Source of the DNA: Leucobacter sp. CX169
GTDB lineage: Bacteria; Actinomycetota; Actinomycetes; Actinomycetales; Microbacteriaceae
DNA: 64,000 bases
Reading direction: 5' to 3'
Assembly: GCF_017161405.1 (NCBI RefSeq)
Contig: NZ_CP071051.1
Coordinates: forward strand, 1,550,001 to 1,614,000
Shown here: positions 1-64,000 of the stretch, piece by piece
Numbering within the stretch: position 1 is the first letter of the stretch
Layout: each line of letters starts with the position of its first letter
Notes under the pieces: generated by a model
Seen by the model: the letters and a program-made list of their open reading frames with translations, nothing else
Databases searched by the model: none
Told to the model about the DNA's origin: nothing
Program-made: the position numbers and the translations under genes

Positions 1-528
1 AAACTGCGACTCTGACATGCCTGAGCCAACGATGTTGACGGCAGCGGGGTTTCCTTCTCCTGCAAGATAGGCGCGCAAAGTTGCCGCATCCGTGGCGCGG
101 ATAACGTCAGCGACGAAGCCGGATTCGCTTTTGGTCAAGACGACTGCCATTGAGATGCCATTGATGGCGTACTCAAGAGAGATCCGGTCGAACCAGGGTT
201 TAACGTCGCTACGAAGGTCTCTGGGTTTGCCACGCAAGGCCCAGGTGACCAATTCCAGCACGGAAGACTTGCCGCGGAGGTTCTCGCTCGTGATGAGCGC
301 GGTGACGCCGTATGGGAATTCAAATGTCTCATCGAACGGGCCATCCCACTGGGTATTCGTTCGGGTTCCGCTGAATTGGAGTCGGCTGATGTCAATTGAG
401 CGGCTGACGGGCGGCACCGGGACGAGCGAGACGCCTTGCCCGGTGAGAACTTCATCGACTTTTGTGATGGGGAGGTCGGACTTCTCCGCAATCAAGGCCC
501 TCAGTTCGTCTTGGGTAGGGACGCTCAT
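1..528 (-). CDS. AAA/SMC-like ATPase, N-terminal part (cut by window edge)
   Basis: An open frame of 176 codons runs from ATG at 528 off the left edge with no stop. Residues about 75-100 read ITSENLRGKSSVLELVTWAL, which resembles the Walker A region of SMC/RecN-type ATPases (G/S-x4-GKS) at the start of an ABC-like head domain. The start overlaps the stop of the upstream gene at 525-1199 as ATGA, so the two are translationally coupled. Such ATPases with a small helix-turn-helix-like partner occur in defence and DNA-repair modules, and ABC-three-component-like systems are one possibility. The C-terminal half and any third gene are not visible, so the role is not assigned. Confidence 0.7.
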   Translation of the reverse strand, partial: MSVPTQDELRALIAEKSDLPITKVDEVLTGQGVSLVPVPPVSRSIDISRLQFSGTRTNTQWDGPFDETFEFPYGVTALITSENLRGKSSVLELVTWALRGKPRDLRSDVKPWFDRISLEYAINGISMAVVLTKSESGFVADVIRATDAATLRAYLAGEGNPAAVNIVGSGMSESQF

Positions 529-1199
529 GGCTGCTGTCCTTCTAGGTTGGCTCTGATATCTGCTATCCGGCGGCGAGCTCGGCCGGTGATGCTGGGGATG
601 CGAACGCCGTGTGGGGTCTTGATGTACTCATCAATGAGGTATTGGCGATCTTTGAGGGTGGTGGCACCTTGTCCGTCGGCCAGGAGTACTACGAGTGTTG
701 CTCGGGTGGAGTACCAGGCGAGTTCGGGGTATTCCTGGCGGATTTGGGCAGCCAGAGCCTCTCCGGCTTGGGTGAGGTAGTAGTCAGTGCGCGTTATGTT
801 GCCCGGGCGGCCTTTTTTCCGGCGGATAACAAGGTCGGCCTGGCGGAGGATCGAGAGGGCGTCTTCCAGGTCCTCGTACGCGCCGAACAAATAACGGAGC
901 ATCGGGTAGCGGCGGAGTTCAGGCTCTTCGCTGTCAAGGATTTCGCCCGCTATTTGGAGGAGTGTGGGGTCCTTATCGCCGTCTTCGTAGTCGTTGAGGA
1001 GTTCGTTGGCGAGGTAGTCGGGGTTTCGGACCCAGAAATCGAGTTTCTGGAGTCGGACCTGGGTTCGCACGACTCCGACTGCGGTTGCGAGCGGCGGGTC
1101 CGAGGCAGCGAGAGCAGCTCCGTCGATGGGTTCCGCTGCCTTGTCGATGAGCATCAGGATGCGAACTGCGTCCTGCATTCGCGTCGTAGATCTCGTCAT
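525..1199 (-). CDS. Uncharacterised 224-aa partner of the downstream ATPase
   Basis: Reads MTRSTTRMQDAVRILMLIDKA; a second Met at residue 8 is an alternative start. An AGAGAG stretch lies just upstream of the first ATG. The protein is acidic and helical, with no membrane segment and no signal peptide. A central stretch (about residues 125-165, ending DYYLTQAGEALAAQIRQEYP) looks like a winged-helix region. The stop overlaps the ATPase start (ATGA), so both belong to one operon. I do not recognise the family with confidence; a middle component of a three-component ATPase system is a guess from gene order and size. Confidence 0.6.
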   Translation of the reverse strand: MTRSTTRMQDAVRILMLIDKAAEPIDGAALAASDPPLATAVGVVRTQVRLQKLDFWVRNPDYLANELLNDYEDGDKDPTLLQIAGEILDSEEPELRRYPMLRYLFGAYEDLEDALSILRQADLVIRRKKGRPGNITRTDYYLTQAGEALAAQIRQEYPELAWYSTRATLVVLLADGQGATTLKDRQYLIDEYIKTPHGVRIPSITGRARRRIADIRANLEGQQP

Positions 1200-1590
1200 C
1201 TATTACTCTCTGTTACACACGACGCCGTCGTCGTCAATAGCCTCTACCCAATCAAACCAGACGCCTGCTGCGTAGCGGCCACCGACACGCTAGCAGCGGC
1301 ATTCGGGCGTGCTGCGGGTTTGGTTGACTCAGGTTTTTGGGCCCGAGTATGACTCTGCCTAGCGTGGCGACCGCAAACTCGATTGGGTTATTGTTCTCCG
1401 GCCTCGTAGACACCGCTTTCGGTGATACTTCCGCCCCGATCCAGGCCACGAGTACCTCATCGACGCTGGGCATCTCGACTTGGTCGTCCCTGACTCTGTG
1501 GAGCCTGCTGGCGAGGAGCCCTCTAAAAATCCGTTTGCACATCACAAACGCGTAGCGCCGGTCCGGCGGACTGGCGGACCGGCAGGCCAG
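1200..1590. other. Intergenic stretch without a supported gene
   Basis: It should contain the promoter of the minus-strand pair ending at 1199. Short open frames on both strands lack ribosome binding sites and family resemblance. The only clear structure is the hairpin at 1557-1583. Confidence 0.5.
1557..1583 (-). terminator. Hairpin after the small membrane protein gene
   Basis: Perfect 9-bp arms GCCGGTCCG (1557-1565) and CGGACCGGC (1575-1583) enclose a 9-nt loop, 8 nt beyond the stop of the minus-strand gene at 1591. There is no T-tract, so if it is a terminator it is of the strong-hairpin type common in actinobacteria. Confidence 0.5.
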
Positions 1591-1956
1591 TTAGTTGCTG
1601 ACGGGTGCCACTTCCCATGCTGCCGCAGCTCGCTTACTGTGACTGCGGGCGCGTGCTTCTTGGAAGCGGACACGAGCCAGGAGGACGAGGCTGACTGGTC
1701 CCATGAGGAGCAACTTGAGGCCGTTCCACAGCAGCAGGAAGAACACCAAGTAGAGCCATTCGCTCCAGCCGTGATCGATGAGGGTGGTGCAGTAGGCGGC
1801 GGCGAAGAGGTAGATACCGCCGAGGAGCATCGCGGGGATACCCCATTTCAGGCCGCGTCGGGTGCGGATTTTGTCGAGGAGGATGTTTGTCGGCATCCAC
1901 CGGCGCAGGAATCTACGGGTGCGGATGCTGGCGTTCCACAGTCGGGTCAGGAGCAT
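1591..1956 (-). CDS. Small ICE membrane protein
   Basis: About 121 residues from ATG 1956 ([22 protein letters not shown]). The frame can be extended to GTG 1980, but the internal ATG fits the protein better. A basic N-terminal part ([20 protein letters not shown]) is followed by hydrophobic segments around [20 protein letters not shown] and [20 protein letters not shown], so two to three membrane passes are likely. Proteins of this look recur in actinobacterial mobile elements, in my recollection often mislabelled sulfate permease. Function unknown. It diverges from the surface protein gene at 2231. Confidence 0.6.
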
Positions 1957-2164
1957 GATCTGGGTCTCACTTTCGCACACGGAATATCAGGTGGCCGGCT
2001 GGTCCTGTGTGGGTGAGTGCCCGATCCTCTGGGCGGTCTGCGTTGCTGAACCTTTCAGTTCGTCTCGGCGTGTGGTTTGTCCTGCCTACCTCGATTCTAC
2101 GCGAATAGCGGGGTTCCCGGTAGGGCTGGTCGACCGGGCAACCGGTGTCGAGCTTTGCGGTGTC

Positions 2165-2171
2165 GTACCTG
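2165..2171 (+). promoter_or_regulatory. GYACCTR site before the surface protein
   Basis: GTACCTG, ending 59 nt before the GTG at 2231. One of 12 exact copies in this element (see findings). Confidence 0.5.
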
Positions 2172-2230
2172 TCTGCTGGTGGCACCCCCGGTCTGGGGTT
2201 GCTGCCGTCTCACAAGGAGGCAACCACCTG

Positions 2231-5200
2231 GTGTGGTGCAGAAAGAGGTATGGAATGCGATCTCAATCACCCCCGACGCTCCGAGGCCCGGGCGATCTGC
2301 CCGAGCGGCCACGAGCACGGTTTAGGCAGCGGCTACGACAGTTCGGGTCATTGCTCGCAGCGACCGCGGTGCTCGTCACCGGAGGCATCATCGCCGCCGG
2401 TCCCGCGTCGGCGGCATCACTCGGTCCTGGGTATGGCGATCTGAATACCACCGGCACGGTCGGTGCGTTTATCGCTGAGTCCGATGGCCGGCAGGTCTAC
2501 TGCATGGATGCGGGAGCACCCGCGCCGTGGAATATGACGACGGGGCCGACTACAGTCACCGAACTGGTCAGTCACACCGGGCAGCAGCTTTCCTCGACGA
2601 CGTTGGCGAAGCTGAACTATGTGCTCTCCAAATGGGGCGATTCCACGAACCCCGACATCACTGCGGCTGTGCAGATGTATGTGTGGGCAGAAGCTGACCC
2701 CGTCACGTACAACTCGCATGGGATGAGCGGTGATTCTTGGTATATCGGCCGCGTTCCTGTGGCAAACCGTGCCACGGTGCTTGGGAACCTCGCGACCATG
2801 CGCGCGGAAGCGAACGCGAATCATGCGGTGAACCCATCGGTTGATGTGGCGGTCACGATGGCCGATCAGTACAACGGCACCCTCACCGTCACTGTGTCAC
2901 CGACCGTCTTGAATGGGAACGTGGTGCTCACGGATGCGACCTTCACCGACGGCACGACCTCGAAAGCGCTAACCACCGGCACGTACCCGATCGTCGGGAA
3001 GCCTACCCCTGGCGTTCCGGAGTATCGGGTGTCCGCGTCTGCGTCGTACAGTGCGGCTGGACTCGGGGCGCGGGTGAACTTGTATGAGACGCCCGGGCAA
3101 CAGCGGCTGCTCGCGAACGGGACTCCGGCCGCGGTGACCGCTACCGCGCAGTCGCCGTGGATCGCACTGGATTTCCAGCCGGTCATCGGCACTCAGGTCG
3201 CCTCCAAATATGTCGCCGAGGGTGACAGCTTCGTCGATCTCCTCACCGTCTCCACGGTCGGTACCGGCCACTGGATCGTCATCGACGGGCACCCGGTGGA
3301 ACTGACCGCAAACGGCACCCTCTATGGGCCGTTCGATGAGCAGCCGGTCGAAGCCGAGACCGCACCAGACGGCGCACCCGTGGTGGGCACCGAGACGCTG
3401 CTACTGAATCAGGGGCCGGGCGAATATGCATCGTCAGGGTCCTTGACTGCAGGTGAGTCAGGTTTCTACACCTGGGTGTGGGGCATCGACCAGGCTGCGC
3501 AGGGCGAGAACGGGAAGTACATTCGCGGGTCGTTCACCGACTGGTTTGGGCGGGTCGCCGAAACCCATGTGTCCCCGTTCCAACCTGAAGCCGTCTCACA
3601 GACCGATGCCAGGCTCGCGCTGCCTGGGGATGCGGTGACGGACACGATCACCGTGTCGTCGACCAACGGAGTCTGGCTGCGCATCGACGGGGAACCCATC
3701 CCCGTGATTTTCGACGGCATCGCGTATCAGGTGCCGGGAACCCTGCCGCCGCTTGAGCAGGCCGGAGTGCCCAGCGACGCAACACCGATCGGACACGTGC
3801 AGGTCACCGCGACCGGCCCAGGGACATACACGTCGCCTCCGGTGGCGCACCCGAATGCGGGATTTGTGACCTGGGTGTGGGAGATGCGCCTGGCCAGCCA
3901 GCCCGATGAGTACCGGGATTACATCGCGGAGGATTGGGCGGATAACTACGGTATTCCGCTGGAATCGACCAGTGTGCGGTGGCCGGTCAGTGTGACGTCG
4001 GAGGTGCGGGAGTACAACGTGCACCCGAACGGGCGCGCATTCGACACGATCCAAGTGGCCGGGTTTCCCGACAACCATGGCGACTTCACCGGTGACGGTT
4101 ACTGGGGCGGCGACCTCGATCTCATCACCCACACCGTCTATGGCCCCTTCGCCACCGACACAGTGCTCACCGATGATCTGATCCTCGACGAGGCTCCGAC
4201 GTTGACGGCACTGACGACTCCGGCACGAAACGGCATCTACAAGCTCGGCTACACGGACGCGGACCAGATCCGCCCCACGCAGCCTGGCTACTACGTGATC
4301 GTCTCGGACTTCGCAGGAGATGACCGGGTGCAGCCGTTCCGGTCCTCACCGGCGGACATCCTCGAACGCTTCTACGTACCCCAGCCTCCCGCACCAAGTG
4401 TGGAGGTATCGGTGACGACAAAGGCGACACCGGAAGCGTTCGTTAGCGAACCGATCAGCGACACTGCCATCGTTGCTGGGGATCTACCCGAAGGCGCGTA
4501 CCTCGTGTTCCGCGCTTACGGCCCCTACCCGGAGCAACCCGCCATAGATGAGGAGCTGGAGCCGTTCTTCATCTCCGAGGAGATCCCCGTCGAGGGGCCT
4601 GGCGAGTACGAGTCCGGCACCACGACAGTGGATGCGGCAGGGCTGGTGTTCTGGGTCGAAACCCTGCACGGCCCGGACGGTGAGGTACTCGCGGAAGGGT
4701 TCATCGGTGCTCCTGGGGAAACCACCCTCGTTCACGAGCGTCCGACCGATCTCCGAGTGACCACGCGCGCGGTGCCCGAGGCGACACTCGGTGATCCGGC
4801 GCATGATGTCGCCATCGTGGAAGGGACCGTCCCGGAAGGCACGGTCCTCGCGTTCCAGGCCTACCTGCAAACCGGCAGTAAGGCAGAGTGTGAGGCGGAC
4901 ACTCTGGTGTTCGACACGCACGATCAGCTGATCACCGTCACTGGTCCCGGCGAATATACCTCTGCGGAGTTGGTGTTCGACCGGGCAGGGACGTACTTCT
5001 GGGTCGAGACGCTCTACAGCCCAGACGGTGAGCAGCTGCATCGCGGCGAGTGCGGTGCGGAGGGTGAGACCACGAAGGTGGTCGAGAAGCCCGTCACACC
5101 GCCCGGACCACCGTCGCTGGCCGTCACCGGGGCCGGATGGACCTGGGCCGGGATCATCACCGCATTGGTGCTTCTCGCGACCGGTGCAACGCTCTGGTTC

Positions 5201-5290
5201 GGCCGCCGTCTCGCCCTGTATCGGGAACGCACCGGATATGTCCGCGATGAAGATCTCGTAGCGGATCTCGACGACCTGACGAAGGGATAA
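2231..5290 (+). CDS. Cell-wall-anchored thioester-domain surface protein
   Basis: About 1019 residues. Start GTG 2231 is chosen for the strong AAGGAGG at 2214-2220 and the GTACCTG site at a typical distance; ATG 2255 with AAAGAGG is the alternative. A basic n-region and a hydrophobic core (about 40-58) ending ASA form a secretion signal. Cys about 91 (VYCMDAG) and Gln about 148 (AAVQMYVWAEAD) match the Cys-Gln pair of thioester (TQxA-type) adhesin domains. Four or more Ig-like repeats follow, with recurring GPGEY and TFWV/VFWVETL motifs. The C-terminus has LAVTG (about 963-967), a membrane helix and an Arg-rich tail, as in class E sortase substrates, although the tail is longer than usual. 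A role in attaching donor and recipient or host surfaces is inferred. Confidence 0.8.
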   Translation: MWCRKRYGMRSQSPPTLRGPGDLPERPRARFRQRLRQFGSLLAATAVLVTGGIIAAGPASAASLGPGYGDLNTTGTVGAFIAESDGRQVYCMDAGAPAPWNMTTGPTTVTELVSHTGQQLSSTTLAKLNYVLSKWGDSTNPDITAAVQMYVWAEADPVTYNSHGMSGDSWYIGRVPVANRATVLGNLATMRAEANANHAVNPSVDVAVTMADQYNGTLTVTVSPTVLNGNVVLTDATFTDGTTSKALTTGTYPIVGKPTPGVPEYRVSASASYSAAGLGARVNLYETPGQQRLLANGTPAAVTATAQSPWIALDFQPVIGTQVASKYVAEGDSFVDLLTVSTVGTGHWIVIDGHPVELTANGTLYGPFDEQPVEAETAPDGAPVVGTETLLLNQGPGEYASSGSLTAGESGFYTWVWGIDQAAQGENGKYIRGSFTDWFGRVAETHVSPFQPEAVSQTDARLALPGDAVTDTITVSSTNGVWLRIDGEPIPVIFDGIAYQVPGTLPPLEQAGVPSDATPIGHVQVTATGPGTYTSPPVAHPNAGFVTWVWEMRLASQPDEYRDYIAEDWADNYGIPLESTSVRWPVSVTSEVREYNVHPNGRAFDTIQVAGFPDNHGDFTGDGYWGGDLDLITHTVYGPFATDTVLTDDLILDEAPTLTALTTPARNGIYKLGYTDADQIRPTQPGYYVIVSDFAGDDRVQPFRSSPADILERFYVPQPPAPSVEVSVTTKATPEAFVSEPISDTAIVAGDLPEGAYLVFRAYGPYPEQPAIDEELEPFFISEEIPVEGPGEYESGTTTVDAAGLVFWVETLHGPDGEVLAEGFIGAPGETTLVHERPTDLRVTTRAVPEATLGDPAHDVAIVEGTVPEGTVLAFQAYLQTGSKAECEADTLVFDTHDQLITVTGPGEYTSAELVFDRAGTYFWVETLYSPDGEQLHRGECGAEGETTKVVEKPVTPPGPPSLAVTGAGWTWAGIITALVLLATGATLWFGRRLALYRERTGYVRDEDLVADLDDLTKG

Positions 5291-5310
5291 CTCGCACCCG
5301 AAAGGAGATA

Positions 5311-5347
5311 CGGTGGGGCTGCGTCATTGGGTGACGTAGCCCCACCG
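5311..5347. terminator. Bidirectional terminator between convergent genes
   Basis: Arms 5311-5326 and 5332-5347 pair over 16 bp with one G-U, around a short loop. The core is CGGTGGGGCT/AGCCCCACCG. It lies between the surface protein and the convergent relaxase gene. Confidence 0.8.
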
Positions 5348-5445
5348 TCGTCTGTTCACCTGCCGTTGCGGTGTGCGTGCCAGGCGACCGTGTAAACCAC
5401 GGGACGCAGCTGGCGAAGGCGAGGTGACGAGGCGCGGCTTACGAG

Positions 5446-8400
5446 TCAGCCGAGGGTGCGTCCGTCCTGCTCGCGGATGATGGACGTACCAGCTGCCTGG
5501 TCGGAATTTCCTAGTCCGTAGATGCGTGCGCGGGTGCGTTCATAGTCGATGCGTTGCGCATCATCGACTGGGACTGCCCCGAGAGGACTGGCGGCGATGA
5601 TGCCCCACCGGTCTCGATATGCGACCACCGCTTCGACCCCGCGCCCCCGCGCCACTGGGTCGGCGACGTCGAGAACGTCGACCCACGGCGCGGAGTGTTC
5701 GAGAACCTCTTGGGTGAGTGCATCGAGCCGGTTCTGCATGAGATGTTCCCGTTCTTCAAGGGCCTGCCGCATCACGGGGTCGGTGATGCCAGTGGCCCGT
5801 GGGACAAGGCCGACGATCAGCCCGGGAGCCTGCCGCGGTGCGGGCGGGTAGCTCGCGGTGACTTTCTGGATCCGATATCGGAGCAGGGAACCGAGATCAT
5901 CCACGTCAGTGAGGTTGCCTGCGCGGACCACTCGTGGGAGGAGGGCTTCGATGTTGTGCCCGTCGGCCTCGAGGCGGCGCAGTTCGGTGGTAAGAATCCC
6001 GAACGAGTCTGTCTCGACCAGGTCATCAATGACCTCGGATTCCAGACCAGAGGTTTCAAGGAGGGTGACCCAGCGGGATTGTTGGGCTTCCCCAGCGATG
6101 GTTTCGTATTCGGCGGCGAGCTGCGCGAGTGAACCCCATGCCTCTTGCTCAGTCGTGATGGTGTCGTGCGCGGACTGTTCGGCACCGACATGTTGGAGGA
6201 TGCCGTAGAGGATGCTCCGTGCGCTCATCTCCAGATCGTCTCGGTGCTGATGCTCCTCAAGGTGATGCTGATCGGTGGCGACGTAGACGCGGTTGGACTC
6301 CCGGCCACGGGTCATCGCGACGTAGAGCGATTCACGGGTTACCTCTGGTGAATGCACGATCGCGTGCGCGGTGTCGACGGTGGAGCCTTGAGCACGGTGG
6401 GCAGTGATCGCATACCCGAGCTCAACGTGCTCGGCGACATACGTGGCCGGGAGTGTGATCGTGGTCCGCCATTTCGAGTGCGCCCGCCTCACGGCGAGGG
6501 AGCCGTCGTTGCCCGCACGGACAACCTCCCACCGGTCGCCGTTCTTCACCCACCCCCTGCCGAGCGGCAAACGCCTGTCGTTTCGGCGAGTGATGATTAG
6601 ATCACCACGAGAAGCTTCGTTCCCGTCATGCAACTTCACCCCTTCCAGCGCGACTTCGCCTGCGAGAATACGGTCGGTGCGGGCACGCGTATTCAACTCG
6701 GATACCGTGTCGAGGGTCTCCGCGATCAGCACCGACGTTTTCCCCGCAACTTGGTCAGCGAGCCAGGCTTGGTACGCGGCGTCGAGGATGTCCTCATAGG
6801 TTCCCGGGGTGACGCGGTCACGCTCGAGGTAGGTGTCGATGACATCAGTGTTTCCGAGACGCAGCTGGAGGGAGGCGTGCTTCTCCCAGTCGTTGCGGAA
6901 GCGGCGCACATCCAACAGCTCCGGCGCATCGCCACGATCCCGGACGAGCATCCCGAATGCCCCACCCGCGTCGACCGCGGCCAGCTGAGCCCAATCACCC
7001 ACCAGCAGTACCTTCGCGCCCACGTCGGCGGCGTGGGCGGTGAGCGTGTCCAACGCGAGGGTCCCCGCGAGGGAGGCTTCATCGATGATCACCAGCTGAC
7101 CAGTGGTGAGGTTCCAGGTGCCGCGGCGGTGCTCGTGCAACCATTTTGCGGTGTTCTCGGTACTGATGCCGAGGTCCTGGGCGAGTACATCCGCTGCGGC
7201 CGCGGACGGAGCCAAGCCGACCACCGACCCGGCACCGTGGTCCTTCTCCCACGCCCTGCGGAGAGCACTCATAGTGGTCGTTTTCCCGGTTCCTGCTGGG
7301 CCTACGAGGACGTCGAGCACCCGGCCAGAGACCCCGATCTTCGCAATCGCGCGTTCCTGATCCGCAGACAACACAGGGCCACTACCGCTCTTTGAACGTG
7401 CTGCCTGCTCTATCAGGGATAGTGAAACGGTAGGCGCGGAGCGCGTATTCGAGGCGGCGAGGAGCCGGTACTCAGCGGCCAGGACCTGCTCGGAGGAGTA
7501 CACCGTCGAGGCTTTCGGATGGAACACGCTCGTGCCGTCGCCTCGCTGAAAAACGGGCGGGCTCGACGCAAGCTCTGGCGGCGTCAACCGCAATGATGCT
7601 TGCTCGGCCGCATCCACAATGAGCCCGGTGATAGCGTCCCGGTCCGCAGTTGAGGCGTACCGCAGCCCCATCGTCTGCCGCACGGCCTCGGCATGCAGAT
7701 TCCAGCGCTTCCACGTCGCCCGACGATCACCCACCCGCTCCACCACAGCTTCAGCGACCAGACGGAGGTCATCCAGCGGAATATCGTCGGCCCGTAGCAA
7801 CGGTTCTCGTACGCTGCCTGCAACCAATGCGGATGCCCACGTCGGCGCGTCCTCGCCCAAAACTCGGGTGGCCCGGTCACGCCAATCCTGGGTCAGCGCA
7901 CGCAGCGAGTGCGTTTCCTTCGGCGGCCTCGTAGCGAGAGTGGCTTGCTGTCGGAACTGCCACAACAACTTTGCCGACGGCTGACGGCCATGCTTGGCGA
8001 GGTATTCCGCGACCAGCCGGTCCTTGACGAGTTCGATGTCTCGGGTGCGGGATGAGAACTCATCCATCAGGTTCTGTGGGACCCCAGCGATCTCCCACGC
8101 CGTCGACCTGCCCGCGCCACGCTCACGCGCCTCCCATTCAACGCCAAGTAGTACAGCGAGGTGATCGGTAAGGACGGCGTTGTAGTGCTCCGATAATCCA
8201 GTTATCGCCCCGTGAAGAGCTCGAGAGTCCAGTGTGCGCCACTTCCCGTCCCGCACCGTCTGGACACGGTTCGCGACCACTACATGCGTGTGCAGTTGTG
8301 GATCGGAGGCGCGGGAATCGTAGTGATCGTAGGCGGTAGCGATCACTCCACGAATCTCGGCCTGTGCGACCGCACCCCGCGGCCCGGCCGCACCAACGCG

Positions 8401-8982
8401 AGTCGCTGCGACCTCTCGTTCGAGCAGCCCGAGCACGTCTTGGATTGCTGCGTGGTGAGCGCGGGCGATGAGGGTCTGTGTTCCTCCGTCGGCGACTGCC
8501 CACAATGTTGAAACTGATTTGGGAACGGAGAAGGTGAGATCGAACCCGGCAACCGGAGCACCTGTCGGCTTCGCCGCTTCCTCAGCCTCGATCAGCACCA
8601 TTTGAGCTGCGACTTCGTCTGGAGAGAGATTCACCGTAAGGCGATTGAGACGACGCTCGACACGCTCCGTTGCAGTGGCGAACTTCCGGTAGGGACGTCC
8701 AAGCTGTTCACCGGTGTTCGGGTCCTGACCGAACCCCATCAACCGACGCAACTGAGTCTCATGCACTTCGCTGCCTGGTTGGACTCCGCCAGGTAGGCCT
8801 CCGATGCCGGATCCGATCCATTTGCCCGGTGGTGTTCCGGATTCGAGGTAATACCTCGTTAGGGACGAAGCAGCATCGCGATCACCGTCACCGGTTACGA
8901 CGGAGTTCAGTAGGTACCGGTACCCAGCACCGGCCGCCATAACTCTGATTGACACCGTCACACACGGAAGGTATGCCGACAC
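5446..8982 (-). CDS. MobF-family relaxase with RecD-like helicase
   Basis: 1178 residues from GTG 8982; GTG 8955 (VSIRVMAAGAGYRYLL) is a more typical MobF start. The N-terminal TrwC/TraA domain has the tyrosine pair YY at 44-45 and the metal-binding histidines 220, 231 and 233 in DHYDSRASDPQLHTHVVVAN. The C-terminal half is an SF1B helicase with Walker A VGPAGTGKTTTM, VIIDEAS (motif II) and YAITAHRAQGST near the end. The protein nicks oriT, stays bound to the 5' end and unwinds the transferred strand. It is transcribed away from the rest of the transfer genes. oriT should lie close by but was not pinpointed. Confidence 0.93.
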   Translation of the reverse strand: MSAYLPCVTVSIRVMAAGAGYRYLLNSVVTGDGDRDAASSLTRYYLESGTPPGKWIGSGIGGLPGGVQPGSEVHETQLRRLMGFGQDPNTGEQLGRPYRKFATATERVERRLNRLTVNLSPDEVAAQMVLIEAEEAAKPTGAPVAGFDLTFSVPKSVSTLWAVADGGTQTLIARAHHAAIQDVLGLLEREVAATRVGAAGPRGAVAQAEIRGVIATAYDHYDSRASDPQLHTHVVVANRVQTVRDGKWRTLDSRALHGAITGLSEHYNAVLTDHLAVLLGVEWEARERGAGRSTAWEIAGVPQNLMDEFSSRTRDIELVKDRLVAEYLAKHGRQPSAKLLWQFRQQATLATRPPKETHSLRALTQDWRDRATRVLGEDAPTWASALVAGSVREPLLRADDIPLDDLRLVAEAVVERVGDRRATWKRWNLHAEAVRQTMGLRYASTADRDAITGLIVDAAEQASLRLTPPELASSPPVFQRGDGTSVFHPKASTVYSSEQVLAAEYRLLAASNTRSAPTVSLSLIEQAARSKSGSGPVLSADQERAIAKIGVSGRVLDVLVGPAGTGKTTTMSALRRAWEKDHGAGSVVGLAPSAAAADVLAQDLGISTENTAKWLHEHRRGTWNLTTGQLVIIDEASLAGTLALDTLTAHAADVGAKVLLVGDWAQLAAVDAGGAFGMLVRDRGDAPELLDVRRFRNDWEKHASLQLRLGNTDVIDTYLERDRVTPGTYEDILDAAYQAWLADQVAGKTSVLIAETLDTVSELNTRARTDRILAGEVALEGVKLHDGNEASRGDLIITRRNDRRLPLGRGWVKNGDRWEVVRAGNDGSLAVRRAHSKWRTTITLPATYVAEHVELGYAITAHRAQGSTVDTAHAIVHSPEVTRESLYVAMTRGRESNRVYVATDQHHLEEHQHRDDLEMSARSILYGILQHVGAEQSAHDTITTEQEAWGSLAQLAAEYETIAGEAQQSRWVTLLETSGLESEVIDDLVETDSFGILTTELRRLEADGHNIEALLPRVVRAGNLTDVDDLGSLLRYRIQKVTASYPPAPRQAPGLIVGLVPRATGITDPVMRQALEEREHLMQNRLDALTQEVLEHSAPWVDVLDVADPVARGRGVEAVVAYRDRWGIIAASPLGAVPVDDAQRIDYERTRARIYGLGNSDQAAGTSIIREQDGRTLG

Positions 8983-9308
8983 ATCGACGAGTTCCAGCTG
9001 ATATTGGTTCGTTCACCTGCGGCCAAAGTGTTTTTTGAATCGCCCACGTATGCAGGAATTGGGTTGTGTCACGTTGATCAAGCCTTGTGGCGACGAAGCA
9101 CGACGGACGCCCCAACTGGAAGCACGCGATATCGTACGGTACGCTTGACCTTATGCATTTATATTTCCTGTGACGGCTAAGTAGGCCCACCGCGCTCGTT
9201 GAGTAGCTCCGAGTAGGCGGCGGCCACTTTTTCTGACCCTTCGGGGTCGCCGTCATTTGCGTGCCCGTTTGCTTTCAAGCTCGTGGTGCGTCGTTTCGAA
9301 GGATTCGA
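8983..9308. other. Divergent intergenic region between relaxase and ABC-F genes
   Basis: Contains a small palindrome CGTACGGTACG near 9134-9144, a TTGACC box at 9145-9150 and a GACCC-TTCG-GGGTC mini-hairpin near 9235-9249. It must carry promoters for both flanking genes, and possibly oriT. No single feature can be proven by eye. Confidence 0.4.
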
Positions 9309-10964
9309 ATGCTTACCCATACCTATGTACATCCGGCGCGCCATCGCGCGCAACTCACCCTCGCTGATGTGTCTCTCATGCGTGGAGCCACACCTGTCCT
9401 CAATCACGTCGATCTCACCGTTACGGCCCAATCACGTATCGCAATTGTTGGCGAAAACGGACGTGGAAAGTCGACTCTCCTTTATGTGCTCGCTGGTGTG
9501 CTTTCACCCGATAGCGGAAGTGTCCAGCGCACAGGCACTCTTGGCCTCGCAGAACAGGAAATGACCGCCACTGACAGTCGGACGGTGGGGCAAGCCGTTG
9601 CGGAGGCGATGGCAGTGCCTCGCGCTGCCGTCTTGGCGCTTGATGCCGCCGCTAGTGCTCTTGCCGATGACAGAGAAGGAGCTGCAGAGGAATATGCGGC
9701 TGCGTTGGAGTTTGCCGGAGCGATCCAGGCTTGGGACGCCGAACGCCGCGTGCAGATCGCCCTCGAAGCGCTCGACGCAGAAACAGACATGACCAGACTG
9801 CTTGCTGACCTCTCTGTGGGGCAACGGTATCGGGTGAGGTTGGCGTGTCTCCTTGGCAGTGAGGACGACTTCCTGTTGCTCGACGAGCCCACCAACCATC
9901 TCGACCGAAGTGGACTGGAATTCTTGACCGCGCAGCTCCGAGCACGCAGTGGTGGCGTGATTATCGTCAGCCACGATCGAGCCTTGCTGTCTGACATCGC
10001 TGAGACCATCATCGATCTCGACCCAGCACCCGATAATCGTCCACGCATCTACGGCAGCGGGTATGCCGGCTATCAGGAGGGGCGTCTGAGCGAAAGAGAA
10101 CGTTGGGAACAGGATTACGAGCGTCAGCAGGCGGAGCATACACGGCTGCAAGAAAGTCTCAGCGCCGCGCAAAACAGACTCATCTCTGGGTGGCGACCTG
10201 AGAAGGGAACCAACAAGCACGGCCGAGCCACGCGAGCAGGTGGACACGTTCAGAACGTGCATCGTCGACGGGAAGCGCTCGAAGCACACCCGGTGACAGT
10301 GCCTGAGCCACCGCAGCTGTTCCGATTCCCCGACCTTCCAACTCGAACCGGAGCTGCTCTCCTTAGCGTCGATAACGTTAGTGTGGCCGGTCGGTTGGCA
10401 ACGTCGGTGTCGTTTACGCTGTCGCACCGTGGCCGACTCGTTGTCACTGGCCCGAACGGGGCAGGAAAATCGACGCTGCTTCGTGTGGTCAGCGGCGAGC
10501 TTGTGCAGGACACGGGAACCATTCAGAGGCCGGGCAGCACCCGCATAGGGTTTCTGCATCAAGAATCCGCACTACCTTTGGACCGGCGGGCGAGCGAAGT
10601 CTATGCCGCGCATATCGGTGCACTCGTCTCTGCAGGAGTGCTGTTGCAATCGGAAGTGGTCAGCCTCTCGCAGCTTGGCCTCTTGCGGCCCCGCGAAACC
10701 GGCAAGCGTGTGGGCGAACTGTCGATGGGTCAACAGCGCCGTCTCGACCTCGCGCTCGTGCTCTCGAAACGCCCTCATCTGCTGCTCCTGGACGAACCCA
10801 CCAACCACCTCTCCTTCACTCTTGTCGACGAACTCACCATTGCGCTCGGGGCAACTCAAGCCGCTGTTGTGTTGTCAAGTCATGACCGGCAACTCCTACG
10901 CGATGTCGCCAGCTGGCCACAACTTCAGCTGACCGCCAGGGCCGAAGGCGACGTGCTGGCATGA
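9309..10964 (+). CDS. ABC-F ATPase, probable ribosome-protection antibiotic resistance
   Basis: About 551 residues from ATG 9309 with GAAGGA at 9298-9303; the frame also has an upstream start without a ribosome site. Two ABC domains occur in one chain without membrane segments. Walker A motifs are GENGRGKST and GPNGAGKST; signatures are LSVGQRYRV and LSMGQQRRL; Walker B is LLLDEPTNHL in both. A charged linker (about 275-345) joins them. This is the ABC-F plan, whose resistance members bind the ribosomal E site and dislodge antibiotics from the peptidyl-transferase centre or exit tunnel. The stop overlaps the MFS start (ATGA), which supports a resistance role. The exact drug class cannot be read from sequence. 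Confidence 0.85.
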   Translation: MLTHTYVHPARHRAQLTLADVSLMRGATPVLNHVDLTVTAQSRIAIVGENGRGKSTLLYVLAGVLSPDSGSVQRTGTLGLAEQEMTATDSRTVGQAVAEAMAVPRAAVLALDAAASALADDREGAAEEYAAALEFAGAIQAWDAERRVQIALEALDAETDMTRLLADLSVGQRYRVRLACLLGSEDDFLLLDEPTNHLDRSGLEFLTAQLRARSGGVIIVSHDRALLSDIAETIIDLDPAPDNRPRIYGSGYAGYQEGRLSERERWEQDYERQQAEHTRLQESLSAAQNRLISGWRPEKGTNKHGRATRAGGHVQNVHRRREALEAHPVTVPEPPQLFRFPDLPTRTGAALLSVDNVSVAGRLATSVSFTLSHRGRLVVTGPNGAGKSTLLRVVSGELVQDTGTIQRPGSTRIGFLHQESALPLDRRASEVYAAHIGALVSAGVLLQSEVVSLSQLGLLRPRETGKRVGELSMGQQRRLDLALVLSKRPHLLLLDEPTNHLSFTLVDELTIALGATQAAVVLSSHDRQLLRDVASWPQLQLTARAEGDVLA

Positions 10965-12229
10965 TCGCAAAGAATCCTATTCGTATACGCGCCCTTCGCC
11001 CGTTGGCTTCCCGGGACTATCGTCTGTTGTTCGGCGCAGTTGGAATTCAGGTCTTCGGCACCGGTATGTGGACGATCGTTATGGTTTTTCAAGTGCTTGC
11101 ACTTGACGACAGTCCGCTTGCGCTCTCGGCAGTGGCAACAGGGATGAGTCTTGGTCTGTTTGCCTTCGCGATCTTGGGGGGCGTGGTCGCCGACAGGTTC
11201 TCCAAGCGGCACATCATTATCATCGTGCAGGGGTGCACCGCCGCTGTGATGACGGCGGCGGCAGTTTTGTCGTTCAGCGGGGCTATCGAGTTGTGGCATG
11301 TCGGCGCTGCATCTTTTGCGATGGGTGCTGGGAGCGCATTCTTCTATCCGGCCTACAGTGCATATTTGCCCCAGGTGCTTCCGCCAGAAGAACTACTTGC
11401 CGCGAATGGGCTCGAAGGTGCTCTTCGTCCGTCGATGGGGCAGGGTCTCGGGCCTGCACTGGGAGGAATGGTCGTCGGTCTGTTCTTCCCTGCCGTCGGG
11501 GCAGCCGTTGTCGCGGCATCGTATGTGGTCGCTTTCGTCATCACTTTGTTCCTGAGTCGACGTCAGGAAGTGACCAAGCCCGTGCTACCGGTGGAACGTC
11601 CCAGCGTCTGGGGAGACCTCCGGGCGGGAGTGAAGTATGTGATGGACACGCGCTGGCTCCTCTGGACGCTGATCTTCGGGTGCTCGCTCGCACTCATCAT
11701 TCAAGGCCCCATCGAAGTACTCCTACCTTTCCTCACCCGTGCGCGGTTCGAGGACGCCGAAGCCACTTTCGGTTTCCTTCTAGCCGCATACGGCATCGGC
11801 GGGGCGATCGGCTCGTTGGTGGTCTCGTCTCTGAGACTCCCTCGTCGCTATCTAACATTCATGATCGTATGTTGGGGCGGTGGCACACTTCCGCTCGTGG
11901 TGATCGGCATTGCCGATAATTTGATTCTGATGCTGACAGCGTTGTTCATTGTGGGAGCGCTTACTGGAGCGGGCGTAGTCATCTGGGGAACGCTATTACA
12001 ACGATTGGTGCCGCTCGACATGATCGGCCGAGTCGCCAGTCTCGACTTCTTCGTGTCAATCGCGTTCATGCCCATCTCGATCGCCATCGCAGGGCCACTT
12101 TCACTGCTAGTACCTATCCCGGTGATCTTCGTGATCGCGGGGACCATCCCACCATCCTTGGCTCTAATCGCGATGCTGGCTGGACGCATGCGTGAAAGCG
12201 AGAAGAAGTACCTCCTGGACGTTCCTTAG
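10961..12229 (+). CDS. MFS drug exporter coupled to ABC-F
   Basis: 422 residues, twelve predicted helices, major facilitator superfamily. The N-terminal half has SRDYRLLFGAVGIQVFGTGMW and the loop 2-3 motif GGVVADRFSKRH (motif A, G-x3-D-R-x-G-R-like). This resembles Tap/Tet(V)/macrolide-type exporters of actinobacteria and firmicutes. The start overlaps the ABC-F stop by 4 nt, so the two are co-translated, pairing target protection with efflux. A long inverted repeat follows the stop. Confidence 0.82.
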   Translation: MIAKNPIRIRALRPLASRDYRLLFGAVGIQVFGTGMWTIVMVFQVLALDDSPLALSAVATGMSLGLFAFAILGGVVADRFSKRHIIIIVQGCTAAVMTAAAVLSFSGAIELWHVGAASFAMGAGSAFFYPAYSAYLPQVLPPEELLAANGLEGALRPSMGQGLGPALGGMVVGLFFPAVGAAVVAASYVVAFVITLFLSRRQEVTKPVLPVERPSVWGDLRAGVKYVMDTRWLLWTLIFGCSLALIIQGPIEVLLPFLTRARFEDAEATFGFLLAAYGIGGAIGSLVVSSLRLPRRYLTFMIVCWGGGTLPLVVIGIADNLILMLTALFIVGALTGAGVVIWGTLLQRLVPLDMIGRVASLDFFVSIAFMPISIAIAGPLSLLVPIPVIFVIAGTIPPSLALIAMLAGRMRESEKKYLLDVP

Positions 12230-12251
12230 ACGACATGATTTCAAAGTCGGC

Positions 12252-12300
12252 GCAGGCCGTCTTTTTCGAACCACCATCGACTCGAAACAAGACGGCCTGC
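12252..12300 (+). terminator. Terminator after the ABC-F/MFS pair
   Basis: Perfect 12-bp arms GCAGGCCGTCTT (12252-12263) and AAGACGGCCTGC (12289-12300), extended inward by TTCGA/TCGAA. Confidence 0.6.
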
Positions 12301-12463
12301 ACTGCCATCACATTGAACGCACGAATTTTATGAGGTTGTTCTTCGTGCACGCAGAATCGAATGTGCTGATGAGTGGGGCCGGTGGTGTGCAACACGTGGA
12401 CGTTGTAGACTCCGCTACTTTCAGCTCCAACGCTTGCGCGGCTACGCAGCACCGAGATTTGCT

Positions 12464-12492
12464 GTGACAGAAGGTCAGACAGCCGGTATGGT
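12464..12492 (+). promoter_or_regulatory. Promoter of the leader peptide before the DHA2 pump
   Basis: GTGACA (12464-12469) and TATGGT (12487-12492) are separated by 17 bp. The leader ATG begins 7 nt after the -10 box, so the leader transcript is probably leaderless or nearly so. Confidence 0.5.
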
Positions 12493-12499
12493 GGCTGGT

Positions 12500-12553
12500 A
12501 TGTCAAGTCCTTCAGGTGCGACTGCTGTCGCAGTAACGAAGACGCTCCGCTAG
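12500..12553 (+). CDS. Leader peptide MSSPSGATAVAVTKTLR
   Basis: A 17-codon frame between the promoter above and the DHA2 pump. Its last codons (ACG CTC CGC, Thr-Leu-Arg) form the 5' arm of the terminator at 12542-12564, and the TAG is in the loop. A ribosome stalled by an antibiotic near the end would block the hairpin and let transcription proceed. That is the usual design of attenuators before resistance genes targeting the ribosome. It shares its opening GTATGTCRAGTCC with the leader at 21036. Confidence 0.6.
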   Translation: MSSPSGATAVAVTKTLR

Positions 12554-12574
12554 CGGCGGAGCGTTCCTTCTTTT
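12542..12574 (+). terminator. Attenuator overlapping the leader peptide
   Basis: ACGCTCCGC (12542-12550) pairs with GCGGAGCGT (12556-12564) and is followed by TCCTTCTTTT, a typical intrinsic terminator 80 nt before the pump start. Confidence 0.7.
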
Positions 12575-12980
12575 AACGTTTCCGACGCTTCGTGATCTAC
12601 CCGGAGCGGCGTTTTGTGCTGCCCGGGGTTCATTCTCGAACAACGGAGCCTTTAGTGTCTTTTCATACTTTTTCTTCGCGCCGAAGTGACTCATCGGTGC
12701 GCGCTTGGCTGACCTTGGTCTGCCTTGCGATGCTGCAGTTTTTTATCGCTATCGATGTGACTGTTGTTAATGTCGCATTGCCCTCGATCGGAGCGGAGTT
12801 CGGCGCTAGCGAGCGTCAGCTCACCTGGGTCGTGGTCGCGTACACAATCGCTGGTGGTGGCCTTCTGATGCTCGGCGGTCGTCTTGGTGACATGTTTGGG
12901 CGGCGGCGCATGGGTCTGCTGCACGGTTAGGTGACATCTGAGTTGGCTTGCCCGGGAGGGCGGCCTGGAAGGATGTCATT

Positions 12981-13289
12981 GTGCCTAAGCCTTATCCCAG
13001 TGAGTTCCGTGACGGTGTTGTGAAAGTCGCTCGAGGTCGCGAACCCGGAGTGACGATTGAGCAGATCGCGAAAGACTTCGGGGTCCATCCGATGACGCTG
13101 CAGAAATGGTTGCAACGCGCTGCGGTCGATGACGGCTCTAAGCCGGGCCAGGCCCGCGGCGAGGCGGTGGAGCTGCGCGAAGCGCGCAAGAGGATCCGCC
13201 TCCTTGAGCAGGAGAACGAGGTCCTCCGGCGGGCTGCGGCATATCTGTCGCAGGCGAATCTGCCGGGAAAAGGCTCTACCCGCTCGTGA
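12981..13289 (+). CDS. IS3-family OrfA (helix-turn-helix)
   Basis: 102 residues from GTG 12981 with AAGGA upstream. PKPYPSEFRDGVVKVARGRE and the following GVTIEQIAKDFGVHPMTLQKW form the transposase_8 helix-turn-helix. A leucine-zipper-like stretch (RIRLLEQENEVLRRAAAYL) follows, used to multimerise. An A-rich slip site (GGGAAAAGG near 13265) lies before the stop, as expected for -1 frameshifting into OrfB. Confidence 0.92.
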   Translation: MPKPYPSEFRDGVVKVARGREPGVTIEQIAKDFGVHPMTLQKWLQRAAVDDGSKPGQARGEAVELREARKRIRLLEQENEVLRRAAAYLSQANLPGKGSTRS

Positions 13290-14176
13290 AGGAGCTCGCC
13301 GAGGACAGGATCCCTGTCGCGGTGACGTGCCGGGTCCTCAAGCTTGCTCGCCAGCCTTACTACCGGTGGCTGCTCGACCCGATCGCCGGTAGTGAGGTGG
13401 TCGAGGCATATCGTGCGAACGCGCTGTTCGATGCCCACCACGACGATCCCGAGTTCGGTCACCGGCTGCTCGCGGACGAGGCCCGCGACGTCGGGGAGGC
13501 AATGGCTGACCGGACAGCGTGGCGCATCTGCCGTGACAACGCGTGGTGGAGCGTGTTCGGGAAGAAACGGGGCAGGAACGGCAAGAAGCCCGGCCCGGCC
13601 GTCCACGACGATCTCTGCACGGTCACCGACGAGAATGGTCGTGTCCGGCACGAGTTCACCGCCGAGAAGCCGAACCAACTCTGGCTGACCGATATCACCG
13701 AGCACAGGACCACCACGGACGGCAAGCTCTACCTCTGCGCGATCAAAGACGTGTTCTCGAACAAGATCGTCGGGTACTCGATCGACTCCAGAATGAAGTC
13801 CAGTCTGGCCGTCAACGCTCTGGAGAATGCCATCGCGATGCGCGGTGACGTCGCCGGCTGTGTGGTTCACAGCGATCGTGGATCGCAATTTCGCAGCCAG
13901 AAGTTCCTGCGGGCTCTGACCCGCAATCGCCTCGTCGGGTCGATGGGCAGAGTCGCCTCATGCGGTGACAACGCTGCCATGGAATCGTTCTTCAGTCTGC
14001 TCCAAAAGAACGTCCTCAACCGCCGTTCCTGGGCCACCCGCGAGGAGCTGCGCATAGCGATCGTGATCTGGATCGAACGAACCTACCACCGCCGCCGACG
14101 CCAACCCCGACTCGGCCGTTTGACCCCGATCGATTTCGAGGCCATCATGAACACGCCAGCCGCACTGGCTGCGTGA
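13286..14176 (+). CDS. IS3-family OrfB transposase (DDE)
   Basis: 296 residues from GTG 13286, overlapping OrfA by 4 nt in the -1 frame. The HTH_21 region (YEAN/FGHRLLADEARD) precedes an rve integrase core: Asp in LWLTDITEH, Asp in VVHSDRGSQF and Glu in CGDNAAMESFFSLLQKN make the DDE triad. It is normally made as an OrfAB fusion that joins the ends and inserts the element. Full length with no lesions. Confidence 0.93.
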   Translation: MKELAEDRIPVAVTCRVLKLARQPYYRWLLDPIAGSEVVEAYRANALFDAHHDDPEFGHRLLADEARDVGEAMADRTAWRICRDNAWWSVFGKKRGRNGKKPGPAVHDDLCTVTDENGRVRHEFTAEKPNQLWLTDITEHRTTTDGKLYLCAIKDVFSNKIVGYSIDSRMKSSLAVNALENAIAMRGDVAGCVVHSDRGSQFRSQKFLRALTRNRLVGSMGRVASCGDNAAMESFFSLLQKNVLNRRSWATREELRIAIVIWIERTYHRRRRQPRLGRLTPIDFEAIMNTPAALAA

Positions 14177-15454
14177 CTAGAAACTGTCACCTAACCGTGC
14201 AGCAGACCCCATCCTCCTTGCTGGGACTGCAATTTTCGGTGCAGCCTCACTGCTCGCGGGAACAGCATGGTCATTTCCTATCCTTGTTGCGGCGAGACTT
14301 CTTCAAGGCGTTGGCGAAGCGCTCGCTCTGCCCGCGGCAATGGCCATTATTGTCATGCTGTTCCCCGAGGGGACTCCGCGTTCACGCGCGCTGGGCGTAT
14401 GGGCTGCTGTCGCCAGCTGTGGCTTGGTGCTCGGGTTCGTACTTTCCGGAATCATCACAGAGTTCTTGGGATGGCGATCGATCTTCTTGGTAGCTATTCC
14501 ATTTGTCGCCATTGTTCTCGTCGCTACAAGTTTCCTCGTTCCGCCCGGACGCTCACTTGAACGCGTTCCGCTCGACCTGCGCGGTGCGGTCTTGCTCACG
14601 GTTACACCCCTCCTTTTTGTTTTCGGCATCGTCGAAGCGGGGTCAAGCCGCTATCCGATGATCTGGATCCTCGCGATTCTGGCGTCGTTCATATGCGGCA
14701 CACTTTTCGTCGTGTTCGAACGAAAAGCCGCGAACCCTATGGTTCCGATTAGCTTCTTCCGACACCGTGCGAGAACACTGGCAAACGCGTCAACTGCGCT
14801 GTTGAGCGCTGCATTGTCGACATCATTCTTGCTCTTCACGTTCTACCTTCAGGATCGTCTGGGCCTGAGCCCGCTCGCCACAGGGCTCATGCTCGTCCCA
14901 TTGGCTGTGTCACTGGTAGTTGCGGTGACATACGTGCCGCGCTTGCTTGGCCGTTGGGGTGCTCGCGTGTGCATCCTTGCTGGCCTTGTATTCACAGCAC
15001 TGGCCATGGCATCAATTGCCCTAGTCGTCCATTTGCACGCACCGGCACCCGCAATGATCCCTGCCATGATCCTGATCGCAGCAGGCATGGGCTTCGGTCT
15101 CGTCGGGCTTCAATATGTCTCTGTTACTGGTGTCACTGAACAGGATGCAGGCATCGCTTCCGGAGTGCAAAGAGCTGCTGACCAGCTAGGCGGTTCAACC
15201 GGGATAGCAATCTATCTCGGGATCGGGTTTGCGCCAGCATTTTCTGGGAATACTCCGTACTTTGTCGCCAGCATCTTGGCGATCATCGGACTCGTTGCCG
15301 CGGGCCTCCTAGCCTCCCGAATCCGGATAGCTGTATCAAGCGACGCAGAAGTGACCGCGTCATGACACAGATCATCCACGCAAAATGGAGAATCGTGCGG
15401 ATACTTCCGAACTTCGACTGACCACCTAGCTATGTCGAACATGACGACTGAGAA

Positions 15455-15490
15455 GTTCTGCTTTGAACCACTCGTGGCTCAAAGCAGAAC
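15455..15490 (+). terminator. Terminator after the DHA2 pump
   Basis: Perfect 12-bp arms GTTCTGCTTTGA (15455-15466) and TCAAAGCAGAAC (15479-15490), extended outward by GAA/TTC with a bulge. Confidence 0.7.
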
Positions 15491-15627
15491 GCTTCATTGT
15501 GCCGTGCCGCGTCCGAGTATCGGGCACGCTGCTTCTCCATGCTCAGGCGCGATGTGCGGTGCTGCCTACTGGAAGGTCCATCAGCCGACCAATCAGCTGA
15601 AGGTCGTCTTCACCGAAGCGAGGGTCA

Positions 15628-16536
15628 ATGACAATCGTTTCTGAGGGGATCATGCCCGATCCGGGCATGATCCCACTGGCGGTGCGTGAACAGACTGCGT
15701 ATGTCGATTCGGGGCCAGTGGTGGTGGACTCCGTGAAGGTTGTGTTCACGATCTCGGGATGGGCGCGAGTGTCCTCACCCTTGGGAGAGGTGCTATTAGA
15801 ATCGGGGAGCATTCTTACGATTCCGGCAGGTATCGAATGTCGAGGATTCCCTGACGGACATGCACGAACGGTGACGTTCTATTTCCATCCTGAGTATCTG
15901 GTCGATCAAATGCGATGGCTATCGGCTACGCATCCCCTTGTGCACAATCTGCACCGCGCGCTTAAATGCGAACCACAACTCCAGCAGTTGCAACTGGCCG
16001 CCTCAGCGATGCGTGACCTTGCCCCAACGCTTGGACGCTTGGCGCGCCTGGGTAATAGTGACGGCGGGGATTTCGCACTGCTGTCGATGGCAACGAGTGT
16101 GTTCCATGCGGTGGGGCATCTGAACGGTATCCCATCGGATTTCAGCGAGGTGTCGATGGCTACGGGGGTAACCCCGCGTCGGGAGGTGACGCTGGCTATC
16201 GCACTGATGCGTGCCGATCTGGGGCGTCCATGGCGGATTGACGTGTTGGCCCGCGAGGTCGCGTTGTCAGGCTCGCAACTGGCCCGACTATTTCGTGCCC
16301 AGGTTGGGATATCACCGGCGGCATATCTTCGTCAGCTGAGAACAGACCAAATGGCCGAGCTTCTTGCCACCACGAGACTCGGTGTGGGAGAGATCGCTTC
16401 AGCCGTCGGGTGGAGCGACCCTGCTGATGCATCGCGAGCCTTCAAGCAAAGATACGGGGTGGCCCCTCGCGCCTATGCGCGCTTCAAGCACAACGAAAGT
16501 CACGAACTATATTCGATACCCGCGCGGCTCCCTTGA
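15628..16536 (+). CDS. AraC-family transcriptional regulator
   Basis: 302 residues. The N-terminal half is a cupin-like sensing domain (GWARVSSPLGEVLLESGSIL). The C-terminal 100 residues hold two helix-turn-helix motifs: IDVLAREVALSGSQLARLFRAQ and VGEIASAVGWSDPADASRAF, ending in the family's FKQRYGVAPRAYAR signature. ATG 15628 and ATG 15652 each have a GAGGG-type site; 15628 is kept. It follows the efflux cluster, so it may control it or be an independent passenger; no operator was identified. Confidence 0.85.
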   Translation: MTIVSEGIMPDPGMIPLAVREQTAYVDSGPVVVDSVKVVFTISGWARVSSPLGEVLLESGSILTIPAGIECRGFPDGHARTVTFYFHPEYLVDQMRWLSATHPLVHNLHRALKCEPQLQQLQLAASAMRDLAPTLGRLARLGNSDGGDFALLSMATSVFHAVGHLNGIPSDFSEVSMATGVTPRREVTLAIALMRADLGRPWRIDVLAREVALSGSQLARLFRAQVGISPAAYLRQLRTDQMAELLATTRLGVGEIASAVGWSDPADASRAFKQRYGVAPRAYARFKHNESHELYSIPARLP

Positions 16537-16626
16537 ACTACGCGCAACCTTGAGCCTCAGTCAAGAAACGTCTGCGTCACCGTGGCAGACCCGCAACTCC
16601 CGACGCCCTCCGTGGTCGGCCAACAG

Positions 16627-17475
16627 TCAAGTGCGGTCGTGGGATACGCGCCGGAGATCGTACAGCCGAAATGCTTCGCTCAGCGTCATGGCTGCCGCTG
16701 CCAAGGCCGGGCCAACGTCGCTATCAAGATCGCCGCGGAGCCGCACGACCGAACCGCCCCCAGCATCGCGTACCGTCTCGTTACGGTCGACTCGCATAAT
16801 GCCGAAGTGGTACTGCGCGTGAGCCGCCGCGCTGCCTGATCGCCAGACGGATTGCGTGGCACCGATGAGGAGATCATCGTCGACGCCGTGCATATGCTCA
16901 GCCACCCAGTCGATCGCCTTGGTCTGATTGAACCTGATCTTTGTGACATCTTCCGTCATGCTGAGTGACTTCGCCACCGACTGCAGGCTGGCCTGCCGCT
17001 CACGCAGCTGGTCCAAGAGGTCGGCGCGAGCTTCCTGGGGTTTACCGTCCGGGATCTTCATATCGCGAAAAGATGTCACCTGAACGCGAAGATCATCGGC
17101 ACGGAGCTTGAGCGCACGCTCGCGACGCTCTTGCCGCGCTGACGGTGCGAGCATCCACACCGCGTTCACGGCCGCGACAAACGCAGTTCGCGCGACGGTC
17201 ATATAGGCGGTCGGATACATCGTGCTCGTTGCCCGCATGGCGTCGATTGCGAAATCTAGGTGCTCGGAAGAGATGCACATCGAGTACCAGATGGGGTTCT
17301 CGACACTTAGCCCCTCCATGGAGTCGGCCGCGAGCGAGCTTCCATGCTCAGGCGACGTCGGGTTCTCGGCGCGTTTCCGCCAGGCGTCGACGGCCAACGA
17401 GATTCGATCTAGCCGACGTAGCCACTCGTTGTCCTCGGCAAGTTGAGGGTTTGTCCTGGACCGCCGCTTCGTCAT
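16627..17475 (-). CDS. Uncharacterised helical protein A of a minus-strand trio
   Basis: 282 residues, soluble and mostly helical: MTKRRSRTNPQLAEDNEWLRR at the start, AYMTVARTAFVAAVNAVWML in the middle, AAAHAQYHFGIMR near the end. The central pattern (A-R-T-A-x8-W-x-L followed by an Arg-rich helix) recurs in the next gene (17579-18400), so the two look like distant paralogues. Such layouts resemble the poorly known DUF5677/abortive-infection-like group, but I cannot confirm that. It is separated by about 100 nt from its neighbour. Confidence 0.6.
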   Translation of the reverse strand: MTKRRSRTNPQLAEDNEWLRRLDRISLAVDAWRKRAENPTSPEHGSSLAADSMEGLSVENPIWYSMCISSEHLDFAIDAMRATSTMYPTAYMTVARTAFVAAVNAVWMLAPSARQERRERALKLRADDLRVQVTSFRDMKIPDGKPQEARADLLDQLRERQASLQSVAKSLSMTEDVTKIRFNQTKAIDWVAEHMHGVDDDLLIGATQSVWRSGSAAAHAQYHFGIMRVDRNETVRDAGGGSVVRLRGDLDSDVGPALAAAAMTLSEAFRLYDLRRVSHDRT

Positions 17476-17578
17476 GGTCGTAACCTATCCGTCTCGCGTT
17501 CCCAGGGCTTCGCGAACCGACATTTTAGCGCGCGGGTCATTGACGAATGGAGTGAATGTGCCATTGTAAGAGTCGTTT

Positions 17579-18400
17579 CTATCTGATGGATGCGGACTGT
17601 TCGATCCGCTCGGCTGCGTCACTGCACACTCGGTTAACTGTCTGAGCGAACTGGAGCATCGTTGCATGGAGCAAAGGTGTCGGTGTGCCAGGGATCGGTG
17701 TGGTCGCGAGGTGTCGCAACATCATGAAAGAGAAGTGGCTCAGGTCGCTCAGAAACTTCCAAGTAGCAAACTCCACGCTGTTATCGCCGTAGTGGACCTT
17801 TACCGGCGCGCTGGTAGTCAGCTTCCTCGTCGACTCGGAAACGTCGAGCCCCAACTCGCCCGCGAGGCGTTCGAAGTGTGTCCGTGTTGCTGTCCTCTCA
17901 GCAGTGATGTGCGCCGAAAGTGCCTCACCCATCTCCACAGGCACAGCGCCGACGGTAGGTGCAGCAGTAGCCAGAAGCAGGTGGTTCTCTGTGAAATAGA
18001 GCGAGTCGGTGAATAGCGCACGGAACGCTCGGGTGAGGCGTTCCTTGCGATCCTCGGGAGCCTGAAGCCAAGCGATCGTCGTCGCATCCTCGATGGCAGC
18101 GCGCATCAGCGGGTACAGCACCGTCGCGTCCAGGTGGAAACGCCCTGGTTCAGTCTTGAAGATATCCCGATGTAGTGCACGCAGCATCCGTGCAGCGTTC
18201 CTCGCTCGCTCCTGGACATACCTCGATACGGCGAGCGAGTCCTCGCCGACGGTTGCGCCGGCATTATCTCGGTGTAGTCGTGAACCGTCAGGGAACCCTG
18301 CATCCGCAAGCTTCTCGAAGCACTCGGCACGTTCCGTCCAACGGTCGCACGCCTGCCAGAGCTTTGCGACAGTCTCCTCTGGGTCCATTTCAACCTGCAT
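17579..18400 (-). CDS. Uncharacterised helical protein B of a minus-strand trio
   Basis: 273 residues from ATG 18400 (MQVEMDPEETVAKLWQACDR) with GGGAG upstream. The frame is open further upstream, but that part overlaps the next gene and is not coding-like. Core ATVLYPLMRAAIEDATTIAW, then APEDRKERLTRAFRALFTDS, matches the A-R-x-A...W-L...R-x-R pattern of the protein at 16627-17475. The C-terminal half includes WKFLSDLSHFSFMMLRHLAT. It overlaps the stop of the helix-turn-helix gene at 18390, so they are one operon. Function unknown. Confidence 0.6.
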   Translation of the reverse strand: MQVEMDPEETVAKLWQACDRWTERAECFEKLADAGFPDGSRLHRDNAGATVGEDSLAVSRYVQERARNAARMLRALHRDIFKTEPGRFHLDATVLYPLMRAAIEDATTIAWLQAPEDRKERLTRAFRALFTDSLYFTENHLLLATAAPTVGAVPVEMGEALSAHITAERTATRTHFERLAGELGLDVSESTRKLTTSAPVKVHYGDNSVEFATWKFLSDLSHFSFMMLRHLATTPIPGTPTPLLHATMLQFAQTVNRVCSDAAERIEQSASIR

Positions 18401-19337
18401 TGTCCACTCCCGGGCTACGTCGCGTCTGATCCGTGGTGAGCCGAGGTCCCGGACCTGCGCCCCGTTTTCCGGGAATCGCGGGAGTGAGGAACCCTTCGCG
18501 GCGTGCAGAGGCGATCCAGTCTCTGACGGTCGCCTCTGGACGATCGAAGCGTGCTGCGAGACGTTTGAGGAGACCGACTCCAGCAGGTGCTTCTTCGAGA
18601 TATGCGTGTGCAATCTCGGTGAGGGTGCTGTCCGGAAGTGGCGGGCGTCCTCGTTTGGTCTGCTTGGCGGCACGCGCGCCTGACTCGAGGGCGTTGACTT
18701 CTTCGGAAGTAAGTTCGTCGGGTCCACGATCCCGTCCCATGAGAACCTGGAGGCCATCGGTGCGCCATGCCTCGTGGGCCAGGGATTGCTGCGCCATTGC
18801 GACGATTCTTCCAAGTGGGATCCGTCGCAAGACATCGCTGGTGATGAGCTGCTCAGGTTCGCTGCGTTCTTTCTGCTGGTCGTTGCCATCCTCGCCGACG
18901 AAGTCGCCCCAGTCATCAAAGTATCCCCAAGAGGTTCGGAAGAGTTCTAGCTCAGCAATCTCCAGCCCCCGGCCGCGATTGATCAGAATGCCATAAACAG
19001 TGACGGGTAAGTCTCGACTGTTGTAGATGAAGTCAGAGACGTATCCTTTGCCGCGCGCACGTTCCTTGATGTAAAGCTCGAGGCGCTCGGTTTGCCAAGT
19101 CGATTCGTCATCGGGATCGAGTGCATCATTTCGATCCCAACCGGGGTCGAACATTGCGCCTTTGTAGAGGTCATTTAGCTGGCGCATGCGACTGCGGTCG
19201 TAAGACAGGTCTCGGACCTGCGGATGGTCGGAGCGGATGCGCAATTCGTCTTCGGGAACGTTGGGATCCACGTAGTCGTCGGATGTGAACTCAGGTTTCG
19301 GTGCCATGTCAATCAGCATATGACAGCAGGTTCGCAT
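18390..19337 (-). CDS. Uncharacterised protein with C-terminal helix-turn-helix
   Basis: Up to 315 residues; three Met codons (19337, 19319, 19307) are possible starts and none has a clear ribosome site. The N-terminal half is acidic (MAPKPEFTSDDYVDPNVPED); the middle has VTVYGILINRGRGLEIAELE. The C-terminal 70 residues (LLKRLAARFDRPEATVRDWI, then SARREGFLTPAIPGKRGAGP) form a helix-turn-helix plus a basic tail common in actinobacterial DNA-binding proteins. It is first in the operon with the two helical proteins and may autoregulate it. Confidence 0.6.
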   Translation of the reverse strand: MRTCCHMLIDMAPKPEFTSDDYVDPNVPEDELRIRSDHPQVRDLSYDRSRMRQLNDLYKGAMFDPGWDRNDALDPDDESTWQTERLELYIKERARGKGYVSDFIYNSRDLPVTVYGILINRGRGLEIAELELFRTSWGYFDDWGDFVGEDGNDQQKERSEPEQLITSDVLRRIPLGRIVAMAQQSLAHEAWRTDGLQVLMGRDRGPDELTSEEVNALESGARAAKQTKRGRPPLPDSTLTEIAHAYLEEAPAGVGLLKRLAARFDRPEATVRDWIASARREGFLTPAIPGKRGAGPGPRLTTDQTRRSPGVDNAG

Positions 19338-19593
19338 ACAAGATGGTAAAATCTACCGACTTGTGCCGCAGGGATACTCGGCAGGTTTCCGGCCCAACAT
19401 TTTAAGCTGTCAGCATTGGGAGGATGTGGCCGGACCACCTCCGCCAATTTCGCCAGGTAGCGAATGGTGGTGGCCGGGTCGGCGATTTCACGTTGATTGC
19501 CGATCGTGTGTGGGAGATCTGAGGCACTGGGAATCAGCGAAACTCGATCGGCTCGTCGGATGGCACGAAGCGGTGAAATCGGCGCTCTCGGCT

Positions 19594-19622
19594 CGAGGCG
19601 ACACGTGGCTTGTGTCGCCTCG
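19594..19622. terminator. Perfect hairpin upstream of the methyltransferase
   Basis: Arms CGAGGCGACAC (19594-19604) and GTGTCGCCTCG (19612-19622) with a 7-nt loop. There is no strong T-run, so it may be a terminator or an mRNA structure. Confidence 0.5.
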
Positions 19623-19641
19623 TCGTTCTGCGGTTGGCCCC

Positions 19642-19648
19642 GTACCTG
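19642..19648 (+). promoter_or_regulatory. GYACCTR site before the methyltransferase
   Basis: GTACCTG, ending 62 nt before ATG 19711. Confidence 0.5.
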
Positions 19649-19710
19649 CTGGGTGAGCCTGTCATGCCGACACAGCGGCGGACATGCCCCGAACAGCAGG
19701 GAGCTCCACC

Positions 19711-20787
19711 ATGCCCGACCCCACGCCGCCACCGGCTATGCCCGCCGGGCACTTACCCGCACCCAGCTACGCCGACGACCAGGTCACGCTCTACGAGGGC
19801 GATACCGTCCAGCTCCTCCCGCTCCTCACGGCGGCGAGTATCGATGCCCTGGTCACCGACCCGCCCTACGGGCTCAGCTTCAACGGGCACTCCTGGGACG
19901 ACGCCAGTGGGTTCCGCGACTCCCTCTCTCACCTCGATACCAGCGCAATGACTGGGCCAGAGATATTCGAGGCCTGGTGCACCGCTTGGGCGCACGGCGC
20001 ATTGCACGCGCTGAAGCCGGGCGCACACATTGCAGTGTTCGGTGGTGCACGCACATGGCACAGGATGGTGCGCGGCATCGAGGACGCCGGGTTTGAGATC
20101 CGGGATCAGATTGCCTGGCTGCACACCACTGGGATGCCGAAGTCGATGGACCTTTCGCACGCACTCGACAAACACCACGGTGCGCACCGTCCCGACCGTA
20201 CGGTGCAGACCACCGAGCATGATGGTGTGCTCGGTGCGACGCGCACGGTGCTCTCGAAGGGCACACCCGTGACGGAAGACGCACAGCTCTGGGAGGGGTG
20301 GGGCACGGCGTTGCGTCCGGCGTTCGAGCCGATCATCATCGCCCGCAAGCCACCCGAGCAGAACACAGTCCGGAACGTGCTCGCGCATGGTGTCGGCGGG
20401 ATCAACATTGACGGAGCCCGGTTTGCCGATGACCGGTGGCCGACGAATGTCGCTTTCGATGCGTCCCAGGCGGACTCTTTAGATGTGTTGACGGGGACGT
20501 GGCAGGGCGAGTCGCTGTCACGGAAATTCCCCATCTTCCGTTTTGAACACAAGCCTTCACAGGCCGAACGTCCCCGCGCGTTCGGGGTGTCGCATTCGAC
20601 AGTGAAACCGCTCGGACTCATGCGCTGGCTGATCACCCTGCTCACCCCGCCGGGCGGCACCGTGTTGGAACCGTTCGCCGGATCCGGGACCACCATCGAG
20701 GCCGCAGTCAGCGCTGGGTTTCGAGTGGTGGCGGTGGAGAAGGATCCGGCATACTTGCCGTTGATTCAATCTCGGTTGGGCCGCTGA
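19711..20787 (+). CDS. Orphan DNA methyltransferase (N6-adenine/N4-cytosine, beta order)
   Basis: 358 residues from ATG 19711 with AGGGAG at 19698-19703. The catalytic motif TDPPYGLSFNG (about residue 50) comes before the S-adenosylmethionine motif LEPFAGSGTTIEAA near the C-terminus, the beta-class order. HSTVKPLGLMRWLITLLTPP precedes motif I, as in many ICE and phage methyltransferases. There is no restriction gene next to it, so it probably protects the element's DNA from host restriction or alters regulation rather than forming a restriction-modification pair. A GTACCTG site upstream places it in the ICE's own gene set. Confidence 0.88.
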   Translation: MPDPTPPPAMPAGHLPAPSYADDQVTLYEGDTVQLLPLLTAASIDALVTDPPYGLSFNGHSWDDASGFRDSLSHLDTSAMTGPEIFEAWCTAWAHGALHALKPGAHIAVFGGARTWHRMVRGIEDAGFEIRDQIAWLHTTGMPKSMDLSHALDKHHGAHRPDRTVQTTEHDGVLGATRTVLSKGTPVTEDAQLWEGWGTALRPAFEPIIIARKPPEQNTVRNVLAHGVGGINIDGARFADDRWPTNVAFDASQADSLDVLTGTWQGESLSRKFPIFRFEHKPSQAERPRAFGVSHSTVKPLGLMRWLITLLTPPGGTVLEPFAGSGTTIEAAVSAGFRVVAVEKDPAYLPLIQSRLGR

Positions 20788-21035
20788 ACATCAATTCGGC
20801 CACATCGGTCCTCGCCAGATCACTGGAGGGCGGCAAACCCGATTCTTGCAGCTAGCTACGCGGAGACGGACGGATTGCTCACGAGACGACCGCGGTCATG
20901 GCGGACTCTCCGGCATTCTCGTCAGTCCGGTGATGTCCAGGGACGTTGTTCTGCCCCCGCGCGCAATGACCCCGTGCCTATTCAAGAAGTATCTGTCCAG
21001 ACCGCTCGCCATTGAAGGCGTGTAGAGTTTGGGGT
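20788..21035 (+). other. Methyltransferase tail to cmx leader, containing a transposon end
   Basis: Contains the left inverted repeat of the IS481-type transposon at 20931. No gene is supported before the leader at 21036. Confidence 0.4.
21023..21028 (+). promoter_or_regulatory. -10 box before the cmx leader
   Basis: TAGAGT, 7 nt before the leader ATG, the same spacing as at 12487. A matching -35 is not obvious, which fits an activator-dependent promoter. Confidence 0.45.
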
Positions 21036-21101
21036 ATGTCGAGTCCCGAATCAGACAGGTCAGGGGTTGTCGGTCACGCCGCCAGCCCCTTGAACCACTA
21101 G
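21036..21101 (+). CDS. Leader peptide before the cmx-like exporter
   Basis: A 21-codon frame MSSPESDRSGVVGHAASPLN-H. It is followed 5 nt later by a hairpin at 21107-21129. Chloramphenicol exporters of this family are known to be controlled by leader peptides; the resemblance of its start to the leader at 12500 supports it being real. The internal AGGGG/CCCCT pairing (near 21062 and 21086) could form an alternative structure. Confidence 0.5.
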   Translation: MSSPESDRSGVVGHAASPLNH

Positions 21102-21106
21102 TTACA

Positions 21107-21129
21107 ACGCCCACGATCTCTGTGGGCGT
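21107..21129 (+). terminator. Attenuator hairpin before the cmx-like gene
   Basis: ACGCCCAC (21107-21114) pairs with GTGGGCGT (21122-21129). It lies between the leader stop and the exporter start at 21205; no T-tract, so it may act on translation or transcription. Confidence 0.5.
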
Positions 21130-21204
21130 ATGTCTGGCGTACCCGGGGCGCTGGCCGTGGTGACAAGAAGAACCATCTCTTGATCTCACACCTCGGAGTA
21201 CTCG

Positions 21205-22380
21205 ATGCCTTTTGCTTTATACATGCTTGCCCTGGCGGTCTTCGTCATGGGCACTTCAGAATTTATGCTCGCGGGGTTACTCCCTGCGATCGCGACCGAA
21301 CTTGACGTCTCGGTCGGCACTGCAGGCCTGCTGACCTCTGCATTCGCGGTCGGTATGGTCATCGGCGCACCAGTGATGGCGGCGTTCGCTCGCCGTTGGC
21401 CACCGCGGCTCACATTGATCGTCTGCCTTATCGTTTTCGCGGGAAGCCACGTCATCGGAGCGATGACACCCGTGTTCTCTCTCCTGCTCATCACCAGGGT
21501 GCTCAGCGCTCTCGCAAACGCAGGATTCCTCGCCGTAGCACTGAGCACGGCCACAACCCTCGTACCAGCGAATCAGAAGGGGCGTGCACTGTCGATCCTG
21601 CTCTCCGGCACGACGATCGCAACCGTAGTGGGCGTCCCCGCCGGGGCACTGCTCGGCACAGCGCTGGGTTGGCGAACGACGTTCTGGGCGATCGCCATCC
21701 TCTGTATTCCCGCGGCCGTTGGAGTCATTCGTGGAGTCGCGAACAACGTTGGTCGGAGCGCGACTAGCGCGACCTCACCAAGGCTCCGTGTCGAGCTCAG
21801 CCAGTTGGCGACGCCGCGGCTCATCTTGGCCATGGCACTCGGGGCGCTGATCAACGGAGGGACCTTTGCAGCATTCACCTTCCTGGCACCCGTCGTGACC
21901 AAGACCGCGGGCTTGACTGATGGGTGGGTGTCCATCGTGCTGGTGATGTTCGGCATCGGATCGTTCCTTGGCGTCACGATCGCAGGACGCCTATCAGATC
22001 AACGACCTGGCCTCGTGCTCGCAGTCGGCGGACCGCTATTGCTGACAGGCTGGATCGTGTTGGCAGTGGTCGCGTCCCATCCCGTTGCGCTTATCGTCCT
22101 CGTCCTGATTCAGGGCTTTCTGTCGTTCGGTGTTGGCAGCACTCTGATCACGCGCGTGCTGTATGCAGCATCGGGTGCGCCAACGATGGGCGGTTCATAC
22201 GCCACCGCGGCGCTGAACATCGGAGCTGCCGCGGGGCCGGTGCTTGGTGCGTTCGGGCTCGCGACCGGGCTGGGGTTGATCGCGCCGATTTGGGTCGCCT
22301 CGGTGCTGACAGCGATCGCTCTCGTCATCATGCTTCTCACAGGGCGCGCGCTCACGAAGACCGCGGTGGAGGCCAATTGA
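21205..22380 (+). CDS. cmx: Cmx/CmlR-type MFS chloramphenicol exporter
   Basis: 391 residues, twelve helices. MPFALYMLALAVFVMGTSEF followed by MLAGLLPAIATELDVSVGTA is very close in pattern to Cmx of corynebacteria, as are LLTSAFAVGMVIGAPVMA and LANAGFLAVALSTATTLVPA. The family expels chloramphenicol by proton antiport. It is the passenger of the IS481-type transposon, with the transposase starting directly at its stop (TGATGAAT). The substrate is inferred from similarity; the symbol is used in the family sense. Confidence 0.85.
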   Translation: MPFALYMLALAVFVMGTSEFMLAGLLPAIATELDVSVGTAGLLTSAFAVGMVIGAPVMAAFARRWPPRLTLIVCLIVFAGSHVIGAMTPVFSLLLITRVLSALANAGFLAVALSTATTLVPANQKGRALSILLSGTTIATVVGVPAGALLGTALGWRTTFWAIAILCIPAAVGVIRGVANNVGRSATSATSPRLRVELSQLATPRLILAMALGALINGGTFAAFTFLAPVVTKTAGLTDGWVSIVLVMFGIGSFLGVTIAGRLSDQRPGLVLAVGGPLLLTGWIVLAVVASHPVALIVLVLIQGFLSFGVGSTLITRVLYAASGAPTMGGSYATAALNIGAAAGPVLGAFGLATGLGLIAPIWVASVLTAIALVIMLLTGRALTKTAVEAN

Positions 22381-23371
22381 TGAATCATCCAAATGCGCTT
22401 CTCACTCCTCGTACCCGTCTCCGGTTAGCCCGTCTGATTATCGAAGACGGCTATCCGGCCACGATCGCCGCAAAGATGTTCATGGTCTCCCGATCACGGC
22501 CCGGAAATGGGCCGGTCGCTACCAGGAAGAGGGTGAGTTTGGGATGCAGGATCGCTCCAGCAAGCCGCACCGGATCCCAGGCAGGACGCCCGAGCATGTC
22601 AAGAAGAAGATCATCAACCTGTGCTGGCGGCTTCGACTGGGGCCAGCCCAGATCGCTGCGCGACTTGGCCTCTCGACGTCCACTGTTCACGCGGTCCTCG
22701 TCCGTTGCCGCGTCGTAAACTGCCTCTCGCATATCGATAGTGTCACTGGCGAGCCCTTGAGGCGATATGAGCATCCTTATCCGGGATTGTAGATTCATGT
22801 CGATGTCACGAAGTTCGGCAACATCCCCGACGGCGGTGGACATCGTTACGTAGGTCGGCAGCAAGGCGCACGGGACAAGCTCGCGACTCCGGGATTGCCA
22901 CGAGGAAAAGACCACAAGCCGCGCACCGGAACGGCGTTCGTTCACACAGTCATCGACGACCACTCCCGCGTCGCATATGCAAAAATCTGCTCGGACGAGC
23001 AGGCGAGCACAGCGGTGGGAGTTCTCGAACGCGCCGTGGACTGGTTCGCCGAACGAGGCGTGACCGTCGAGCGAGTCCTATCCGACAACGGGTCGGCCTA
23101 CAGATCCCACGCATGGAGAGACTTCTGCGCTCGGCTCGGCATCCGACACAAGCGGACAAGCCCCTACCGGCCGCAGACGAACGGGAAGATCGAGAGATTC
23201 CACCGCACGCTCGGGGACGGATGGGCCTATGCCAGGTTTTACGGTTCAGAAGCCGAACGACGCCTGGCACTGCCCGGCTGGCTCCACTTCTACAACCACC
23301 ACCGACACCACTCTGCGATTGCCGGCACACCCTTCGACCGACTCAAAAACGTCCCTGGACATCACAACTAG
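22381..23371 (+). pseudogene. Decayed IS481-family transposase
   Basis: Three pieces in two frames make one protein. MNHPNALLTPRTRLRLARLI up to MVSR (near 22490) is broken by a frameshift into the next frame, which runs to PYPGL and an in-frame TAG at 22789-22791. IHVDVTKFGNIPDGGGHRYV then continues in that second frame to the end at 23371. The intact part has the rve/DDE core: HVDVTKFG, VLSDNGSAYRSHAW and NGKIERFHRTLGDGWAYAR. At least two lesions mean it is inactive. Confidence 0.88.
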
Positions 23372-23432
23372 ATCGCCAAGGAACGGATCATCAACAACTC
23401 GCCAGCGACAACGGCATGCACTGATTGGTTGC

Positions 23433-23439
23433 CTACCTG
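23433..23439 (+). promoter_or_regulatory. Near-match of the GYACCTR site
   Basis: CTACCTG within the palindrome TACCTGACAGGTA (23434-23446), ending 57 nt before ATG 23497. Confidence 0.35.
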
Positions 23440-23496
23440 ACAGGTATACCGCCCCGTAACAACGGGCGGCGCACCAGCATATGGAAAGGAACAATC

Positions 23497-23991
23497 ATGG
23501 CCACCGGCCTCCCTGATGAAGAACCAAACACCCCAGCCTCCCTGGAAGCAAACGTGACGCCACGAAGTGTGCCCGCATATCTGTTCCTCGGGGTGATCCT
23601 CTGGTCTGATGACACCGAGGAAGATCCAACGGTGATCGCCGACCGAAACCCGGTGACGTTGGCACGGACCATGGCGGTGATGATCCACGAGATGATCGAC
23701 GACTCACCCGCCTACGAGGGTGCGACGGAGTTCCTGGAATCGAATCCGCCACCGCAAGATTGGGTCCTACCCGAAGACGTCGACGACTGGTTGGAGGCGT
23801 TGCGGGAGGCAACCCCGTATCCGTCGTATTCGTTCCACCAGATCCCGACGACCGGTGGGGCCGATGGCACGAACCGTACCGTTGTGAACCGGTACCTGGA
23901 CAGTGCGCTCCAGGCGCGTGAGCAGTCACTGAGTGTGGACGCTCCAGATGACCCCCGACGCCAGCATCCCGGCCCTGCGCACAGCCTATGA
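23497..23991 (+). CDS. ICE hypothetical protein, 164 aa
   Basis: From ATG 23497 with GAAAGGA at 23484-23490 (MATGLPDEEPNTPASLEANV). Acidic and soluble. VPAYLFLGVILWSDDTEEDP is followed by DVDDWLEALREATPYPSYSF; it lacks recognised motifs. The stop overlaps the next small frame (ATGA at 23988). Position suggests an early gene of the ICE backbone operon, directly after the transposon. Function unknown. Confidence 0.6.
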   Translation: MATGLPDEEPNTPASLEANVTPRSVPAYLFLGVILWSDDTEEDPTVIADRNPVTLARTMAVMIHEMIDDSPAYEGATEFLESNPPPQDWVLPEDVDDWLEALREATPYPSYSFHQIPTTGGADGTNRTVVNRYLDSALQAREQSLSVDAPDDPRRQHPGPAHSL

Positions 23992-24191
23992 CCCACCGGC
24001 ACTACGTCGAGATACTCGGTCTCAGTGAGGCCCGCGAACATGACGATTTGACGCATGTTTCATACTCAGAGCCGCATCTTCACCCGATCCGCTGGACAAC
24101 ACCGGTGGGGCCGCCTATCCCGGAAGTACTGCCTGCGGTTGACCCGCGCCTGACGTGCGCATCGCGTGCAGATAGTCGGGCCACTAAATAA
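23988..24191 (+). CDS. Possible small ICE protein, 67 aa
   Basis: ATG overlaps the preceding stop. MTHRHYVEILGLSEAREHDD is followed by LTHVSYSEPHLHPIRWTT. The segment DDLTHV-Y-HL-P-W is repeated, with mostly synonymous or conservative changes, downstream of the next gene (25624), which supports coding. There is no clear ribosome site beyond coupling. Confidence 0.4.
   Translation: MTHRHYVEILGLSEAREHDDLTHVSYSEPHLHPIRWTTPVGPPIPEVLPAVDPRLTCASRADSRATK
24042..24099 (+). repeat. Copy 1 of a 58-bp imperfect direct repeat
   Basis: Shares 45 of 58 positions with 25624-25681, the first 18 being identical (GACGATTTGACGCATGTT). Both copies read DDLTHVxYxxxHLxPxxW in one frame. Confidence 0.75.
24146..24152 (+). 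promoter_or_regulatory. Near-match of the GYACCTR site
   Basis: GCGCCTG, one base off the consensus, ending 53 nt before ATG 24206. Confidence 0.3.
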
Positions 24192-24205
24192 AGGAGAAAC
24201 TTGCC

Positions 24206-25579
24206 ATGTCTGATATCAACGTCACGCCACCGCTGGGATATGTTCCTGATCCGTTGACCCCGCACCGGGTGGTGATCGAGTTCGATGTCCTCGCGCGCAG
24301 TCAGGCCGAAGCTGACTACATCGTGAATGAGGTACTTGTTGAAGAACTTGCCGGTGAACCTGAGACGATTCGCACCGATGGGGATCGGGTGTTCGGGGAG
24401 GACTTCGGCGGTGACGTGTCGAGCATCACTTCGTGGATCCCCGTCACCGGCACTCCGGCAGCGACACCTCGCCAGGTTGTGATTCCGTCGCCGGGGTGGG
24501 AATCATTCGAGGAGAGCGGGATACCGGAGATCGTGGCCGAGATGTTCCCGCCCGAACCCCACACCAGCAATTTCAGCCTCCCCGACGGTGCACCCGACAC
24601 CGAAGGCTTCGATGAAGCACACGAACAGTGGCGCGACGAATGCCTCTCACTCGCAATCCAAGCCTCACGACTCCCAGACACGCTCACGAAGCTGGAGCGA
24701 GCGGAGCGTGTTCGTGATGGGCTCATCGACCTCATCGAACGAGAACAGCTGCCCGTGGAGCCGGTGAAAGAGGATTACCTCGTCACCGTTGCGCCCGCGT
24801 ACGAGGGCGAATTTGAGGATATGCGGTTTGCGTGGGATCACGGGCAGTGGCGCACCGCGTTCACCGACCTCGCTAGGCATCGAGAACATGCCCTCCAGGG
24901 GTTACTTGCTGAGGGCGGACCGCGGACGATGTTCCTGCCGGAAAAGTTCCATCGGGAGTGGCTTCCCGCGGACCTGATCGCGATCCAAACTCTCCGAACG
25001 GTCGTGGAACGGGAGACGGCCGGGCAAGGGGTACCGCTGCTGGACCGAACGCAACGGGAACAGTTGGAGGCGATGCTGTTCGCTGCGGACCCAGATGTGC
25101 GCATCTCCGACCCCGCAGACCCAGACCGAGGCGAGCTGTATGCCGGGCCTGCATCAGAAGCTCATGACTGGATTCCACCGGGCGTATATGACGCGGAGGG
25201 ACTCGATGGCGCTGGTGAGTTTCGGGTCGTTGTCGGCAGGATGCCGATCGGTGAGGGGACTACAGCATCAGCGGCATTCCCTCCAGTCGAGCACGACAGC
25301 GCCACACTGAACGAGGTCGCACGCATCATCGAACAGCACACCGAACAGCACGATGCAGCGGCGGTACTGCGGCAGGTGAACGCGGCGGTTCTCCGCACCG
25401 GTCGCACCGGGGTGACCCCTGCAAATTTCAGTGACGCAACTTCCGAAGTACCGTTGACAAGACTCGAGCGTGGAGTCCTCTTAGGTGACCTCCTCGCTGA
25501 CCGAGAACAGCACCTCGGCTCCGGCCCGGAGGACCCCGAATCGCCATCCACAGACCGTCATCCGGGGCGGCATTTGTAG
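24206..25579 (+). CDS. ICE hypothetical protein, 457 aa
   Basis: ATG 24206 has AAGGAG at 24192-24197. Soluble and acidic. The N-terminal 60 residues (HRVVIEFDVLARSQAEADYI) look like a small alpha/beta domain. A central helical part (TKLERAERVRDGLIDLIERE) and a helical end (ARIIEQHTEQHDAAAVLRQV, LTRLERGVLLGDLLADREQH) follow. No membrane segment or catalytic motif was recognised. It lies between two copies of a 58-bp repeat. Large unknown proteins in this place are common in actinobacterial ICEs; the role is not assigned. Confidence 0.7.
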   Translation: MSDINVTPPLGYVPDPLTPHRVVIEFDVLARSQAEADYIVNEVLVEELAGEPETIRTDGDRVFGEDFGGDVSSITSWIPVTGTPAATPRQVVIPSPGWESFEESGIPEIVAEMFPPEPHTSNFSLPDGAPDTEGFDEAHEQWRDECLSLAIQASRLPDTLTKLERAERVRDGLIDLIEREQLPVEPVKEDYLVTVAPAYEGEFEDMRFAWDHGQWRTAFTDLARHREHALQGLLAEGGPRTMFLPEKFHREWLPADLIAIQTLRTVVERETAGQGVPLLDRTQREQLEAMLFAADPDVRISDPADPDRGELYAGPASEAHDWIPPGVYDAEGLDGAGEFRVVVGRMPIGEGTTASAAFPPVEHDSATLNEVARIIEQHTEQHDAAAVLRQVNAAVLRTGRTGVTPANFSDATSEVPLTRLERGVLLGDLLADREQHLGSGPEDPESPSTDRHPGRHL

Positions 25580-25623
25580 CAAATTCATACTCGACCATCG
25601 CGGCAGCGTGGTGCGGTGGACTT

Positions 25624-25681
25624 GACGATTTGACGCATGTTCTATACAAATCCGCGCATCTTTACCCGAAATGCTGGCCAA
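25624..25681 (+). repeat. Copy 2 of a 58-bp imperfect direct repeat
   Basis: See 24042-24099. Here the frame reads DDLTHVLYKSAHLYPKCW and ends soon after; no start with a ribosome site was found, so it looks like a gene remnant. Confidence 0.7.
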
Positions 25682-25749
25682 ACGATCGAAGGCTCGGGTA
25701 GGCGTTGAGATCTGAACGAATGCTTTGACGCGGAGTAGCTGACCGCTGG

Positions 25750-25836
25750 GTGACACCTTGCCGTGGGGGGCAGCAGTGGCGCTGCCGCACCTGGATTGGT
25801 GACACCACATTCATAAGAGTCTGGAACCGGTGTCAC
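25750..25836. repeat. Three GTGACACC repeats before the Prim-Pol gene
   Basis: GTGACACC occurs at 25750-25757 and 25799-25806 and inverted (GGTGTCAC) at 25829-25836, all in the gap before 25850. These could bind a regulator or replication protein. Confidence 0.5.
25787..25793 (+). promoter_or_regulatory. GYACCTR site before Prim-Pol
   Basis: GCACCTG followed after 6 nt by TGACA; ends 56 nt before ATG 25850. Confidence 0.5.
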
Positions 25837-25849
25837 GAGGGAGGCGCAC

Positions 25850-26740
25850 ATGAATATCAACGACCCCATCGCCTGGCCGCTGCCCATGCGCCTCCCTGCC
25901 AACCTATCCGACGCTGCGGCTGCATACGCGACCGCCGGGGTGGCAGTGTTTCCCTGCGTGCCCGGCGGAAAACGACCCCTCACGAAGCGCGGGTTCCACG
26001 ATGCCAGCACCGACCCGAGGCAAGTCGCACGCTGGTGGGATCGGGTTCCGACCGCGAATATTGGCATCCCCACCGGCAGCCTGGTTGATGTCCTAGACGT
26101 CGATGTGCACGCGGCGGGCACCGGGTTTCCAATCCTGCACAGCCTGCAAAAACGTGGGCTGGTCCATGGATGGGGGCAAGCGGTCCGCTCACCCTCGGGT
26201 GGCCTCCACCTCTACTACCCGGCAGACCCGGCGCAAGCATCTCCATCGTGGTCGCGAGGACACACACATGTCGATTTCCGGAGCACGGGCGGATACATCA
26301 TCGCACCGCCCTCCACGGTCACCACCGACCGTGGCGACCGCGGTTACGAAGTGATCGCTCTCGGCAAGAAACCAAGCCCCGTGGACGCCGAGGCGATCCG
26401 AGACTTCCTCACTCCGCAGCCTATTCCGACGTCCCGATCCTCATCTGGCTCTTCGTTGGTGCAGGACAAATCGGTGGAACGGATTGCCGACTGGGTAGCG
26501 CTCCTGCCGGAGGGCAACCGAAACGCGGGCTTGTTCTGGGCGGCCTGCCGCCTCGCCGAGGCCGGCATGACCGAACTACGCACCACTACTGTGCTGGGGC
26601 CGGCGGCAACACGGGCGGGCCTTGCCTCACGGGAGATTGCGGCGACGATCCGGTCCGCGCACCACAGTGCCCAAGTCCCTTACGACCCTGGCGAAAGCAC
26701 TGTATCCACGTTGATCGTGAAGGCTCCGGTCGGACGATGA
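25850..26740 (+). CDS. Bifunctional DNA primase/polymerase (Prim-Pol)
   Basis: 296 residues with GGGAGG at 25839-25844. The N-terminal two-thirds is the Prim-Pol/AEP fold: AAAYATAGVAVFPCVPGGKR, the metal-binding LDVDVHAAG (DxD) and RSPSGGLHLYY (S-x-G-x-H). FRSTGGYIIAPPS completes the catalytic region. The C-terminal 80 residues are helical (RNAGLFWAACRLAEAGMTEL), with no helicase domain. It would prime the complementary strand in the recipient or support rolling-circle replication of the excised ICE. Its stop overlaps the next start (ATGA). Confidence 0.9.
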   Translation: MNINDPIAWPLPMRLPANLSDAAAAYATAGVAVFPCVPGGKRPLTKRGFHDASTDPRQVARWWDRVPTANIGIPTGSLVDVLDVDVHAAGTGFPILHSLQKRGLVHGWGQAVRSPSGGLHLYYPADPAQASPSWSRGHTHVDFRSTGGYIIAPPSTVTTDRGDRGYEVIALGKKPSPVDAEAIRDFLTPQPIPTSRSSSGSSLVQDKSVERIADWVALLPEGNRNAGLFWAACRLAEAGMTELRTTTVLGPAATRAGLASREIAATIRSAHHSAQVPYDPGESTVSTLIVKAPVGR

Positions 26741-27540
26741 CCACACACGCCCTAACGCCTAGCACCCCCACTTGGAGTGACGGTGTGCCGGGCTCGGATA
26801 CGGCAGGGCCGCCTGCGGGTTCTGGGGTGTCACGGTTTGTGATTGTCCTCGCCGTAACCGGGACAATTCTTCTCGCGCTCGGCGCGTTCTGGCTGTCATT
26901 CACCACACTTCAAGACCTTGCTGTGCTCTCCGGGATCCCCTCAGAGCAGGCATGGATCTGGCCGCTCATAGTCGACGGCGTGATCCTGGAAGCCACCGTC
27001 AGCGTCGTCGCCTTGCGAAACTCCACACCATCAGCGCGGCGATTCGCCTGGCTGCTCCTCGCTGCCGGGGCAGGAGTGTCGGTCGCAGCCAACATCACCC
27101 ACGCTGTCGTCTCTGCTGATACCCGTGTCCCGGCACTCATAGCCGCGTTGGTCGCGTCGGTGCCACCGTTGGTGCTGCTGGCGATGACACATCTCACGGT
27201 CGAACTAACCCGCAACACCACCCCGGTCGTCGCTTCGATGGACACGAAGCAGCATGCCGTGATCGACGAAGCTAGACCCACAGGCCGCCAATCGGTGACG
27301 CCCACTGCGAAGCCTGTTCCTTCGGAGGCGGATCGTACTTCTACGCCTCATGTCCCACACTCCACACCAAACGGCACGGCTCCTGCTTCGCGAGAGGACG
27401 CACGGTTGCGGGCTTTGACGCTGAACGCCGACGGGGTGTCGAAGCGACAGATCGCCACCGAGCTCGGTGTGCATCCCACGACCGTGGGCCGCTGGCTGAA
27501 CACACCTGACCGTCGACAGAACGGAGACACCCATGACTGA
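26737..27540 (+). CDS. DUF2637/SpdB-like membrane protein with C-terminal HTH
   Basis: 267 residues from ATG 26737, overlapping the Prim-Pol stop. Four membrane helices lie at about 32-50, 68-85, 98-118 and 128-145 (FVIVLAVTGTILLALGAFWL; ILEATVSVVAL; AWLLLAAGAGVSVAANITHA). A linker leads to a helix-turn-helix (DGVSKRQIATELGVHPTTVG). DUF2637 proteins are linked to Streptomyces plasmid spread (Spd) functions, the intramycelial or cell-to-cell distribution of the element. Confidence 0.85.
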   Translation: MTTHALTPSTPTWSDGVPGSDTAGPPAGSGVSRFVIVLAVTGTILLALGAFWLSFTTLQDLAVLSGIPSEQAWIWPLIVDGVILEATVSVVALRNSTPSARRFAWLLLAAGAGVSVAANITHAVVSADTRVPALIAALVASVPPLVLLAMTHLTVELTRNTTPVVASMDTKQHAVIDEARPTGRQSVTPTAKPVPSEADRTSTPHVPHSTPNGTAPASREDARLRALTLNADGVSKRQIATELGVHPTTVGRWLNTPDRRQNGDTHD

Positions 27541-27937
27541 CCCAATGAACCTCATTACCCCGGCCCCAGATCGACGCCACCCCGATGCCGATCCGACCCC
27601 GCAGACCACTGCGGCGACGGCGGCGGAGCGGCGGGCGAGCGAGTTCGCGACCCACGGGGACCCGACGCTCTCCCTCCACGACGTTGATCCGGCGTCGCAA
27701 CGTCCGGGAGTGCAATGGGTGCGACCCACCGATCTTGCCGCCCGTACGGCGGGGGCCATCGTTGACCGCGGCGCGGACCTGAATACCCGCCTCCATGAGG
27801 CTGTCTTAGAAGGCGTCCGTGACGGACGTGCCCAGTTGCAGGAACGACTCGCCAAACGGCAAGACCAGTTGGACCCAGATATCACCCAGACGGCAACGCT
27901 CCGGCGTTCGCTCGGGAGAACGGGGGTGAGCCGATGA
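27533..27937 (+). CDS. ICE hypothetical protein, 134 aa
   Basis: Overlaps the DUF2637 stop by 8 nt, so coupled. Its Pro/Thr-rich N-terminus (MTDPMNLITPAPDRRHPDAD) and a helical C-terminus (EAVLEGVRDGRAQLQERLAK) suggest a partly disordered, coiled adaptor. It includes VQWVRPTDLAARTAGAIVDR. No homologue is recognised; the operon position next to Prim-Pol and Spd suggests replication or transfer support. Confidence 0.6.
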   Translation: MTDPMNLITPAPDRRHPDADPTPQTTAATAAERRASEFATHGDPTLSLHDVDPASQRPGVQWVRPTDLAARTAGAIVDRGADLNTRLHEAVLEGVRDGRAQLQERLAKRQDQLDPDITQTATLRRSLGRTGVSR

Positions 27938-28172
27938 ATGATCCTCGTCCCGGCACCACCCAGGTGCCGCACGACACCCCGACCCGCTAACCAAAACCTA
28001 TGCCGTCCAGGCCGTTCACACACCCCGGCCGGCACCATCACAGACCCCCGACACCGGGCACGTCTGCTGCTTTCCCCATGCCACCGCGCCAAAAACTGGC
28101 CCGGCAGGCATACCCGCAGCGGATGCGATTTGTGGGCTGTGGTCCCTTTCGAGGTTTCGCGGGATGGGAATC

Positions 28173-28179
28173 GTACCTA
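28173..28179 (+). promoter_or_regulatory. GYACCTR site at 28.2 kb
   Basis: GTACCTA, ending 38 nt before ATG 28218. Confidence 0.45.
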
Positions 28180-28217
28180 CACATCACCGACAGAAATTTT
28201 CTCTTGAGGGAGTCGCT

Positions 28218-29057
28218 ATGAACCATCACCACTCATCCCAGAACCACCCATCGATCCCGGATTTCACCACCGGGGAAGGGCTCCGTGAGCTGCTCACGGA
28301 GTTGAACGAACACAACGCGTGGGCGACGAGCCCGGTCGCTGCAGAACTGATGCTCTACGCCACTCAGAAGTACACGCCGATTGCGAAAGCGTGGCGTCGA
28401 GAACCGGCCGATGCCGCATATGAGGCGTTCGTCGCAATGAGGCAGCGAACCACGCTGCGCGCTGATGACCCGTGGGCGGTGGTCACTCGGGCAGTCGCGC
28501 TCGGCATCGCCGCCGAAGTACACGCCGACCGCAACATGACCTCCCAGGACAAGGCGCGCAGACCCTCGAAACGCCCCCGCGAAGAGCCAATGCGCGCCGG
28601 CCACTACGAGGAGTTCTTCTACGATGTCCACCCGCACGCCCACTCCCTCTACGCCAGAGAACTCGGCGACGAGGATCATTCGGCAGATCGGGTCATCCGC
28701 GCCACCTGCGTGTTCCTCGTCCTCACCGACTGGCCCGCACGCCCGGTCGAGCAGGCGGTGGACTACATCGCCCACCGTGTTACGGGGCTGTCCTCGCGAG
28801 GATCTGCGGTTGAGATCGTGTCGAAAGAACGGCACATCGCGATCCGCCTCGGGTACACCCCTGAAGAATGGGCGGCGCTCGTCCGTCTGGTCATCGGCAC
28901 CAAGACCGGGAAGCGGAAGACCGGTCAGTACGGGCTCTTCGCCCGTGTGCTCCTCGGGGATGACGTCGCCGATCTCCTCCGCGACGAAGACCTCGTCGAA
29001 ACCTCCCGGCGCAGTGCTTGCCTGCCTGACGGGCGGGACGGAGGGCAGTCGTTGTGA
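28218..29057 (+). CDS. ICE hypothetical protein, 279 aa
   Basis: ATG 28218 with GAGGGAG at 28206-28212. MNHHHSSQNHPSIPDFTTGE is followed by a helical domain (SPVAAELMLYATQKYTPIAK) and HPHAHSLYARELGDEDHSAD. WKR-rich pieces such as GYTPEEWAALVRLVIGTKTG occur at the end. A central domain includes PWAVVTRAVALGIAAEVHAD, resembling the ICE replication-associated proteins that accompany ParB-like proteins, but I cannot name a family. It overlaps the ParB-like gene (GTGA). Confidence 0.65.
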   Translation: MNHHHSSQNHPSIPDFTTGEGLRELLTELNEHNAWATSPVAAELMLYATQKYTPIAKAWRREPADAAYEAFVAMRQRTTLRADDPWAVVTRAVALGIAAEVHADRNMTSQDKARRPSKRPREEPMRAGHYEEFFYDVHPHAHSLYARELGDEDHSADRVIRATCVFLVLTDWPARPVEQAVDYIAHRVTGLSSRGSAVEIVSKERHIAIRLGYTPEEWAALVRLVIGTKTGKRKTGQYGLFARVLLGDDVADLLRDEDLVETSRRSACLPDGRDGGQSL

Positions 29058-30163
29058 CTCGGGGACATCTGATTCTGGAACAATCGATCGACCAACTCAA
29101 AAGGGGCTCACAGTACCGGCGTGACCTCGATGATGATCTGGACGAGCTGTGTGCGTCGATCCAACGCACCGGGGTGTTGAACCCTCCCGCGGTCACCGAG
29201 GAGTACGTGATTATCACCGGGAACCGCAGGGTCGCGGCGATGGAGAAACTCGGGATGCGTGTCACCCCCGTCTGGGTAGTTCCCGGTGTTTCCGACAAGC
29301 TCTCCTACGTTCTCGCGATCCGTGACGAGCAGACGCTTCAGAAGACACTCAGGCCGCTTGAGCAGGCGGAGCTCTATGAAGAACTCAAAGCGCTCTATGC
29401 CGAAGACGCCGAACGACGAGAGGCCGCCACCCGGTTCGGGGCGGCAAGCCGCGAGCAGCGACTCACCGAGAACCCGGGCTCCAGAGAGGGTGTGGCCGGG
29501 GGTGCCGAGTCGGCACCCCCGTGGCGCTCACCCAATGAAGGGAAAGCCCGGGTGCAGGCTGCGCGAGCGGTGACCGGCAGGGACTCACGGACAATGCTGG
29601 AACAGATCAACCAGCTCAAACAGATCGCTGCCGACGACGCCGAAGACCCCTATGTGCGCCAACACGCGGCCGAAGCACTGTTGGAGATCAACGAGGACCG
29701 GAAGGTCAATGGCCGATACCAGGCAGTGAAGACCAGGCAGAACGTAGCCCGTCTCACCCGTATGGCTGAACATCCGGACACTCCCGAGCAGGCTCGCACC
29801 GCTGCCGCGGCGGAGCTCCGCACCCTGCAAGACGTCGCATCTCCTGCAGAAGCGGCGAAAGAATCGGGCCTCGCCCTGGCCCGGGTGACCGAGATCCACA
29901 AGGCCGCGACCGATCCTGCACTGGTCGGATGGAAGGACGTGGATCCGCTGCTACGGGAAAAGCACGCGATCCGTAAGCTCGTCGATCTGCTGCGCCGCGA
30001 GCACGGCTGGTGGGACCGCTACGACCCGGAGGACTTCGGTAAGCACGCCGATGACGCCCAGTGGGAACTCGTCGAGAGCTACATCATCGAAAGTCACCGT
30101 TTTCTCGACTTCGCGCGCGGTGCCCGTGAACTACGGGAGGAGGCTCGTGATGCCGACGTTTGA
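29054..30163 (+). CDS. ParB/Srx-domain protein
   Basis: 369 residues from GTG 29054, overlapping the previous stop by 4 nt. The N-terminal 100 residues match ParB_N (LDDDLDELCASIQRTGVLNP, then VIITGNRRVAAMEKLGM, the GxRR nucleotide-binding motif). The remainder is helical, with LRPLEQAELYEELKALYAED and other regions, but without a clear ParB helix-turn-helix. Such proteins help maintain or regulate ICEs. Coupled to its neighbours on both sides, it lies in the replication/maintenance operon. Confidence 0.82.
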   Translation: MTRGHLILEQSIDQLKRGSQYRRDLDDDLDELCASIQRTGVLNPPAVTEEYVIITGNRRVAAMEKLGMRVTPVWVVPGVSDKLSYVLAIRDEQTLQKTLRPLEQAELYEELKALYAEDAERREAATRFGAASREQRLTENPGSREGVAGGAESAPPWRSPNEGKARVQAARAVTGRDSRTMLEQINQLKQIAADDAEDPYVRQHAAEALLEINEDRKVNGRYQAVKTRQNVARLTRMAEHPDTPEQARTAAAAELRTLQDVASPAEAAKESGLALARVTEIHKAATDPALVGWKDVDPLLREKHAIRKLVDLLRREHGWWDRYDPEDFGKHADDAQWELVESYIIESHRFLDFARGARELREEARDADV

Positions 30164-30629
30164 GGATCCGAAGGTCGACGCCGACGAGCTCGGAGAAGCC
30201 GCTCGAGGTCTTGCCTACGCAACCCGGAGCTTCGAGACTCCCGTCGACACTTACGAGGTGCTCGGTTCCTTGCACCATGCTTTGTCAGGGGTGCAGCAGT
30301 CGCTGCAGCAATTGGCGGCCTGGCACGAGGGACACGGCCAGTTCGCTGCCACGGACAACGGGGACCGGACGGCTGGGCAGGAACACGCAGTCAATGCATC
30401 GGGCTGGTTGACGATCGCGGCAGCCTCCACCGAACAGGTGATTCATCTCGTGATGAAAGCTCAAGCCGAGAACGGGTACATCGCGTGGCAGCCTGACCGC
30501 CACATCGTTGCCGCGCCGAACCAACTCGCTGCCCTCGCCGAAGCACTCACGGCGCGGGAAGCAACCCTCACTCCTGAGGAGAACAACCCCAGCGGTGTGA
30601 CCGGAAACGAGCGCGGCCTCTCGCGCTGA
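30150..30629 (+). CDS. ICE hypothetical protein, 159 aa
   Basis: ATG 30150 (GTG 30147 also in frame) with GGGAGGAGG just upstream; it overlaps the ParB-like gene by 14 nt. Helical and acidic (MPTFEDPKVDADELGEAARG; TEQVIHLVMKAQAENGYIAW). No membrane segment. Function unknown. Confidence 0.6.
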   Translation: MPTFEDPKVDADELGEAARGLAYATRSFETPVDTYEVLGSLHHALSGVQQSLQQLAAWHEGHGQFAATDNGDRTAGQEHAVNASGWLTIAAASTEQVIHLVMKAQAENGYIAWQPDRHIVAAPNQLAALAEALTAREATLTPEENNPSGVTGNERGLSR

Positions 30630-30651
30630 ACCGCTCTTCCGGGTGGGGCGC

Positions 30652-30658
30652 GCACCTA
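30652..30658 (+). promoter_or_regulatory. GYACCTR site before the VirB8-like gene
   Basis: GCACCTA followed after 5 nt by TGACC; ends 40 nt before ATG 30699. Confidence 0.5.
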
Positions 30659-30698
30659 CCGGGTGACCCCATTTCGCCTGGCAGGAAGGCCCGCGCCC

Positions 30699-31382
30699 AT
30701 GTCATCGCCACACTCTGAGCAGCATCGCAGGAAGCGACTACTCATCATCCTGACCATCACCGGCTTCGTCGTCACGTGTCTCGCCGCCGTCGGGATCTAC
30801 GGCCTCGTCACCGGCCCTCAACAGGCAAGCACCCCACCTGCGACAAGCCCCGCCGCGCCGTCGGAACCTACTGTCGCTGCAGACGACCAGTTGGGTGCCC
30901 GGCTTCCCTCGCTCCCGAAAACGAATGACCCGGAGGCGTACGCGCGGGCAGTTACGGTCGCCCTGTTCGAGTGGGACACGTTCACCTTGCTCACCCCGGC
31001 CGATCACCGGGGTGTGCTGATTGCGGACGCCGATCCCACGGGCACCGAAGCCCCAGGGCTCATCTCGGATCTCGATGACTATTTCCCCTCAGCGTCGACG
31101 TGGCGAGACCTCGCGGAGTATCGCACCTCCCAGCAGATTCAGATTGAGCAGGTGTTCGTTCCGGACCTGTGGACGGAAGCAGTCGTAGCGTCTGGTGGGC
31201 AAATCGTCGAGGGCACCCACGCCTTAACCGTCGAGGGCATCCGGCATCGCGAAGGTGTCTGGTACGACGAGCCCGTGACTTCCGCGCATCCGGTCGCGTT
31301 CACTATTTTCATCTCATGTGAACCGGTGTTCGATCGCTGCCATCTCTTGCGACTGTCCGAACTCGACAACCCCCTCCGGTAA
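30699..31382 (+). CDS. VirB8/TcpC-like membrane-anchored transfer protein
   Basis: 227 residues from ATG 30699 with AGGAAGG upstream. A basic cytoplasmic start (RRKRLLIILTITGFVVTCLA) leads into one membrane helix at about 16-36. A Pro/Ala linker follows, then a roughly 150-residue extracellular domain of the size and pattern of the NTF2-like VirB8 fold (AYARAVTVALFEWDTFTLLT). It is the first gene of the secretion operon. VirB8-type proteins scaffold the envelope channel. Family assignment rests on topology and context. Confidence 0.65.
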   Translation: MSSPHSEQHRRKRLLIILTITGFVVTCLAAVGIYGLVTGPQQASTPPATSPAAPSEPTVAADDQLGARLPSLPKTNDPEAYARAVTVALFEWDTFTLLTPADHRGVLIADADPTGTEAPGLISDLDDYFPSASTWRDLAEYRTSQQIQIEQVFVPDLWTEAVVASGGQIVEGTHALTVEGIRHREGVWYDEPVTSAHPVAFTIFISCEPVFDRCHLLRLSELDNPLR

Positions 31383-31394
31383 GCGAGCGCTCTG

Positions 31395-32561
31395 ATGAAA
31401 AAGTTGCTCGTCTTCGCCCTCATTGGGATGCTCCTCACCCCAATGATTGGACTCCTTGGGGTCGGTGTGTTGGTCAACCCTGCAGTGCTCAATCAGGCGC
31501 ACTGCATCGCCTCCGGCATCACCCTCGGTCCGATCCCAGACTCCCTGGAAGTGACGATGAAGGACGGGCACACGTTCACGCTGAACAAGCAGCAACTCAC
31601 CCACGCGGGCACGATCATCACCACCGGATCGAACATTCCCGGGGTAGGGCGGGAAGGAGTTCTGATCGCGCTCATGGCTGCACTGACCGAGTCCACGTTG
31701 CGCCAGCTCGCCAACACCGGCACCTACCCCGAATCCGGGGACTTTCCGAATGACGGGAACGGATCCGATCATGACTCGCTCGGACTGTTCCAGATGCGCC
31801 CACAATCCGGGTGGGGAACCGTGGCCGAGCTCATGGATCCGAAGTACCAGGCTCGCGCCTTCTACGGCGGACCAGATGGCCCCAACTATCCGAGCCCTCG
31901 AGGGCTTCTGGATATTCCAGGGTGGCAGCAGATGGATAAAGGCGAGGCTGCCCAAGCGGTAGAAGTCTCCGCTTACCCGGACCGGTACCAAAACTATGAA
32001 CCTGTTGCCCGGACCATCCTCGACGCCCTCACCCTCCGCGGAGGCAAAGGCAATGGTGTCCCTGGAGACATCGCGATTCCAGAAACGTCCCGGCTGGTGT
32101 TCCCACTACCGACCGGCAGCTACGTGCAGACCTCAACGTTTGGCCCGCGAATCGACCCGATCACAGGCGAAGCCCGCCTGCACTCCGGCACCGACTGGGC
32201 TGCCCCCGATGGGACTGCGATCTTCGCCCTCGCAGACGGGATCGTCACTTACGCAGGCATGGTCGAAGGGTTCTCCGGAGAGATCACCATCGAACACACG
32301 ATCGGCGGTGAAAAAGTCGCGACGAGATACATCCACATGTGGGAGCACGGCATCCACGTCACTGCTGGGCAACGCATCATCGCGGGTCAACACATTGGCG
32401 ACGTTGGCTCCTCCGGCCACTCCACCGGCCCTCATCTGCACTTCCAAGTCCACCCCGGCGGCGCGAACCATCCTGCGATAGACGCGGAACCATGGCTCGC
32501 CGCACGCGGCATCGAAGGCCTGGACGCTCCCGTCGGCGGCGGCCCGGGCTGCACCGCCTGA
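31395..32561 (+). CDS. Cell-wall hydrolase of the transfer channel (lytic domain plus M23 peptidase)
   Basis: 388 residues with an N-terminal signal anchor (MKKLLVFALIGMLLTPMIGL). The middle (ALTESTLRQLANTGTYPESG, then DSLGLFQMRPQSGWG) resembles the lysozyme-like domain of VirB1/TraG-type lytic proteins, with catalytic Glu in TES. The C-terminal domain is M23: LHSGTDWAAPDG supplies H-x3-D and GPHLHFQ supplies H-x-H for zinc. It opens peptidoglycan locally so the conjugation channel can cross the thick wall. It lies 12 nt after the VirB8-like gene. Confidence 0.88.
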   Translation: MKKLLVFALIGMLLTPMIGLLGVGVLVNPAVLNQAHCIASGITLGPIPDSLEVTMKDGHTFTLNKQQLTHAGTIITTGSNIPGVGREGVLIALMAALTESTLRQLANTGTYPESGDFPNDGNGSDHDSLGLFQMRPQSGWGTVAELMDPKYQARAFYGGPDGPNYPSPRGLLDIPGWQQMDKGEAAQAVEVSAYPDRYQNYEPVARTILDALTLRGGKGNGVPGDIAIPETSRLVFPLPTGSYVQTSTFGPRIDPITGEARLHSGTDWAAPDGTAIFALADGIVTYAGMVEGFSGEITIEHTIGGEKVATRYIHMWEHGIHVTAGQRIIAGQHIGDVGSSGHSTGPHLHFQVHPGGANHPAIDAEPWLAARGIEGLDAPVGGGPGCTA

Positions 32562-32581
32562 CAGAGGCTCGATTAGCGTGC

Positions 32582-32588
32582 GCACCTG
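32582..32588 (+). promoter_or_regulatory. GYACCTR site at 32.6 kb
   Basis: GCACCTG, ending 40 nt before ATG 32629. Confidence 0.5.
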
Positions 32589-32628
32589 ACCAGTACCCGA
32601 CTCACTCGTGCCCCGTCAGGAGAACCCC

Positions 32629-32934
32629 ATGCGCATCTCGCCCGTCTTACCTTTGATCCGTTTGGCGGAGAACGTCTACCCGAACATCGACAGTGTGGGC
32701 GGACGCGGCACCCTCATCGGCATAGTCGGTGCACTCCTGACCATCACGTTGATCATCGCCGTACTGATGATGGTGATCTCAGGAATCGTCTGGGCGGTGT
32801 CTTCTTCCAGTGGCAATTTCCAGGCTGCTGCGAAAGGCAAGGTCGGGGTGTTCGTCGCTCTTGGCGGAGCCGTCCTAGCTGGGGCGGGAGTTGCCTGGAT
32901 GAACTTCCTGCTGAACCTCGGCGACACACTCTAA
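32629..32934 (+). CDS. Tiny two-helix ICE membrane protein (pilin-like, DUF6112-like), copy 1
   Basis: 101 residues with AGGAGA before the ATG. Helices at about 28-52 (GTLIGIVGALLTITLIIAVL) and 72-92 (VGVFVALGGAVLAGAGVAWM) are separated by a short basic loop. That is the topology of VirB2-type subunits and of the small ICE proteins I recall as DUF6112. The next gene is a diverged tandem copy. It probably forms or lines the transfer channel. Confidence 0.7.
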   Translation: MRISPVLPLIRLAENVYPNIDSVGGRGTLIGIVGALLTITLIIAVLMMVISGIVWAVSSSSGNFQAAAKGKVGVFVALGGAVLAGAGVAWMNFLLNLGDTL

Positions 32935-32949
32935 GCGCGTTTGCGTCCC

Positions 32950-32956
32950 GCACCTG
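32950..32956 (+). promoter_or_regulatory. GYACCTR site at 32.9 kb
   Basis: GCACCTG followed after 6 nt by TGACC; ends 53 nt before ATG 33010. Confidence 0.5.
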
Positions 32957-33009
32957 TTCTGGTGACCACCGCCTGGTGGCTCACCAGTTCTCGTGAAGGA
33001 GCCCCTCCC

Positions 33010-33333
33010 ATGTCTGCTGCCCTCGACACCCTCATCGCTATCACCGCGGTGTTACCTGCGGATATCAACATCACCCCGAACGACTCCGGGCTGCCCGGCA
33101 TCGCTGCCCTCCGGACCGTGGTCGGGGCGGTAATGACAATCGGACTGATCCTCTCCGTCCTGGCACTGATCATCAGCGCCGTGGTTTGGGGCTTCGGCTC
33201 CAACAGCTCCAACCCGCACCTGGCCTCCCGCGGGAAGATCGGCGTACTCATCTCGTGCGCGGCGGCGATCATCACCGGCGCATCTGTGACGCTGATCAAC
33301 TTCTTTTGGAACGTCGGACAGACCGTCTCCTAA
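33010..33333 (+). CDS. Tiny two-helix ICE membrane protein (pilin-like, DUF6112-like), copy 2
   Basis: 107 residues with AAGGAG upstream. Same plan as the gene at 32629: LPGIAALRTVVGAVMTIGLI (helix 1), SRGKIGVLISCAAAIITGAS (helix 2) and ITLINFFWN-like end. Shared signatures include a central W-G-F/S-S region and K(I/V)GVxx. Two unequal copies could make a mixed channel or filament. Confidence 0.7.
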   Translation: MSAALDTLIAITAVLPADINITPNDSGLPGIAALRTVVGAVMTIGLILSVLALIISAVVWGFGSNSSNPHLASRGKIGVLISCAAAIITGASVTLINFFWNVGQTVS

Positions 33334-33366
33334 CCCACACCCCGAACATACGAAGGGAGGGGTGTT

Positions 33367-34773
33367 GTGGCTGGTATCTGTGACGTCCCCATCATCAGCA
33401 ACGTCTGCGACACCGTCGGCGAAAGTGCCGCGACCCTGGTTGCGGCCCCGTTTGATTGGCTGGCCCAAGCCATCGGCCAGGCCGCGTCCTGGCTCTTCCA
33501 AGGTGTGTGGTCGTTGTTTGACTCCACCACTCTGGTCGACATCACCGGGGCCGGATACATCGGCGTCTACAACGTAATGTTCGGCATCGCGATCTTCTTG
33601 ATGTTGATCTTCTTCTGCCTGCAACTGATCACCGGCCTGATCCGTCGAGACGCAGGCTCCCTTGGCCGAGCAGCCCTGGGGCTCGCGAAGTCAGTGCTCG
33701 GATCATTCCTGGTGATCACGCTCACCGCAACGCTGCTGGAGGTCGTCGACCAACTCTCCATCGGGATCATCCAAGCCACGGGAACGACCATCGAAGAAAT
33801 GGGCGGGAAGATCGGAATCCTCGTCGCCGGCCTCACCGCGATCAACCTCACCGCACCCGGAGCGGGGGCGATCATCACCATCTTCCTTTCGTTCCTGGCA
33901 ATCTGCGCGGCAGCGATCGTCTGGTTCTCCCTACTCATCCGCAAAGCCCTCATCCTGGTTGCGGTCGTGATGGCACCGATCGCATTATCCGGGGCGAGTT
34001 GGGATGCGACGAAGGGCTGGTTCGGAAAATGGGCATCCTTCGTGCTCGCCCTGATCTTCTCGAAACTCGTGATCGTCGTGGTCTTCCTAGTGGCAACCAA
34101 CCAGGTCAACGCCCCGATCGACATGGACTTGTCATCCATCGCGGATCCCATCGCGGGGATCGTGCTGATGTTCATCGCCGCGTTCGCGCCATACATGGTG
34201 TACAAATTCATTTCCTTCGTCGGCTTCGACATGTACCACGTGATGTCCGCGGAGCAGGAGTCGAAGCAGGCGATGAACCGGCCGGTTCCGATGCCCGGGA
34301 AACCAGACGGTGCTGGACCGCAGAAAGTCCTCGACGGAGGAGGCGACAGCAAAGGCTCGGGCGGTGGTGCCCCGCCGCCGAGCTCAGCCCCTAAGCACTC
34401 TGCTGCTGGCTCAGCTGGAGGCGGTACTGCAGGCGCTGGTGCAGGAGGTGGCGCTGCGGCTGGAGGCGGTGGTGTAGCGGCCGGAGGTACAGCTGGTGCC
34501 GCCGCCGCTGGTCCGATCGGGATCGCCGCGGTCGCAGGCGCAACAATCGCCAAGGGTGCGGCAGAGGCCGGCCCGAAACTCGGCGGCGCAATCGGACGTA
34601 CAGCCGACGGACACGCTGACGCAGCGGGAGAAGGGCAAACGCCTCCGCCGCCCCCTGACCGGTCCGTACCACCGGCGGCACCTCCCGTTACACCCTCATC
34701 CGCTCCGCCTTCCCAGGCGGCTGCTCGCACCTCATCTGCACCCCCGCCACCGCGGGCGGAGCCGAAGAGTTAG
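33367..34773 (+). CDS. VirB6/TrbL-like polytopic channel protein
   Basis: 468 residues from GTG 33367 after GGGAGGGG. About six membrane helices between residues 60 and 300 (MFGIAIFLMLIFFCLQLITG; SVLGSFLVITLTATLLEVVD; IIMAPIALSGASWDATKGWFGK-like core). The C-terminal 150 residues are Gly/Ala/Pro-rich and disordered (GGGTAGAGAGGGAAAGGGGV). VirB6/TrbL proteins form the inner-membrane part of the DNA channel. The WDATKGWFGKW motif is typical of the actinobacterial ICE version. Confidence 0.82.
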   Translation: MAGICDVPIISNVCDTVGESAATLVAAPFDWLAQAIGQAASWLFQGVWSLFDSTTLVDITGAGYIGVYNVMFGIAIFLMLIFFCLQLITGLIRRDAGSLGRAALGLAKSVLGSFLVITLTATLLEVVDQLSIGIIQATGTTIEEMGGKIGILVAGLTAINLTAPGAGAIITIFLSFLAICAAAIVWFSLLIRKALILVAVVMAPIALSGASWDATKGWFGKWASFVLALIFSKLVIVVVFLVATNQVNAPIDMDLSSIADPIAGIVLMFIAAFAPYMVYKFISFVGFDMYHVMSAEQESKQAMNRPVPMPGKPDGAGPQKVLDGGGDSKGSGGGAPPPSSAPKHSAAGSAGGGTAGAGAGGGAAAGGGGVAAGGTAGAAAAGPIGIAAVAGATIAKGAAEAGPKLGGAIGRTADGHADAAGEGQTPPPPPDRSVPPAAPPVTPSSAPPSQAAARTSSAPPPPRAEPKS

Positions 34774-34815
34774 ACCCCCAGACGTTCCCGAGAGGAGGTG
34801 ACACCGCAACCCCTT

Positions 34816-34882
34816 GGCGGTGCGTGAGCGCAGGCATCCGAGTCAGCCAGCGACCTGACTTAGATCCCGCTCACGCACCGCC
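34816..34882 (+). terminator. Large branched hairpin within the transfer operon
   Basis: Perfect 15-bp arms at 34816-34830 and 34868-34882 (GGCGGTGCGTGAGCG and its complement) enclose a second hairpin AGTCAG/CTGACT and are followed by a T-rich run. A partial terminator or mRNA stabiliser that separates the channel genes from the ATPase genes. Confidence 0.65.
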
Positions 34883-34899
34883 GTTCTTTCTTGCTGTTC

Positions 34900-34906
34900 G
34901 TACCTG
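34900..34906 (+). promoter_or_regulatory. GYACCTR site before the SCO6880-type gene
   Basis: GTACCTG, ending 35 nt before ATG 34942. Confidence 0.5.
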
Positions 34907-34941
34907 ACCGGCGATACCCATTCCCGCCTCGAGGAGTAATC

Positions 34942-36399
34942 ATGGCCACCGCATCCAGCACCGAGTTCGATCTGTCCCCGGTGAAGTTCTCCCGACTCAC
35001 CCGCCGGGGCATCATCCTCGGACTCTCACTACCGCAAGTCATCGCCGTCAGCATCGCCGTCCTCGTGTTCGTCGCCTCCCTCTACATCGGAGGCCCCGCC
35101 GCACTTTATACGGCACCGATCTGGGGCATCGCCCTCGGGCTAGCCGTGGTTCCATTCGGCGGCCGAAAGATGGTCGAGTGGGTGCCGATCACTCTGCACT
35201 GGATATGGCGGACCCGAGCCCACCAGACCAGTTACCGGCGCAAGATCGTGAAGCCCCGCCCCGCAGGAACCCTCGCGCTCCCGGGCGACGCGGCAGCACT
35301 GCGGCAGTATCAGGACAAGGAATCTGGTGCAATCATGGTGCACGATCCGCATGCTCAAACATTGACGGCGCTGCTGGAGGTGACCCACCCCTCGTTCATC
35401 CTGCTAGACCCGGGAGAGCAAGAGCGCCGTGTCCACGCGTGGGGCCGGGTCCTCTCGACCACCTGCCGTTCTACCCGCATCGCTCGTCTGCAAGTGCTGG
35501 AGCGCACGGTCCCCGATTCCGGGTCCGGACTATCGCAGTGGTGGGCGGAGCACGGCAACGATGACGGGTCCTGGGTCGCCCAAACCTACCGGGAGCTGAT
35601 CGAGAGGGCAGGCCCTGCCGGGGAACGCCACATCTCCACGATCTCGCTCAGCCTGGACATGCGGGCCGCCTCCCGCGCAATTCGCACCGCGGGCGGCAGC
35701 CTCAAAGGCGCAGCCGAAGTCCTCAAACAAGAGATGCACACGCTCACGACGGCGCTACGCACCGCGGATCTGAAACCCTCCGAGTGGTACACACCCGGCC
35801 AACTCGCCGTGATGCTCCGCAGTGCCTACGACCCGGGAGTCGCCGCCACCCTGGAACGTTCTGGAACGATCGGACACGACCTTGCTACTGCTGGTCCTGT
35901 TGCGGTGGAGGAAACGTGGGAGGGGCTGCGCTCGGATAGCGCCCATCATGCGGTGCTGTGGATATCGGAATGGCCGAGGTCTCTTGTCTATCCAGGGTTT
36001 CTTGCCCCAGTGCTGCTGTCCTCGGGAATCCGACGTTCGTTCACGCTGCTGTGTGACCCGATCCGCTCTGATCAGGCAGCACGGGATATTCGCAAGAAGA
36101 AGACCGAGTACATCTCGGATGCGACGCAACGCCAGCGGGTCGGGCAGATCGAAGACGCCCAACAATCCGCCGAGTACCAGGACGTGCTACAGCAGGAGGC
36201 CGACCTCACCTCCGGGCACGGGGTCATCCGCTACACCGGCCTCATCGCCGTCTCCGCCACCAGCAACGACGAACTCGAAGCTGCCGTGTCTGCGATCGAA
36301 CAGGCCGCCATCCAAGCGTCTTGCGAGACCCGACGCTTGGTCGGCCAACAGGCACAAGCGTTCGTTGCTGCCGCATTGCCTTTATGCCGAGGCATTTGA
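34942..36399 (+). CDS. SCO6880-family conjugation protein (PrgI-like N-terminus)
   Basis: 485 residues from ATG 34942 with GAGGAG upstream. A basic start leads to two helices (LSLPQVIAVSIAVLVFVASL, GIALGLAVVPFGGRK) as in PrgI proteins. A soluble domain resembling the N-terminal half of VirB4 ATPases follows (TLTALLEVTHPSFILLDPGE, ISLSLDMRAASRAI), without Walker motifs. In actinobacterial type IV systems it acts next to the separate VirB4-like ATPase. Here that gene is displaced 1.7 kb downstream by an inserted minus-strand gene. Confidence 0.85.
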   Translation: MATASSTEFDLSPVKFSRLTRRGIILGLSLPQVIAVSIAVLVFVASLYIGGPAALYTAPIWGIALGLAVVPFGGRKMVEWVPITLHWIWRTRAHQTSYRRKIVKPRPAGTLALPGDAAALRQYQDKESGAIMVHDPHAQTLTALLEVTHPSFILLDPGEQERRVHAWGRVLSTTCRSTRIARLQVLERTVPDSGSGLSQWWAEHGNDDGSWVAQTYRELIERAGPAGERHISTISLSLDMRAASRAIRTAGGSLKGAAEVLKQEMHTLTTALRTADLKPSEWYTPGQLAVMLRSAYDPGVAATLERSGTIGHDLATAGPVAVEETWEGLRSDSAHHAVLWISEWPRSLVYPGFLAPVLLSSGIRRSFTLLCDPIRSDQAARDIRKKKTEYISDATQRQRVGQIEDAQQSAEYQDVLQQEADLTSGHGVIRYTGLIAVSATSNDELEAAVSAIEQAAIQASCETRRLVGQQAQAFVAAALPLCRGI

Positions 36400-36525
36400 C
36401 GGTTGAACGTCATCATCTCGGCCTATAAAGCTCTGGAGCCAGTTGTTGGCGGATCAAGTGGCTGTATTTTCTCTACGTCTAGTTTCAGGTAAGCGGCGAG
36501 TTTGGACGAAAATGAGCCGGATGAT

Positions 36526-37941
36526 CTAACGAGTGGTCACTACTGCGGTTCTGCTCGTCACTAGATGCCCGACTGGCGTCCAAGATTCGAAGCCTGAGTC
36601 TGTTTGAAAGTGATGCCTAGCACCTGGAAGTAGATCCGGATTCAAGGGGTGTGTGGCAGCCGGGTTGTGGTAAACCTCCATCCCGTCGATCCATGCTTCC
36701 TCATACCCCTCATTGACTTCGTTCGAAAAAGTTTCTTCTAATCTGCCGTCACTCGACACGCGAATTCCGCTATGGATAAGAGTCACTCCCGGTCGGCCGA
36801 AAGCAACCTTGACTCCCATTCTGTTGAATTTTGCGAGAGTACCGCTGGCGTTAAAAAGCACGGCGCTGATGTTGGGCGCGTCTGGAAGGCTAAAGAACCC
36901 TGACGCAATCTTCTTGCCCTTCCAGAGGTGATGCGTGACCGGACGGCTAACGATCTCTACTCCTTGATCATTCTGAACTTCAAGAAACTCGACACCGTAT
37001 AGATACCGCAGCAGCGACTGCCCGCTGTATGTCATCGAGAACTCGTCATGAAAGTCTTGAATTGCAATCACTAGCGGCGCGTCAGCGACTTCCAGGCTTT
37101 CCCAGTAACGCTTTTCCAATTTCGCACTGAGCGGACCAGCGAACCGAATTGGGAGATAGTTCTGGACGTAATCAGCAATTTCCTCGACAGACTCGGGTTT
37201 CTGGGAAGTGGCAGGTTTCCCGTTGATGATTGAGGGGTTGATTGTCGTGGCCTCGATGAAGAAGGTACCTCCGAGGCCACGAGCGAGAAAATCTGGTGCA
37301 GGGCTCGGCTGTGATACCGCGTATCGTGATTCAACGAGCATTGCGAACAAATATAATTCCCAGATGCGCGCGTCGAATCCGGTCGTTTGGAATTGCTCTA
37401 TGTAGTTGCCGTCCTGATTCTCATACCAACACATCATCACATTGATCAGTTCACGAGCTGCAGCAAACCCCTCACCAAATGCGAGATGCTGGAATCGCTC
37501 ATGGAATCGTTGTTCCTTGACAACGGGCGCAAAGAAGTCGACTGGATCAGCTTCATCGCCTTGAACACGCTCTTCTTCTATGTCTGCTTCGACTTGCCTC
37601 ATCAGACGGCGAAGCTCCGCGAGTGCATCTGCCGATGATGTGTAATAGGCGGTTTGTTTCACCCAGCGAAAGCGGCTAGCGAGGTCCCTGGCGAACAGGA
37701 TGCCGGAGAACTCTTCATCTGTATCTAGCATCAGGAGAGCAAAAACTGACCTCGACTTGCTCTCAAACCAAGCAACCTCTTGGCCGAAGAGTACGGAAGT
37801 AGGTTGGCGGCAGAATCCTGCAAAGGCGTCAAATTTCTCTTGGGATATCTCTCTCATTGGCCTAAAACTGCCCCACTCGTTCCAAAAGCAGAAGTTCCGC
37901 GGTGAAATGACCAGCCTCTTCTTGCTGCTGTAGGTACTCAT
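36526..37941 (-). CDS. Uncharacterised cargo protein, possible PD-(D/E)xK-type nuclease
   Basis: 471 residues on the opposite strand, inserted between the SCO6880-type and VirB4-like genes. Its base composition is clearly lower in GC than its neighbours. The N-terminal half is helical. In the middle, Glu195 (FDARIWELYLFAMLVE), Asp217 (APDFLARGLGG) and Glu230 (TFFIEATTIN) have the order and spacing of a degenerate PD-(D/E)xK core, with the lysine replaced. The C-terminal half is beta-rich (SGFFSLPDAPNISAVLFNAS). It resembles proteins I recall as labelled glycosaminoglycan attachment site. A defence or nuclease role is an inference. Confidence 0.6.
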   Translation of the reverse strand: MSTYSSKKRLVISPRNFCFWNEWGSFRPMREISQEKFDAFAGFCRQPTSVLFGQEVAWFESKSRSVFALLMLDTDEEFSGILFARDLASRFRWVKQTAYYTSSADALAELRRLMRQVEADIEEERVQGDEADPVDFFAPVVKEQRFHERFQHLAFGEGFAAARELINVMMCWYENQDGNYIEQFQTTGFDARIWELYLFAMLVESRYAVSQPSPAPDFLARGLGGTFFIEATTINPSIINGKPATSQKPESVEEIADYVQNYLPIRFAGPLSAKLEKRYWESLEVADAPLVIAIQDFHDEFSMTYSGQSLLRYLYGVEFLEVQNDQGVEIVSRPVTHHLWKGKKIASGFFSLPDAPNISAVLFNASGTLAKFNRMGVKVAFGRPGVTLIHSGIRVSSDGRLEETFSNEVNEGYEEAWIDGMEVYHNPAATHPLNPDLLPGARHHFQTDSGFESWTPVGHLVTSRTAVVTTR

Positions 37942-38025
37942 TCTCTCAAAACCCGACCAGCCGTACTAGGACGTTCGTGGCGACGATATTTCAGCCACAG
38001 TGCGGGGCTGAGCTTGAGGCAGTCC

Positions 38026-38032
38026 GCACCTG
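38026..38032 (+). promoter_or_regulatory. GYACCTR site before the VirB4-like gene
   Basis: GCACCTG, ending 37 nt before ATG 38070; it sits to the right of the inserted gene, so the insertion left it in place. Confidence 0.5.
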
Positions 38033-38069
38033 ACGGATGTCACTGCTCGTCTTGAGGAAAGGCATCCAC

Positions 38070-39581
38070 ATGGGACCGCGACCGAATCCAAAGAAGCTCT
38101 ACTCCACCGTCCTCGTCGAGGACGGGAAAGGTAAACGTCGCTCGCGCAAGGCCCGAGAGCGTGCTGCCGTGCAGGTGATCGCCCGCGACCGGTTCGCCCA
38201 GCTGGAGGCGGAGAGAGCGAAAGTTGCCGCCGAACGAGCAGCTGCTCGCAGCACCGACTATCTCCCCAGAGGCGGGGAACCGGGACCTGCCGCGTTGCGC
38301 TCGTATCGACAGTTTCGGGTGCCACCGCACCAGGACACCTCCGCAACCCTGCAGGGAGCCTATCCGTTCTTGGCTGAGGGCGGACTTGGCTCGCAGGGTG
38401 TGTTCGTGGGGCAGGATATGTACTCCGGCGGCAGCTTCGTCTACGACCCCTGGGTGCTCTACCAGCGCGGCATCATCACCGCCCCAAATCTCGTCCTGGC
38501 GGGTATCGTCGGCTCCGGGAAATCGTCGCTCGCGAAATCGCTCTACACCCGGTCGATCCCGTTCGGTCGCCGCGTCTATGTCCCTGGTGATCCGAAGGGT
38601 GAGCACACCGCGGTCGCCGAAGCTGTCGGTGGGAAAGCGATCATTCTCGGCCACGGACTCCGTAACCGCCTGAACCCGCTTGATGAGGGATACCGGCCTG
38701 GTGGGCTCTCCGACCCCGAATGGGCTTCCACCGTTGCTTCACGCCGCCGCGACCTGATCGGGGCCCTCGCCGAGACGGTGCTGGAGCGTGCCTTGTCACC
38801 GCTGGAGCACACCGTCATTGACGTTGCCTTGCAAGCCGTCGTCGCGTCAGCGTCGGTGCCGATCCTCCCGATGATCGTCGACCGGATTCTCACCCCTGAT
38901 CCGGGCGATGACGAGCGCCTGGCTGAGGACGGACGTCTCGTCGGCCATGCGCTGCGCCGCCTCGTGTCTGGTGACCTCGCGGGGCTGTTCGATGGACCTT
39001 CGACTGTCACGTTTGACCCGACGCTGCCGATGATCACCCTCGACTTGTCTCGTGTCGTGGAGAACTCGACTCTGATCAGCGTGCTGATGACGTGCTCGAG
39101 TGCATGGATGGAGTCTGCGCTCCTGGACCCTAACGGGGGTCAACGGTGGGTGGTCTACGACGAAGCGTGGAGGCTGATGTCCCACCCGGCGCTGCTGAAG
39201 CGAATGGATGCGCATTGGCGGCTTGCCCGCCACTACGGCATCGCGAACCTCCTGATTTTCCATAAGCTCACCGACCTTGACAACGTTGGTGACCAGGGAT
39301 CCGCCATGCGCGCCCTCGCCAACAGCCTCCTTGCCAACGCAGAGTCCCGGATCATCTATCGACAAGAATCTGATCAGATCGGAACCACCGGCAAGACGCT
39401 CGGTCTCACCGGTACAGAACAGAAACTGCTCCCCAGCCTCGGCACCGGGCAGGGGCTGTGGCGGATTAAAGAGTCCAGCTATGTGGTTCAGCATCAACTC
39501 CATCCGGAAGAGCTCCGGGTCTTCGACACGACGCAACGGATGAGCCAGGAAACCCGCAAGTTCACGATTCCTGAAGGCTAA
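38070..39581 (+). CDS. VirB4-like type IV secretion ATPase
   Basis: 503 residues from ATG 38070 with GAGGAAAGG upstream; an in-frame ATG 38037 is less likely. A basic N-terminus and a coiled-coil (RFAQLEAERAKVAAERAAAR) precede the ATPase. Walker A is LAGIVGSGKSSLAKS (about 145-155), Walker B VVYDEAWRLM, then a Q-rich sensor region (IIYRQESDQI). It powers assembly of the channel and substrate transfer. A strong terminator and the metal island follow, so this gene now ends the operon. Confidence 0.9.
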   Translation: MGPRPNPKKLYSTVLVEDGKGKRRSRKARERAAVQVIARDRFAQLEAERAKVAAERAAARSTDYLPRGGEPGPAALRSYRQFRVPPHQDTSATLQGAYPFLAEGGLGSQGVFVGQDMYSGGSFVYDPWVLYQRGIITAPNLVLAGIVGSGKSSLAKSLYTRSIPFGRRVYVPGDPKGEHTAVAEAVGGKAIILGHGLRNRLNPLDEGYRPGGLSDPEWASTVASRRRDLIGALAETVLERALSPLEHTVIDVALQAVVASASVPILPMIVDRILTPDPGDDERLAEDGRLVGHALRRLVSGDLAGLFDGPSTVTFDPTLPMITLDLSRVVENSTLISVLMTCSSAWMESALLDPNGGQRWVVYDEAWRLMSHPALLKRMDAHWRLARHYGIANLLIFHKLTDLDNVGDQGSAMRALANSLLANAESRIIYRQESDQIGTTGKTLGLTGTEQKLLPSLGTGQGLWRIKESSYVVQHQLHPEELRVFDTTQRMSQETRKFTIPEG

Positions 39582-39621
39582 ATCGCCGGAAGATGCGGGT
39601 TCAGGCCATGGTTTCTGAGGT

Positions 39622-39656
39622 GTGGGGTTGCATGTTCCGCGAACATGCAACCCCAC
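39622..39656 (+). terminator. Perfect 16-bp hairpin after the VirB4-like gene
   Basis: Arms GTGGGGTTGCATGTTC (39622-39637) and complement (39641-39656) with a 3-nt loop. No long T-run. It may serve both the transfer operon and the convergent merR-like gene. Confidence 0.75.
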
Positions 39657-39694
39657 CGGTGAACACTTGGGCCGGGCGTGCATCTGCCGCAGGC

Positions 39695-40060
39695 TTATAC
39701 GTCGCGGAGGCGCGCGATGAGTTCGTCGGCGGCGTCCAGTTGTTTCGCGAGTTTCTCGCGACGCTCCTCTGCGTCGGTCACGAACGTATCCAGCGCTGCG
39801 CGCGCGGCGCTGTCTGACGGATCATCCGCCAGTGCGTCAGCAGCGGCGAGGACTTCGCCCATCTGGTCGAGGGAGAACCCGAGCGGCTTCATCCGGCGGA
39901 TCAGGAGGAGCCGCTCGACGTCGGCGTCGGTGTAGAGGCGGAACCCGCCACTGGTGCGGTCGCTCGGGGAGACGAGCCCGATCTCGTCGTAGTGGCGGAG
40001 GGTGCGCAGCGACAGGCTGGTGCGCTCAGCGACCTCGCCGATATGGATCGTTCCTGCCAT
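39695..40060 (-). CDS. MerR-family regulator of the SulP transporter
   Basis: 121 residues from ATG 40060 with GAGGAG upstream. Winged helix-turn-helix: IHIGEVAERTSLSLRTLRHY, then DEIGLVSPSDRTSGGFRLYT, the classic MerR start. A coiled-coil dimer helix follows (ERREKLAKQLDAADELIARL). The short C-terminus lacks the paired cysteines of mercury or copper sensors, so the signal is unknown. It diverges from the SulP gene across a promoter with the 19-bp spacer bound by MerR proteins. Confidence 0.88.
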   Translation of the reverse strand: MAGTIHIGEVAERTSLSLRTLRHYDEIGLVSPSDRTSGGFRLYTDADVERLLLIRRMKPLGFSLDQMGEVLAAADALADDPSDSAARAALDTFVTDAEERREKLAKQLDAADELIARLRDV

Positions 40061-40081
40061 CGGGTACTCCTCTGCCTCGAT

Positions 40082-40116
40082 TTGGCACCCAACCCTCACG
40101 TAACGGTAGAGTTGGG
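40082..40116 (+). promoter_or_regulatory. MerR-type promoter/operator of sulP
   Basis: TTGGCA (40082-40087) and TAGAGT (40107-40112) are 19 bp apart, the long spacer typical of MerR control. The imperfect dyad CCCAACCCTCAC (40088-40099) / GGTAGAGTTGGG (40105-40116) lies across the spacer and -10. Confidence 0.75.
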
Positions 40117-40178
40117 TTTGGCGGGCTCCGACCTCGACCGCCGTCACCCTATTTTCCCGCACCTCTCTGGGAGGCAGA

Positions 40179-41684
40179 ATGAGCGCGCCCGCACGCGACA
40201 AGGAACGCTACTGGCCTCGGCCGACCGTGATGGATGTGTTCCGTTCGCCGAAGCTGTTGACGAAGGAAGTCCTCGCGGGTATGGTGGTCGGCCTCGCGCT
40301 CATCCCGGAGGCCATCGCGTTCGCGATCGCCGCAGGCGTGCCGGCCGAGGTGGGCTTGTTCTCCTCGATCGTGATGGCAATCTCGATCGCGTTCCTCGGT
40401 GGGCGGCCCGCGATGATTACCGCGGCGACCGCAGCGATCGCGCTCGTCATCCGGCCGGTCGCCGACGAGTACGGCCTCGACTACCTCATCGCGACCGTGA
40501 TCCTCGGCGGCATCTTCCAGATCGTTCTCGGCCTGCTCGGTGTCGGCAAGCTCATGCGGTTCATCCCGCGCAGCGTGATGGTCGGGTTCGTCAACGCCCT
40601 CGCGATCCTCATCGCTGTCGCCCAATTGGAGCATTTCACCGGCGCGTCCTGGCTGATGTACCCGATGATCATCGTCAGCATCCTGATCCTATGGCTCTTC
40701 CCGAAGCTCACGAAGGCTGTGCCCGCGCCTCTGGTGGTCGTGATCGTAATGACCCTCGCGGTGTGGCTGCTGAACCTCGATGTGAAGACCGTCGGCGGTC
40801 TCGGCGAACTGCCCGGCGGCCCGCCGATGCCGTTCTTCCCCGATGTACCGCTCACCTTCGAGACACTGCAAATCATTGCCCCGTATGCCCTCGGCATGGC
40901 CGCGGTGGGGCTCATGGAGTCACTGATGACCGCGAAGCTCGTGGACGACATCACCGACACGCACTCGAACAAGACCCGCGAGGCGATGGGGCAAGGCGGC
41001 GCGAACATCCTCTCTGGCCTCTTCGGTGGCATGGGTGGCTGCGCGATGATCGGGCAGACCATGATCAACGTGCGCGCCTCCGGCGCCCGCACCCGCGTCT
41101 CCACGTTCGCCGCCGGCGTGTTCCTCCTGATCCTGGTGTGGTTCCTCGGCCCGATAATGAACCTGATCCCCATCGGGGCACTGGTGGCGATCATGTTCAT
41201 GGTCGCGTTCCTCACCTTCGACTGGCACTCCATCGCACCCTCCACGCTGAAGCGGATGCCCAAGAGCGAGACGATCGTGATGCTCGTCACCGTCATCCCG
41301 GTGCTCATCACCCACAACCTCTCCGTCGGGGTCATCATCGGCGTGTTCGTCGCCGCGATCCTGTTCGTGCGCCGCGTCGCCCACTTCACCACCGTCACCC
41401 GCACCTTCAGCGCTAACGAAGACACGGCGCACTATGAGGTCGATGGCGAGCTGTTCTTCGCGTCCTCGAACGACCTGACCACCCAGTTCGAGTACGCCGA
41501 CGACCCGAAGCGTGTCGTGATCGACATGTCGAAGTCGCACGTGTGGGACGCCTCGACCGTCGCAGCGCTCGATGGAATCGAGCAGAAGTACCGCGAACAC
41601 GACATCGAGGTCGAGATCATCGGCTTGAACGAGGCGAGCGGAACCTTCCACGCACGATTGAGCGGGAACCTGCCCTCACACTGA
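40179..41684 (+). CDS. SulP-family anion transporter
   Basis: 501 residues with GGGAGG before the ATG. Ten to eleven helices with GLALIPEAIAFAIAAGVPAE (the SulP sequence near the first helices) and GLFGGMGGCAMIGQTMINVR. A C-terminal STAS domain runs from about residue 410 (DGELFFASSNDLTTQFEYAD, KRVVIDMSKSHVWDASTVAA). It transports sulfate, bicarbonate or similar anions. Its position with MerR control beside arsenate and chromate genes suggests an oxyanion role; the substrate is not proven. Confidence 0.9.
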   Translation: MSAPARDKERYWPRPTVMDVFRSPKLLTKEVLAGMVVGLALIPEAIAFAIAAGVPAEVGLFSSIVMAISIAFLGGRPAMITAATAAIALVIRPVADEYGLDYLIATVILGGIFQIVLGLLGVGKLMRFIPRSVMVGFVNALAILIAVAQLEHFTGASWLMYPMIIVSILILWLFPKLTKAVPAPLVVVIVMTLAVWLLNLDVKTVGGLGELPGGPPMPFFPDVPLTFETLQIIAPYALGMAAVGLMESLMTAKLVDDITDTHSNKTREAMGQGGANILSGLFGGMGGCAMIGQTMINVRASGARTRVSTFAAGVFLLILVWFLGPIMNLIPIGALVAIMFMVAFLTFDWHSIAPSTLKRMPKSETIVMLVTVIPVLITHNLSVGVIIGVFVAAILFVRRVAHFTTVTRTFSANEDTAHYEVDGELFFASSNDLTTQFEYADDPKRVVIDMSKSHVWDASTVAALDGIEQKYREHDIEVEIIGLNEASGTFHARLSGNLPSH

Positions 41685-41736
41685 CCCGACTGCGTGCTCG
41701 GCTCATGCAAGGCTCATCGGCCGTCCGCCGCGCTGG

Positions 41737-41770
41737 ACGGGAGGGCCAGCGACTACTCCTGCCCTCCCGT
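41737..41770. terminator. Terminator between convergent sulP and ars operons
   Basis: ACGGGAGGG (41737-41745) pairs with CCCTCCCGT (41762-41770). Confidence 0.65.
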
Positions 41771-41776
41771 TCAGAG

Positions 41777-42196
41777 TTACGACATCGCGGCGCTGAGCTC
41801 GCTGGCGAGGCGCAGGACGCGTTCGGCGATCTGATCCCGGATCGCCCGCGTGCGGTCGCCGCCGCCGACGTCGGATGCAGCCTGGTCTTCGAAGGTCCAG
41901 GTCTCGATCGTTCCGGCCATGCCGTCGACCGGGGCGACCTTCGCCTCGTCGCCGAGCACGATGACCCGATCCACGCTGCGGAGGATCTCGGGATCGATGG
42001 GCTTCGGATACTCGCCCTCCATCGACGCACCGACCTCGACGATCGCTTCCTCGGCGAGGGCACTAAGCGTATCGCCCGGCGCAGTACCGGCCGAATAGAC
42101 GGTGATGGCGTCGCCGGCGTGCTGCCGCATGAGCGCGGCGGCCATCTGCGATTTGCCGCCGTTCTTCTTGCAGACGAACAGCACCGACGCGCTCAT
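41777..42196 (-). CDS. arsC: LMW-PTP-fold arsenate reductase, mycothiol type
   Basis: 139 residues. The active-site loop is VLFVCKKNGGKSQMAA: the nucleophilic Cys and Asn are kept, but the usual Arg of C-x5-R is Lys. I recall this NGGKSQ form from the arsenate-mycothiol transferases of corynebacteria. It would reduce arsenate through a mycothiol adduct. The start overlaps the stop of the upstream arsC (ATGA). Last gene of the seven-gene operon. Confidence 0.82.
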   Translation of the reverse strand: MSASVLFVCKKNGGKSQMAAALMRQHAGDAITVYSAGTAPGDTLSALAEEAIVEVGASMEGEYPKPIDPEILRSVDRVIVLGDEAKVAPVDGMAGTIETWTFEDQAASDVGGGDRTRAIRDQIAERVLRLASELSAAMS

Positions 42197-42615
42197 GCGC
42201 TGGCCGCCTCGGTGCTCGCGGGCTCGAGGGAGGCGATGAGTTCCTGGATGCGGCGTTTGATGTCGTCGCGGATCGGACGGACAGCGTCGATGCCCTGGCC
42301 CGCGGGGTCATCGAGCTTCCAATCCTCGTAGCGCTTGCCGGGGAAGAACGGGCAGGCGTCGCCGCAGCCCATCGTGATGACGACATCGGAGTCTTGCACG
42401 GCGTCGGTGGTGAGGATCTTCGGGGCCTCGCCGCGGATGTCGATGCCCTCTTCGAGCATCGCCTCGACGGCGACGGGATTGATTTGGTCCGCGGGGATCG
42501 AGCCTGCCGAACGGACCTCGATGCGGTCGCCCGCGAGGTGGCGGAGGTAGCCTGCGGCCATCTGGGAACGGCCGGCGTTGTGGACGCAGACGAACAGGAC
42601 GGTGGGAGTAGACAT
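42193..42615 (-). CDS. arsC: Arsenate reductase, canonical LMW-PTP type
   Basis: 140 residues. VLFVCVHNAGRSQMAAGYLR holds the P-loop C-x5-R-S; ITMGCGDACPFFPGKRYEDW carries the resolving cysteines and the family's downstream signature. It reduces As(V) to As(III) for export by Acr3. It is translated 27 nt after chrA and is coupled to the following arsC. Confidence 0.92.
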   Translation of the reverse strand: MSTPTVLFVCVHNAGRSQMAAGYLRHLAGDRIEVRSAGSIPADQINPVAVEAMLEEGIDIRGEAPKILTTDAVQDSDVVITMGCGDACPFFPGKRYEDWKLDDPAGQGIDAVRPIRDDIKRRIQELIASLEPASTEAASA

Positions 42616-42642
42616 GAGGGTTCTCGTTTCCGATCGGGTCGG

Positions 42643-43857
42643 TCAGGTGAGGGTGGTGGCGAGGATGCCGCCTGCGGCTCCGATGATCACGACGATCCAG
42701 GGCGGGAGCTTCCACGCGACGAGCAACACGAAGCAGACCAGCGCGAGTGCGAAGGTGGGCGGGGTGAGGATCGCGGTGGTGAACACGGGTGTGTAGAGGG
42801 CGGCGGCGAGGATGCCGACGACGGCCGCGTTCGCGCCCCGCATGATGGCCTGAACCCGCTCGTGGTGCTGCAGGCGGTTCCAGAACGGCAGCACGCCGAT
42901 GAGGAGGAGGAAGCCGGGCAGGAAGATCCCGGCCAGCGCGATGCCCGCCCCCGCCGCCCCGCCCGGGCCGACGTCAGCGGCGCCGCCGAGGAAAGCGGCG
43001 AGGGTGAACAGCGGGCCGGGCACGGCCTGGGCTGCACCGTATCCGGCGAGGAAGTCCGCGTTCGTGACCCAGCCGGGATCGACGACGCCGGATTGCAGGA
43101 GCGGGAGCACGACGTGCCCGCCGCCGAATACGAGCGCTCCGGCCCGCGCGAACGCATCGAACAGGGCGACGCTGTCGTTGCCGGTGACGGCGGCGAGGAT
43201 CGGCATCCCGGCCAGGATTGCGACGAACAGGGTGAGCGCGGCGATCCCCGCGGCCCGGGTCACCGGGAACCGCACCGCTGTCGCCGTGTTCGCGGCGGGT
43301 GCGCGGCAGACGAAGTATCCGGCGATCCCGCCGAGGACGATCGCCATGATTTGGCCGAGCGATCCGGCCAGCAGCAGCGCGGCGAGGGCTGCGACGGCTG
43401 CGATCGCGGCGCGCTGCCGGTCCGGGGTGAGTGTCTTCGCCATGCCGAGGACGGCCTGCGCGACGATCGCGACCGCCACGATCTTCAGCCCGGCGAGGAT
43501 GCCTTCCCCGATGGTGCCGGTGAACAGGGCGGCGCCGGAGGCGAAGGCGAGCATGAGGGCCGCGGACGGGAGCGTGAAGGCGATGAATGCGGCCAGCGCG
43601 CCCCGGTATCCGGCGCGGTGCAGGCCGATGCCGAACCCGACCTGGCTCGAGGCCGGGCCGGGAAGGAACTGGCACAGCGCGACCAGGTCGGCGTAGGCGC
43701 GGTCGTCCATCCAGCGTCGGCGTTCCACGATCTCGGTGCGGAAGTAGCCCAGGTGCGCGATCGGCCCGCCGAACGAGGTCACCCCGAGGCGCAGGAACAC
43801 CCGGAACACTTCCCACGCCGACCCGCGCACCGGCGCACGTCGCGTCTCGCTTGTCAT
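42643..43857 (-). CDS. chrA: Chromate transporter ChrA (long-chain)
   Basis: 404 residues, two homologous halves. FLRLGVTSFGGPIAHLGYFR and WMDDRAYADLVALCQFLPGP make the N-terminal CHR signature; FGGGHVVLPLLQSGVV and FLAGYGAAQAVPGPLFTLAA repeat it in the C-terminal half. About ten helices. ChrA exports chromate. Its start overlaps the arsR/arsC stop (ATGA), so chromate export is built into the arsenic operon. Confidence 0.93.
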   Translation of the reverse strand: MTSETRRAPVRGSAWEVFRVFLRLGVTSFGGPIAHLGYFRTEIVERRRWMDDRAYADLVALCQFLPGPASSQVGFGIGLHRAGYRGALAAFIAFTLPSAALMLAFASGAALFTGTIGEGILAGLKIVAVAIVAQAVLGMAKTLTPDRQRAAIAAVAALAALLLAGSLGQIMAIVLGGIAGYFVCRAPAANTATAVRFPVTRAAGIAALTLFVAILAGMPILAAVTGNDSVALFDAFARAGALVFGGGHVVLPLLQSGVVDPGWVTNADFLAGYGAAQAVPGPLFTLAAFLGGAADVGPGGAAGAGIALAGIFLPGFLLLIGVLPFWNRLQHHERVQAIMRGANAAVVGILAAALYTPVFTTAILTPPTFALALVCFVLLVAWKLPPWIVVIIGAAGGILATTLT

Positions 43858-44858
43858 GCGCCGTCACCGTCGACGGGAACGCACAGCTCGGCGAGCAGGC
43901 CACGGACGCGGGCCTCGATGTCAGCGGCGATCGCCGCAACGCCGTCTTCGGAGGCGAGGGCGGGGTCACCGACAGCCCAATCTTCGTAGCGGACGCCGGG
44001 GATGATCGGGCACACGTCCCCGCAGCCCATCGTGACCACGACGTCCGCGGCGCGGACGGCGTCGTCGGTGAGCGGCTTCGGGAACGCGGCCGCGGCGTCC
44101 TGCTCGCCTTCGATGTCGGCGAGGATCGAGCGCACGTGCGGGTGCACCTCGGCCGCTGGCGTCGACCCGGCCGACCGGGCAACAACCGCACCGCCGGAGA
44201 GCTGATTGACGAGGGCGGCGGCGAGCTGAGAACGGCCCGCGTTTGCGACGCACACGAACAGCACCTGCGGCATCCCCGTTTCGCGATCCCGTGTGAGGTC
44301 GGCGAGACGCTGACGGGCGAAACGTTCGGTGAGCGGGATCATATGCTGGGTGAGCTTCGCCGAGCGGACGAGACCCGCGAACGACTCGCGCACGATCGTG
44401 ACGACGAGGTTGCGGTTCAGGTGCGTCATCTCGTCGGCGAGCTCGGCGGCGAGGTGCTCGACCTTCGCGTCGAGGGCGGCCAGTGCCGTCGCGCGGTCTT
44501 CCTGCTCGGCCTGCGCGTCGGCGATCGCGGCGGGCGCGAACGCGTCCAGCAGCGCGGTCACGGCCTGCTTCCGCGCCGGCAGGATGCTGTAGTACACCCA
44601 GGTGCCGCGCCGCTCGGAGGCCAGCAGCCCGGTGTCCTTGAGCTTCTTCAAGTGATGCGAGACGGTGGGCTGGGAGACGTCGGCGAGCTCGGCGAGGTCG
44701 CACACGCAGGCCTCGCCGCGCGGGTCCGTCGCGATCGCCGACAGCATCCGCAGCCGGAACGGATCGGCCAGCGCCTTGAGCGTTGAAGCGACAGCATCGG
44801 CGGCGTCTTCGCCGATGACGTGCGTCGGGGTCGGTGTGCAGAGCTCGGTGGTGGTCAT
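43854..44858 (-). CDS. ArsR repressor fused to arsenate reductase
   Basis: 334 residues from ATG 44858 with GAGGG. Residues 20-105 are ArsR: EACVCDLAELADVSQPTVSH has Cys51 and Cys53 of the arsenite site in helix alpha3 and the recognition helix. Residues 130-195 are a three-helix bundle (VVTIVRESFAGLVRSAKLTQ, HMIPLTERFARQRLADLTRD) found in front of actinobacterial arsenate reductases. From about 198 a complete ArsC phosphatase domain follows (VLFVCVANAGRSQLAAALVN; TMGCGDVCPIIPGVRYEDW). The fusion would sense As(III) and reduce As(V) in one chain, and it sits mid-operon. Confidence 0.92.
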   Translation of the reverse strand: MTTTELCTPTPTHVIGEDAADAVASTLKALADPFRLRMLSAIATDPRGEACVCDLAELADVSQPTVSHHLKKLKDTGLLASERRGTWVYYSILPARKQAVTALLDAFAPAAIADAQAEQEDRATALAALDAKVEHLAAELADEMTHLNRNLVVTIVRESFAGLVRSAKLTQHMIPLTERFARQRLADLTRDRETGMPQVLFVCVANAGRSQLAAALVNQLSGGAVVARSAGSTPAAEVHPHVRSILADIEGEQDAAAAFPKPLTDDAVRAADVVVTMGCGDVCPIIPGVRYEDWAVGDPALASEDGVAAIAADIEARVRGLLAELCVPVDGDGA

Positions 44859-45958
44859 GATGCCCTCGATTTGGTGACGGCGGGAACCGCATACGGGTCG
44901 GTGTGGAACCACGTGCGGGCGGCCCAGAGCGAGACATAGACCAGACCCACGAGCACGGGCACCTCGATGAGCGGGCCGACGACGCCTGCGAGGGCCTGGC
45001 CGCTGGTCGCGCCGAAGGTGCCGATCGCGACGGCGATGGCGAGCTCGAAGTTGTTGCCTGCCGCCGTGAACGCGAGGGTCGTCGAGCGGGCGTAGTTGAG
45101 GCCGATGCCCTTCCCGAGCAGGAGGCCTGCGAACCACATGATCGCGAAGTACGCCAACAGCGGCAGCGCGATCCGGGCGACGTCCCACGGCTGCGACGTG
45201 ATCGCCTCACCCTGCAGCGCGAATAGCAGCACGATCGTGAACAGGAGGCCGTAGAGCGCGAACGGGCCGATAAAGGGGATGAACTTCGCCTCGTACCAGT
45301 CGCGGCCCTTCGCCTTCTCACCGAAGAAGCGAGTGAGGAACCCAGCCGCGAGCGGGACGCCAAGGAATACGAGCACGTTGATCGCGATCTGCCCGATCGA
45401 GATATCCAGGCCTTGGGAGTCGAGGCCGAGCCAGCCCGGCAGCACGGTGAGGTAGAACCAGCCGAGCAGCGAGAACGCGACGACCTGGAACACGGAGTTG
45501 ATGAACACCAGCACCGCGGTCGCTTCACGTTCGCCGCAAGCGAGGTCGTTCCAGATCACCACCATCGCGATGCAACGCGCGAGCCCCACGATGATGAGAC
45601 CGGTGCGGTACTCGGGCAGATCGGGCAGGAAGAGCCACGCGAGGGCGAACATCACGGCAGGCCCTGCGATCCAGTTCAGGATCAGCGATGAGACGAGGAG
45701 CTTTTTGTCTCCCGTGACAGCGGCGACCTTGTCGTAGCGGACCTTCGCCAGCACCGGATACATCATCACCAGCAGTCCGAGACCGATCGGCACCGAGATA
45801 CCACCGACCTCCATATGCGCGAGCAGGTCGGACAGTGCGGGGATGAAGCGGCCGAGGAGGAGGCCCGCGACCATGGCGAGCCCGATCCACAGCGGCAGCC
45901 ACCGGTCAAGGGTGGACAGCTTCGCCGGCATCGCGCGGGTCTGGGTTGCGGTGCTCAT
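44855..45958 (-). CDS. acr3: Acr3-family arsenite exporter
   Basis: 367 residues, ten helices. GLARCIAMVVIWNDLACGER holds the essential cysteine of Acr3, and TLAFTAAGNNFELAIAVAIG is the second family signature. It expels arsenite using the membrane potential. Overlaps both neighbours (ATGA). Confidence 0.95.
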   Translation of the reverse strand: MSTATQTRAMPAKLSTLDRWLPLWIGLAMVAGLLLGRFIPALSDLLAHMEVGGISVPIGLGLLVMMYPVLAKVRYDKVAAVTGDKKLLVSSLILNWIAGPAVMFALAWLFLPDLPEYRTGLIIVGLARCIAMVVIWNDLACGEREATAVLVFINSVFQVVAFSLLGWFYLTVLPGWLGLDSQGLDISIGQIAINVLVFLGVPLAAGFLTRFFGEKAKGRDWYEAKFIPFIGPFALYGLLFTIVLLFALQGEAITSQPWDVARIALPLLAYFAIMWFAGLLLGKGIGLNYARSTTLAFTAAGNNFELAIAVAIGTFGATSGQALAGVVGPLIEVPVLVGLVYVSLWAARTWFHTDPYAVPAVTKSRAS

Positions 45959-46281
45959 ACGATCAGCTCGTCAATCTTGCCCGCGATGATCGGCTTCGGG
46001 TGTGCGCCGATGAGCACGTCGACGCGCTCACCGCCCCGGTAGAACCCGAGAGTCGGGATCGACGTGACATCAGCAGCCATCGCGGTCTGCGGGTTGGCGT
46101 CCGCGTCGAGCTTCACGATCTTCACGCGGCCGTCGTACTCGCCGGCGAGATCGTCGAGGATCGGTGCGATCGCCTTGCACGGCCCGCACCAGGTCGCCCA
46201 GATGTCGACCACGACGGGGATGTCGGACTGCAGCACCTCGGCCTCGAACGTGGCGTCGGTGACGGTGATGGTCGCGCTCAT
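45955..46281 (-). CDS. trxA: Thioredoxin
   Basis: 108 residues with the active site WATWCGPCK at about 29-37 and the cis-Pro region VTSIPTLGFYRGG. It can recycle arsenate reductases of the ArsC2 type and other thiol targets. Coupled to trxB and acr3; placement inside an ars operon indicates a dedicated reductant supply. Confidence 0.95.
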   Translation of the reverse strand: MSATITVTDATFEAEVLQSDIPVVVDIWATWCGPCKAIAPILDDLAGEYDGRVKIVKLDADANPQTAMAADVTSIPTLGFYRGGERVDVLIGAHPKPIIAGKIDELIV

Positions 46282-47246
46282 GCGGACACCTCCAGAAGTT
46301 CGGTCTCGGTCTCGTCGGCAGGCAGGCCGGCGAGGAAATGCTGCGCGTCAAGGGCCGCGGCACAGCCCGTGCCCGATGCCGTGATCGCCTGCCGGTAACG
46401 GCGGTCGACGAGATCACCCGCGGCGAACACGCCAGGCAGGTTCGTCGCGGTCGACGGATGGTCGACGAGCACGTAGCCGTCGTCGTCGAGATCGACCTGC
46501 CCGGTCAGCAGCTCCGAGCGCGGGTCGTGCCCGATCGCAACGAACACGCCAGAGATCGGAAGGGCACGCTCGTCACCGGTGACGGTGTCGCGCAGGCGGA
46601 GCGCTTCGACGGCGTTCTCACCGACGAGCTCGGCGACTTCACTGTTCCAGGCGACCTCGATCTTCGGATCGGCGCGCACCCGCTCGGCCATGATCTTCGA
46701 CGCCCGGAAGTCATCACGCCGGTGCACGATCGTGACCTTCGACGCGAAGCGCGTGAGGAACAGTGCCTCTTCCATCGCGGAGTCCCCGCCGCCGACGACG
46801 GCGATCTCCTTCTCGCGGAAGAAGAAGCCGTCGCAGGTCGCGCACCATGACAGGCCGTGACCGGAGAGCCGAGCTTCCTCGGCGAGGCCGAGCTTGCGGT
46901 AAGCGGAACCGGTGGTGAGGATCACGCTACGCGCCTCGAACGTTTCGCCCGAGCCGGTCTCGATCGTCTTGACCTCGCCTGCGAGGTCGAGCCGGGTCGC
47001 GTCGTCGTAGACGATACGCGCCCCGAAGCGCTCGGCCTGCGCACGCATCGCGTCCATCAGGTCCGGGCCCTGCACCCCGTCGGTGAAGCCCGGGAAGTTC
47101 TCGACCTCGGTGGTCGTCATGAGCGAACCGCCGGCGGTCACCGAGCCAGCGACCACGACGGGAGAAAGCCCCGCCCTGGCCGCGTAGACCGCGGCCGTAT
47201 ACCCCGCCGGACCAGACCCGACGATCACCACCTGTTGCATCGACAT
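46278..47246 (-). CDS. trxB: Thioredoxin reductase
   Basis: 322 residues from ATG 47246 (MSMQQVVIVGSGPAGYTAAV). FAD motif GSGPAGYTAA, redox pair SWCATCDGFFF, NADPH motif VVGGGDSAMEEALFL and the C-terminal FAD loop GVFAAGDLVDRRYRQAITAS are all present. First gene of the operon. A longer frame upstream to 47345 overlaps the neighbouring gene and is not used. Confidence 0.94.
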   Translation of the reverse strand: MSMQQVVIVGSGPAGYTAAVYAARAGLSPVVVAGSVTAGGSLMTTTEVENFPGFTDGVQGPDLMDAMRAQAERFGARIVYDDATRLDLAGEVKTIETGSGETFEARSVILTTGSAYRKLGLAEEARLSGHGLSWCATCDGFFFREKEIAVVGGGDSAMEEALFLTRFASKVTIVHRRDDFRASKIMAERVRADPKIEVAWNSEVAELVGENAVEALRLRDTVTGDERALPISGVFVAIGHDPRSELLTGQVDLDDDGYVLVDHPSTATNLPGVFAAGDLVDRRYRQAITASGTGCAAALDAQHFLAGLPADETETELLEVSA

Positions 47247-47280
47247 GTCTCTATATTGACATTCATCGAACCAAGCGGCA
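47247..47280 (-). promoter_or_regulatory. Probable promoter/ArsR operator of the ars-chr operon
   Basis: On the minus strand TTGCCG, 17 nt, CAATAT lies a few nt before the trxB ATG. The spacer contains TTCGATGAATGTCAA, an AT-richer stretch of the kind bound by ArsR repressors. Tentative. Confidence 0.45.
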
Positions 47281-47319
47281 AGTCGGGTAGGTGCGTTCGG
47301 GAGGTTGTTCGCCGAGTGT

Positions 47320-49083
47320 TCACCCGGCGGAGTCGCCGCCGTCATCTACAGGACGGTCGACTCGGGCGGGATGCGCATAGCGGAGGGCGGTGTCGATGCC
47401 GATGCCGAACAGGTCGCAGATGCGTCGCACATCGCCGCCGGCCTGTTCGACCTCGTAGAGGATGCGGTCAGTGCGCAGCGCCTGCGCGGTGACTCCGGCC
47501 TTCTTCCAGGGGAAGTTCCGGCCCGGTGGCGACAGGCGCGGCGCGGTCTGGATCGTGACGAGCAGGTACGGGTTCTTCGTCTCGGGCCAACGCGTGGCGC
47601 GATGGTCGAGCCAGGCGGCCAGGCGCACCCGCACGGGTTCGGCGAGCGGGATCGTACGGCCGTCGGGCATGCGGAGTCTGCCGTCAATGATATCGGTGAG
47701 CTGGACGTGCTGCACCTGTTGCGTGGTGAGGGCGTGGAAAGCGACGAGGGCGACGGCCAGAGCGATTGCGGGGTCAGGGCTGGTGAGCGCGTCACGGATC
47801 GCGGACTTCTCCATCGGGAGCGGGATCGTGCGTTTGGGGCCGCGCAGCGGAATCGGTTTCGTCGGGTCGGCGAAGACGATCTTGCGGCCGCGCAGGATCG
47901 TGAACAGGGTGCGGAAGCCGAGCATCATCGTGTGCTGGCGGCTCGGATCATCCGGGAGCGCGTCGAGGATGTCTTCAGTGCTGATCCCGGTCAGGCTGGT
48001 GCGGCCTTCCTCGACCCAGCGGGTGATCGCGGGGAGGATGCCGTACATCTGCCCTTTCACGGTCATCGTGTCGCGGGGTTGACGGCGCGGCGTGGTCTTC
48101 GATCCGTCGGCCATGATGTCGCGCCAGAGTTCGAGCTGGGAGCGCATCGGCTCGGGCAGATGCCTGGTCTTACGGGCGAAGAGCTGCTCGAACGTCGGCA
48201 CTCGGTCGTCGATGAGGAGGTCGGCGTCGCCCAGGACTTCGATCGTGGAGCGGATGTTGCCGTCATCGTCGTAGCGGCGCATCGCGAGAATGTCGGAAGC
48301 ACGGAAGTGCAGATTCGCGCCGGGGAACACGAGCTGGAGAATCTTCAACGTGCGCCGCACCTGGTTCGTCTGCCGTTTGCTCCACGCATACTCGGCGGCG
48401 CGGGCGTACAGGAAGTGATCGGTGCGGGAGGTGATGTCGCGCAGCCGGATCTCGTTCGAGCGCTGCCGCACCCGTTCCGGGTCGGGATCCAGATCGAACA
48501 GCACCGGCTGGGTGCTCTCGGCGACCGGCGGCGGCGCGGCGACGAGCCGGATCGCTTGGCGCAGGCTCATCGCCATCGGCCGGTGCTTCTCGGCAGGCCT
48601 GCGGGGATCGTTCATCACGGCGAAGAACAGTTGCGCCCCGAACTTTCGCGGTGCGTCGAGGTCGAGCGGTTCGCCGAGTACTTGCAGCATCCGGGCGGTC
48701 TCCAGGCAGAGGCGGCAGTAGCCCTGCTCACCGATGGTGACGTCGCGATGGCACGAGACGCATTCGCCTTGCGGGTAGTGCTTGAACCACCAGCGGCACT
48801 TCGGGCACCGCCAGTTGCGATTCCGGTAGACGCCCCAGGCCAGGCAATCACGGCAGGACCCCATGAAGCCGGGACTTCCCGGATGGCAATGCGCGCACAA
48901 TCCTTGGCTGTAGTACTCGCTCGATCCGCATCTGCGGCATAGCGGCGGAGCGAAGGGGCCGCCGGGGATGCAGTCGTAGCAGTAGTCGACGCGAGGCTGG
49001 AGCCACGCGGCCGGTTTCACGCCGCACCCCGTGCAGGGCAGCGGCGGGCTCAGCGGCCCGTTCGGACCGCGTGCCGGACTCAT
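47320..49083 (-). CDS. Zinc-ribbon protein with degenerate tyrosine-recombinase C-terminus
   Basis: 587 residues. The first 125 hold eight CxxC pairs (CTGC, CYDC, CRRC, CAHC, CRDC, CPKC, CVSC, CRLC), making about four zinc ribbons. A helical core follows. The C-terminal 150 residues have the tyrosine-recombinase outline (AVALVAFHALTTQQVQHVQL in place of the Arg-I box; QALRTDRILYEVEQAGGDVR in place of HxLRH; a final Tyr in LRYAHP), but the first Arg and the His are missing, so it is unlikely to cut DNA itself. It overlaps the XRE gene start (ATGA), the third member of a mobility trio. Confidence 0.7.
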   Translation of the reverse strand: MSPARGPNGPLSPPLPCTGCGVKPAAWLQPRVDYCYDCIPGGPFAPPLCRRCGSSEYYSQGLCAHCHPGSPGFMGSCRDCLAWGVYRNRNWRCPKCRWWFKHYPQGECVSCHRDVTIGEQGYCRLCLETARMLQVLGEPLDLDAPRKFGAQLFFAVMNDPRRPAEKHRPMAMSLRQAIRLVAAPPPVAESTQPVLFDLDPDPERVRQRSNEIRLRDITSRTDHFLYARAAEYAWSKRQTNQVRRTLKILQLVFPGANLHFRASDILAMRRYDDDGNIRSTIEVLGDADLLIDDRVPTFEQLFARKTRHLPEPMRSQLELWRDIMADGSKTTPRRQPRDTMTVKGQMYGILPAITRWVEEGRTSLTGISTEDILDALPDDPSRQHTMMLGFRTLFTILRGRKIVFADPTKPIPLRGPKRTIPLPMEKSAIRDALTSPDPAIALAVALVAFHALTTQQVQHVQLTDIIDGRLRMPDGRTIPLAEPVRVRLAAWLDHRATRWPETKNPYLLVTIQTAPRLSPPGRNFPWKKAGVTAQALRTDRILYEVEQAGGDVRRICDLFGIGIDTALRYAHPARVDRPVDDGGDSAG

Positions 49084-49409
49084 AGTGGCGGGGCGGGCCG
49101 GTCATCCTTCGCGCCCAACCGTGGCGTCACTCGCGGTGTCGAACCGTTGGCCTCGCTGTGCTGCTCGAGCCTTCGCGTGCGCGCGCTGACCTTTTCCGGT
49201 TCGGGCACGAGGAGGTCTGTCGGCTGGCAGTCCAGGACGTGGCAGATCACGTCGAGATCATCAAGGCGGATCGTCGTCGGAGTGCCCGTCCACAGCCCCG
49301 ACATCTTGCCCTGGCTCATCTCCAACCCAGCGGCGGCGAGCATGCGCCGCAACTCCGCAGACTTCCAGATGCCGCGCTCAGCGGCCTGGACTCTCAGGTT
49401 CCACTTCAT
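49080..49409 (-). CDS. XRE-family DNA-binding protein of the recombinase trio
   Basis: 109 residues. Helix-turn-helix (ELRRMLAAAGLEMSQGKMSG, then IRLDDLDVICHVLDCQPTDL) as in Cro/C1-type regulators; basic disordered tail. It lies 3 nt after the recombinase gene and overlaps the zinc-ribbon gene. Likely a directionality factor or repressor for the trio. Confidence 0.85.
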   Translation of the reverse strand: MKWNLRVQAAERGIWKSAELRRMLAAAGLEMSQGKMSGLWTGTPTTIRLDDLDVICHVLDCQPTDLLVPEPEKVSARTRRLEQHSEANGSTPRVTPRLGAKDDRPAPPL

Positions 49410-49412
49410 CAG

Positions 49413-50492
49413 TCACGCCATCCCTTCGAATCGTTCCTCAACGCTCTTGTTCGCGTGCGCCCACGCATCCTCGATGTGCTGGCTCGAGACGTGGATGTAC
49501 TGCGTCGTCGTCGACAGCCACTGATGCCCGAGCAGTTCTTGGAGGGCTTTCAAGTCCATACCCGCCAGATACAGCGACGACGCGCAATAGTGCCGCAGCA
49601 CGTGCGGAGTCAGATCACCCGACCACGCAGGCAGAAACCGCTCGGTCGCACGCACCAGCCCGCGCCGGAGCACATCGTCGCTGGCCCTCCCCGTGCGGCC
49701 GAGCTCATGATCGAACCGTTCCGACGGGATCAGCGGCGCATCCGGGTCATCCCAATCCGGGCCGAACCTGTGCCGCACGTCGCCGAGCCACCAATCCATG
49801 AGCTTGTCGGCACCGTTGATCGCGGGAACCAGGCGCTGCTTCGAGCCGCGCCCGCGCGAGCCTTTCCCAAATCGGACATGCAGTTTCCCGAGCGTGCCGA
49901 GATCGGGCCGCCAGTCGCGAAGATCGAGTTTCGTGCTCTCCGTGATCCGCAGCCCGACTCGCCGCCACAACGACGCCGCGAAGTAGTTCCGCGCCGCCGG
50001 GAGAAATCGCCGCTCATCCTGCAACGAAGCCGCCCAGCCGCCGAAGAGTCGGTCGACCTCCGCGTCCGAGGGCGGGACGCGGACTTTGCCGAGCGACGAA
50101 CCCGATTGCCGGTTGTACTCATCGATGGGCTGCTCGATCACCCACCCGGTAAGCGCGTTGATGTCGGCCTGATACCGACTGATCGCAAAGTCGAAGAACT
50201 GGGCGATCACGCCCGCTTTGCCCGCACGCGTCGAAGCCGCAAGACCCGCTCGGCGAAGCCCGGCAAGAAACGCGTCCGCGTCGGCGGGCTTGACCTGCCA
50301 CAGCGGGATATTCACGTGCGAACGGAGCTCGAAGATCGCTGTTCGTGAGTGCGAGATGTAAGCGTCGCTGAGCCCAGCTGCGGCCATCGCGAGCGCGTAC
50401 TGGTCGATGATCTCCTGCTCGAAGTCCGCAGCATCTTCCTCGGACCGCCACCCGCGAGCGGTCCCGATACTCCGAACGACAGCGAGGTTCAT
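49413..50492 (-). CDS. Tyrosine recombinase of the trio
   Basis: 359 residues. Core-binding domain to about 140, then the catalytic domain: Arg in LWRRVGLRITESTKLDL, Lys in the LHVRFGKGSRG region, TPHVLRHYCASSLYLAG (HxxR), LLGHQWLSTTTQYIHVSS (H/W and nucleophilic Tyr). All catalytic residues are present. First gene of a coupled three-gene operon; repeats at 50511-50573 lie just upstream. Probably mobilises the metal island or was the vehicle that brought it. Confidence 0.9.
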   Translation of the reverse strand: MNLAVVRSIGTARGWRSEEDAADFEQEIIDQYALAMAAAGLSDAYISHSRTAIFELRSHVNIPLWQVKPADADAFLAGLRRAGLAASTRAGKAGVIAQFFDFAISRYQADINALTGWVIEQPIDEYNRQSGSSLGKVRVPPSDAEVDRLFGGWAASLQDERRFLPAARNYFAASLWRRVGLRITESTKLDLRDWRPDLGTLGKLHVRFGKGSRGRGSKQRLVPAINGADKLMDWWLGDVRHRFGPDWDDPDAPLIPSERFDHELGRTGRASDDVLRRGLVRATERFLPAWSGDLTPHVLRHYCASSLYLAGMDLKALQELLGHQWLSTTTQYIHVSSQHIEDAWAHANKSVEERFEGMA

Positions 50493-50769
50493 CAGCCCGC
50501 TACTTCAGCAATCCTGACCATGCATCAAGAATACGCCCGAATCGTCAGGAATCGTGATGGTTTGTCAGGAATCTTGATCCGGCGTGGCTTCGTTGCTACA
50601 GCGGGCAGGACGCACCTGAACCACATGGAAGCAACTCACGAAGACGCGGGAATAGAGACAAATCCGCCTAACCCCACAGCTCCCGGTAGCACTGCGGGCC
50701 TGTCATGAGCATGCAGGGCGCACCCATCTCGTCACCGCGAACGGTGTCGCCTGTAGGGGCGGCGGCGCG
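50493..50769. other. Right edge of the metal island
   Basis: Contains the repeats at 50511-50573, the promoter of the recombinase operon and the junction back to ICE backbone. The exact junction cannot be placed by eye. Confidence 0.4.
50511..50573. repeat. GTCAGGAAT repeats before the recombinase
   Basis: GTCAGGAATC at 50544-50553 and 50564-50573, exactly 20 bp apart, plus an inverted ATCCTGAC at 50511-50518. Each is near a TTGAT/GTGAT element. Candidate recombinase or XRE binding sites. Confidence 0.6.
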
Positions 50770-51234
50770 ATGAGCGGCTTGTCCGAGGAGGAACTCGCCC
50801 AACACTCGACCGCGTTGGTGGACGGGTTGGAAGAGATCGCGCAGAGATACCCAGAGCACGTCATTCTCGCGTGGGAGGACCCCGTCACCTTCGGGAGCGG
50901 CCATTTCTTCCTGTATCCAGAAGCAGGCTCGATGACCCGGTTCGCGGTCGAGGAGCAATACACGGGCACCGATTGGTCCGACGACGATCGGGTGGCAACC
51001 TCGTGGACATGGGATTCACAGGCACGAGTTCGGCAAGCTGATGGCAGCTATCCCTGGAGGTCTCTCGCGCATGGCGAAGTCAAGGCCGGCGACTATCAGC
51101 AGCTACTGGACCTCGCCAAGGAATGGGCGAAGACTTCTCACGATCATGCAGAACGGGAACAGGCCCTCACCGCTGATCCCATCACGACGACGGCCGTCGA
51201 CCGGGCGGGCGGGCCGCGCACCTTGTTGTCATGA
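50770..51234 (+). CDS. ICE hypothetical protein, 154 aa
   Basis: ATG 50770 (MSGLSEEELAQHSTALVDGL). Acidic, soluble; HVILAWEDPVTFGSGHFFLY and SWTWDSQARVRQADGSYPW. No family recognised. It resumes the backbone after the island and precedes the coupling protein genes. Confidence 0.55.
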   Translation: MSGLSEEELAQHSTALVDGLEEIAQRYPEHVILAWEDPVTFGSGHFFLYPEAGSMTRFAVEEQYTGTDWSDDDRVATSWTWDSQARVRQADGSYPWRSLAHGEVKAGDYQQLLDLAKEWAKTSHDHAEREQALTADPITTTAVDRAGGPRTLLS

Positions 51235-51292
51235 ACCCAAGAAATCACCCTCCAATGTCTTCGCTCGTTTTCGTTCGTGCGGACGTGATCGT

Positions 51293-51853
51293 ATGAGTCT
51301 GCGCCGTGCCCGCCGAACCCCACAGAACCCACCCGTCCCACCCGTCCCACCGTCAGACCAGCGCGCAGAGATGGTCGTGGTGCCACCGGTGCTTCCGCAG
51401 ATCCTCCTCGAGGCCATCAATGCCGACACACTCATCGCCACCGTCAACGGAGATAAGCTCTCGGCCACCCCGATCCGGCGAAGCGATATCACGCAGACCC
51501 TCACCGAGCTCATCGCCCGGCTCGGATCACCGACACGGGTGGAGGTGCGGGAGCTGGATGGCAGCGTCCACGCCGATATCCTCACCGCGCCCGCACCGCA
51601 GCCTCGGTCACCGTTTGCCCCGCCCGCCGACGTACCCGCAGCGGTGGTGCTACCGAGCTTGTTGGAGTTCGCCGCCGATGGATTCGTACCCGGCGAGGAT
51701 GTTGCCCTCGCCCTGATTCTCCGCCATTCCTCCGCAGGACCGACGGGCACCGCCCGGGCGCTTTTGGATCGTGGAGAGAAACCAGTCGTGACAGGTGAGG
51801 TGATTCTGTTCGGCCGGATCTCCGGCACCACATCGGTGCAGCGCATCGACTGA
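51293..51853 (+). CDS. ICE hypothetical protein, 186 aa
   Basis: Start ATG 51293 (MSLRRARRTPQNPPVPPVPP), with a weak GGA ribosome site. Pro-rich start, then LPQILLEAINADTLIATVNG and a beta-rich centre (PTRVEVRELDGSVHADILTA), and VVTGEVILFGRISGTTSVQR at the end. It lies 72 nt before the coupling protein, a usual place for a small accessory transfer protein. Confidence 0.55.
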   Translation: MSLRRARRTPQNPPVPPVPPSDQRAEMVVVPPVLPQILLEAINADTLIATVNGDKLSATPIRRSDITQTLTELIARLGSPTRVEVRELDGSVHADILTAPAPQPRSPFAPPADVPAAVVLPSLLEFAADGFVPGEDVALALILRHSSAGPTGTARALLDRGEKPVVTGEVILFGRISGTTSVQRID

Positions 51854-51869
51854 CCCGGCACAGCGCCCC

Positions 51870-51876
51870 GCACCTG
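51870..51876 (+). promoter_or_regulatory. GYACCTR site before the coupling protein
   Basis: GCACCTG followed after 6 nt by TGACC; ends 49 nt before ATG 51926. Confidence 0.5.
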
Positions 51877-51925
51877 TTCTCCTGACCCCGCACGCCCTGT
51901 CTCGGGGTCAGGAAGGTGGCCCGTC

Positions 51926-53692
51926 ATGTCTGGCCCTGTGCAGGCGAAACCCGCCAACGATCTCTTCATCAACCTCGCCCTCGGCACCCTCATTGCCGCT
52001 GCCGGCTTCACCGGACTCATAAGAATCGCAGGCAGCGTGGCAGCGTTCCTCAGTGGCCTGCCGGAACCCACCGAAGGGTTCACCTCCGGCGTCAGCGTTC
52101 TCGCCACCCCCACCGATCCAGGGAAAGCACTCGGTGCTGACGGCCTCAACCCGATCCTCTACTGGGTCATCGTCGCCCTGTTCCTCGGGATCCTCGGAAC
52201 GGCGGGCTTCTTCGTCTGGCGGGCAATCCACCAGGCCCACTCAAAAACCGACCCGCACTGGTTGGCCGGCACCGCAACAGCAGCCGAGGTCGCCCGGGTT
52301 GCCTCGGCAAAGGCCCTGGTAAAGAAGGCTGCAACGCTGCGGCCGTCACTGACCGGAAAGCCGGTCCCTGCCGATGTTGGATATCTCCTCGGCACCGGCA
52401 AAGGCGGGCAGGTGTGGGCGACCGTTGAAGACAGCATCCTGTTGATCGGTCCGCCCCGTTCCGGGAAAGGTTTGCATGTGGTCATCAACGCAATTCTCGA
52501 CGCGCCCGGTGCTGTCATCACAACCTCCACCCGCCCTGACAATCTCACCGCGACGTTGAAAGCGCGGGCACGGAAGGGAAAGGTTGCCGTCTTCGACCCG
52601 CAGCAGCTGGCCCCGGGACTGCCCGCGGGGATGCGCTGGTCACCGGTGAGGGGCTGCCAGGACCCGTTGACGGCGATGATCCGCGCGAAAGGCCTTGCCA
52701 CGGCCACCGGGTTCGGTGGTGTCCAAGATGCCGGATTCTGGGAAGGAAAGACCACTGCCGCAATCCAAGGACTCCTGCACGCGGCAGCACTGGATGGGCG
52801 CGGCGCGAGAACGCTCTACAAGTGGGCACTAAACCCGACTCTCGCCGCCGATGCTGTCCGGATCCTCTCCTCACACCCGGGAGCAGCGGAAGGATGGGCA
52901 GACTCATTGGATGCGATGGTGCAAGCCGACCCACGCACCAGGGACTCCATCTGGCAAGGCGTCTCCCTCGCGTTCTCCGCCCTGGCCGATCCTCGCGTCC
53001 TTGACGCGGTGAGCCCAGCCCCGGGCGAAGAGTTCGACCCGGAATCATTCCTGTTGGGTAACGGAACTTTGTACCTACTGGCGACGGGGGCCGGTGCTGG
53101 GGCGGCATCTGCGCTGGTGGCGGCGTTCATCGAAGACCTCGTCGAGACCGCGAGGAAGATCGCCGCACACTCACCGGGAGCCCGCATGGACCCACCTCTC
53201 CTGCTCGCGCTCGACGAGATCGGGAACCTCGCACCGTTACCCAGTCTGCCGACGCTGATGGCGGAAGGCGGCGGCACCGGCATCACCCCGCTGCCGGTGC
53301 TGCAGTCGCTGGCCCAAGCGCGGGAAAAGTGGGGCGAGAACCAGGCCAACGCGATCTGGGACGCCTCCATCGTGAAGATCATCCTCGGAGGCGCATCCAA
53401 CAGCAGAGACCTGCAAGACCTCGCCACCCTCATCGGGGACCGCGACGAAACCACCGACTCCATTACCACCGACGCGTACGGAGCGCACTCGAGCCAGCGA
53501 TCGATCCGACGCGTGCCGATCCTGCCACCCGATGTGCTGCGCACGCTCCCGTTCGGAACCGGGGTGGTGATGCTCCGCACCGCACGCCCCATCATCACGA
53601 ACTTGCGGCCTTGGCCGAACCGCGCCGACTCGAAGCAACTCCGCACCGACCGGGCCGAGATCGAGCAGACACTTCAGGGCCGTGCCAGATAG
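51926..53692 (+). CDS. VirD4/TraG-type coupling protein
   Basis: 588 residues with AGGAAGG before the ATG. Two membrane helices (about 15-38 and 78-98), then a RecA-like motor: Walker A LLIGPPRSGKGLHV (about 173-182), Walker B LLLALDEIGNLAPL, and QSLAQAREKWGENQANAIWD of the all-alpha/TraD-like part. It connects the relaxase-DNA complex to the channel. It stands apart from the rest of the secretion operon because of the metal-island insertion. Confidence 0.92.
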   Translation: MSGPVQAKPANDLFINLALGTLIAAAGFTGLIRIAGSVAAFLSGLPEPTEGFTSGVSVLATPTDPGKALGADGLNPILYWVIVALFLGILGTAGFFVWRAIHQAHSKTDPHWLAGTATAAEVARVASAKALVKKAATLRPSLTGKPVPADVGYLLGTGKGGQVWATVEDSILLIGPPRSGKGLHVVINAILDAPGAVITTSTRPDNLTATLKARARKGKVAVFDPQQLAPGLPAGMRWSPVRGCQDPLTAMIRAKGLATATGFGGVQDAGFWEGKTTAAIQGLLHAAALDGRGARTLYKWALNPTLAADAVRILSSHPGAAEGWADSLDAMVQADPRTRDSIWQGVSLAFSALADPRVLDAVSPAPGEEFDPESFLLGNGTLYLLATGAGAGAASALVAAFIEDLVETARKIAAHSPGARMDPPLLLALDEIGNLAPLPSLPTLMAEGGGTGITPLPVLQSLAQAREKWGENQANAIWDASIVKIILGGASNSRDLQDLATLIGDRDETTDSITTDAYGAHSSQRSIRRVPILPPDVLRTLPFGTGVVMLRTARPIITNLRPWPNRADSKQLRTDRAEIEQTLQGRAR

Positions 53693-53706
53693 TCCGGATC
53701 GGGATC

Positions 53707-53713
53707 GTACCTG
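53707..53713 (+). promoter_or_regulatory. GYACCTR site before ssb
   Basis: GTACCTG, ending 52 nt before ATG 53766. Confidence 0.5.
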
Positions 53714-53765
53714 TCGGGTAGTCCCAGCGATTCCGCGGGGGCGATGATCGATAGGAGTGAAGCTG

Positions 53766-54257
53766 ATGACTATTCGCACGAAGGAATCCCTCTCGGGTTT
53801 CATCGCATCCGACCCGGAACTGACGTTCACCAGCAAAGGGGATGCGCGTTTGTATATGCGTGTCGGGCAACCGCAGGCCCGCTTCGAAGAAGACGGTACT
53901 TTCACAAACCTGGATCCGGCATTCACTGACCTCGTGATGTTCCGTAAATCCGCTGAACTCGCGCATGCGCAGTTCCGTAAAGGCGACAACTTCATCGCCG
54001 AGGGTGAAACCCGCACATACACCGGCAACGAAGGGGCCGACCGAGAACAGTTTGTCGCGTCCCGAATCGGACATGACAACAACATCACCCGCTACACGGT
54101 TGACCGCACCGGCCCGGAACGCGACGCTGCAAAGCGGGAGGCCCCGGTACAGGAACAAGTGCAACAGGCACTCGCGGAGCGAGAAGCGCAGCTGGACCCT
54201 GAACCTGCCACAGCTGCCCGCGACAACACCCCTCCTCGCGAGGCCGTGGCCCGATGA
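53766..54257 (+). CDS. ssb: Single-stranded DNA-binding protein of the ICE
   Basis: 163 residues from ATG 53766 with AGGAG; a GTG 53757 is less likely. OB-fold features: LSGFIASDPELTFTSKGDAR, LYMRVGQPQA, FRKSAELAHAQFRKGDNFIA and TRYTVDR. The acidic flexible tail lacks the usual C-terminal DDxPF tip. It protects transferred single strands in the recipient. Its stop overlaps ATG 54254 of the next frame. Confidence 0.85.
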   Translation: MTIRTKESLSGFIASDPELTFTSKGDARLYMRVGQPQARFEEDGTFTNLDPAFTDLVMFRKSAELAHAQFRKGDNFIAEGETRTYTGNEGADREQFVASRIGHDNNITRYTVDRTGPERDAAKREAPVQEQVQQALAEREAQLDPEPATAARDNTPPREAVAR

Positions 54258-54367
54258 CCCGGGTGCGGCGACCAGTACCCCGTACACCTCCATCTGGTCG
54301 CCGCACTCGACTTCTTACTTGGCGCACTGTCCCGGTGCGTACGACTTCTTCGCCGATGGAGTTTCTC

Positions 54368-55018
54368 ATGAACCCCGATAACACCTCGCCTCATTTACCC
54401 CAGCCAAAGCCTGACTTCGATGGGGTGGACCTGTCTGACTTGCCTCCGGAGATCGAAGCGAAGACCCGGCAGCTCGCGAAACAGGCCTACGTGAACGACC
54501 TCGCCGCGACGCTTGCCGCTGTGCCTCGTCCGATTAACTGGCTCACCCTGCCACCTGATGATGTCGAACACGAACTCCTCGCCCTGAATGCCTGGGTTGA
54601 CTGGCTCCGTCACACCTACGGCCTGCCCGCCCAGGTCGTGCCGCCGATGTGGCACCGTCACCCCGAACTCTTGTGGGAACTCTCGGCACTCAGGCAACAC
54701 TGGTTGTTCTGTTTCGACCCGCAAGCCAAAGGGAACCAGGCCCTTGCCTGGCATCACGACTTCGCTGTCGCCCGGGAACGCCTCCGCGACTGGGTCACGA
54801 TATCCGGTACTCGGCTTGACCGCGACCGACCCACCAGGGTCACGCCATGGCCCGGCGGGGAAGCTGAAGATTGGGTCGAACCCGACACGGCTGAACGACC
54901 AGTGGCCGATCGTACGGACGATTTCGCTTCCTTCGTCGCCGAGCAGGTTGCGGGTCGGCTGGCAGAGCTGGACGCGGTCATTCGGAAAGTAGTAGAGGAT
55001 GAGAGGCGCGGGCAATGA
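54368..55018 (+). CDS. DUF4913-type ICE protein
   Basis: 216 residues from ATG 54368 with GGAG 6 nt upstream; a start at 54254 overlapping ssb is possible but its added part looks non-coding. LLALNAWVDWLRHTYGLPAQ, VVPPMWHRHPELLWELSALR and WHHDFAVARERLRDW are the Trp/His-rich pattern of DUF4913, a family confined to actinobacterial plasmids and ICEs. Role unknown. Confidence 0.8.
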   Translation: MNPDNTSPHLPQPKPDFDGVDLSDLPPEIEAKTRQLAKQAYVNDLAATLAAVPRPINWLTLPPDDVEHELLALNAWVDWLRHTYGLPAQVVPPMWHRHPELLWELSALRQHWLFCFDPQAKGNQALAWHHDFAVARERLRDWVTISGTRLDRDRPTRVTPWPGGEAEDWVEPDTAERPVADRTDDFASFVAEQVAGRLAELDAVIRKVVEDERRGQ

Positions 55019-55227
55019 GCCGTACGAAGCGGTATGAGCGCCGAACTGGATACGTGCCGTACGCGGAGCGACGCTTTTTCGTCGACGCAGTTCACAGGCC
55101 TGAGCCCGACCTTGGGGTCCTCACGGAACTGTTTATCCGTCTTACGCTCGAACGTGTCGCTGAAGCCCGCGAGCAGCGTGAGGGCGCAAAGCCGCCGTCA
55201 TCTTTCAAATCTCCTCAGCACCTGTAA
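55015..55227 (+). CDS. Small basic ICE protein, 70 aa
   Basis: ATG overlaps the DUF4913 stop. MSRTKRYERRTGYVPYAERR, then VLTELFIRLTLERVAEAREQ. Basic start, helical middle; no family recognised. Often a short partner follows DUF4913 genes. Confidence 0.5.
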   Translation: MSRTKRYERRTGYVPYAERRFFVDAVHRPEPDLGVLTELFIRLTLERVAEAREQREGAKPPSSFKSPQHL

Positions 55228-55376
55228 CTCACTGGCACCGCAAGGTACCATCGAACAACTACACGCCCTTCCAACCTGAACGGTCGGGGCGCGCACTAAC
55301 CACACGCGAACCGCTCCTCACCGAACCGGAACGCAGACGCCAGGCTCATCGCCGGCAGCCACCACACTCGACGCAC

Positions 55377-55383
55377 GCACCTG
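55377..55383 (+). promoter_or_regulatory. GYACCTR site before the integrase
   Basis: GCACCTG, ending 50 nt before ATG 55434. Confidence 0.5.
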
Positions 55384-55433
55384 CTGGCAGGGCATTTCCA
55401 TTTCTGTTTCTGTCGAGTGAAAGGTGGCCCGCC

Positions 55434-57173
55434 ATGCGCGCTCGCACCCTCCAGGCTCCAGCCCAGAGTCAACAATCTCCTCTCGGAACAGCGACAAGAC
55501 CGCTCGGAGTTGCCCTCTCCGGCGAAGCCTTCGCCGTCTCCTATCTGCGCGTCTCTACCAAAGAGCAGGCTGAGAAAGGAGGCCAGGACGAAGGTTTCTC
55601 AATCCCTGCGCAACGGGACGCGAATCTGCACAAAGCCTCCCAGCTTGGGGCGGTCGTCATTGAAGAGTTCGTTGATGCGGGTGAGTCCGCGAAGAAGGCT
55701 GACCGGCCTGCCTTGCAGCGCATGATCCAGTACGTGAAAACCCACCGGGTCGCGTACTGCATAGTGCACAAAGTCGACCGCCTCGCACGAAACCGTGCCG
55801 ATGACGTCGCCATCCACTTCGCCCTCCAAGAAGCCGGAGTGATGCTGGTCTCAGCGACGGAGAACATCGACGAAACCCCTTCGGGGATGCTGCTCCACGG
55901 CATCATGTCCACGATCGCGGAGTTCTACTCGCGAAACCTCGCCACCGAAGTCGTCAAAGGGATGACCCAGAAAGCCATGACCGGTGGCACCCCGTCGAAG
56001 GCTCCACTCGGATACCTAAACACGCTCGAACGCGACGAACTCGGCCGTGAGGTCCGCTCCGTCGCACTCGACCCGGAACGTGCTCCGCTCGTGAAGTGGG
56101 CCTTCGAAGCATACGCAGCCGGAAACTACTCACTGGCGAAACTGACCGCTGAGCTCTTGGGCAGAGGGCTCATCTCCGTGCCAAGCCCGCGACGACCTTC
56201 GAGGTCGATCCCGCTATCTTCAGTGCATCGGATGCTGCAGAATCCCTACTACAAAGGGGACGTCGTCTACCGCGGGGTCCGTTACGACGGTGCCCACGAA
56301 CGGATCGTCGAGCCTGAAGTCTGGTACCAAGTGCAGTCCGTGCTCGCCTCGCACAACGCGTCCGGTGATCGCACGCAGAAGCACGACCACTACCTCAAAG
56401 GCAGCGTGTTCTGCCAGCAGTGCGGGGCGCGACTGATGGTAAACAAGACCAAAGCTCGCAACGGTGATATCTACCCGTACTTCGTCTGCCTCGGTCGTCA
56501 TCGAAAGCGCACCGACTGCACGCAAGCAGCGATCCTGACGACCGACGTCGAAGCGCTCATCGTTGATTACTACCAGCGTGTGCAGATCACGCCGGCTACT
56601 CGGGATGCGCTGCGCGGCATGCTCCACCACGAACTTGACCGCCTCACTAAGTCCTCGTCAACCGAGGTCGCCGACCTCACTCGCAGGCGTGCAAAGAACA
56701 TCACAGAGCAAGACCGGCTCCTCGAAGCGCACCTGAAAGATGCCTTGAGCTTGGAGCAGTTCGCGAAGTTCCAAGATCGACTCCGTGCTGAGGTCGCCGC
56801 GATCGATGACCGTCTTGCAGAGCACCACAACGACTACGCCGAAGCACGGCACCACATCGATGACTGTCTTGACCTTGCGGCCGACATTGGGCGGATTTAC
56901 GCCGGGTGTGACGACCAGAATCGACGCCTAGCGAACCAGGCGTTCTTTACTCGCATCCGCATTGGCGAGCACAAAGAGATAAAAGGTGAACTGGCGAAGC
57001 CATTCAACGTAATCCTCGACCCGGAAGTGCAGCGCGGAGCGGCTGCGTGGAGCGAGCAGGGCGACGGAGCGGAGACCGACGGCCGAACTGCGACACGCAC
57101 TAACGTGTCGCAGTTTCGAACGTCGAACATTGGGTGCCCCCGGCAGGATTCGAACCTGCGACCAAGAGATTAG
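55434..57173 (+). CDS. Large serine recombinase (ICE integrase)
   Basis: 579 residues with AAAGGTGG before the ATG. Resolvase domain with nucleophile Ser41 (AVSYLRVSTKEQ) and VHKVDRLARNRADDVAIHFA. Recombinase domain (GTPSKAPLGYLNTLERDELG, LQNPYYKGDVVYRGVRYD). Zinc ribbon GSVFCQQCGARLMVNKT...CLGRHRKRTDCTQ, and a coiled-coil (RAKNITEQDRLLEAHLKDAL). The last residues, GCPRQDSNLRPRD, are the translation of the antisense of tRNA-Arg, so the gene continues into the attachment site. Integration therefore supplies its stop codon. It excises and inserts the ICE. Confidence 0.93.
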   Translation: MRARTLQAPAQSQQSPLGTATRPLGVALSGEAFAVSYLRVSTKEQAEKGGQDEGFSIPAQRDANLHKASQLGAVVIEEFVDAGESAKKADRPALQRMIQYVKTHRVAYCIVHKVDRLARNRADDVAIHFALQEAGVMLVSATENIDETPSGMLLHGIMSTIAEFYSRNLATEVVKGMTQKAMTGGTPSKAPLGYLNTLERDELGREVRSVALDPERAPLVKWAFEAYAAGNYSLAKLTAELLGRGLISVPSPRRPSRSIPLSSVHRMLQNPYYKGDVVYRGVRYDGAHERIVEPEVWYQVQSVLASHNASGDRTQKHDHYLKGSVFCQQCGARLMVNKTKARNGDIYPYFVCLGRHRKRTDCTQAAILTTDVEALIVDYYQRVQITPATRDALRGMLHHELDRLTKSSSTEVADLTRRRAKNITEQDRLLEAHLKDALSLEQFAKFQDRLRAEVAAIDDRLAEHHNDYAEARHHIDDCLDLAADIGRIYAGCDDQNRRLANQAFFTRIRIGEHKEIKGELAKPFNVILDPEVQRGAAAWSEQGDGAETDGRTATRTNVSQFRTSNIGCPRQDSNLRPRD

Positions 57174-57207
57174 AAGGCTCTTGCTCTATCCCCTGAGCTA
57201 CGGAGGC
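57135..57207 (-). tRNA. tRNA-Arg (anticodon TCT)
   Basis: 73 nt, 5' GCCTCCG at 57207 to the discriminator A at 57135. Acceptor GCCTCCG/CGGGGGC (one G-U), D stem GCTC/GAGC, anticodon loop CTTCTAA, T arm GCAGG-TTCGAAT-CCTGC. One mismatch closes the anticodon stem (31-39). CCA is not encoded exactly (ACCCA). Its 3' half overlaps the recombinase frame, and its 3' end faces the ICE, so it is the right attachment site. Confidence 0.93.
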
Positions 57208-57246
57208 GACTCGACCAGCGTACTATGCCGGCCGGGACGGCTTCGC

Positions 57247-57900
57247 TCAGCCCCATCCCTCGAGCGCCCGCCGGGCCTCGTACAGCGCCGACTCGTAGCC
57301 CTCGTCCGGGTCGCGAATTAGCCGAATCGCCGCCGCCACCCGCACACCAATCTCGGCGCCACCCCGAGCGCCCGCCTGCTCGAGCGCAGGAACGGCAGCG
57401 TCCCCTAGCGCCGAGAACGCTCGACCAAGGCTGAGCTGCACCTCCCGGCTCCCCCGGTCCAGCTGAGTTGTCAACTGCTCGGCCAACCACGCCGCGTGAT
57501 CGATGGGAACGAGCACGACGGCTGCCCGCCACGCACTGCGTGCGACGTCGTCGTCGGGATCCTGCAGGAGAGCCACGGAAATCGCAGCCCACCCGCGCGG
57601 GTCACCGATCTTCGAGAGCGTGTGCAGCGCCTGGCTGCGTGCCTGGGTAGCAGGAGCCCGAACCTCGAGCAGCAATCGAGGCACCACCAGATCTGCCGGT
57701 TGCCGAGTGAGCGACCACGTGAGCATTTCGCGCACGCCGAAGTCGGATTCGTCGGCGCACCGGGCGACCAGCACCTCGAGATACTCGGGCTCTGGGTAGG
57801 TTCCAGCGGTCAGTGCCGCTTGCAGACGATCGGAGGAATCAGCAGCGCCCAGAGCCGCGTGCAGCCGCGCTGCGGCCGCTCCGTTGTGCGTGGTAGTCAT
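57247..57900 (-). CDS. HEAT-repeat protein
   Basis: 217 residues from ATG 57900 with TGGAGG. Repeated helical pairs, for example EMLTWSLTRQPADLVVPRLL, ALHTLSKIGDPRGWAAISVA and SLGRAFSALGDAAVPALEQA. Soluble; HEAT proteins act as scaffolds. First chromosomal gene beyond the attachment site. It diverges from the ABC exporter pair. Confidence 0.75.
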   Translation of the reverse strand: MTTTHNGAAAARLHAALGAADSSDRLQAALTAGTYPEPEYLEVLVARCADESDFGVREMLTWSLTRQPADLVVPRLLLEVRAPATQARSQALHTLSKIGDPRGWAAISVALLQDPDDDVARSAWRAAVVLVPIDHAAWLAEQLTTQLDRGSREVQLSLGRAFSALGDAAVPALEQAGARGGAEIGVRVAAAIRLIRDPDEGYESALYEARRALEGWG

Positions 57901-57932
57901 GCCTCCATCAAACACGTTCCCCGGAGCACCCG

Positions 57933-57944
57933 GTCACATGTGAC
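57933..57944. promoter_or_regulatory. Palindrome in the divergent HEAT/ABC region
   Basis: GTCACATGTGAC, a perfect 12-bp palindrome between the two divergent genes; possible operator. Confidence 0.35.
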
Positions 57945-58076
57945 GCGCGCTGGCTCGCGAGCTGGGTGCCAATCTGAGATCTGGCTTCGCGGCGACCTTT
58001 CCCCCACTAGTGCTCGAAGCCCACTTTCATTAGCGTGGAGGGGTCGACGCTGTGCCGCCGCAGGAAAGGACATCTC

Positions 58077-59810
58077 GTGCTCTGGACTCTCCTGAAGCGC
58101 TATCTCCGCCCGGCATGGCCCCTCGTCAGCGCGGTCATCGTCTTCCAGCTGGCCCAGTCGATCGCGTCACTAATGTTGCCGAACTTGAACGCCGACATCA
58201 TCAACGACGGCGTCGTCACGGGTGATATCGGATACATCTGGTCCACCGGGCTCCTGATGCTGGGCATCACGCTCGTCCAGGTGATCTGCGCAATCATCGC
58301 GGTCTACTTCGGGTCGAAGCTTGCGATGGGAGTCGGTCGGGACCTCCGCTCGGACCTGTTCCACCGCGTCGTCGCGTTCTCCCAGCGAGAGGTCGGCCAA
58401 TTCGGACCCCCCTCGCTCATCACCCGCAACACGAACGACGTCCAGCAAGTGCAGATGCTTGTCCAGGTCACCGCAACCCTCATGGTGTCAGCCCCCATGC
58501 TCGCGATCGGCGGCGTAATCATGGCACTGCGACAGGATGTCGGGTTGTCGTGGCTGATGGCGGTGAGTATCCCGGCGTTGCTCATTGTGGTGAGCCTCAT
58601 CGTGACGCGCATGGTGCCCGCGTTCCAGCTCATGCAGAAGCGAATCGACCGGATCAATCAGATCCTCCGAGAGCAGCTCACCGGCATCCGCGTGATTCGA
58701 GCCTTCGTGCGAGAGCCGGACGAGCGTCGCCGCTTCGAGGCGGCAAGCGAAGGGGTTGCCGAGGTCGGTATTCGGGCGGGCAACCTGATGGCGCTCATGT
58801 TCCCCGCGATCATGCTCGTCATGAACGTCTCGAGCGTCGCCGTCATCTGGTTTGGCGGCTTCCAGGTGCAGGACGGGAGCGCCCAGATCGGCACACTCTT
58901 CGCCTTCTTGCAGTACCTCATGCAGATCTTGATGGGGGTCATGATGGCCGCCTTCATGTTCGTCATGATCCCGCGCGCGGCCGTCTGTGCCAACAGGATC
59001 GGCGAGGTGCTCGACACCGATCCGTCCGTCGAGGCCCCCGCCCGCCCCGTTCGTCCCGCGCGGACGACAGGGGAAATCGAGCTCGACGCGGTCGAGTTCT
59101 CCTATCCGGGCGCGCAGGAGCCCGTGCTCAAGCGTGTGAGCTTCCGCGTCGCGCCCGGCACTACGACCGCCATCATCGGCTCCACCGGTTCGGGCAAGAC
59201 GACGCTGATCGGGCTCGTACCGCGCCTGTTTGACGTCACCGCCGGATCAGTGCGGGTCGACGGAACGGACGTGCGTGAGCTTGACCCGGACGAGCTCTGG
59301 CAGCGCATCGGCCTTGTCCCACAACGCGCGTTTCTGTTCTCGGGAACGGTCGCCTCGAACCTCCGCTATGGGAACCCAGACGCGACGGACGAGGAGCTTT
59401 GGCACGCCCTCACGATCGCGCAGGCGCGGAGCTTTGTCGAGGCAATGCCACAGGGCCTCGGGTCCGAAATTGCCCAGGGCGGCACGAACGTCTCGGGCGG
59501 ACAGCGCCAACGATTGGCCATCGCGCGAGCGCTGGTGAAGCGGCCCGAGATCTATATCTTCGATGACTCGTTCTCGGCGCTCGACGTGGCGACCGATGCG
59601 GCGCTGCGCCGAGCGCTCACGACGGGCGTTCCCGACGCGACCCGCCTGGTGGTTGCGCAGCGCGTCAGCACCATCCGCGATGCGGACCAAATCGTCGTGC
59701 TCGATCATGGCGAGGTGGTGGGAATCGGCACGCACGACGAGCTCGTGCAACTGAACGAAACGTACCGCGAGATTGTCGAGTCGCAGGAGAGCGTGGAGGC
59801 CACCCAGTGA
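58077..59810 (+). CDS. Heterodimeric ABC exporter, subunit with degenerate Walker B
   Basis: 577 residues from GTG 58077 with AGGAAAGGA. Six helices (WPLVSAVIVFQLAQSIASLM onward), then the ABC domain: Walker A IIGSTGSGKTTLIG, signature NVSGGQRQRLAIARAL, Walker B IYIFDDSFSALD. The catalytic Glu after Walker B is Asp, the mark of one half of BmrC/BmrD or TM287/288-type exporters. Its LSGGQ-type signature is intact and serves the partner's good site. Coupled to the next gene (GTGA). Confidence 0.9.
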   Translation: MLWTLLKRYLRPAWPLVSAVIVFQLAQSIASLMLPNLNADIINDGVVTGDIGYIWSTGLLMLGITLVQVICAIIAVYFGSKLAMGVGRDLRSDLFHRVVAFSQREVGQFGPPSLITRNTNDVQQVQMLVQVTATLMVSAPMLAIGGVIMALRQDVGLSWLMAVSIPALLIVVSLIVTRMVPAFQLMQKRIDRINQILREQLTGIRVIRAFVREPDERRRFEAASEGVAEVGIRAGNLMALMFPAIMLVMNVSSVAVIWFGGFQVQDGSAQIGTLFAFLQYLMQILMGVMMAAFMFVMIPRAAVCANRIGEVLDTDPSVEAPARPVRPARTTGEIELDAVEFSYPGAQEPVLKRVSFRVAPGTTTAIIGSTGSGKTTLIGLVPRLFDVTAGSVRVDGTDVRELDPDELWQRIGLVPQRAFLFSGTVASNLRYGNPDATDEELWHALTIAQARSFVEAMPQGLGSEIAQGGTNVSGGQRQRLAIARALVKRPEIYIFDDSFSALDVATDAALRRALTTGVPDATRLVVAQRVSTIRDADQIVVLDHGEVVGIGTHDELVQLNETYREIVESQESVEATQ

Positions 59811-61798
59811 GCGAGACACGGAGCCAACAGCAGTCTCCCCCGGCACGCGGGCCCATGGGCGGTCGCGGCCCGATGGGTGGCGGGGCGGGTGCGCCGGTCG
59901 TGAAAGCGAAGAACTTTCTCCCGTCGGCGAAGCGGCTGCTCGGAACGCTTCGTCAGGATGCCAGCAGGATCCTCCTGGTGCTCGTGTTAGGGGTCCTGAG
60001 CGTCGGGCTGACGGTGACCGGGCCGAAGCTGCTGGGCGAAGGCACGAACATTGTGTTCAACGGTTTCATCTCGCTGCAGTTCCCGAAAGGGACCACACAG
60101 GCGCAGATTGTCGATCAGCTCACGGCAGCCGGGAACACGGACCAGGCGGACATGTTGCGCTCGATGGCGATCACCCCCGGGCAGGGCATCGACTTTGCGC
60201 ACCTCGGGTGGATCCTGACTCTGGTGCTCGCTGTGTACACGTTGGGCAGCGTGTTCGCGCTCTTCCAGGCGCGCATCTTGAACGTCGTGGTGCAGCGGGC
60301 GACGCACCGGATACGGCTCCAGGTTGAGGACAAGATCCATCGGCTTCCGCTGAGCTATTTCGACCGTGTGCAGCGCGGCGAGCTCCTGAGCCGAGTCACG
60401 AACGATGTCGACAATATCGGTCAGTCACTCCAACAGACCCTGTCCCAAATCATCACCTCGCTGCTCACCGTCATTGGCGTCTTGCTCATGATGTTCCTCA
60501 TCTCACCCCTGCTCGCCGCGATCGCGCTCGTCACCATTCCGCTGACGATTCTCATCACAGTCTTGGTCGCCCGGCGCTCGCAGAAGCTCTTCACCGAGCA
60601 GTGGAAGCAGACGGGCATCCTGAACGCCCGGGTCGAAGAGACCTTCTCGGGCCACGCCGTGGTCAAGGTCTTTGGACACCAGCGAGAGGCCGAGGAAGCA
60701 TTTGCCGCCGAGAACGACCGCGTGTATCGGGCGAGCTTCGGCGCCCAGTTTGTGTCGGGCATCATCATGCCGAGCATGACCTTCATCGGCAATCTCGTCT
60801 ACGTCGCGATCGCCGTGGTGGGCGGCATCCGCGTGGCTGCAGGCCAGATGTCCATCGGCGACGTACAAGCGTTTATCCAGTACTCGCGGCAGTTCACCCA
60901 GCCGCTCACTCAGCTCGGATCGATGGCGAACCTGCTGCAGTCGGGCGTCGCGAGCGCCGAGCGGGTATTCGAGTTGCTCGACGAGGAGGAACAGACCCCG
61001 GACGACGATCCTGCCGCAACGGTGTCCCCGACAGCGAGCCACCTCGAGTTCACGGACGTCTCGTTCCGCTACGCCCCGGACAAGCCACTCATCGAGGGGT
61101 TGAACCTGTCCGTGCACCCGGGCAGCACCGTCGCCATCGTGGGCCCGACGGGCGCGGGCAAGACGACGCTGGTCAACCTAGTCATGCGTTTCTACGACGT
61201 GAACTCCGGCGAGATCACCCTCAGCACGGGTGAGGATGCAGCCGCAGAATCGGTCGACATTCGGCGGATGAGCCGGGACGACCTCCGCGCCCGCACCGGA
61301 ATGGTGCTGCAGGACACCTGGCTGTTCGCCGGAACCATTCGCGAGAACATCCTGTACGGGCGTCCTTCCGCAAGCGAGGAGGAATTGAGTGAGGCGGCAT
61401 CTGCCGCCTACGTCGACCGGTTCGTGCACATGTTGCCCGAGGGGTACGACACGCTGCTCGATGACGAGGCCACCAATCTGAGCGTCGGCGAACGGCAGCT
61501 CATCACCATCGCGCGCGCCTTCATCGCCGACCCGCGGCTCCTCATCCTCGATGAAGCCACCTCGTCCGTCGACACACGCACCGAGCTTCTCATTCAGCGC
61601 GCGATGTCGAAGCTCCGCGAGAATCGCACCGCGTTTGTGATCGCTCACCGCCTGTCCACCATCCGCGACGCCGATCTCATTCTGGTCATGGAGGACGGCT
61701 CGATTGTTGAGCAGGGCACGCACGGCGAACTTCTGGCGGCGAAGGGTGCGTACTGGCGGCTGTACAACGCGCAGTTTGACGCCCCCATGAACGAGTAG
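59807..61798 (+). CDS. Heterodimeric ABC exporter, subunit with canonical Walker B
   Basis: 663 residues from GTG 59807. A Gly/Pro-rich start, six helices with a long first extracellular loop (ISLQFPKGTTQAQIVDQLTA), then the ABC domain: Walker A IVGPTGAGKTTLVN, signature NLSVGERQLITIARAF, Walker B LILDEATSSVD. The signature is altered (SVGE instead of SGGQ), while Walker B keeps its Glu, the mirror image of its partner. Together they form one active and one degenerate ATP site. Exports lipids or hydrophobic drugs; substrate unknown. Confidence 0.92.
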   Translation: MSETRSQQQSPPARGPMGGRGPMGGGAGAPVVKAKNFLPSAKRLLGTLRQDASRILLVLVLGVLSVGLTVTGPKLLGEGTNIVFNGFISLQFPKGTTQAQIVDQLTAAGNTDQADMLRSMAITPGQGIDFAHLGWILTLVLAVYTLGSVFALFQARILNVVVQRATHRIRLQVEDKIHRLPLSYFDRVQRGELLSRVTNDVDNIGQSLQQTLSQIITSLLTVIGVLLMMFLISPLLAAIALVTIPLTILITVLVARRSQKLFTEQWKQTGILNARVEETFSGHAVVKVFGHQREAEEAFAAENDRVYRASFGAQFVSGIIMPSMTFIGNLVYVAIAVVGGIRVAAGQMSIGDVQAFIQYSRQFTQPLTQLGSMANLLQSGVASAERVFELLDEEEQTPDDDPAATVSPTASHLEFTDVSFRYAPDKPLIEGLNLSVHPGSTVAIVGPTGAGKTTLVNLVMRFYDVNSGEITLSTGEDAAAESVDIRRMSRDDLRARTGMVLQDTWLFAGTIRENILYGRPSASEEELSEAASAAYVDRFVHMLPEGYDTLLDDEATNLSVGERQLITIARAFIADPRLLILDEATSSVDTRTELLIQRAMSKLRENRTAFVIAHRLSTIRDADLILVMEDGSIVEQGTHGELLAAKGAYWRLYNAQFDAPMNE

Positions 61799-61829
61799 CG
61801 GCCCGGCCCGAGAGGTCACCTCGCGTCGA

Positions 61830-61835
61830 TAGAAT
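61830..61835 (+). promoter_or_regulatory. -10 box of the MFS gene with leaderless-type spacing
   Basis: TAGAAT ends 5 nt before the GTG at 61841; with initiation about 6-7 nt downstream the mRNA would begin at the start codon. Confidence 0.5.
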
Positions 61836-61840
61836 GTGGT

Positions 61841-63034
61841 GTGCCCGCAACCCGCAAAACCTTCCCTTTCGAGGTGTGGGCGCTCGTCGCAGGCGGTTTC
61901 ACCGTCGCGCTGGGCTACGGCGTCGTCGCGCCGGCGATTCCGCAGTTCGCCAAGGCATTCGATGTATCCAACCTGGCGGCCAGCGCGATCGTCAGCGCAT
62001 TCGCGCTCATGCGACTCGTGTCGGCTCCACTCGCTGGATGGCTGGTCAGCCGCTTCGGCGAACGGCGCATCTACACAATCGGCATTCTGATCGTCGCGCT
62101 CTCCACCGGAGCCTGCGCCCTCGCGGCGAGTTATCCGCAGCTGATCGTGCTCCGCGGCCTCGGCGGTATCGGATCCGCGATGTTCAGCATCGCGGCGACC
62201 GCGCTGCTCGTGAAGGTCAGCCCGGTCGAGGCTCGCGGGCGGGTCGCCAGCATCAATTCGGCTGGCTTCCTCCTCGGCGGCCTGCTCGGACCCGTGTTCG
62301 GTGCACTGGTGGCGAGCTTCGGGATCCGAGCGCCTTTCGTCTTCTACTTCATTACGTTGGTGGCCGCCGCCACCATCGTCAGCGTCGCCCTGCGGGGCTC
62401 GAAGGTCGCGGGTGTTGCCGGGCCGCGCCTCGCGAGCGACCTGGAGCCGCTGCCGCTACGAGAAGCCCTTCGCCTCCCCGAGTTTCGCGCGCTCCTCTTC
62501 TCGGTCTTCAGCTTCGGCTGGTCATCGTTTGGCGTGCGCGTCTCAGTAGTACCACTCTTTGTCGCGGCAGCGCTCGGCGGCGATGCCAGTGTCGCGGCAT
62601 GGGTGCTCGCCGCGTATGCCGCAGGGAACGCGCTGCTCATCTTCCCCGCCGGCCGATGGACTGATCGGCTAGGCCGCAAGCCCTTGCTCATCATCGGCAT
62701 GGCGATCATGACGCTCGGCTACCTGGTGTTTCCCGCCTCGCCGACGGTCGGCCTCGCGATGGCCTGCATGTTCGTTGCCGGTGCCGGATCCGCTCTCGCG
62801 AACCCGGCGCAGCAGGCAGTGCTCGCCGACGTCGTGGGCAAGCGACCGGGTGGAACCGTGGTCGCCGCGTACTCGATGTCCGCAGACCTGGGTGGCGTGC
62901 TCGGCCCACTCATCGCCGGTGCGATTGTGGACCTCGCCGGCTTTGGCTGGGCCTTCGCCGCAACGGCGGCACTCCTCGTGGTCGCGCTGTCGTTCTGGGG
63001 CGTGTCTCCCGACTCGCGCCGGCGAACCGCCTAG
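61841..63034 (+). CDS. MFS transporter
   Basis: 397 residues, twelve helices. SAPLAGWLVSRFGERRIYTI contains motif A, and the second-half equivalent is FPAGRWTDRLGRKPLLIIGM. GIGSAMFSIAATALLVKVSP and NSAGFLLGGLLGPVFGALVA have the helix-5 antiporter pattern (motif C-like GPxxG). A drug or metabolite exporter of unknown substrate. No ribosome site and a -10 box right before it indicate a leaderless transcript. Convergent with def, overlapping by 4 nt. Confidence 0.85.
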   Translation: MPATRKTFPFEVWALVAGGFTVALGYGVVAPAIPQFAKAFDVSNLAASAIVSAFALMRLVSAPLAGWLVSRFGERRIYTIGILIVALSTGACALAASYPQLIVLRGLGGIGSAMFSIAATALLVKVSPVEARGRVASINSAGFLLGGLLGPVFGALVASFGIRAPFVFYFITLVAAATIVSVALRGSKVAGVAGPRLASDLEPLPLREALRLPEFRALLFSVFSFGWSSFGVRVSVVPLFVAAALGGDASVAAWVLAAYAAGNALLIFPAGRWTDRLGRKPLLIIGMAIMTLGYLVFPASPTVGLAMACMFVAGAGSALANPAQQAVLADVVGKRPGGTVVAAYSMSADLGGVLGPLIAGAIVDLAGFGWAFAATAALLVVALSFWGVSPDSRRRTA

Positions 63035-63597
63035 CCCTCGAGGTCGTCGATTCCCGGGGTCCAGCTGATGCCGGGCTCGCCCCAGCCGTTGCGCCGCTCT
63101 GCCTTCATCGCGCGACGCGAGAACGGCAGCACGAGGCGGTCAACGTAGAGCAGCCCCTCGAGGTGGTCGTACTCGTGCTGCAGGATGCGGGCGAACCAAC
63201 CGCTCGCCGTGATCTCGAACGGCTTGCCCTCGATATCTTGCGCCCGCAGCAGCGCGCGGTCGGACCGGCGCAGCGCGTACCGCTCCCCGGGGAAGGAGAG
63301 GCAGCCCTCTTCCTCGGTTTCTTCGCTGGGCAGGCCTGGCTCGGGCGGCGAGATCCAGAGCTCGGGGTTGATCGCGACGCCCCGGGCAGGGGCCTCGTCC
63401 TGGTCGGCGTAGTCCCAGACGAAGACGCGGAGGCCCACGCCCACCTGCGGCGCCGCGAGCCCGACGCCGGGGGCGGCGACGGTCGTCTCGAACATGTCGC
63501 TCACCAACGTCCGCAGTTCCTGGTCGAACTCGGTGACGGGAGCAGCGGGGCGATGCAGCACGGGTTCGCCCGAGATGCGAATGGGAAGAATGGCCAT
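63031..63597 (-). CDS. def: Peptide deformylase
   Basis: 188 residues. All three motifs are present: GVGLAAPQ (about 44-51), EEEGCLSFPG with the metal-binding Cys, and QHEYDHLEG with the two His and catalytic Glu. Removes the formyl group from new proteins. Actinobacteria often have two copies. The last codons overlap the convergent MFS gene. Confidence 0.96.
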   Translation of the reverse strand: MAILPIRISGEPVLHRPAAPVTEFDQELRTLVSDMFETTVAAPGVGLAAPQVGVGLRVFVWDYADQDEAPARGVAINPELWISPPEPGLPSEETEEEGCLSFPGERYALRRSDRALLRAQDIEGKPFEITASGWFARILQHEYDHLEGLLYVDRLVLPFSRRAMKAERRNGWGEPGISWTPGIDDLEG

Positions 63598-63698
63598 GCG
63601 TCAAGCCTAACCATCCCTGGCCGCTCGGGCGGACGCAGTGGGCGATAGACTCGTCCCCGCGCCAGCACCCCGCATGCGCCGCAGAAGGAGCACACGTC

Positions 63699-64000
63699 AT
63701 GTCGAACACCCCCGCCGAGCAACTCGTCTGGATCGACTGTGAGATGACCGGCCTGGACGTCGAGAACGATGGCCTCGTGGAAATCGGCGTCATCGTGACC
63801 GATTTCGACCTTGTCCCGCTCGATCCAGGATTCCAGCTCGTGATCAACCCCGGACCGCAGGCGCTCGCGCAGATGAACGATTTCGTCCGCAACATGCACG
63901 AGACATCGGGGCTTTCCGAGCTCATCGAGGAAGGGGCCACCCTCGAAGAAGCCGAGGCACAGGTGATCGCCTACATTGATCGCTTTGTCCCCGCAGGCCG
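63699..64000 (+). CDS. orn: Oligoribonuclease, N-terminal half (cut by window edge)
   Basis: 100 codons visible from ATG 63699 with AGAAGGAG. LVWIDCEMTGLDVENDGLVE contains the DxE of the DEDD exonuclease fold; VIVTDFDLVPLDPGFQLVI follows. It degrades 2-5 nt RNA to mononucleotides and is essential in many bacteria. The remaining catalytic residues lie beyond the window. Confidence 0.95.
   Translation, partial: MSNTPAEQLVWIDCEMTGLDVENDGLVEIGVIVTDFDLVPLDPGFQLVINPGPQALAQMNDFVRNMHETSGLSELIEEGATLEEAEAQVIAYIDRFVPAG

Follow-up and report, generated by a model that had tools for sequence, protein, structure and literature searches.

Organization of the locus

Three adjacent genes on the minus strand of the window (the whole analysed stretch of 64,000 nucleotides) code for a tyrosine recombinase (Int), a small XRE protein and a 587-aa protein with eight CxxC pairs (ZnR). 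Together they constitute one operon, the recombination module within an integrative element of 11.1 kb that includes arsenic/chromate genes and is situated between the virB4 and virD4 genes of a type IV secretion system (T4SS). The features of the locus are:

38037-39581, plus strand: virB4-like T4SS ATPase gene, which hosts the insertion and whose last codons are element-derived (VirB4-like structure 4ag5, E 4.6e-7)
39522-39549, plus strand: target side, with the conserved virB4 codons FDTTQRM (TTCGACAC..ATGA) and 6 bp staying with the target (sequence comparison; the 6-mer tracks the backbone, not the element)
39550-50660, no strand: complete integrative element, 11.1 kb, in the virB4 3' end (equal span in L012, L013 and L138; abrupt identity loss at both ends; G731 empty site for an insertion of this kind)
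39550-39581, plus strand: element right end, terminal arm AAACCCGCAAGTTCAC, also the last virB4 codons (..TRKFTIPEG*) (sequence comparison)
39695-40060, minus strand: MerR-type regulator, cargo, start approximate (ORF list)
40179-41684, plus strand: SulP-family permease, cargo (family match below the curated cut-off)
41777-42615, minus strand: two ArsC-type arsenate reductases, cargo (ORF list)
42643-43857, minus strand: chromate efflux transporter, cargo (TIGR00937)
43854-44855, minus strand: ArsR-type regulator fused to an ArsC-type domain, cargo, start not fixed (ORF reading)
44855-45958, minus strand: arsenite efflux (ACR3-type) protein, cargo (ORF and synteny)
45955-46281, minus strand: trxA, thioredoxin, cargo (ORF and synteny)
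46278-47345, minus strand: trxB, thioredoxin reductase, cargo (TIGR01292)
47320-49083, minus strand: ZnR, 587 aa, eight CxxC pairs, predicted C-terminal tyrosine-recombinase fold without Arg-I and His (ORF, model, alignment)
49080-49409, minus strand: xre, 109-aa HTH_26 protein (ORF, Pfam)
49413-50492, minus strand: int, tyrosine recombinase, 359 aa, catalytic residues intact (ORF, Pfam, residue check)
50653-50660, minus strand: element left end, TAGAGACA on the plus strand and (A/G)TCTCTA on the int strand (166 bp upstream of the int start)
50661-50708, plus strand: probable displaced native virB4 3' tail, now outside the gene (compared with the empty locus L109/L137; exact parallel in L013 versus G731)
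51926-53692, plus strand: virD4/TraG coupling protein gene, beyond the other side of the element (Pfam)

The stop of xre and the start of ZnR overlap (ATGA), and a gap of 3 bp separates int from xre, in agreement with the coupling of the trio in one operon proposed in a preliminary description of this DNA. That description also spoke of a complete tyrosine recombinase and a small XRE protein, and both hold: Int matches the Pfam family Phage_integrase (E 4e-17) and has the entire catalytic set (R182, K210, H297, R300, H323 and Y332), and the XRE protein matches HTH_26 (E 2e-15). No relaxase was detected with Pfam/NCBIfam among the ORFs of the 39.55–50.66 kb region, i.e., the metal genes, the thioredoxin genes and the trio. 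As the element is without a recognised transfer gene, it presumably rides inside its host conjugative element.

ZnR and its predicted recombinase domain

The earlier count of eight CxxC pairs in ZnR is exact, and 15 of the 16 cysteines are invariant in 42 homologues, the remaining one being present in 41. The protein has no family match in Pfam or NCBIfam. An AlphaFold2 model built from 42 sequences is confident over much of residues 200–572, with a mean pLDDT of 73 and a pTM of 0.35 that leaves the domain packing uncertain. The leading matches of the model in the PDB are all tyrosine recombinases—XerA (1.6e-7), the integron integrase, lambda Int, Cre and Tn1549 Int—and the predicted fold is the two-domain one. 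The degenerate recombinase-like C-terminus suspected earlier, for which the lack of such a fold had been named as a refutation, is thus supported by the predicted structure, with XerA as its best match. A kinship of ZnR with Int at the level of sequence profiles was also considered and dropped, the match being non-significant (probability 0.2%); therefore, the recombinase claim rests on the fold and the motif spacing.

The active site is altered: in the 42 sequences, Thr occupies the Arg-I position in 39, the His of HxxR is replaced by Gln or Arg, and the third His by Leu, Ile or Met, with Arg-II and Tyr569 invariant in all 42. In tyrosine recombinases as a class, the loss of Arg-I is expected to abolish or cripple catalysis, and the same would apply to ZnR. 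Its recombinase domain is thus probably catalytically dead, with the retained Arg-II and Tyr leaving complete inactivity unproven. One possible but doubtful alternative is that ZnR binds DNA as a regulator in its own right, or is an immunity or targeting factor, and acts outside the recombination complex: the eight zinc-ribbon CxxC pairs, the loss of the catalytic Arg-I and both His, and the non-significant profile match to Int would be compatible with this, whereas the predicted two-domain tyrosine recombinase fold, the strict operon coupling with int and the precedents of GinC and Tfp (see below) fit a partner role. ZnR is accordingly viewed here as a likely structural or site-selecting, non-catalytic partner in recombination.

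Distribution and cargo of the trio

A scan of genome contigs with the ZnR alignment recovered 79 loci, nearly all from Actinomycetota isolates or MAGs, with a few from MAGs labelled otherwise; in the family of the window, ZnR occurs in 11 of 300 genomes. A search for the same trio elsewhere had been suggested in the preliminary description, and the order int-xre-ZnR recurs in 73 of the 79 loci, which argues that the arrangement is not due to chance. A convergent virB4 lies downstream in 52 loci and virD4 upstream in 53, at least one of the two being present in 68; of the 11 loci with neither, 7 have a flank shorter than about 2 kb on one or both sides. The trio is also found on plasmids of Arthrobacter, Paenarthrobacter, Pimelobacter, Pseudonocardia and Streptomyces. 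In its minimal form, seen on Arthrobacter and Streptomyces plasmids, the element is the trio alone (~3.4 kb), and because such trio-only elements occur, the arsenic/chromate genes of the window are cargo and the trio is not a fixed part of the backbone. The cargo is positioned between ZnR and virB4 and across the loci includes arsenic/chromate genes, MMPL and MFS exporters, a P-type ATPase, aldo/keto reductases and a glyoxalase.

Several loci depart from the single intact copy. A single virB4 site is occupied by two complete tandem trio elements in L029 (14398-17520 and 8633-11683) and in L168, and at the left junction of L138 a window-type element immediately adjoins the right end of another type of trio element, which points to stacking at virB4. 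The window's element is also found in decayed form: in L152 int is split by ~1.2 kb, and in L154 the frames of ZnR and xre are broken and int is only partly present. Finally, L147 (1547-5430), L151 and L153 have metal-resistance cargo between virB4 and virD4, partly in reversed orientation, with no detectable trio. Such trio-free cargo at this site counts against insertion driven by the trio; these loci are read here as decayed or non-autonomous elements.

Ends of the element and the virB4 junction

In each of the four copies that are complete (the window, L012, L013 and L138), 11,107 bp separate the fixed end motifs, and identity between the window and its relatives is lost abruptly at both ends. 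By-eye inspection of the end arms reveals a short motif common to both in inverted orientation. On the int side, (A/G)TCTCTA sits 166 bp (165–168) before the int start in most loci with that sequence, a spacing that holds across Int proteins ~60% identical; the remaining loci have left-end variants (e.g., TCTCCA or CCCCTA) or are missing the motif.

On the virB4 side, identity ends within virB4 and the element then encodes the last codons: in the window the gene ends in FDTTQRMSQ followed by the element-encoded ETRKFTIPEG*, such that the element's replacement for the virB4 3' end amounts to the new last 10–11 codons and a stop. As read from these codons, the right end restores the virB4 reading frame to its stop, by which virB4 is predicted to stay complete. 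The right arm starts 28 bp after TTCGACAC in divergent virB4 genes, and at the equivalent codon even in those that are only ~30% identical. The displaced virB4 tail of the window probably lies at 50,661–50,708, as judged from the 88%-identical relative G027 (L109/L137), in which virB4 runs straight into hyp50 and then virD4. Among 400 family genomes, none was found with a near-identical empty version of the window's own backbone, the nearest being 87–91% identical in virB4. The preliminary description had the block splitting VirB4 and VirD4 between 39.7 and 50.6 kb: the split is confirmed, but the limits have to be corrected to 39,550–50,660.

Empty sites and repeated insertion at one nucleotide

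Comparison with ICEs lacking the island, proposed earlier as a route to the junctions, recovered both these and an exact empty site. One ICE backbone is empty in G731 (L204), where the intact target reads CGCATGACCGGC|AAAGGCTAGAGCC, and is filled by three different trio elements in L013, in L002/L015 and in L072, all placed exactly at the bar. In the filled copies the insertion point is CGCATGACCGGC|AAAGGC, the same nucleotide for all three kinds of element. Beyond the left end, G731 is 99.5–99.8% identical to L013, L002, L015 and L072 over 610 bp, and on the virB4 side it is 99.7% identical to L013 and L002. No target duplication is apparent when filled sites are compared with G731, and in L013 the native virB4 tail KG* has been exchanged for ETRKFTIPED*.

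Similar pairs of states are found more widely. Among 40 virB4 loci extracted and compared in the family search, about 10 have the trio, 15 have virB4 followed by virD4 or the small hyp50 with no trio, and the rest have other inserts. In Arthrobacter/Paenarthrobacter plasmids without the trio, virB4 and virD4 overlap by 4 bp, and the strain ZXY-2 has one filled and one empty plasmid. These observations bear on whether the trio might be a fixed part of the conjugative backbone (e.g., for dimer resolution) with the metal genes alone inserted. Trios free of metal genes do exist, and most loci have the trio between virB4 and virD4, in many cases with no such genes; however, it is absent from close relatives with virB4 directly before virD4, and three different trios occupy one backbone. 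A fixed backbone role is barely credible in the face of the empty sites and was rejected. The distinct mobile unit between VirB4 and VirD4 envisaged in the preliminary description is instead favoured by the exact ends, the exact empty site and the repeated insertion, from which the element would appear to be mobile.

On the otherwise empty Arthrobacter plasmid of L199, the left-end sequence of the Arthrobacter-type element, AGCGAATAGAGAT, is fused in frame into virB4, possibly as an excision scar or a natural mimic.

Exchange between divergent backbones

The block in the window is ~97% identical over 12.4 kb to those of L012 (a Homoserinimonas MAG) and L013 (Microlunatus parietis), with protein identities outside the block of 64–66% for virD4 and 76–77% for virB4. 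On the int side, all three diverge directly outside GTCTCTA. L013 and L072, in turn, are 99.8% identical over 6 kb up to a shared TCTCTA, where they part into trios whose Int proteins are only ~64% identical. The alignments thereby establish independent insertions and an exchange of modules among divergent backbones. Exchange at a conserved locus might also be achieved by homologous recombination through the virB4/virD4 flanks, with no use of the element's own recombinase. This is very improbable, given that identity stops at the identical nucleotide without a flanking gradient, that backbone-identical copies differ by the element only, and that the left end at 166 bp and the right end in fixed register are preserved in ~30%-identical virB4 genes.

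The 6 bp at the int-distal end are common to 92% of 12 same-backbone/different-element pairs (a set with duplicate records of one genome and hence a smaller effective number) and to 8% of 63 same-element-type/different-backbone pairs. As they track the backbone and not the element, these bases would stay with the target, and the G731 empty site directly shows them belonging to it. A copy-out, strand-biased movement as in SE or Tn554 elements, with the donor copy kept, has some features to recommend it: the layout is similar, with a recombinase, a dead recombinase-fold protein and a small DNA-binding protein at one end and cargo behind, and a 6-bp stretch lies between the target arm and the element arm (PMC10214605). 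It is nevertheless rather unlikely, since 6 bp that follow the target are unlike the SE fingerprint; a fingerprint of that type, suspected from the window versus L109, was ruled out by the pairwise 6-mer comparison.

Proposed mechanism and relation to known elements

The trio is very probably the recombination module of an integrative element specific for the virB4 3' end in actinobacterial ICEs and plasmids. By conservative site-specific recombination at the virB4 tail, Int would join the left end TAGAGAYW and the right arm, which ends in AAGTTC, to a fixed point just after virB4 FDTTxRM, and the right end would bring the replacement codons and stop by which virB4 remains complete. XRE could have a regulatory role or promote excision, and ZnR, in which zinc ribbons accompany a probably dead recombinase domain, would contribute to structure or to the selection of the site. 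What goes beyond the preliminary description is the right end within virB4 that restores its 3' end, the single target nucleotide across divergent T4SSs and the exchangeability of the metal genes as cargo.

A described element that targets virB4 was not found in the open-access literature. Closest in habit are the streptococcal IMEs, which are likewise integrative and specialised on conserved ICE conjugation genes; they have serine integrases, disrupt traG, maff2 or snf2, and carry a relaxase (Coluzzi et al. 2017, PMC5357655), whereas in the trio element the recombinase is of the tyrosine type, the target is the 3' end of virB4, the gene is restored and no relaxase was recognised. The closest layouts are those of the SE, GInt, RIT and Tn554 elements. 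SEs of Gammaproteobacteria resemble it in a one-end operon of a recombinase, a non-catalytic recombinase-fold protein and a small protein, in exchangeable cargo and in not being self-mobilizable, but have catalytic IntA and IntB plus Tfp and Srap and place 6 bp of the donor as a fingerprint at the int-distal end (PMC10214605); the trio element has a single catalytic recombinase and an XRE protein in place of that set, and the fingerprint is not seen. GInts are site-specific too, with a recombination operon followed by variable cargo and a short other end, and include a non-catalytic recombinase-fold member, GinC; however, their four-gene ginABCD operon codes for three integrases and a small helix-loop-helix protein (PMC5385486), and by this gene-set description they are set apart from a trio of three genes, one coding for a zinc-ribbon protein. 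Both Tn554 and RIT also have several recombination genes in one operon, but Tn554 has catalytic TnpA and TnpB plus TnpC, as against a ZnR without Arg-I and both His, and RIT consists of three adjacent tyrosine recombinases, as against the HTH_26 middle gene of the trio. RIT elements have 34-bp terminal inverted repeats. The trio element thus falls outside the gene-set definition of each of these, and its earlier portrayal as comparable to but different from recombinase-in-trio elements is apt, with one catalytic recombinase, an HTH_26 middle gene and the zinc-ribbon ZnR.

It may be proposed, only tentatively, that these elements represent a new class of satellites living only in conjugative elements, with the ZnR pseudo-recombinase picking the virB4 tail, and that they move between co-resident elements and rewrite the VirB4 C-terminus, perhaps tuning host transfer. 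The main reading by itself names a route by which cargo (here arsenic/chromate resistance; elsewhere exporters, a P-type ATPase and reductases) could pass among unrelated ICEs and plasmids and leave these intact. The fixed, predictable insertion site allows unannotated cargo in actinobacterial conjugative elements to be delimited to the base, and the element renders testable the mechanistic question of the part that a zinc-ribbon recombinase with degenerate catalytic residues plays in choosing the site.

Additional observations

More divergent trios are situated within tad pilus gene clusters in L178 (pNOCA01; 5528-8794) and L177; in L178, 6 bp separate the ZnR stop from the end of a gene of the type II secretion F family that runs convergently, which suggests that other branches of the trio family may use other gene tails. 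A distant clade with 27–29% ZnR identity (L011, L175 and L176) resides on linear plasmids of Streptomyces, at a distance from T4SS genes, and the sequence conserved near its left end is another one (GTGCGACATCCCGTG).

In the window itself, a 471-aa ORF lies on the opposite strand between an SCO6880-family gene and virB4 (36526-37941), and a large serine recombinase ORF (55434-57207) runs into a tRNA-Arg gene on the opposite strand (57133-57207). As the same overlap is seen in the related ICEs of G027 (L137) and G050 (L136), it may mark the integration site of the host ICE.
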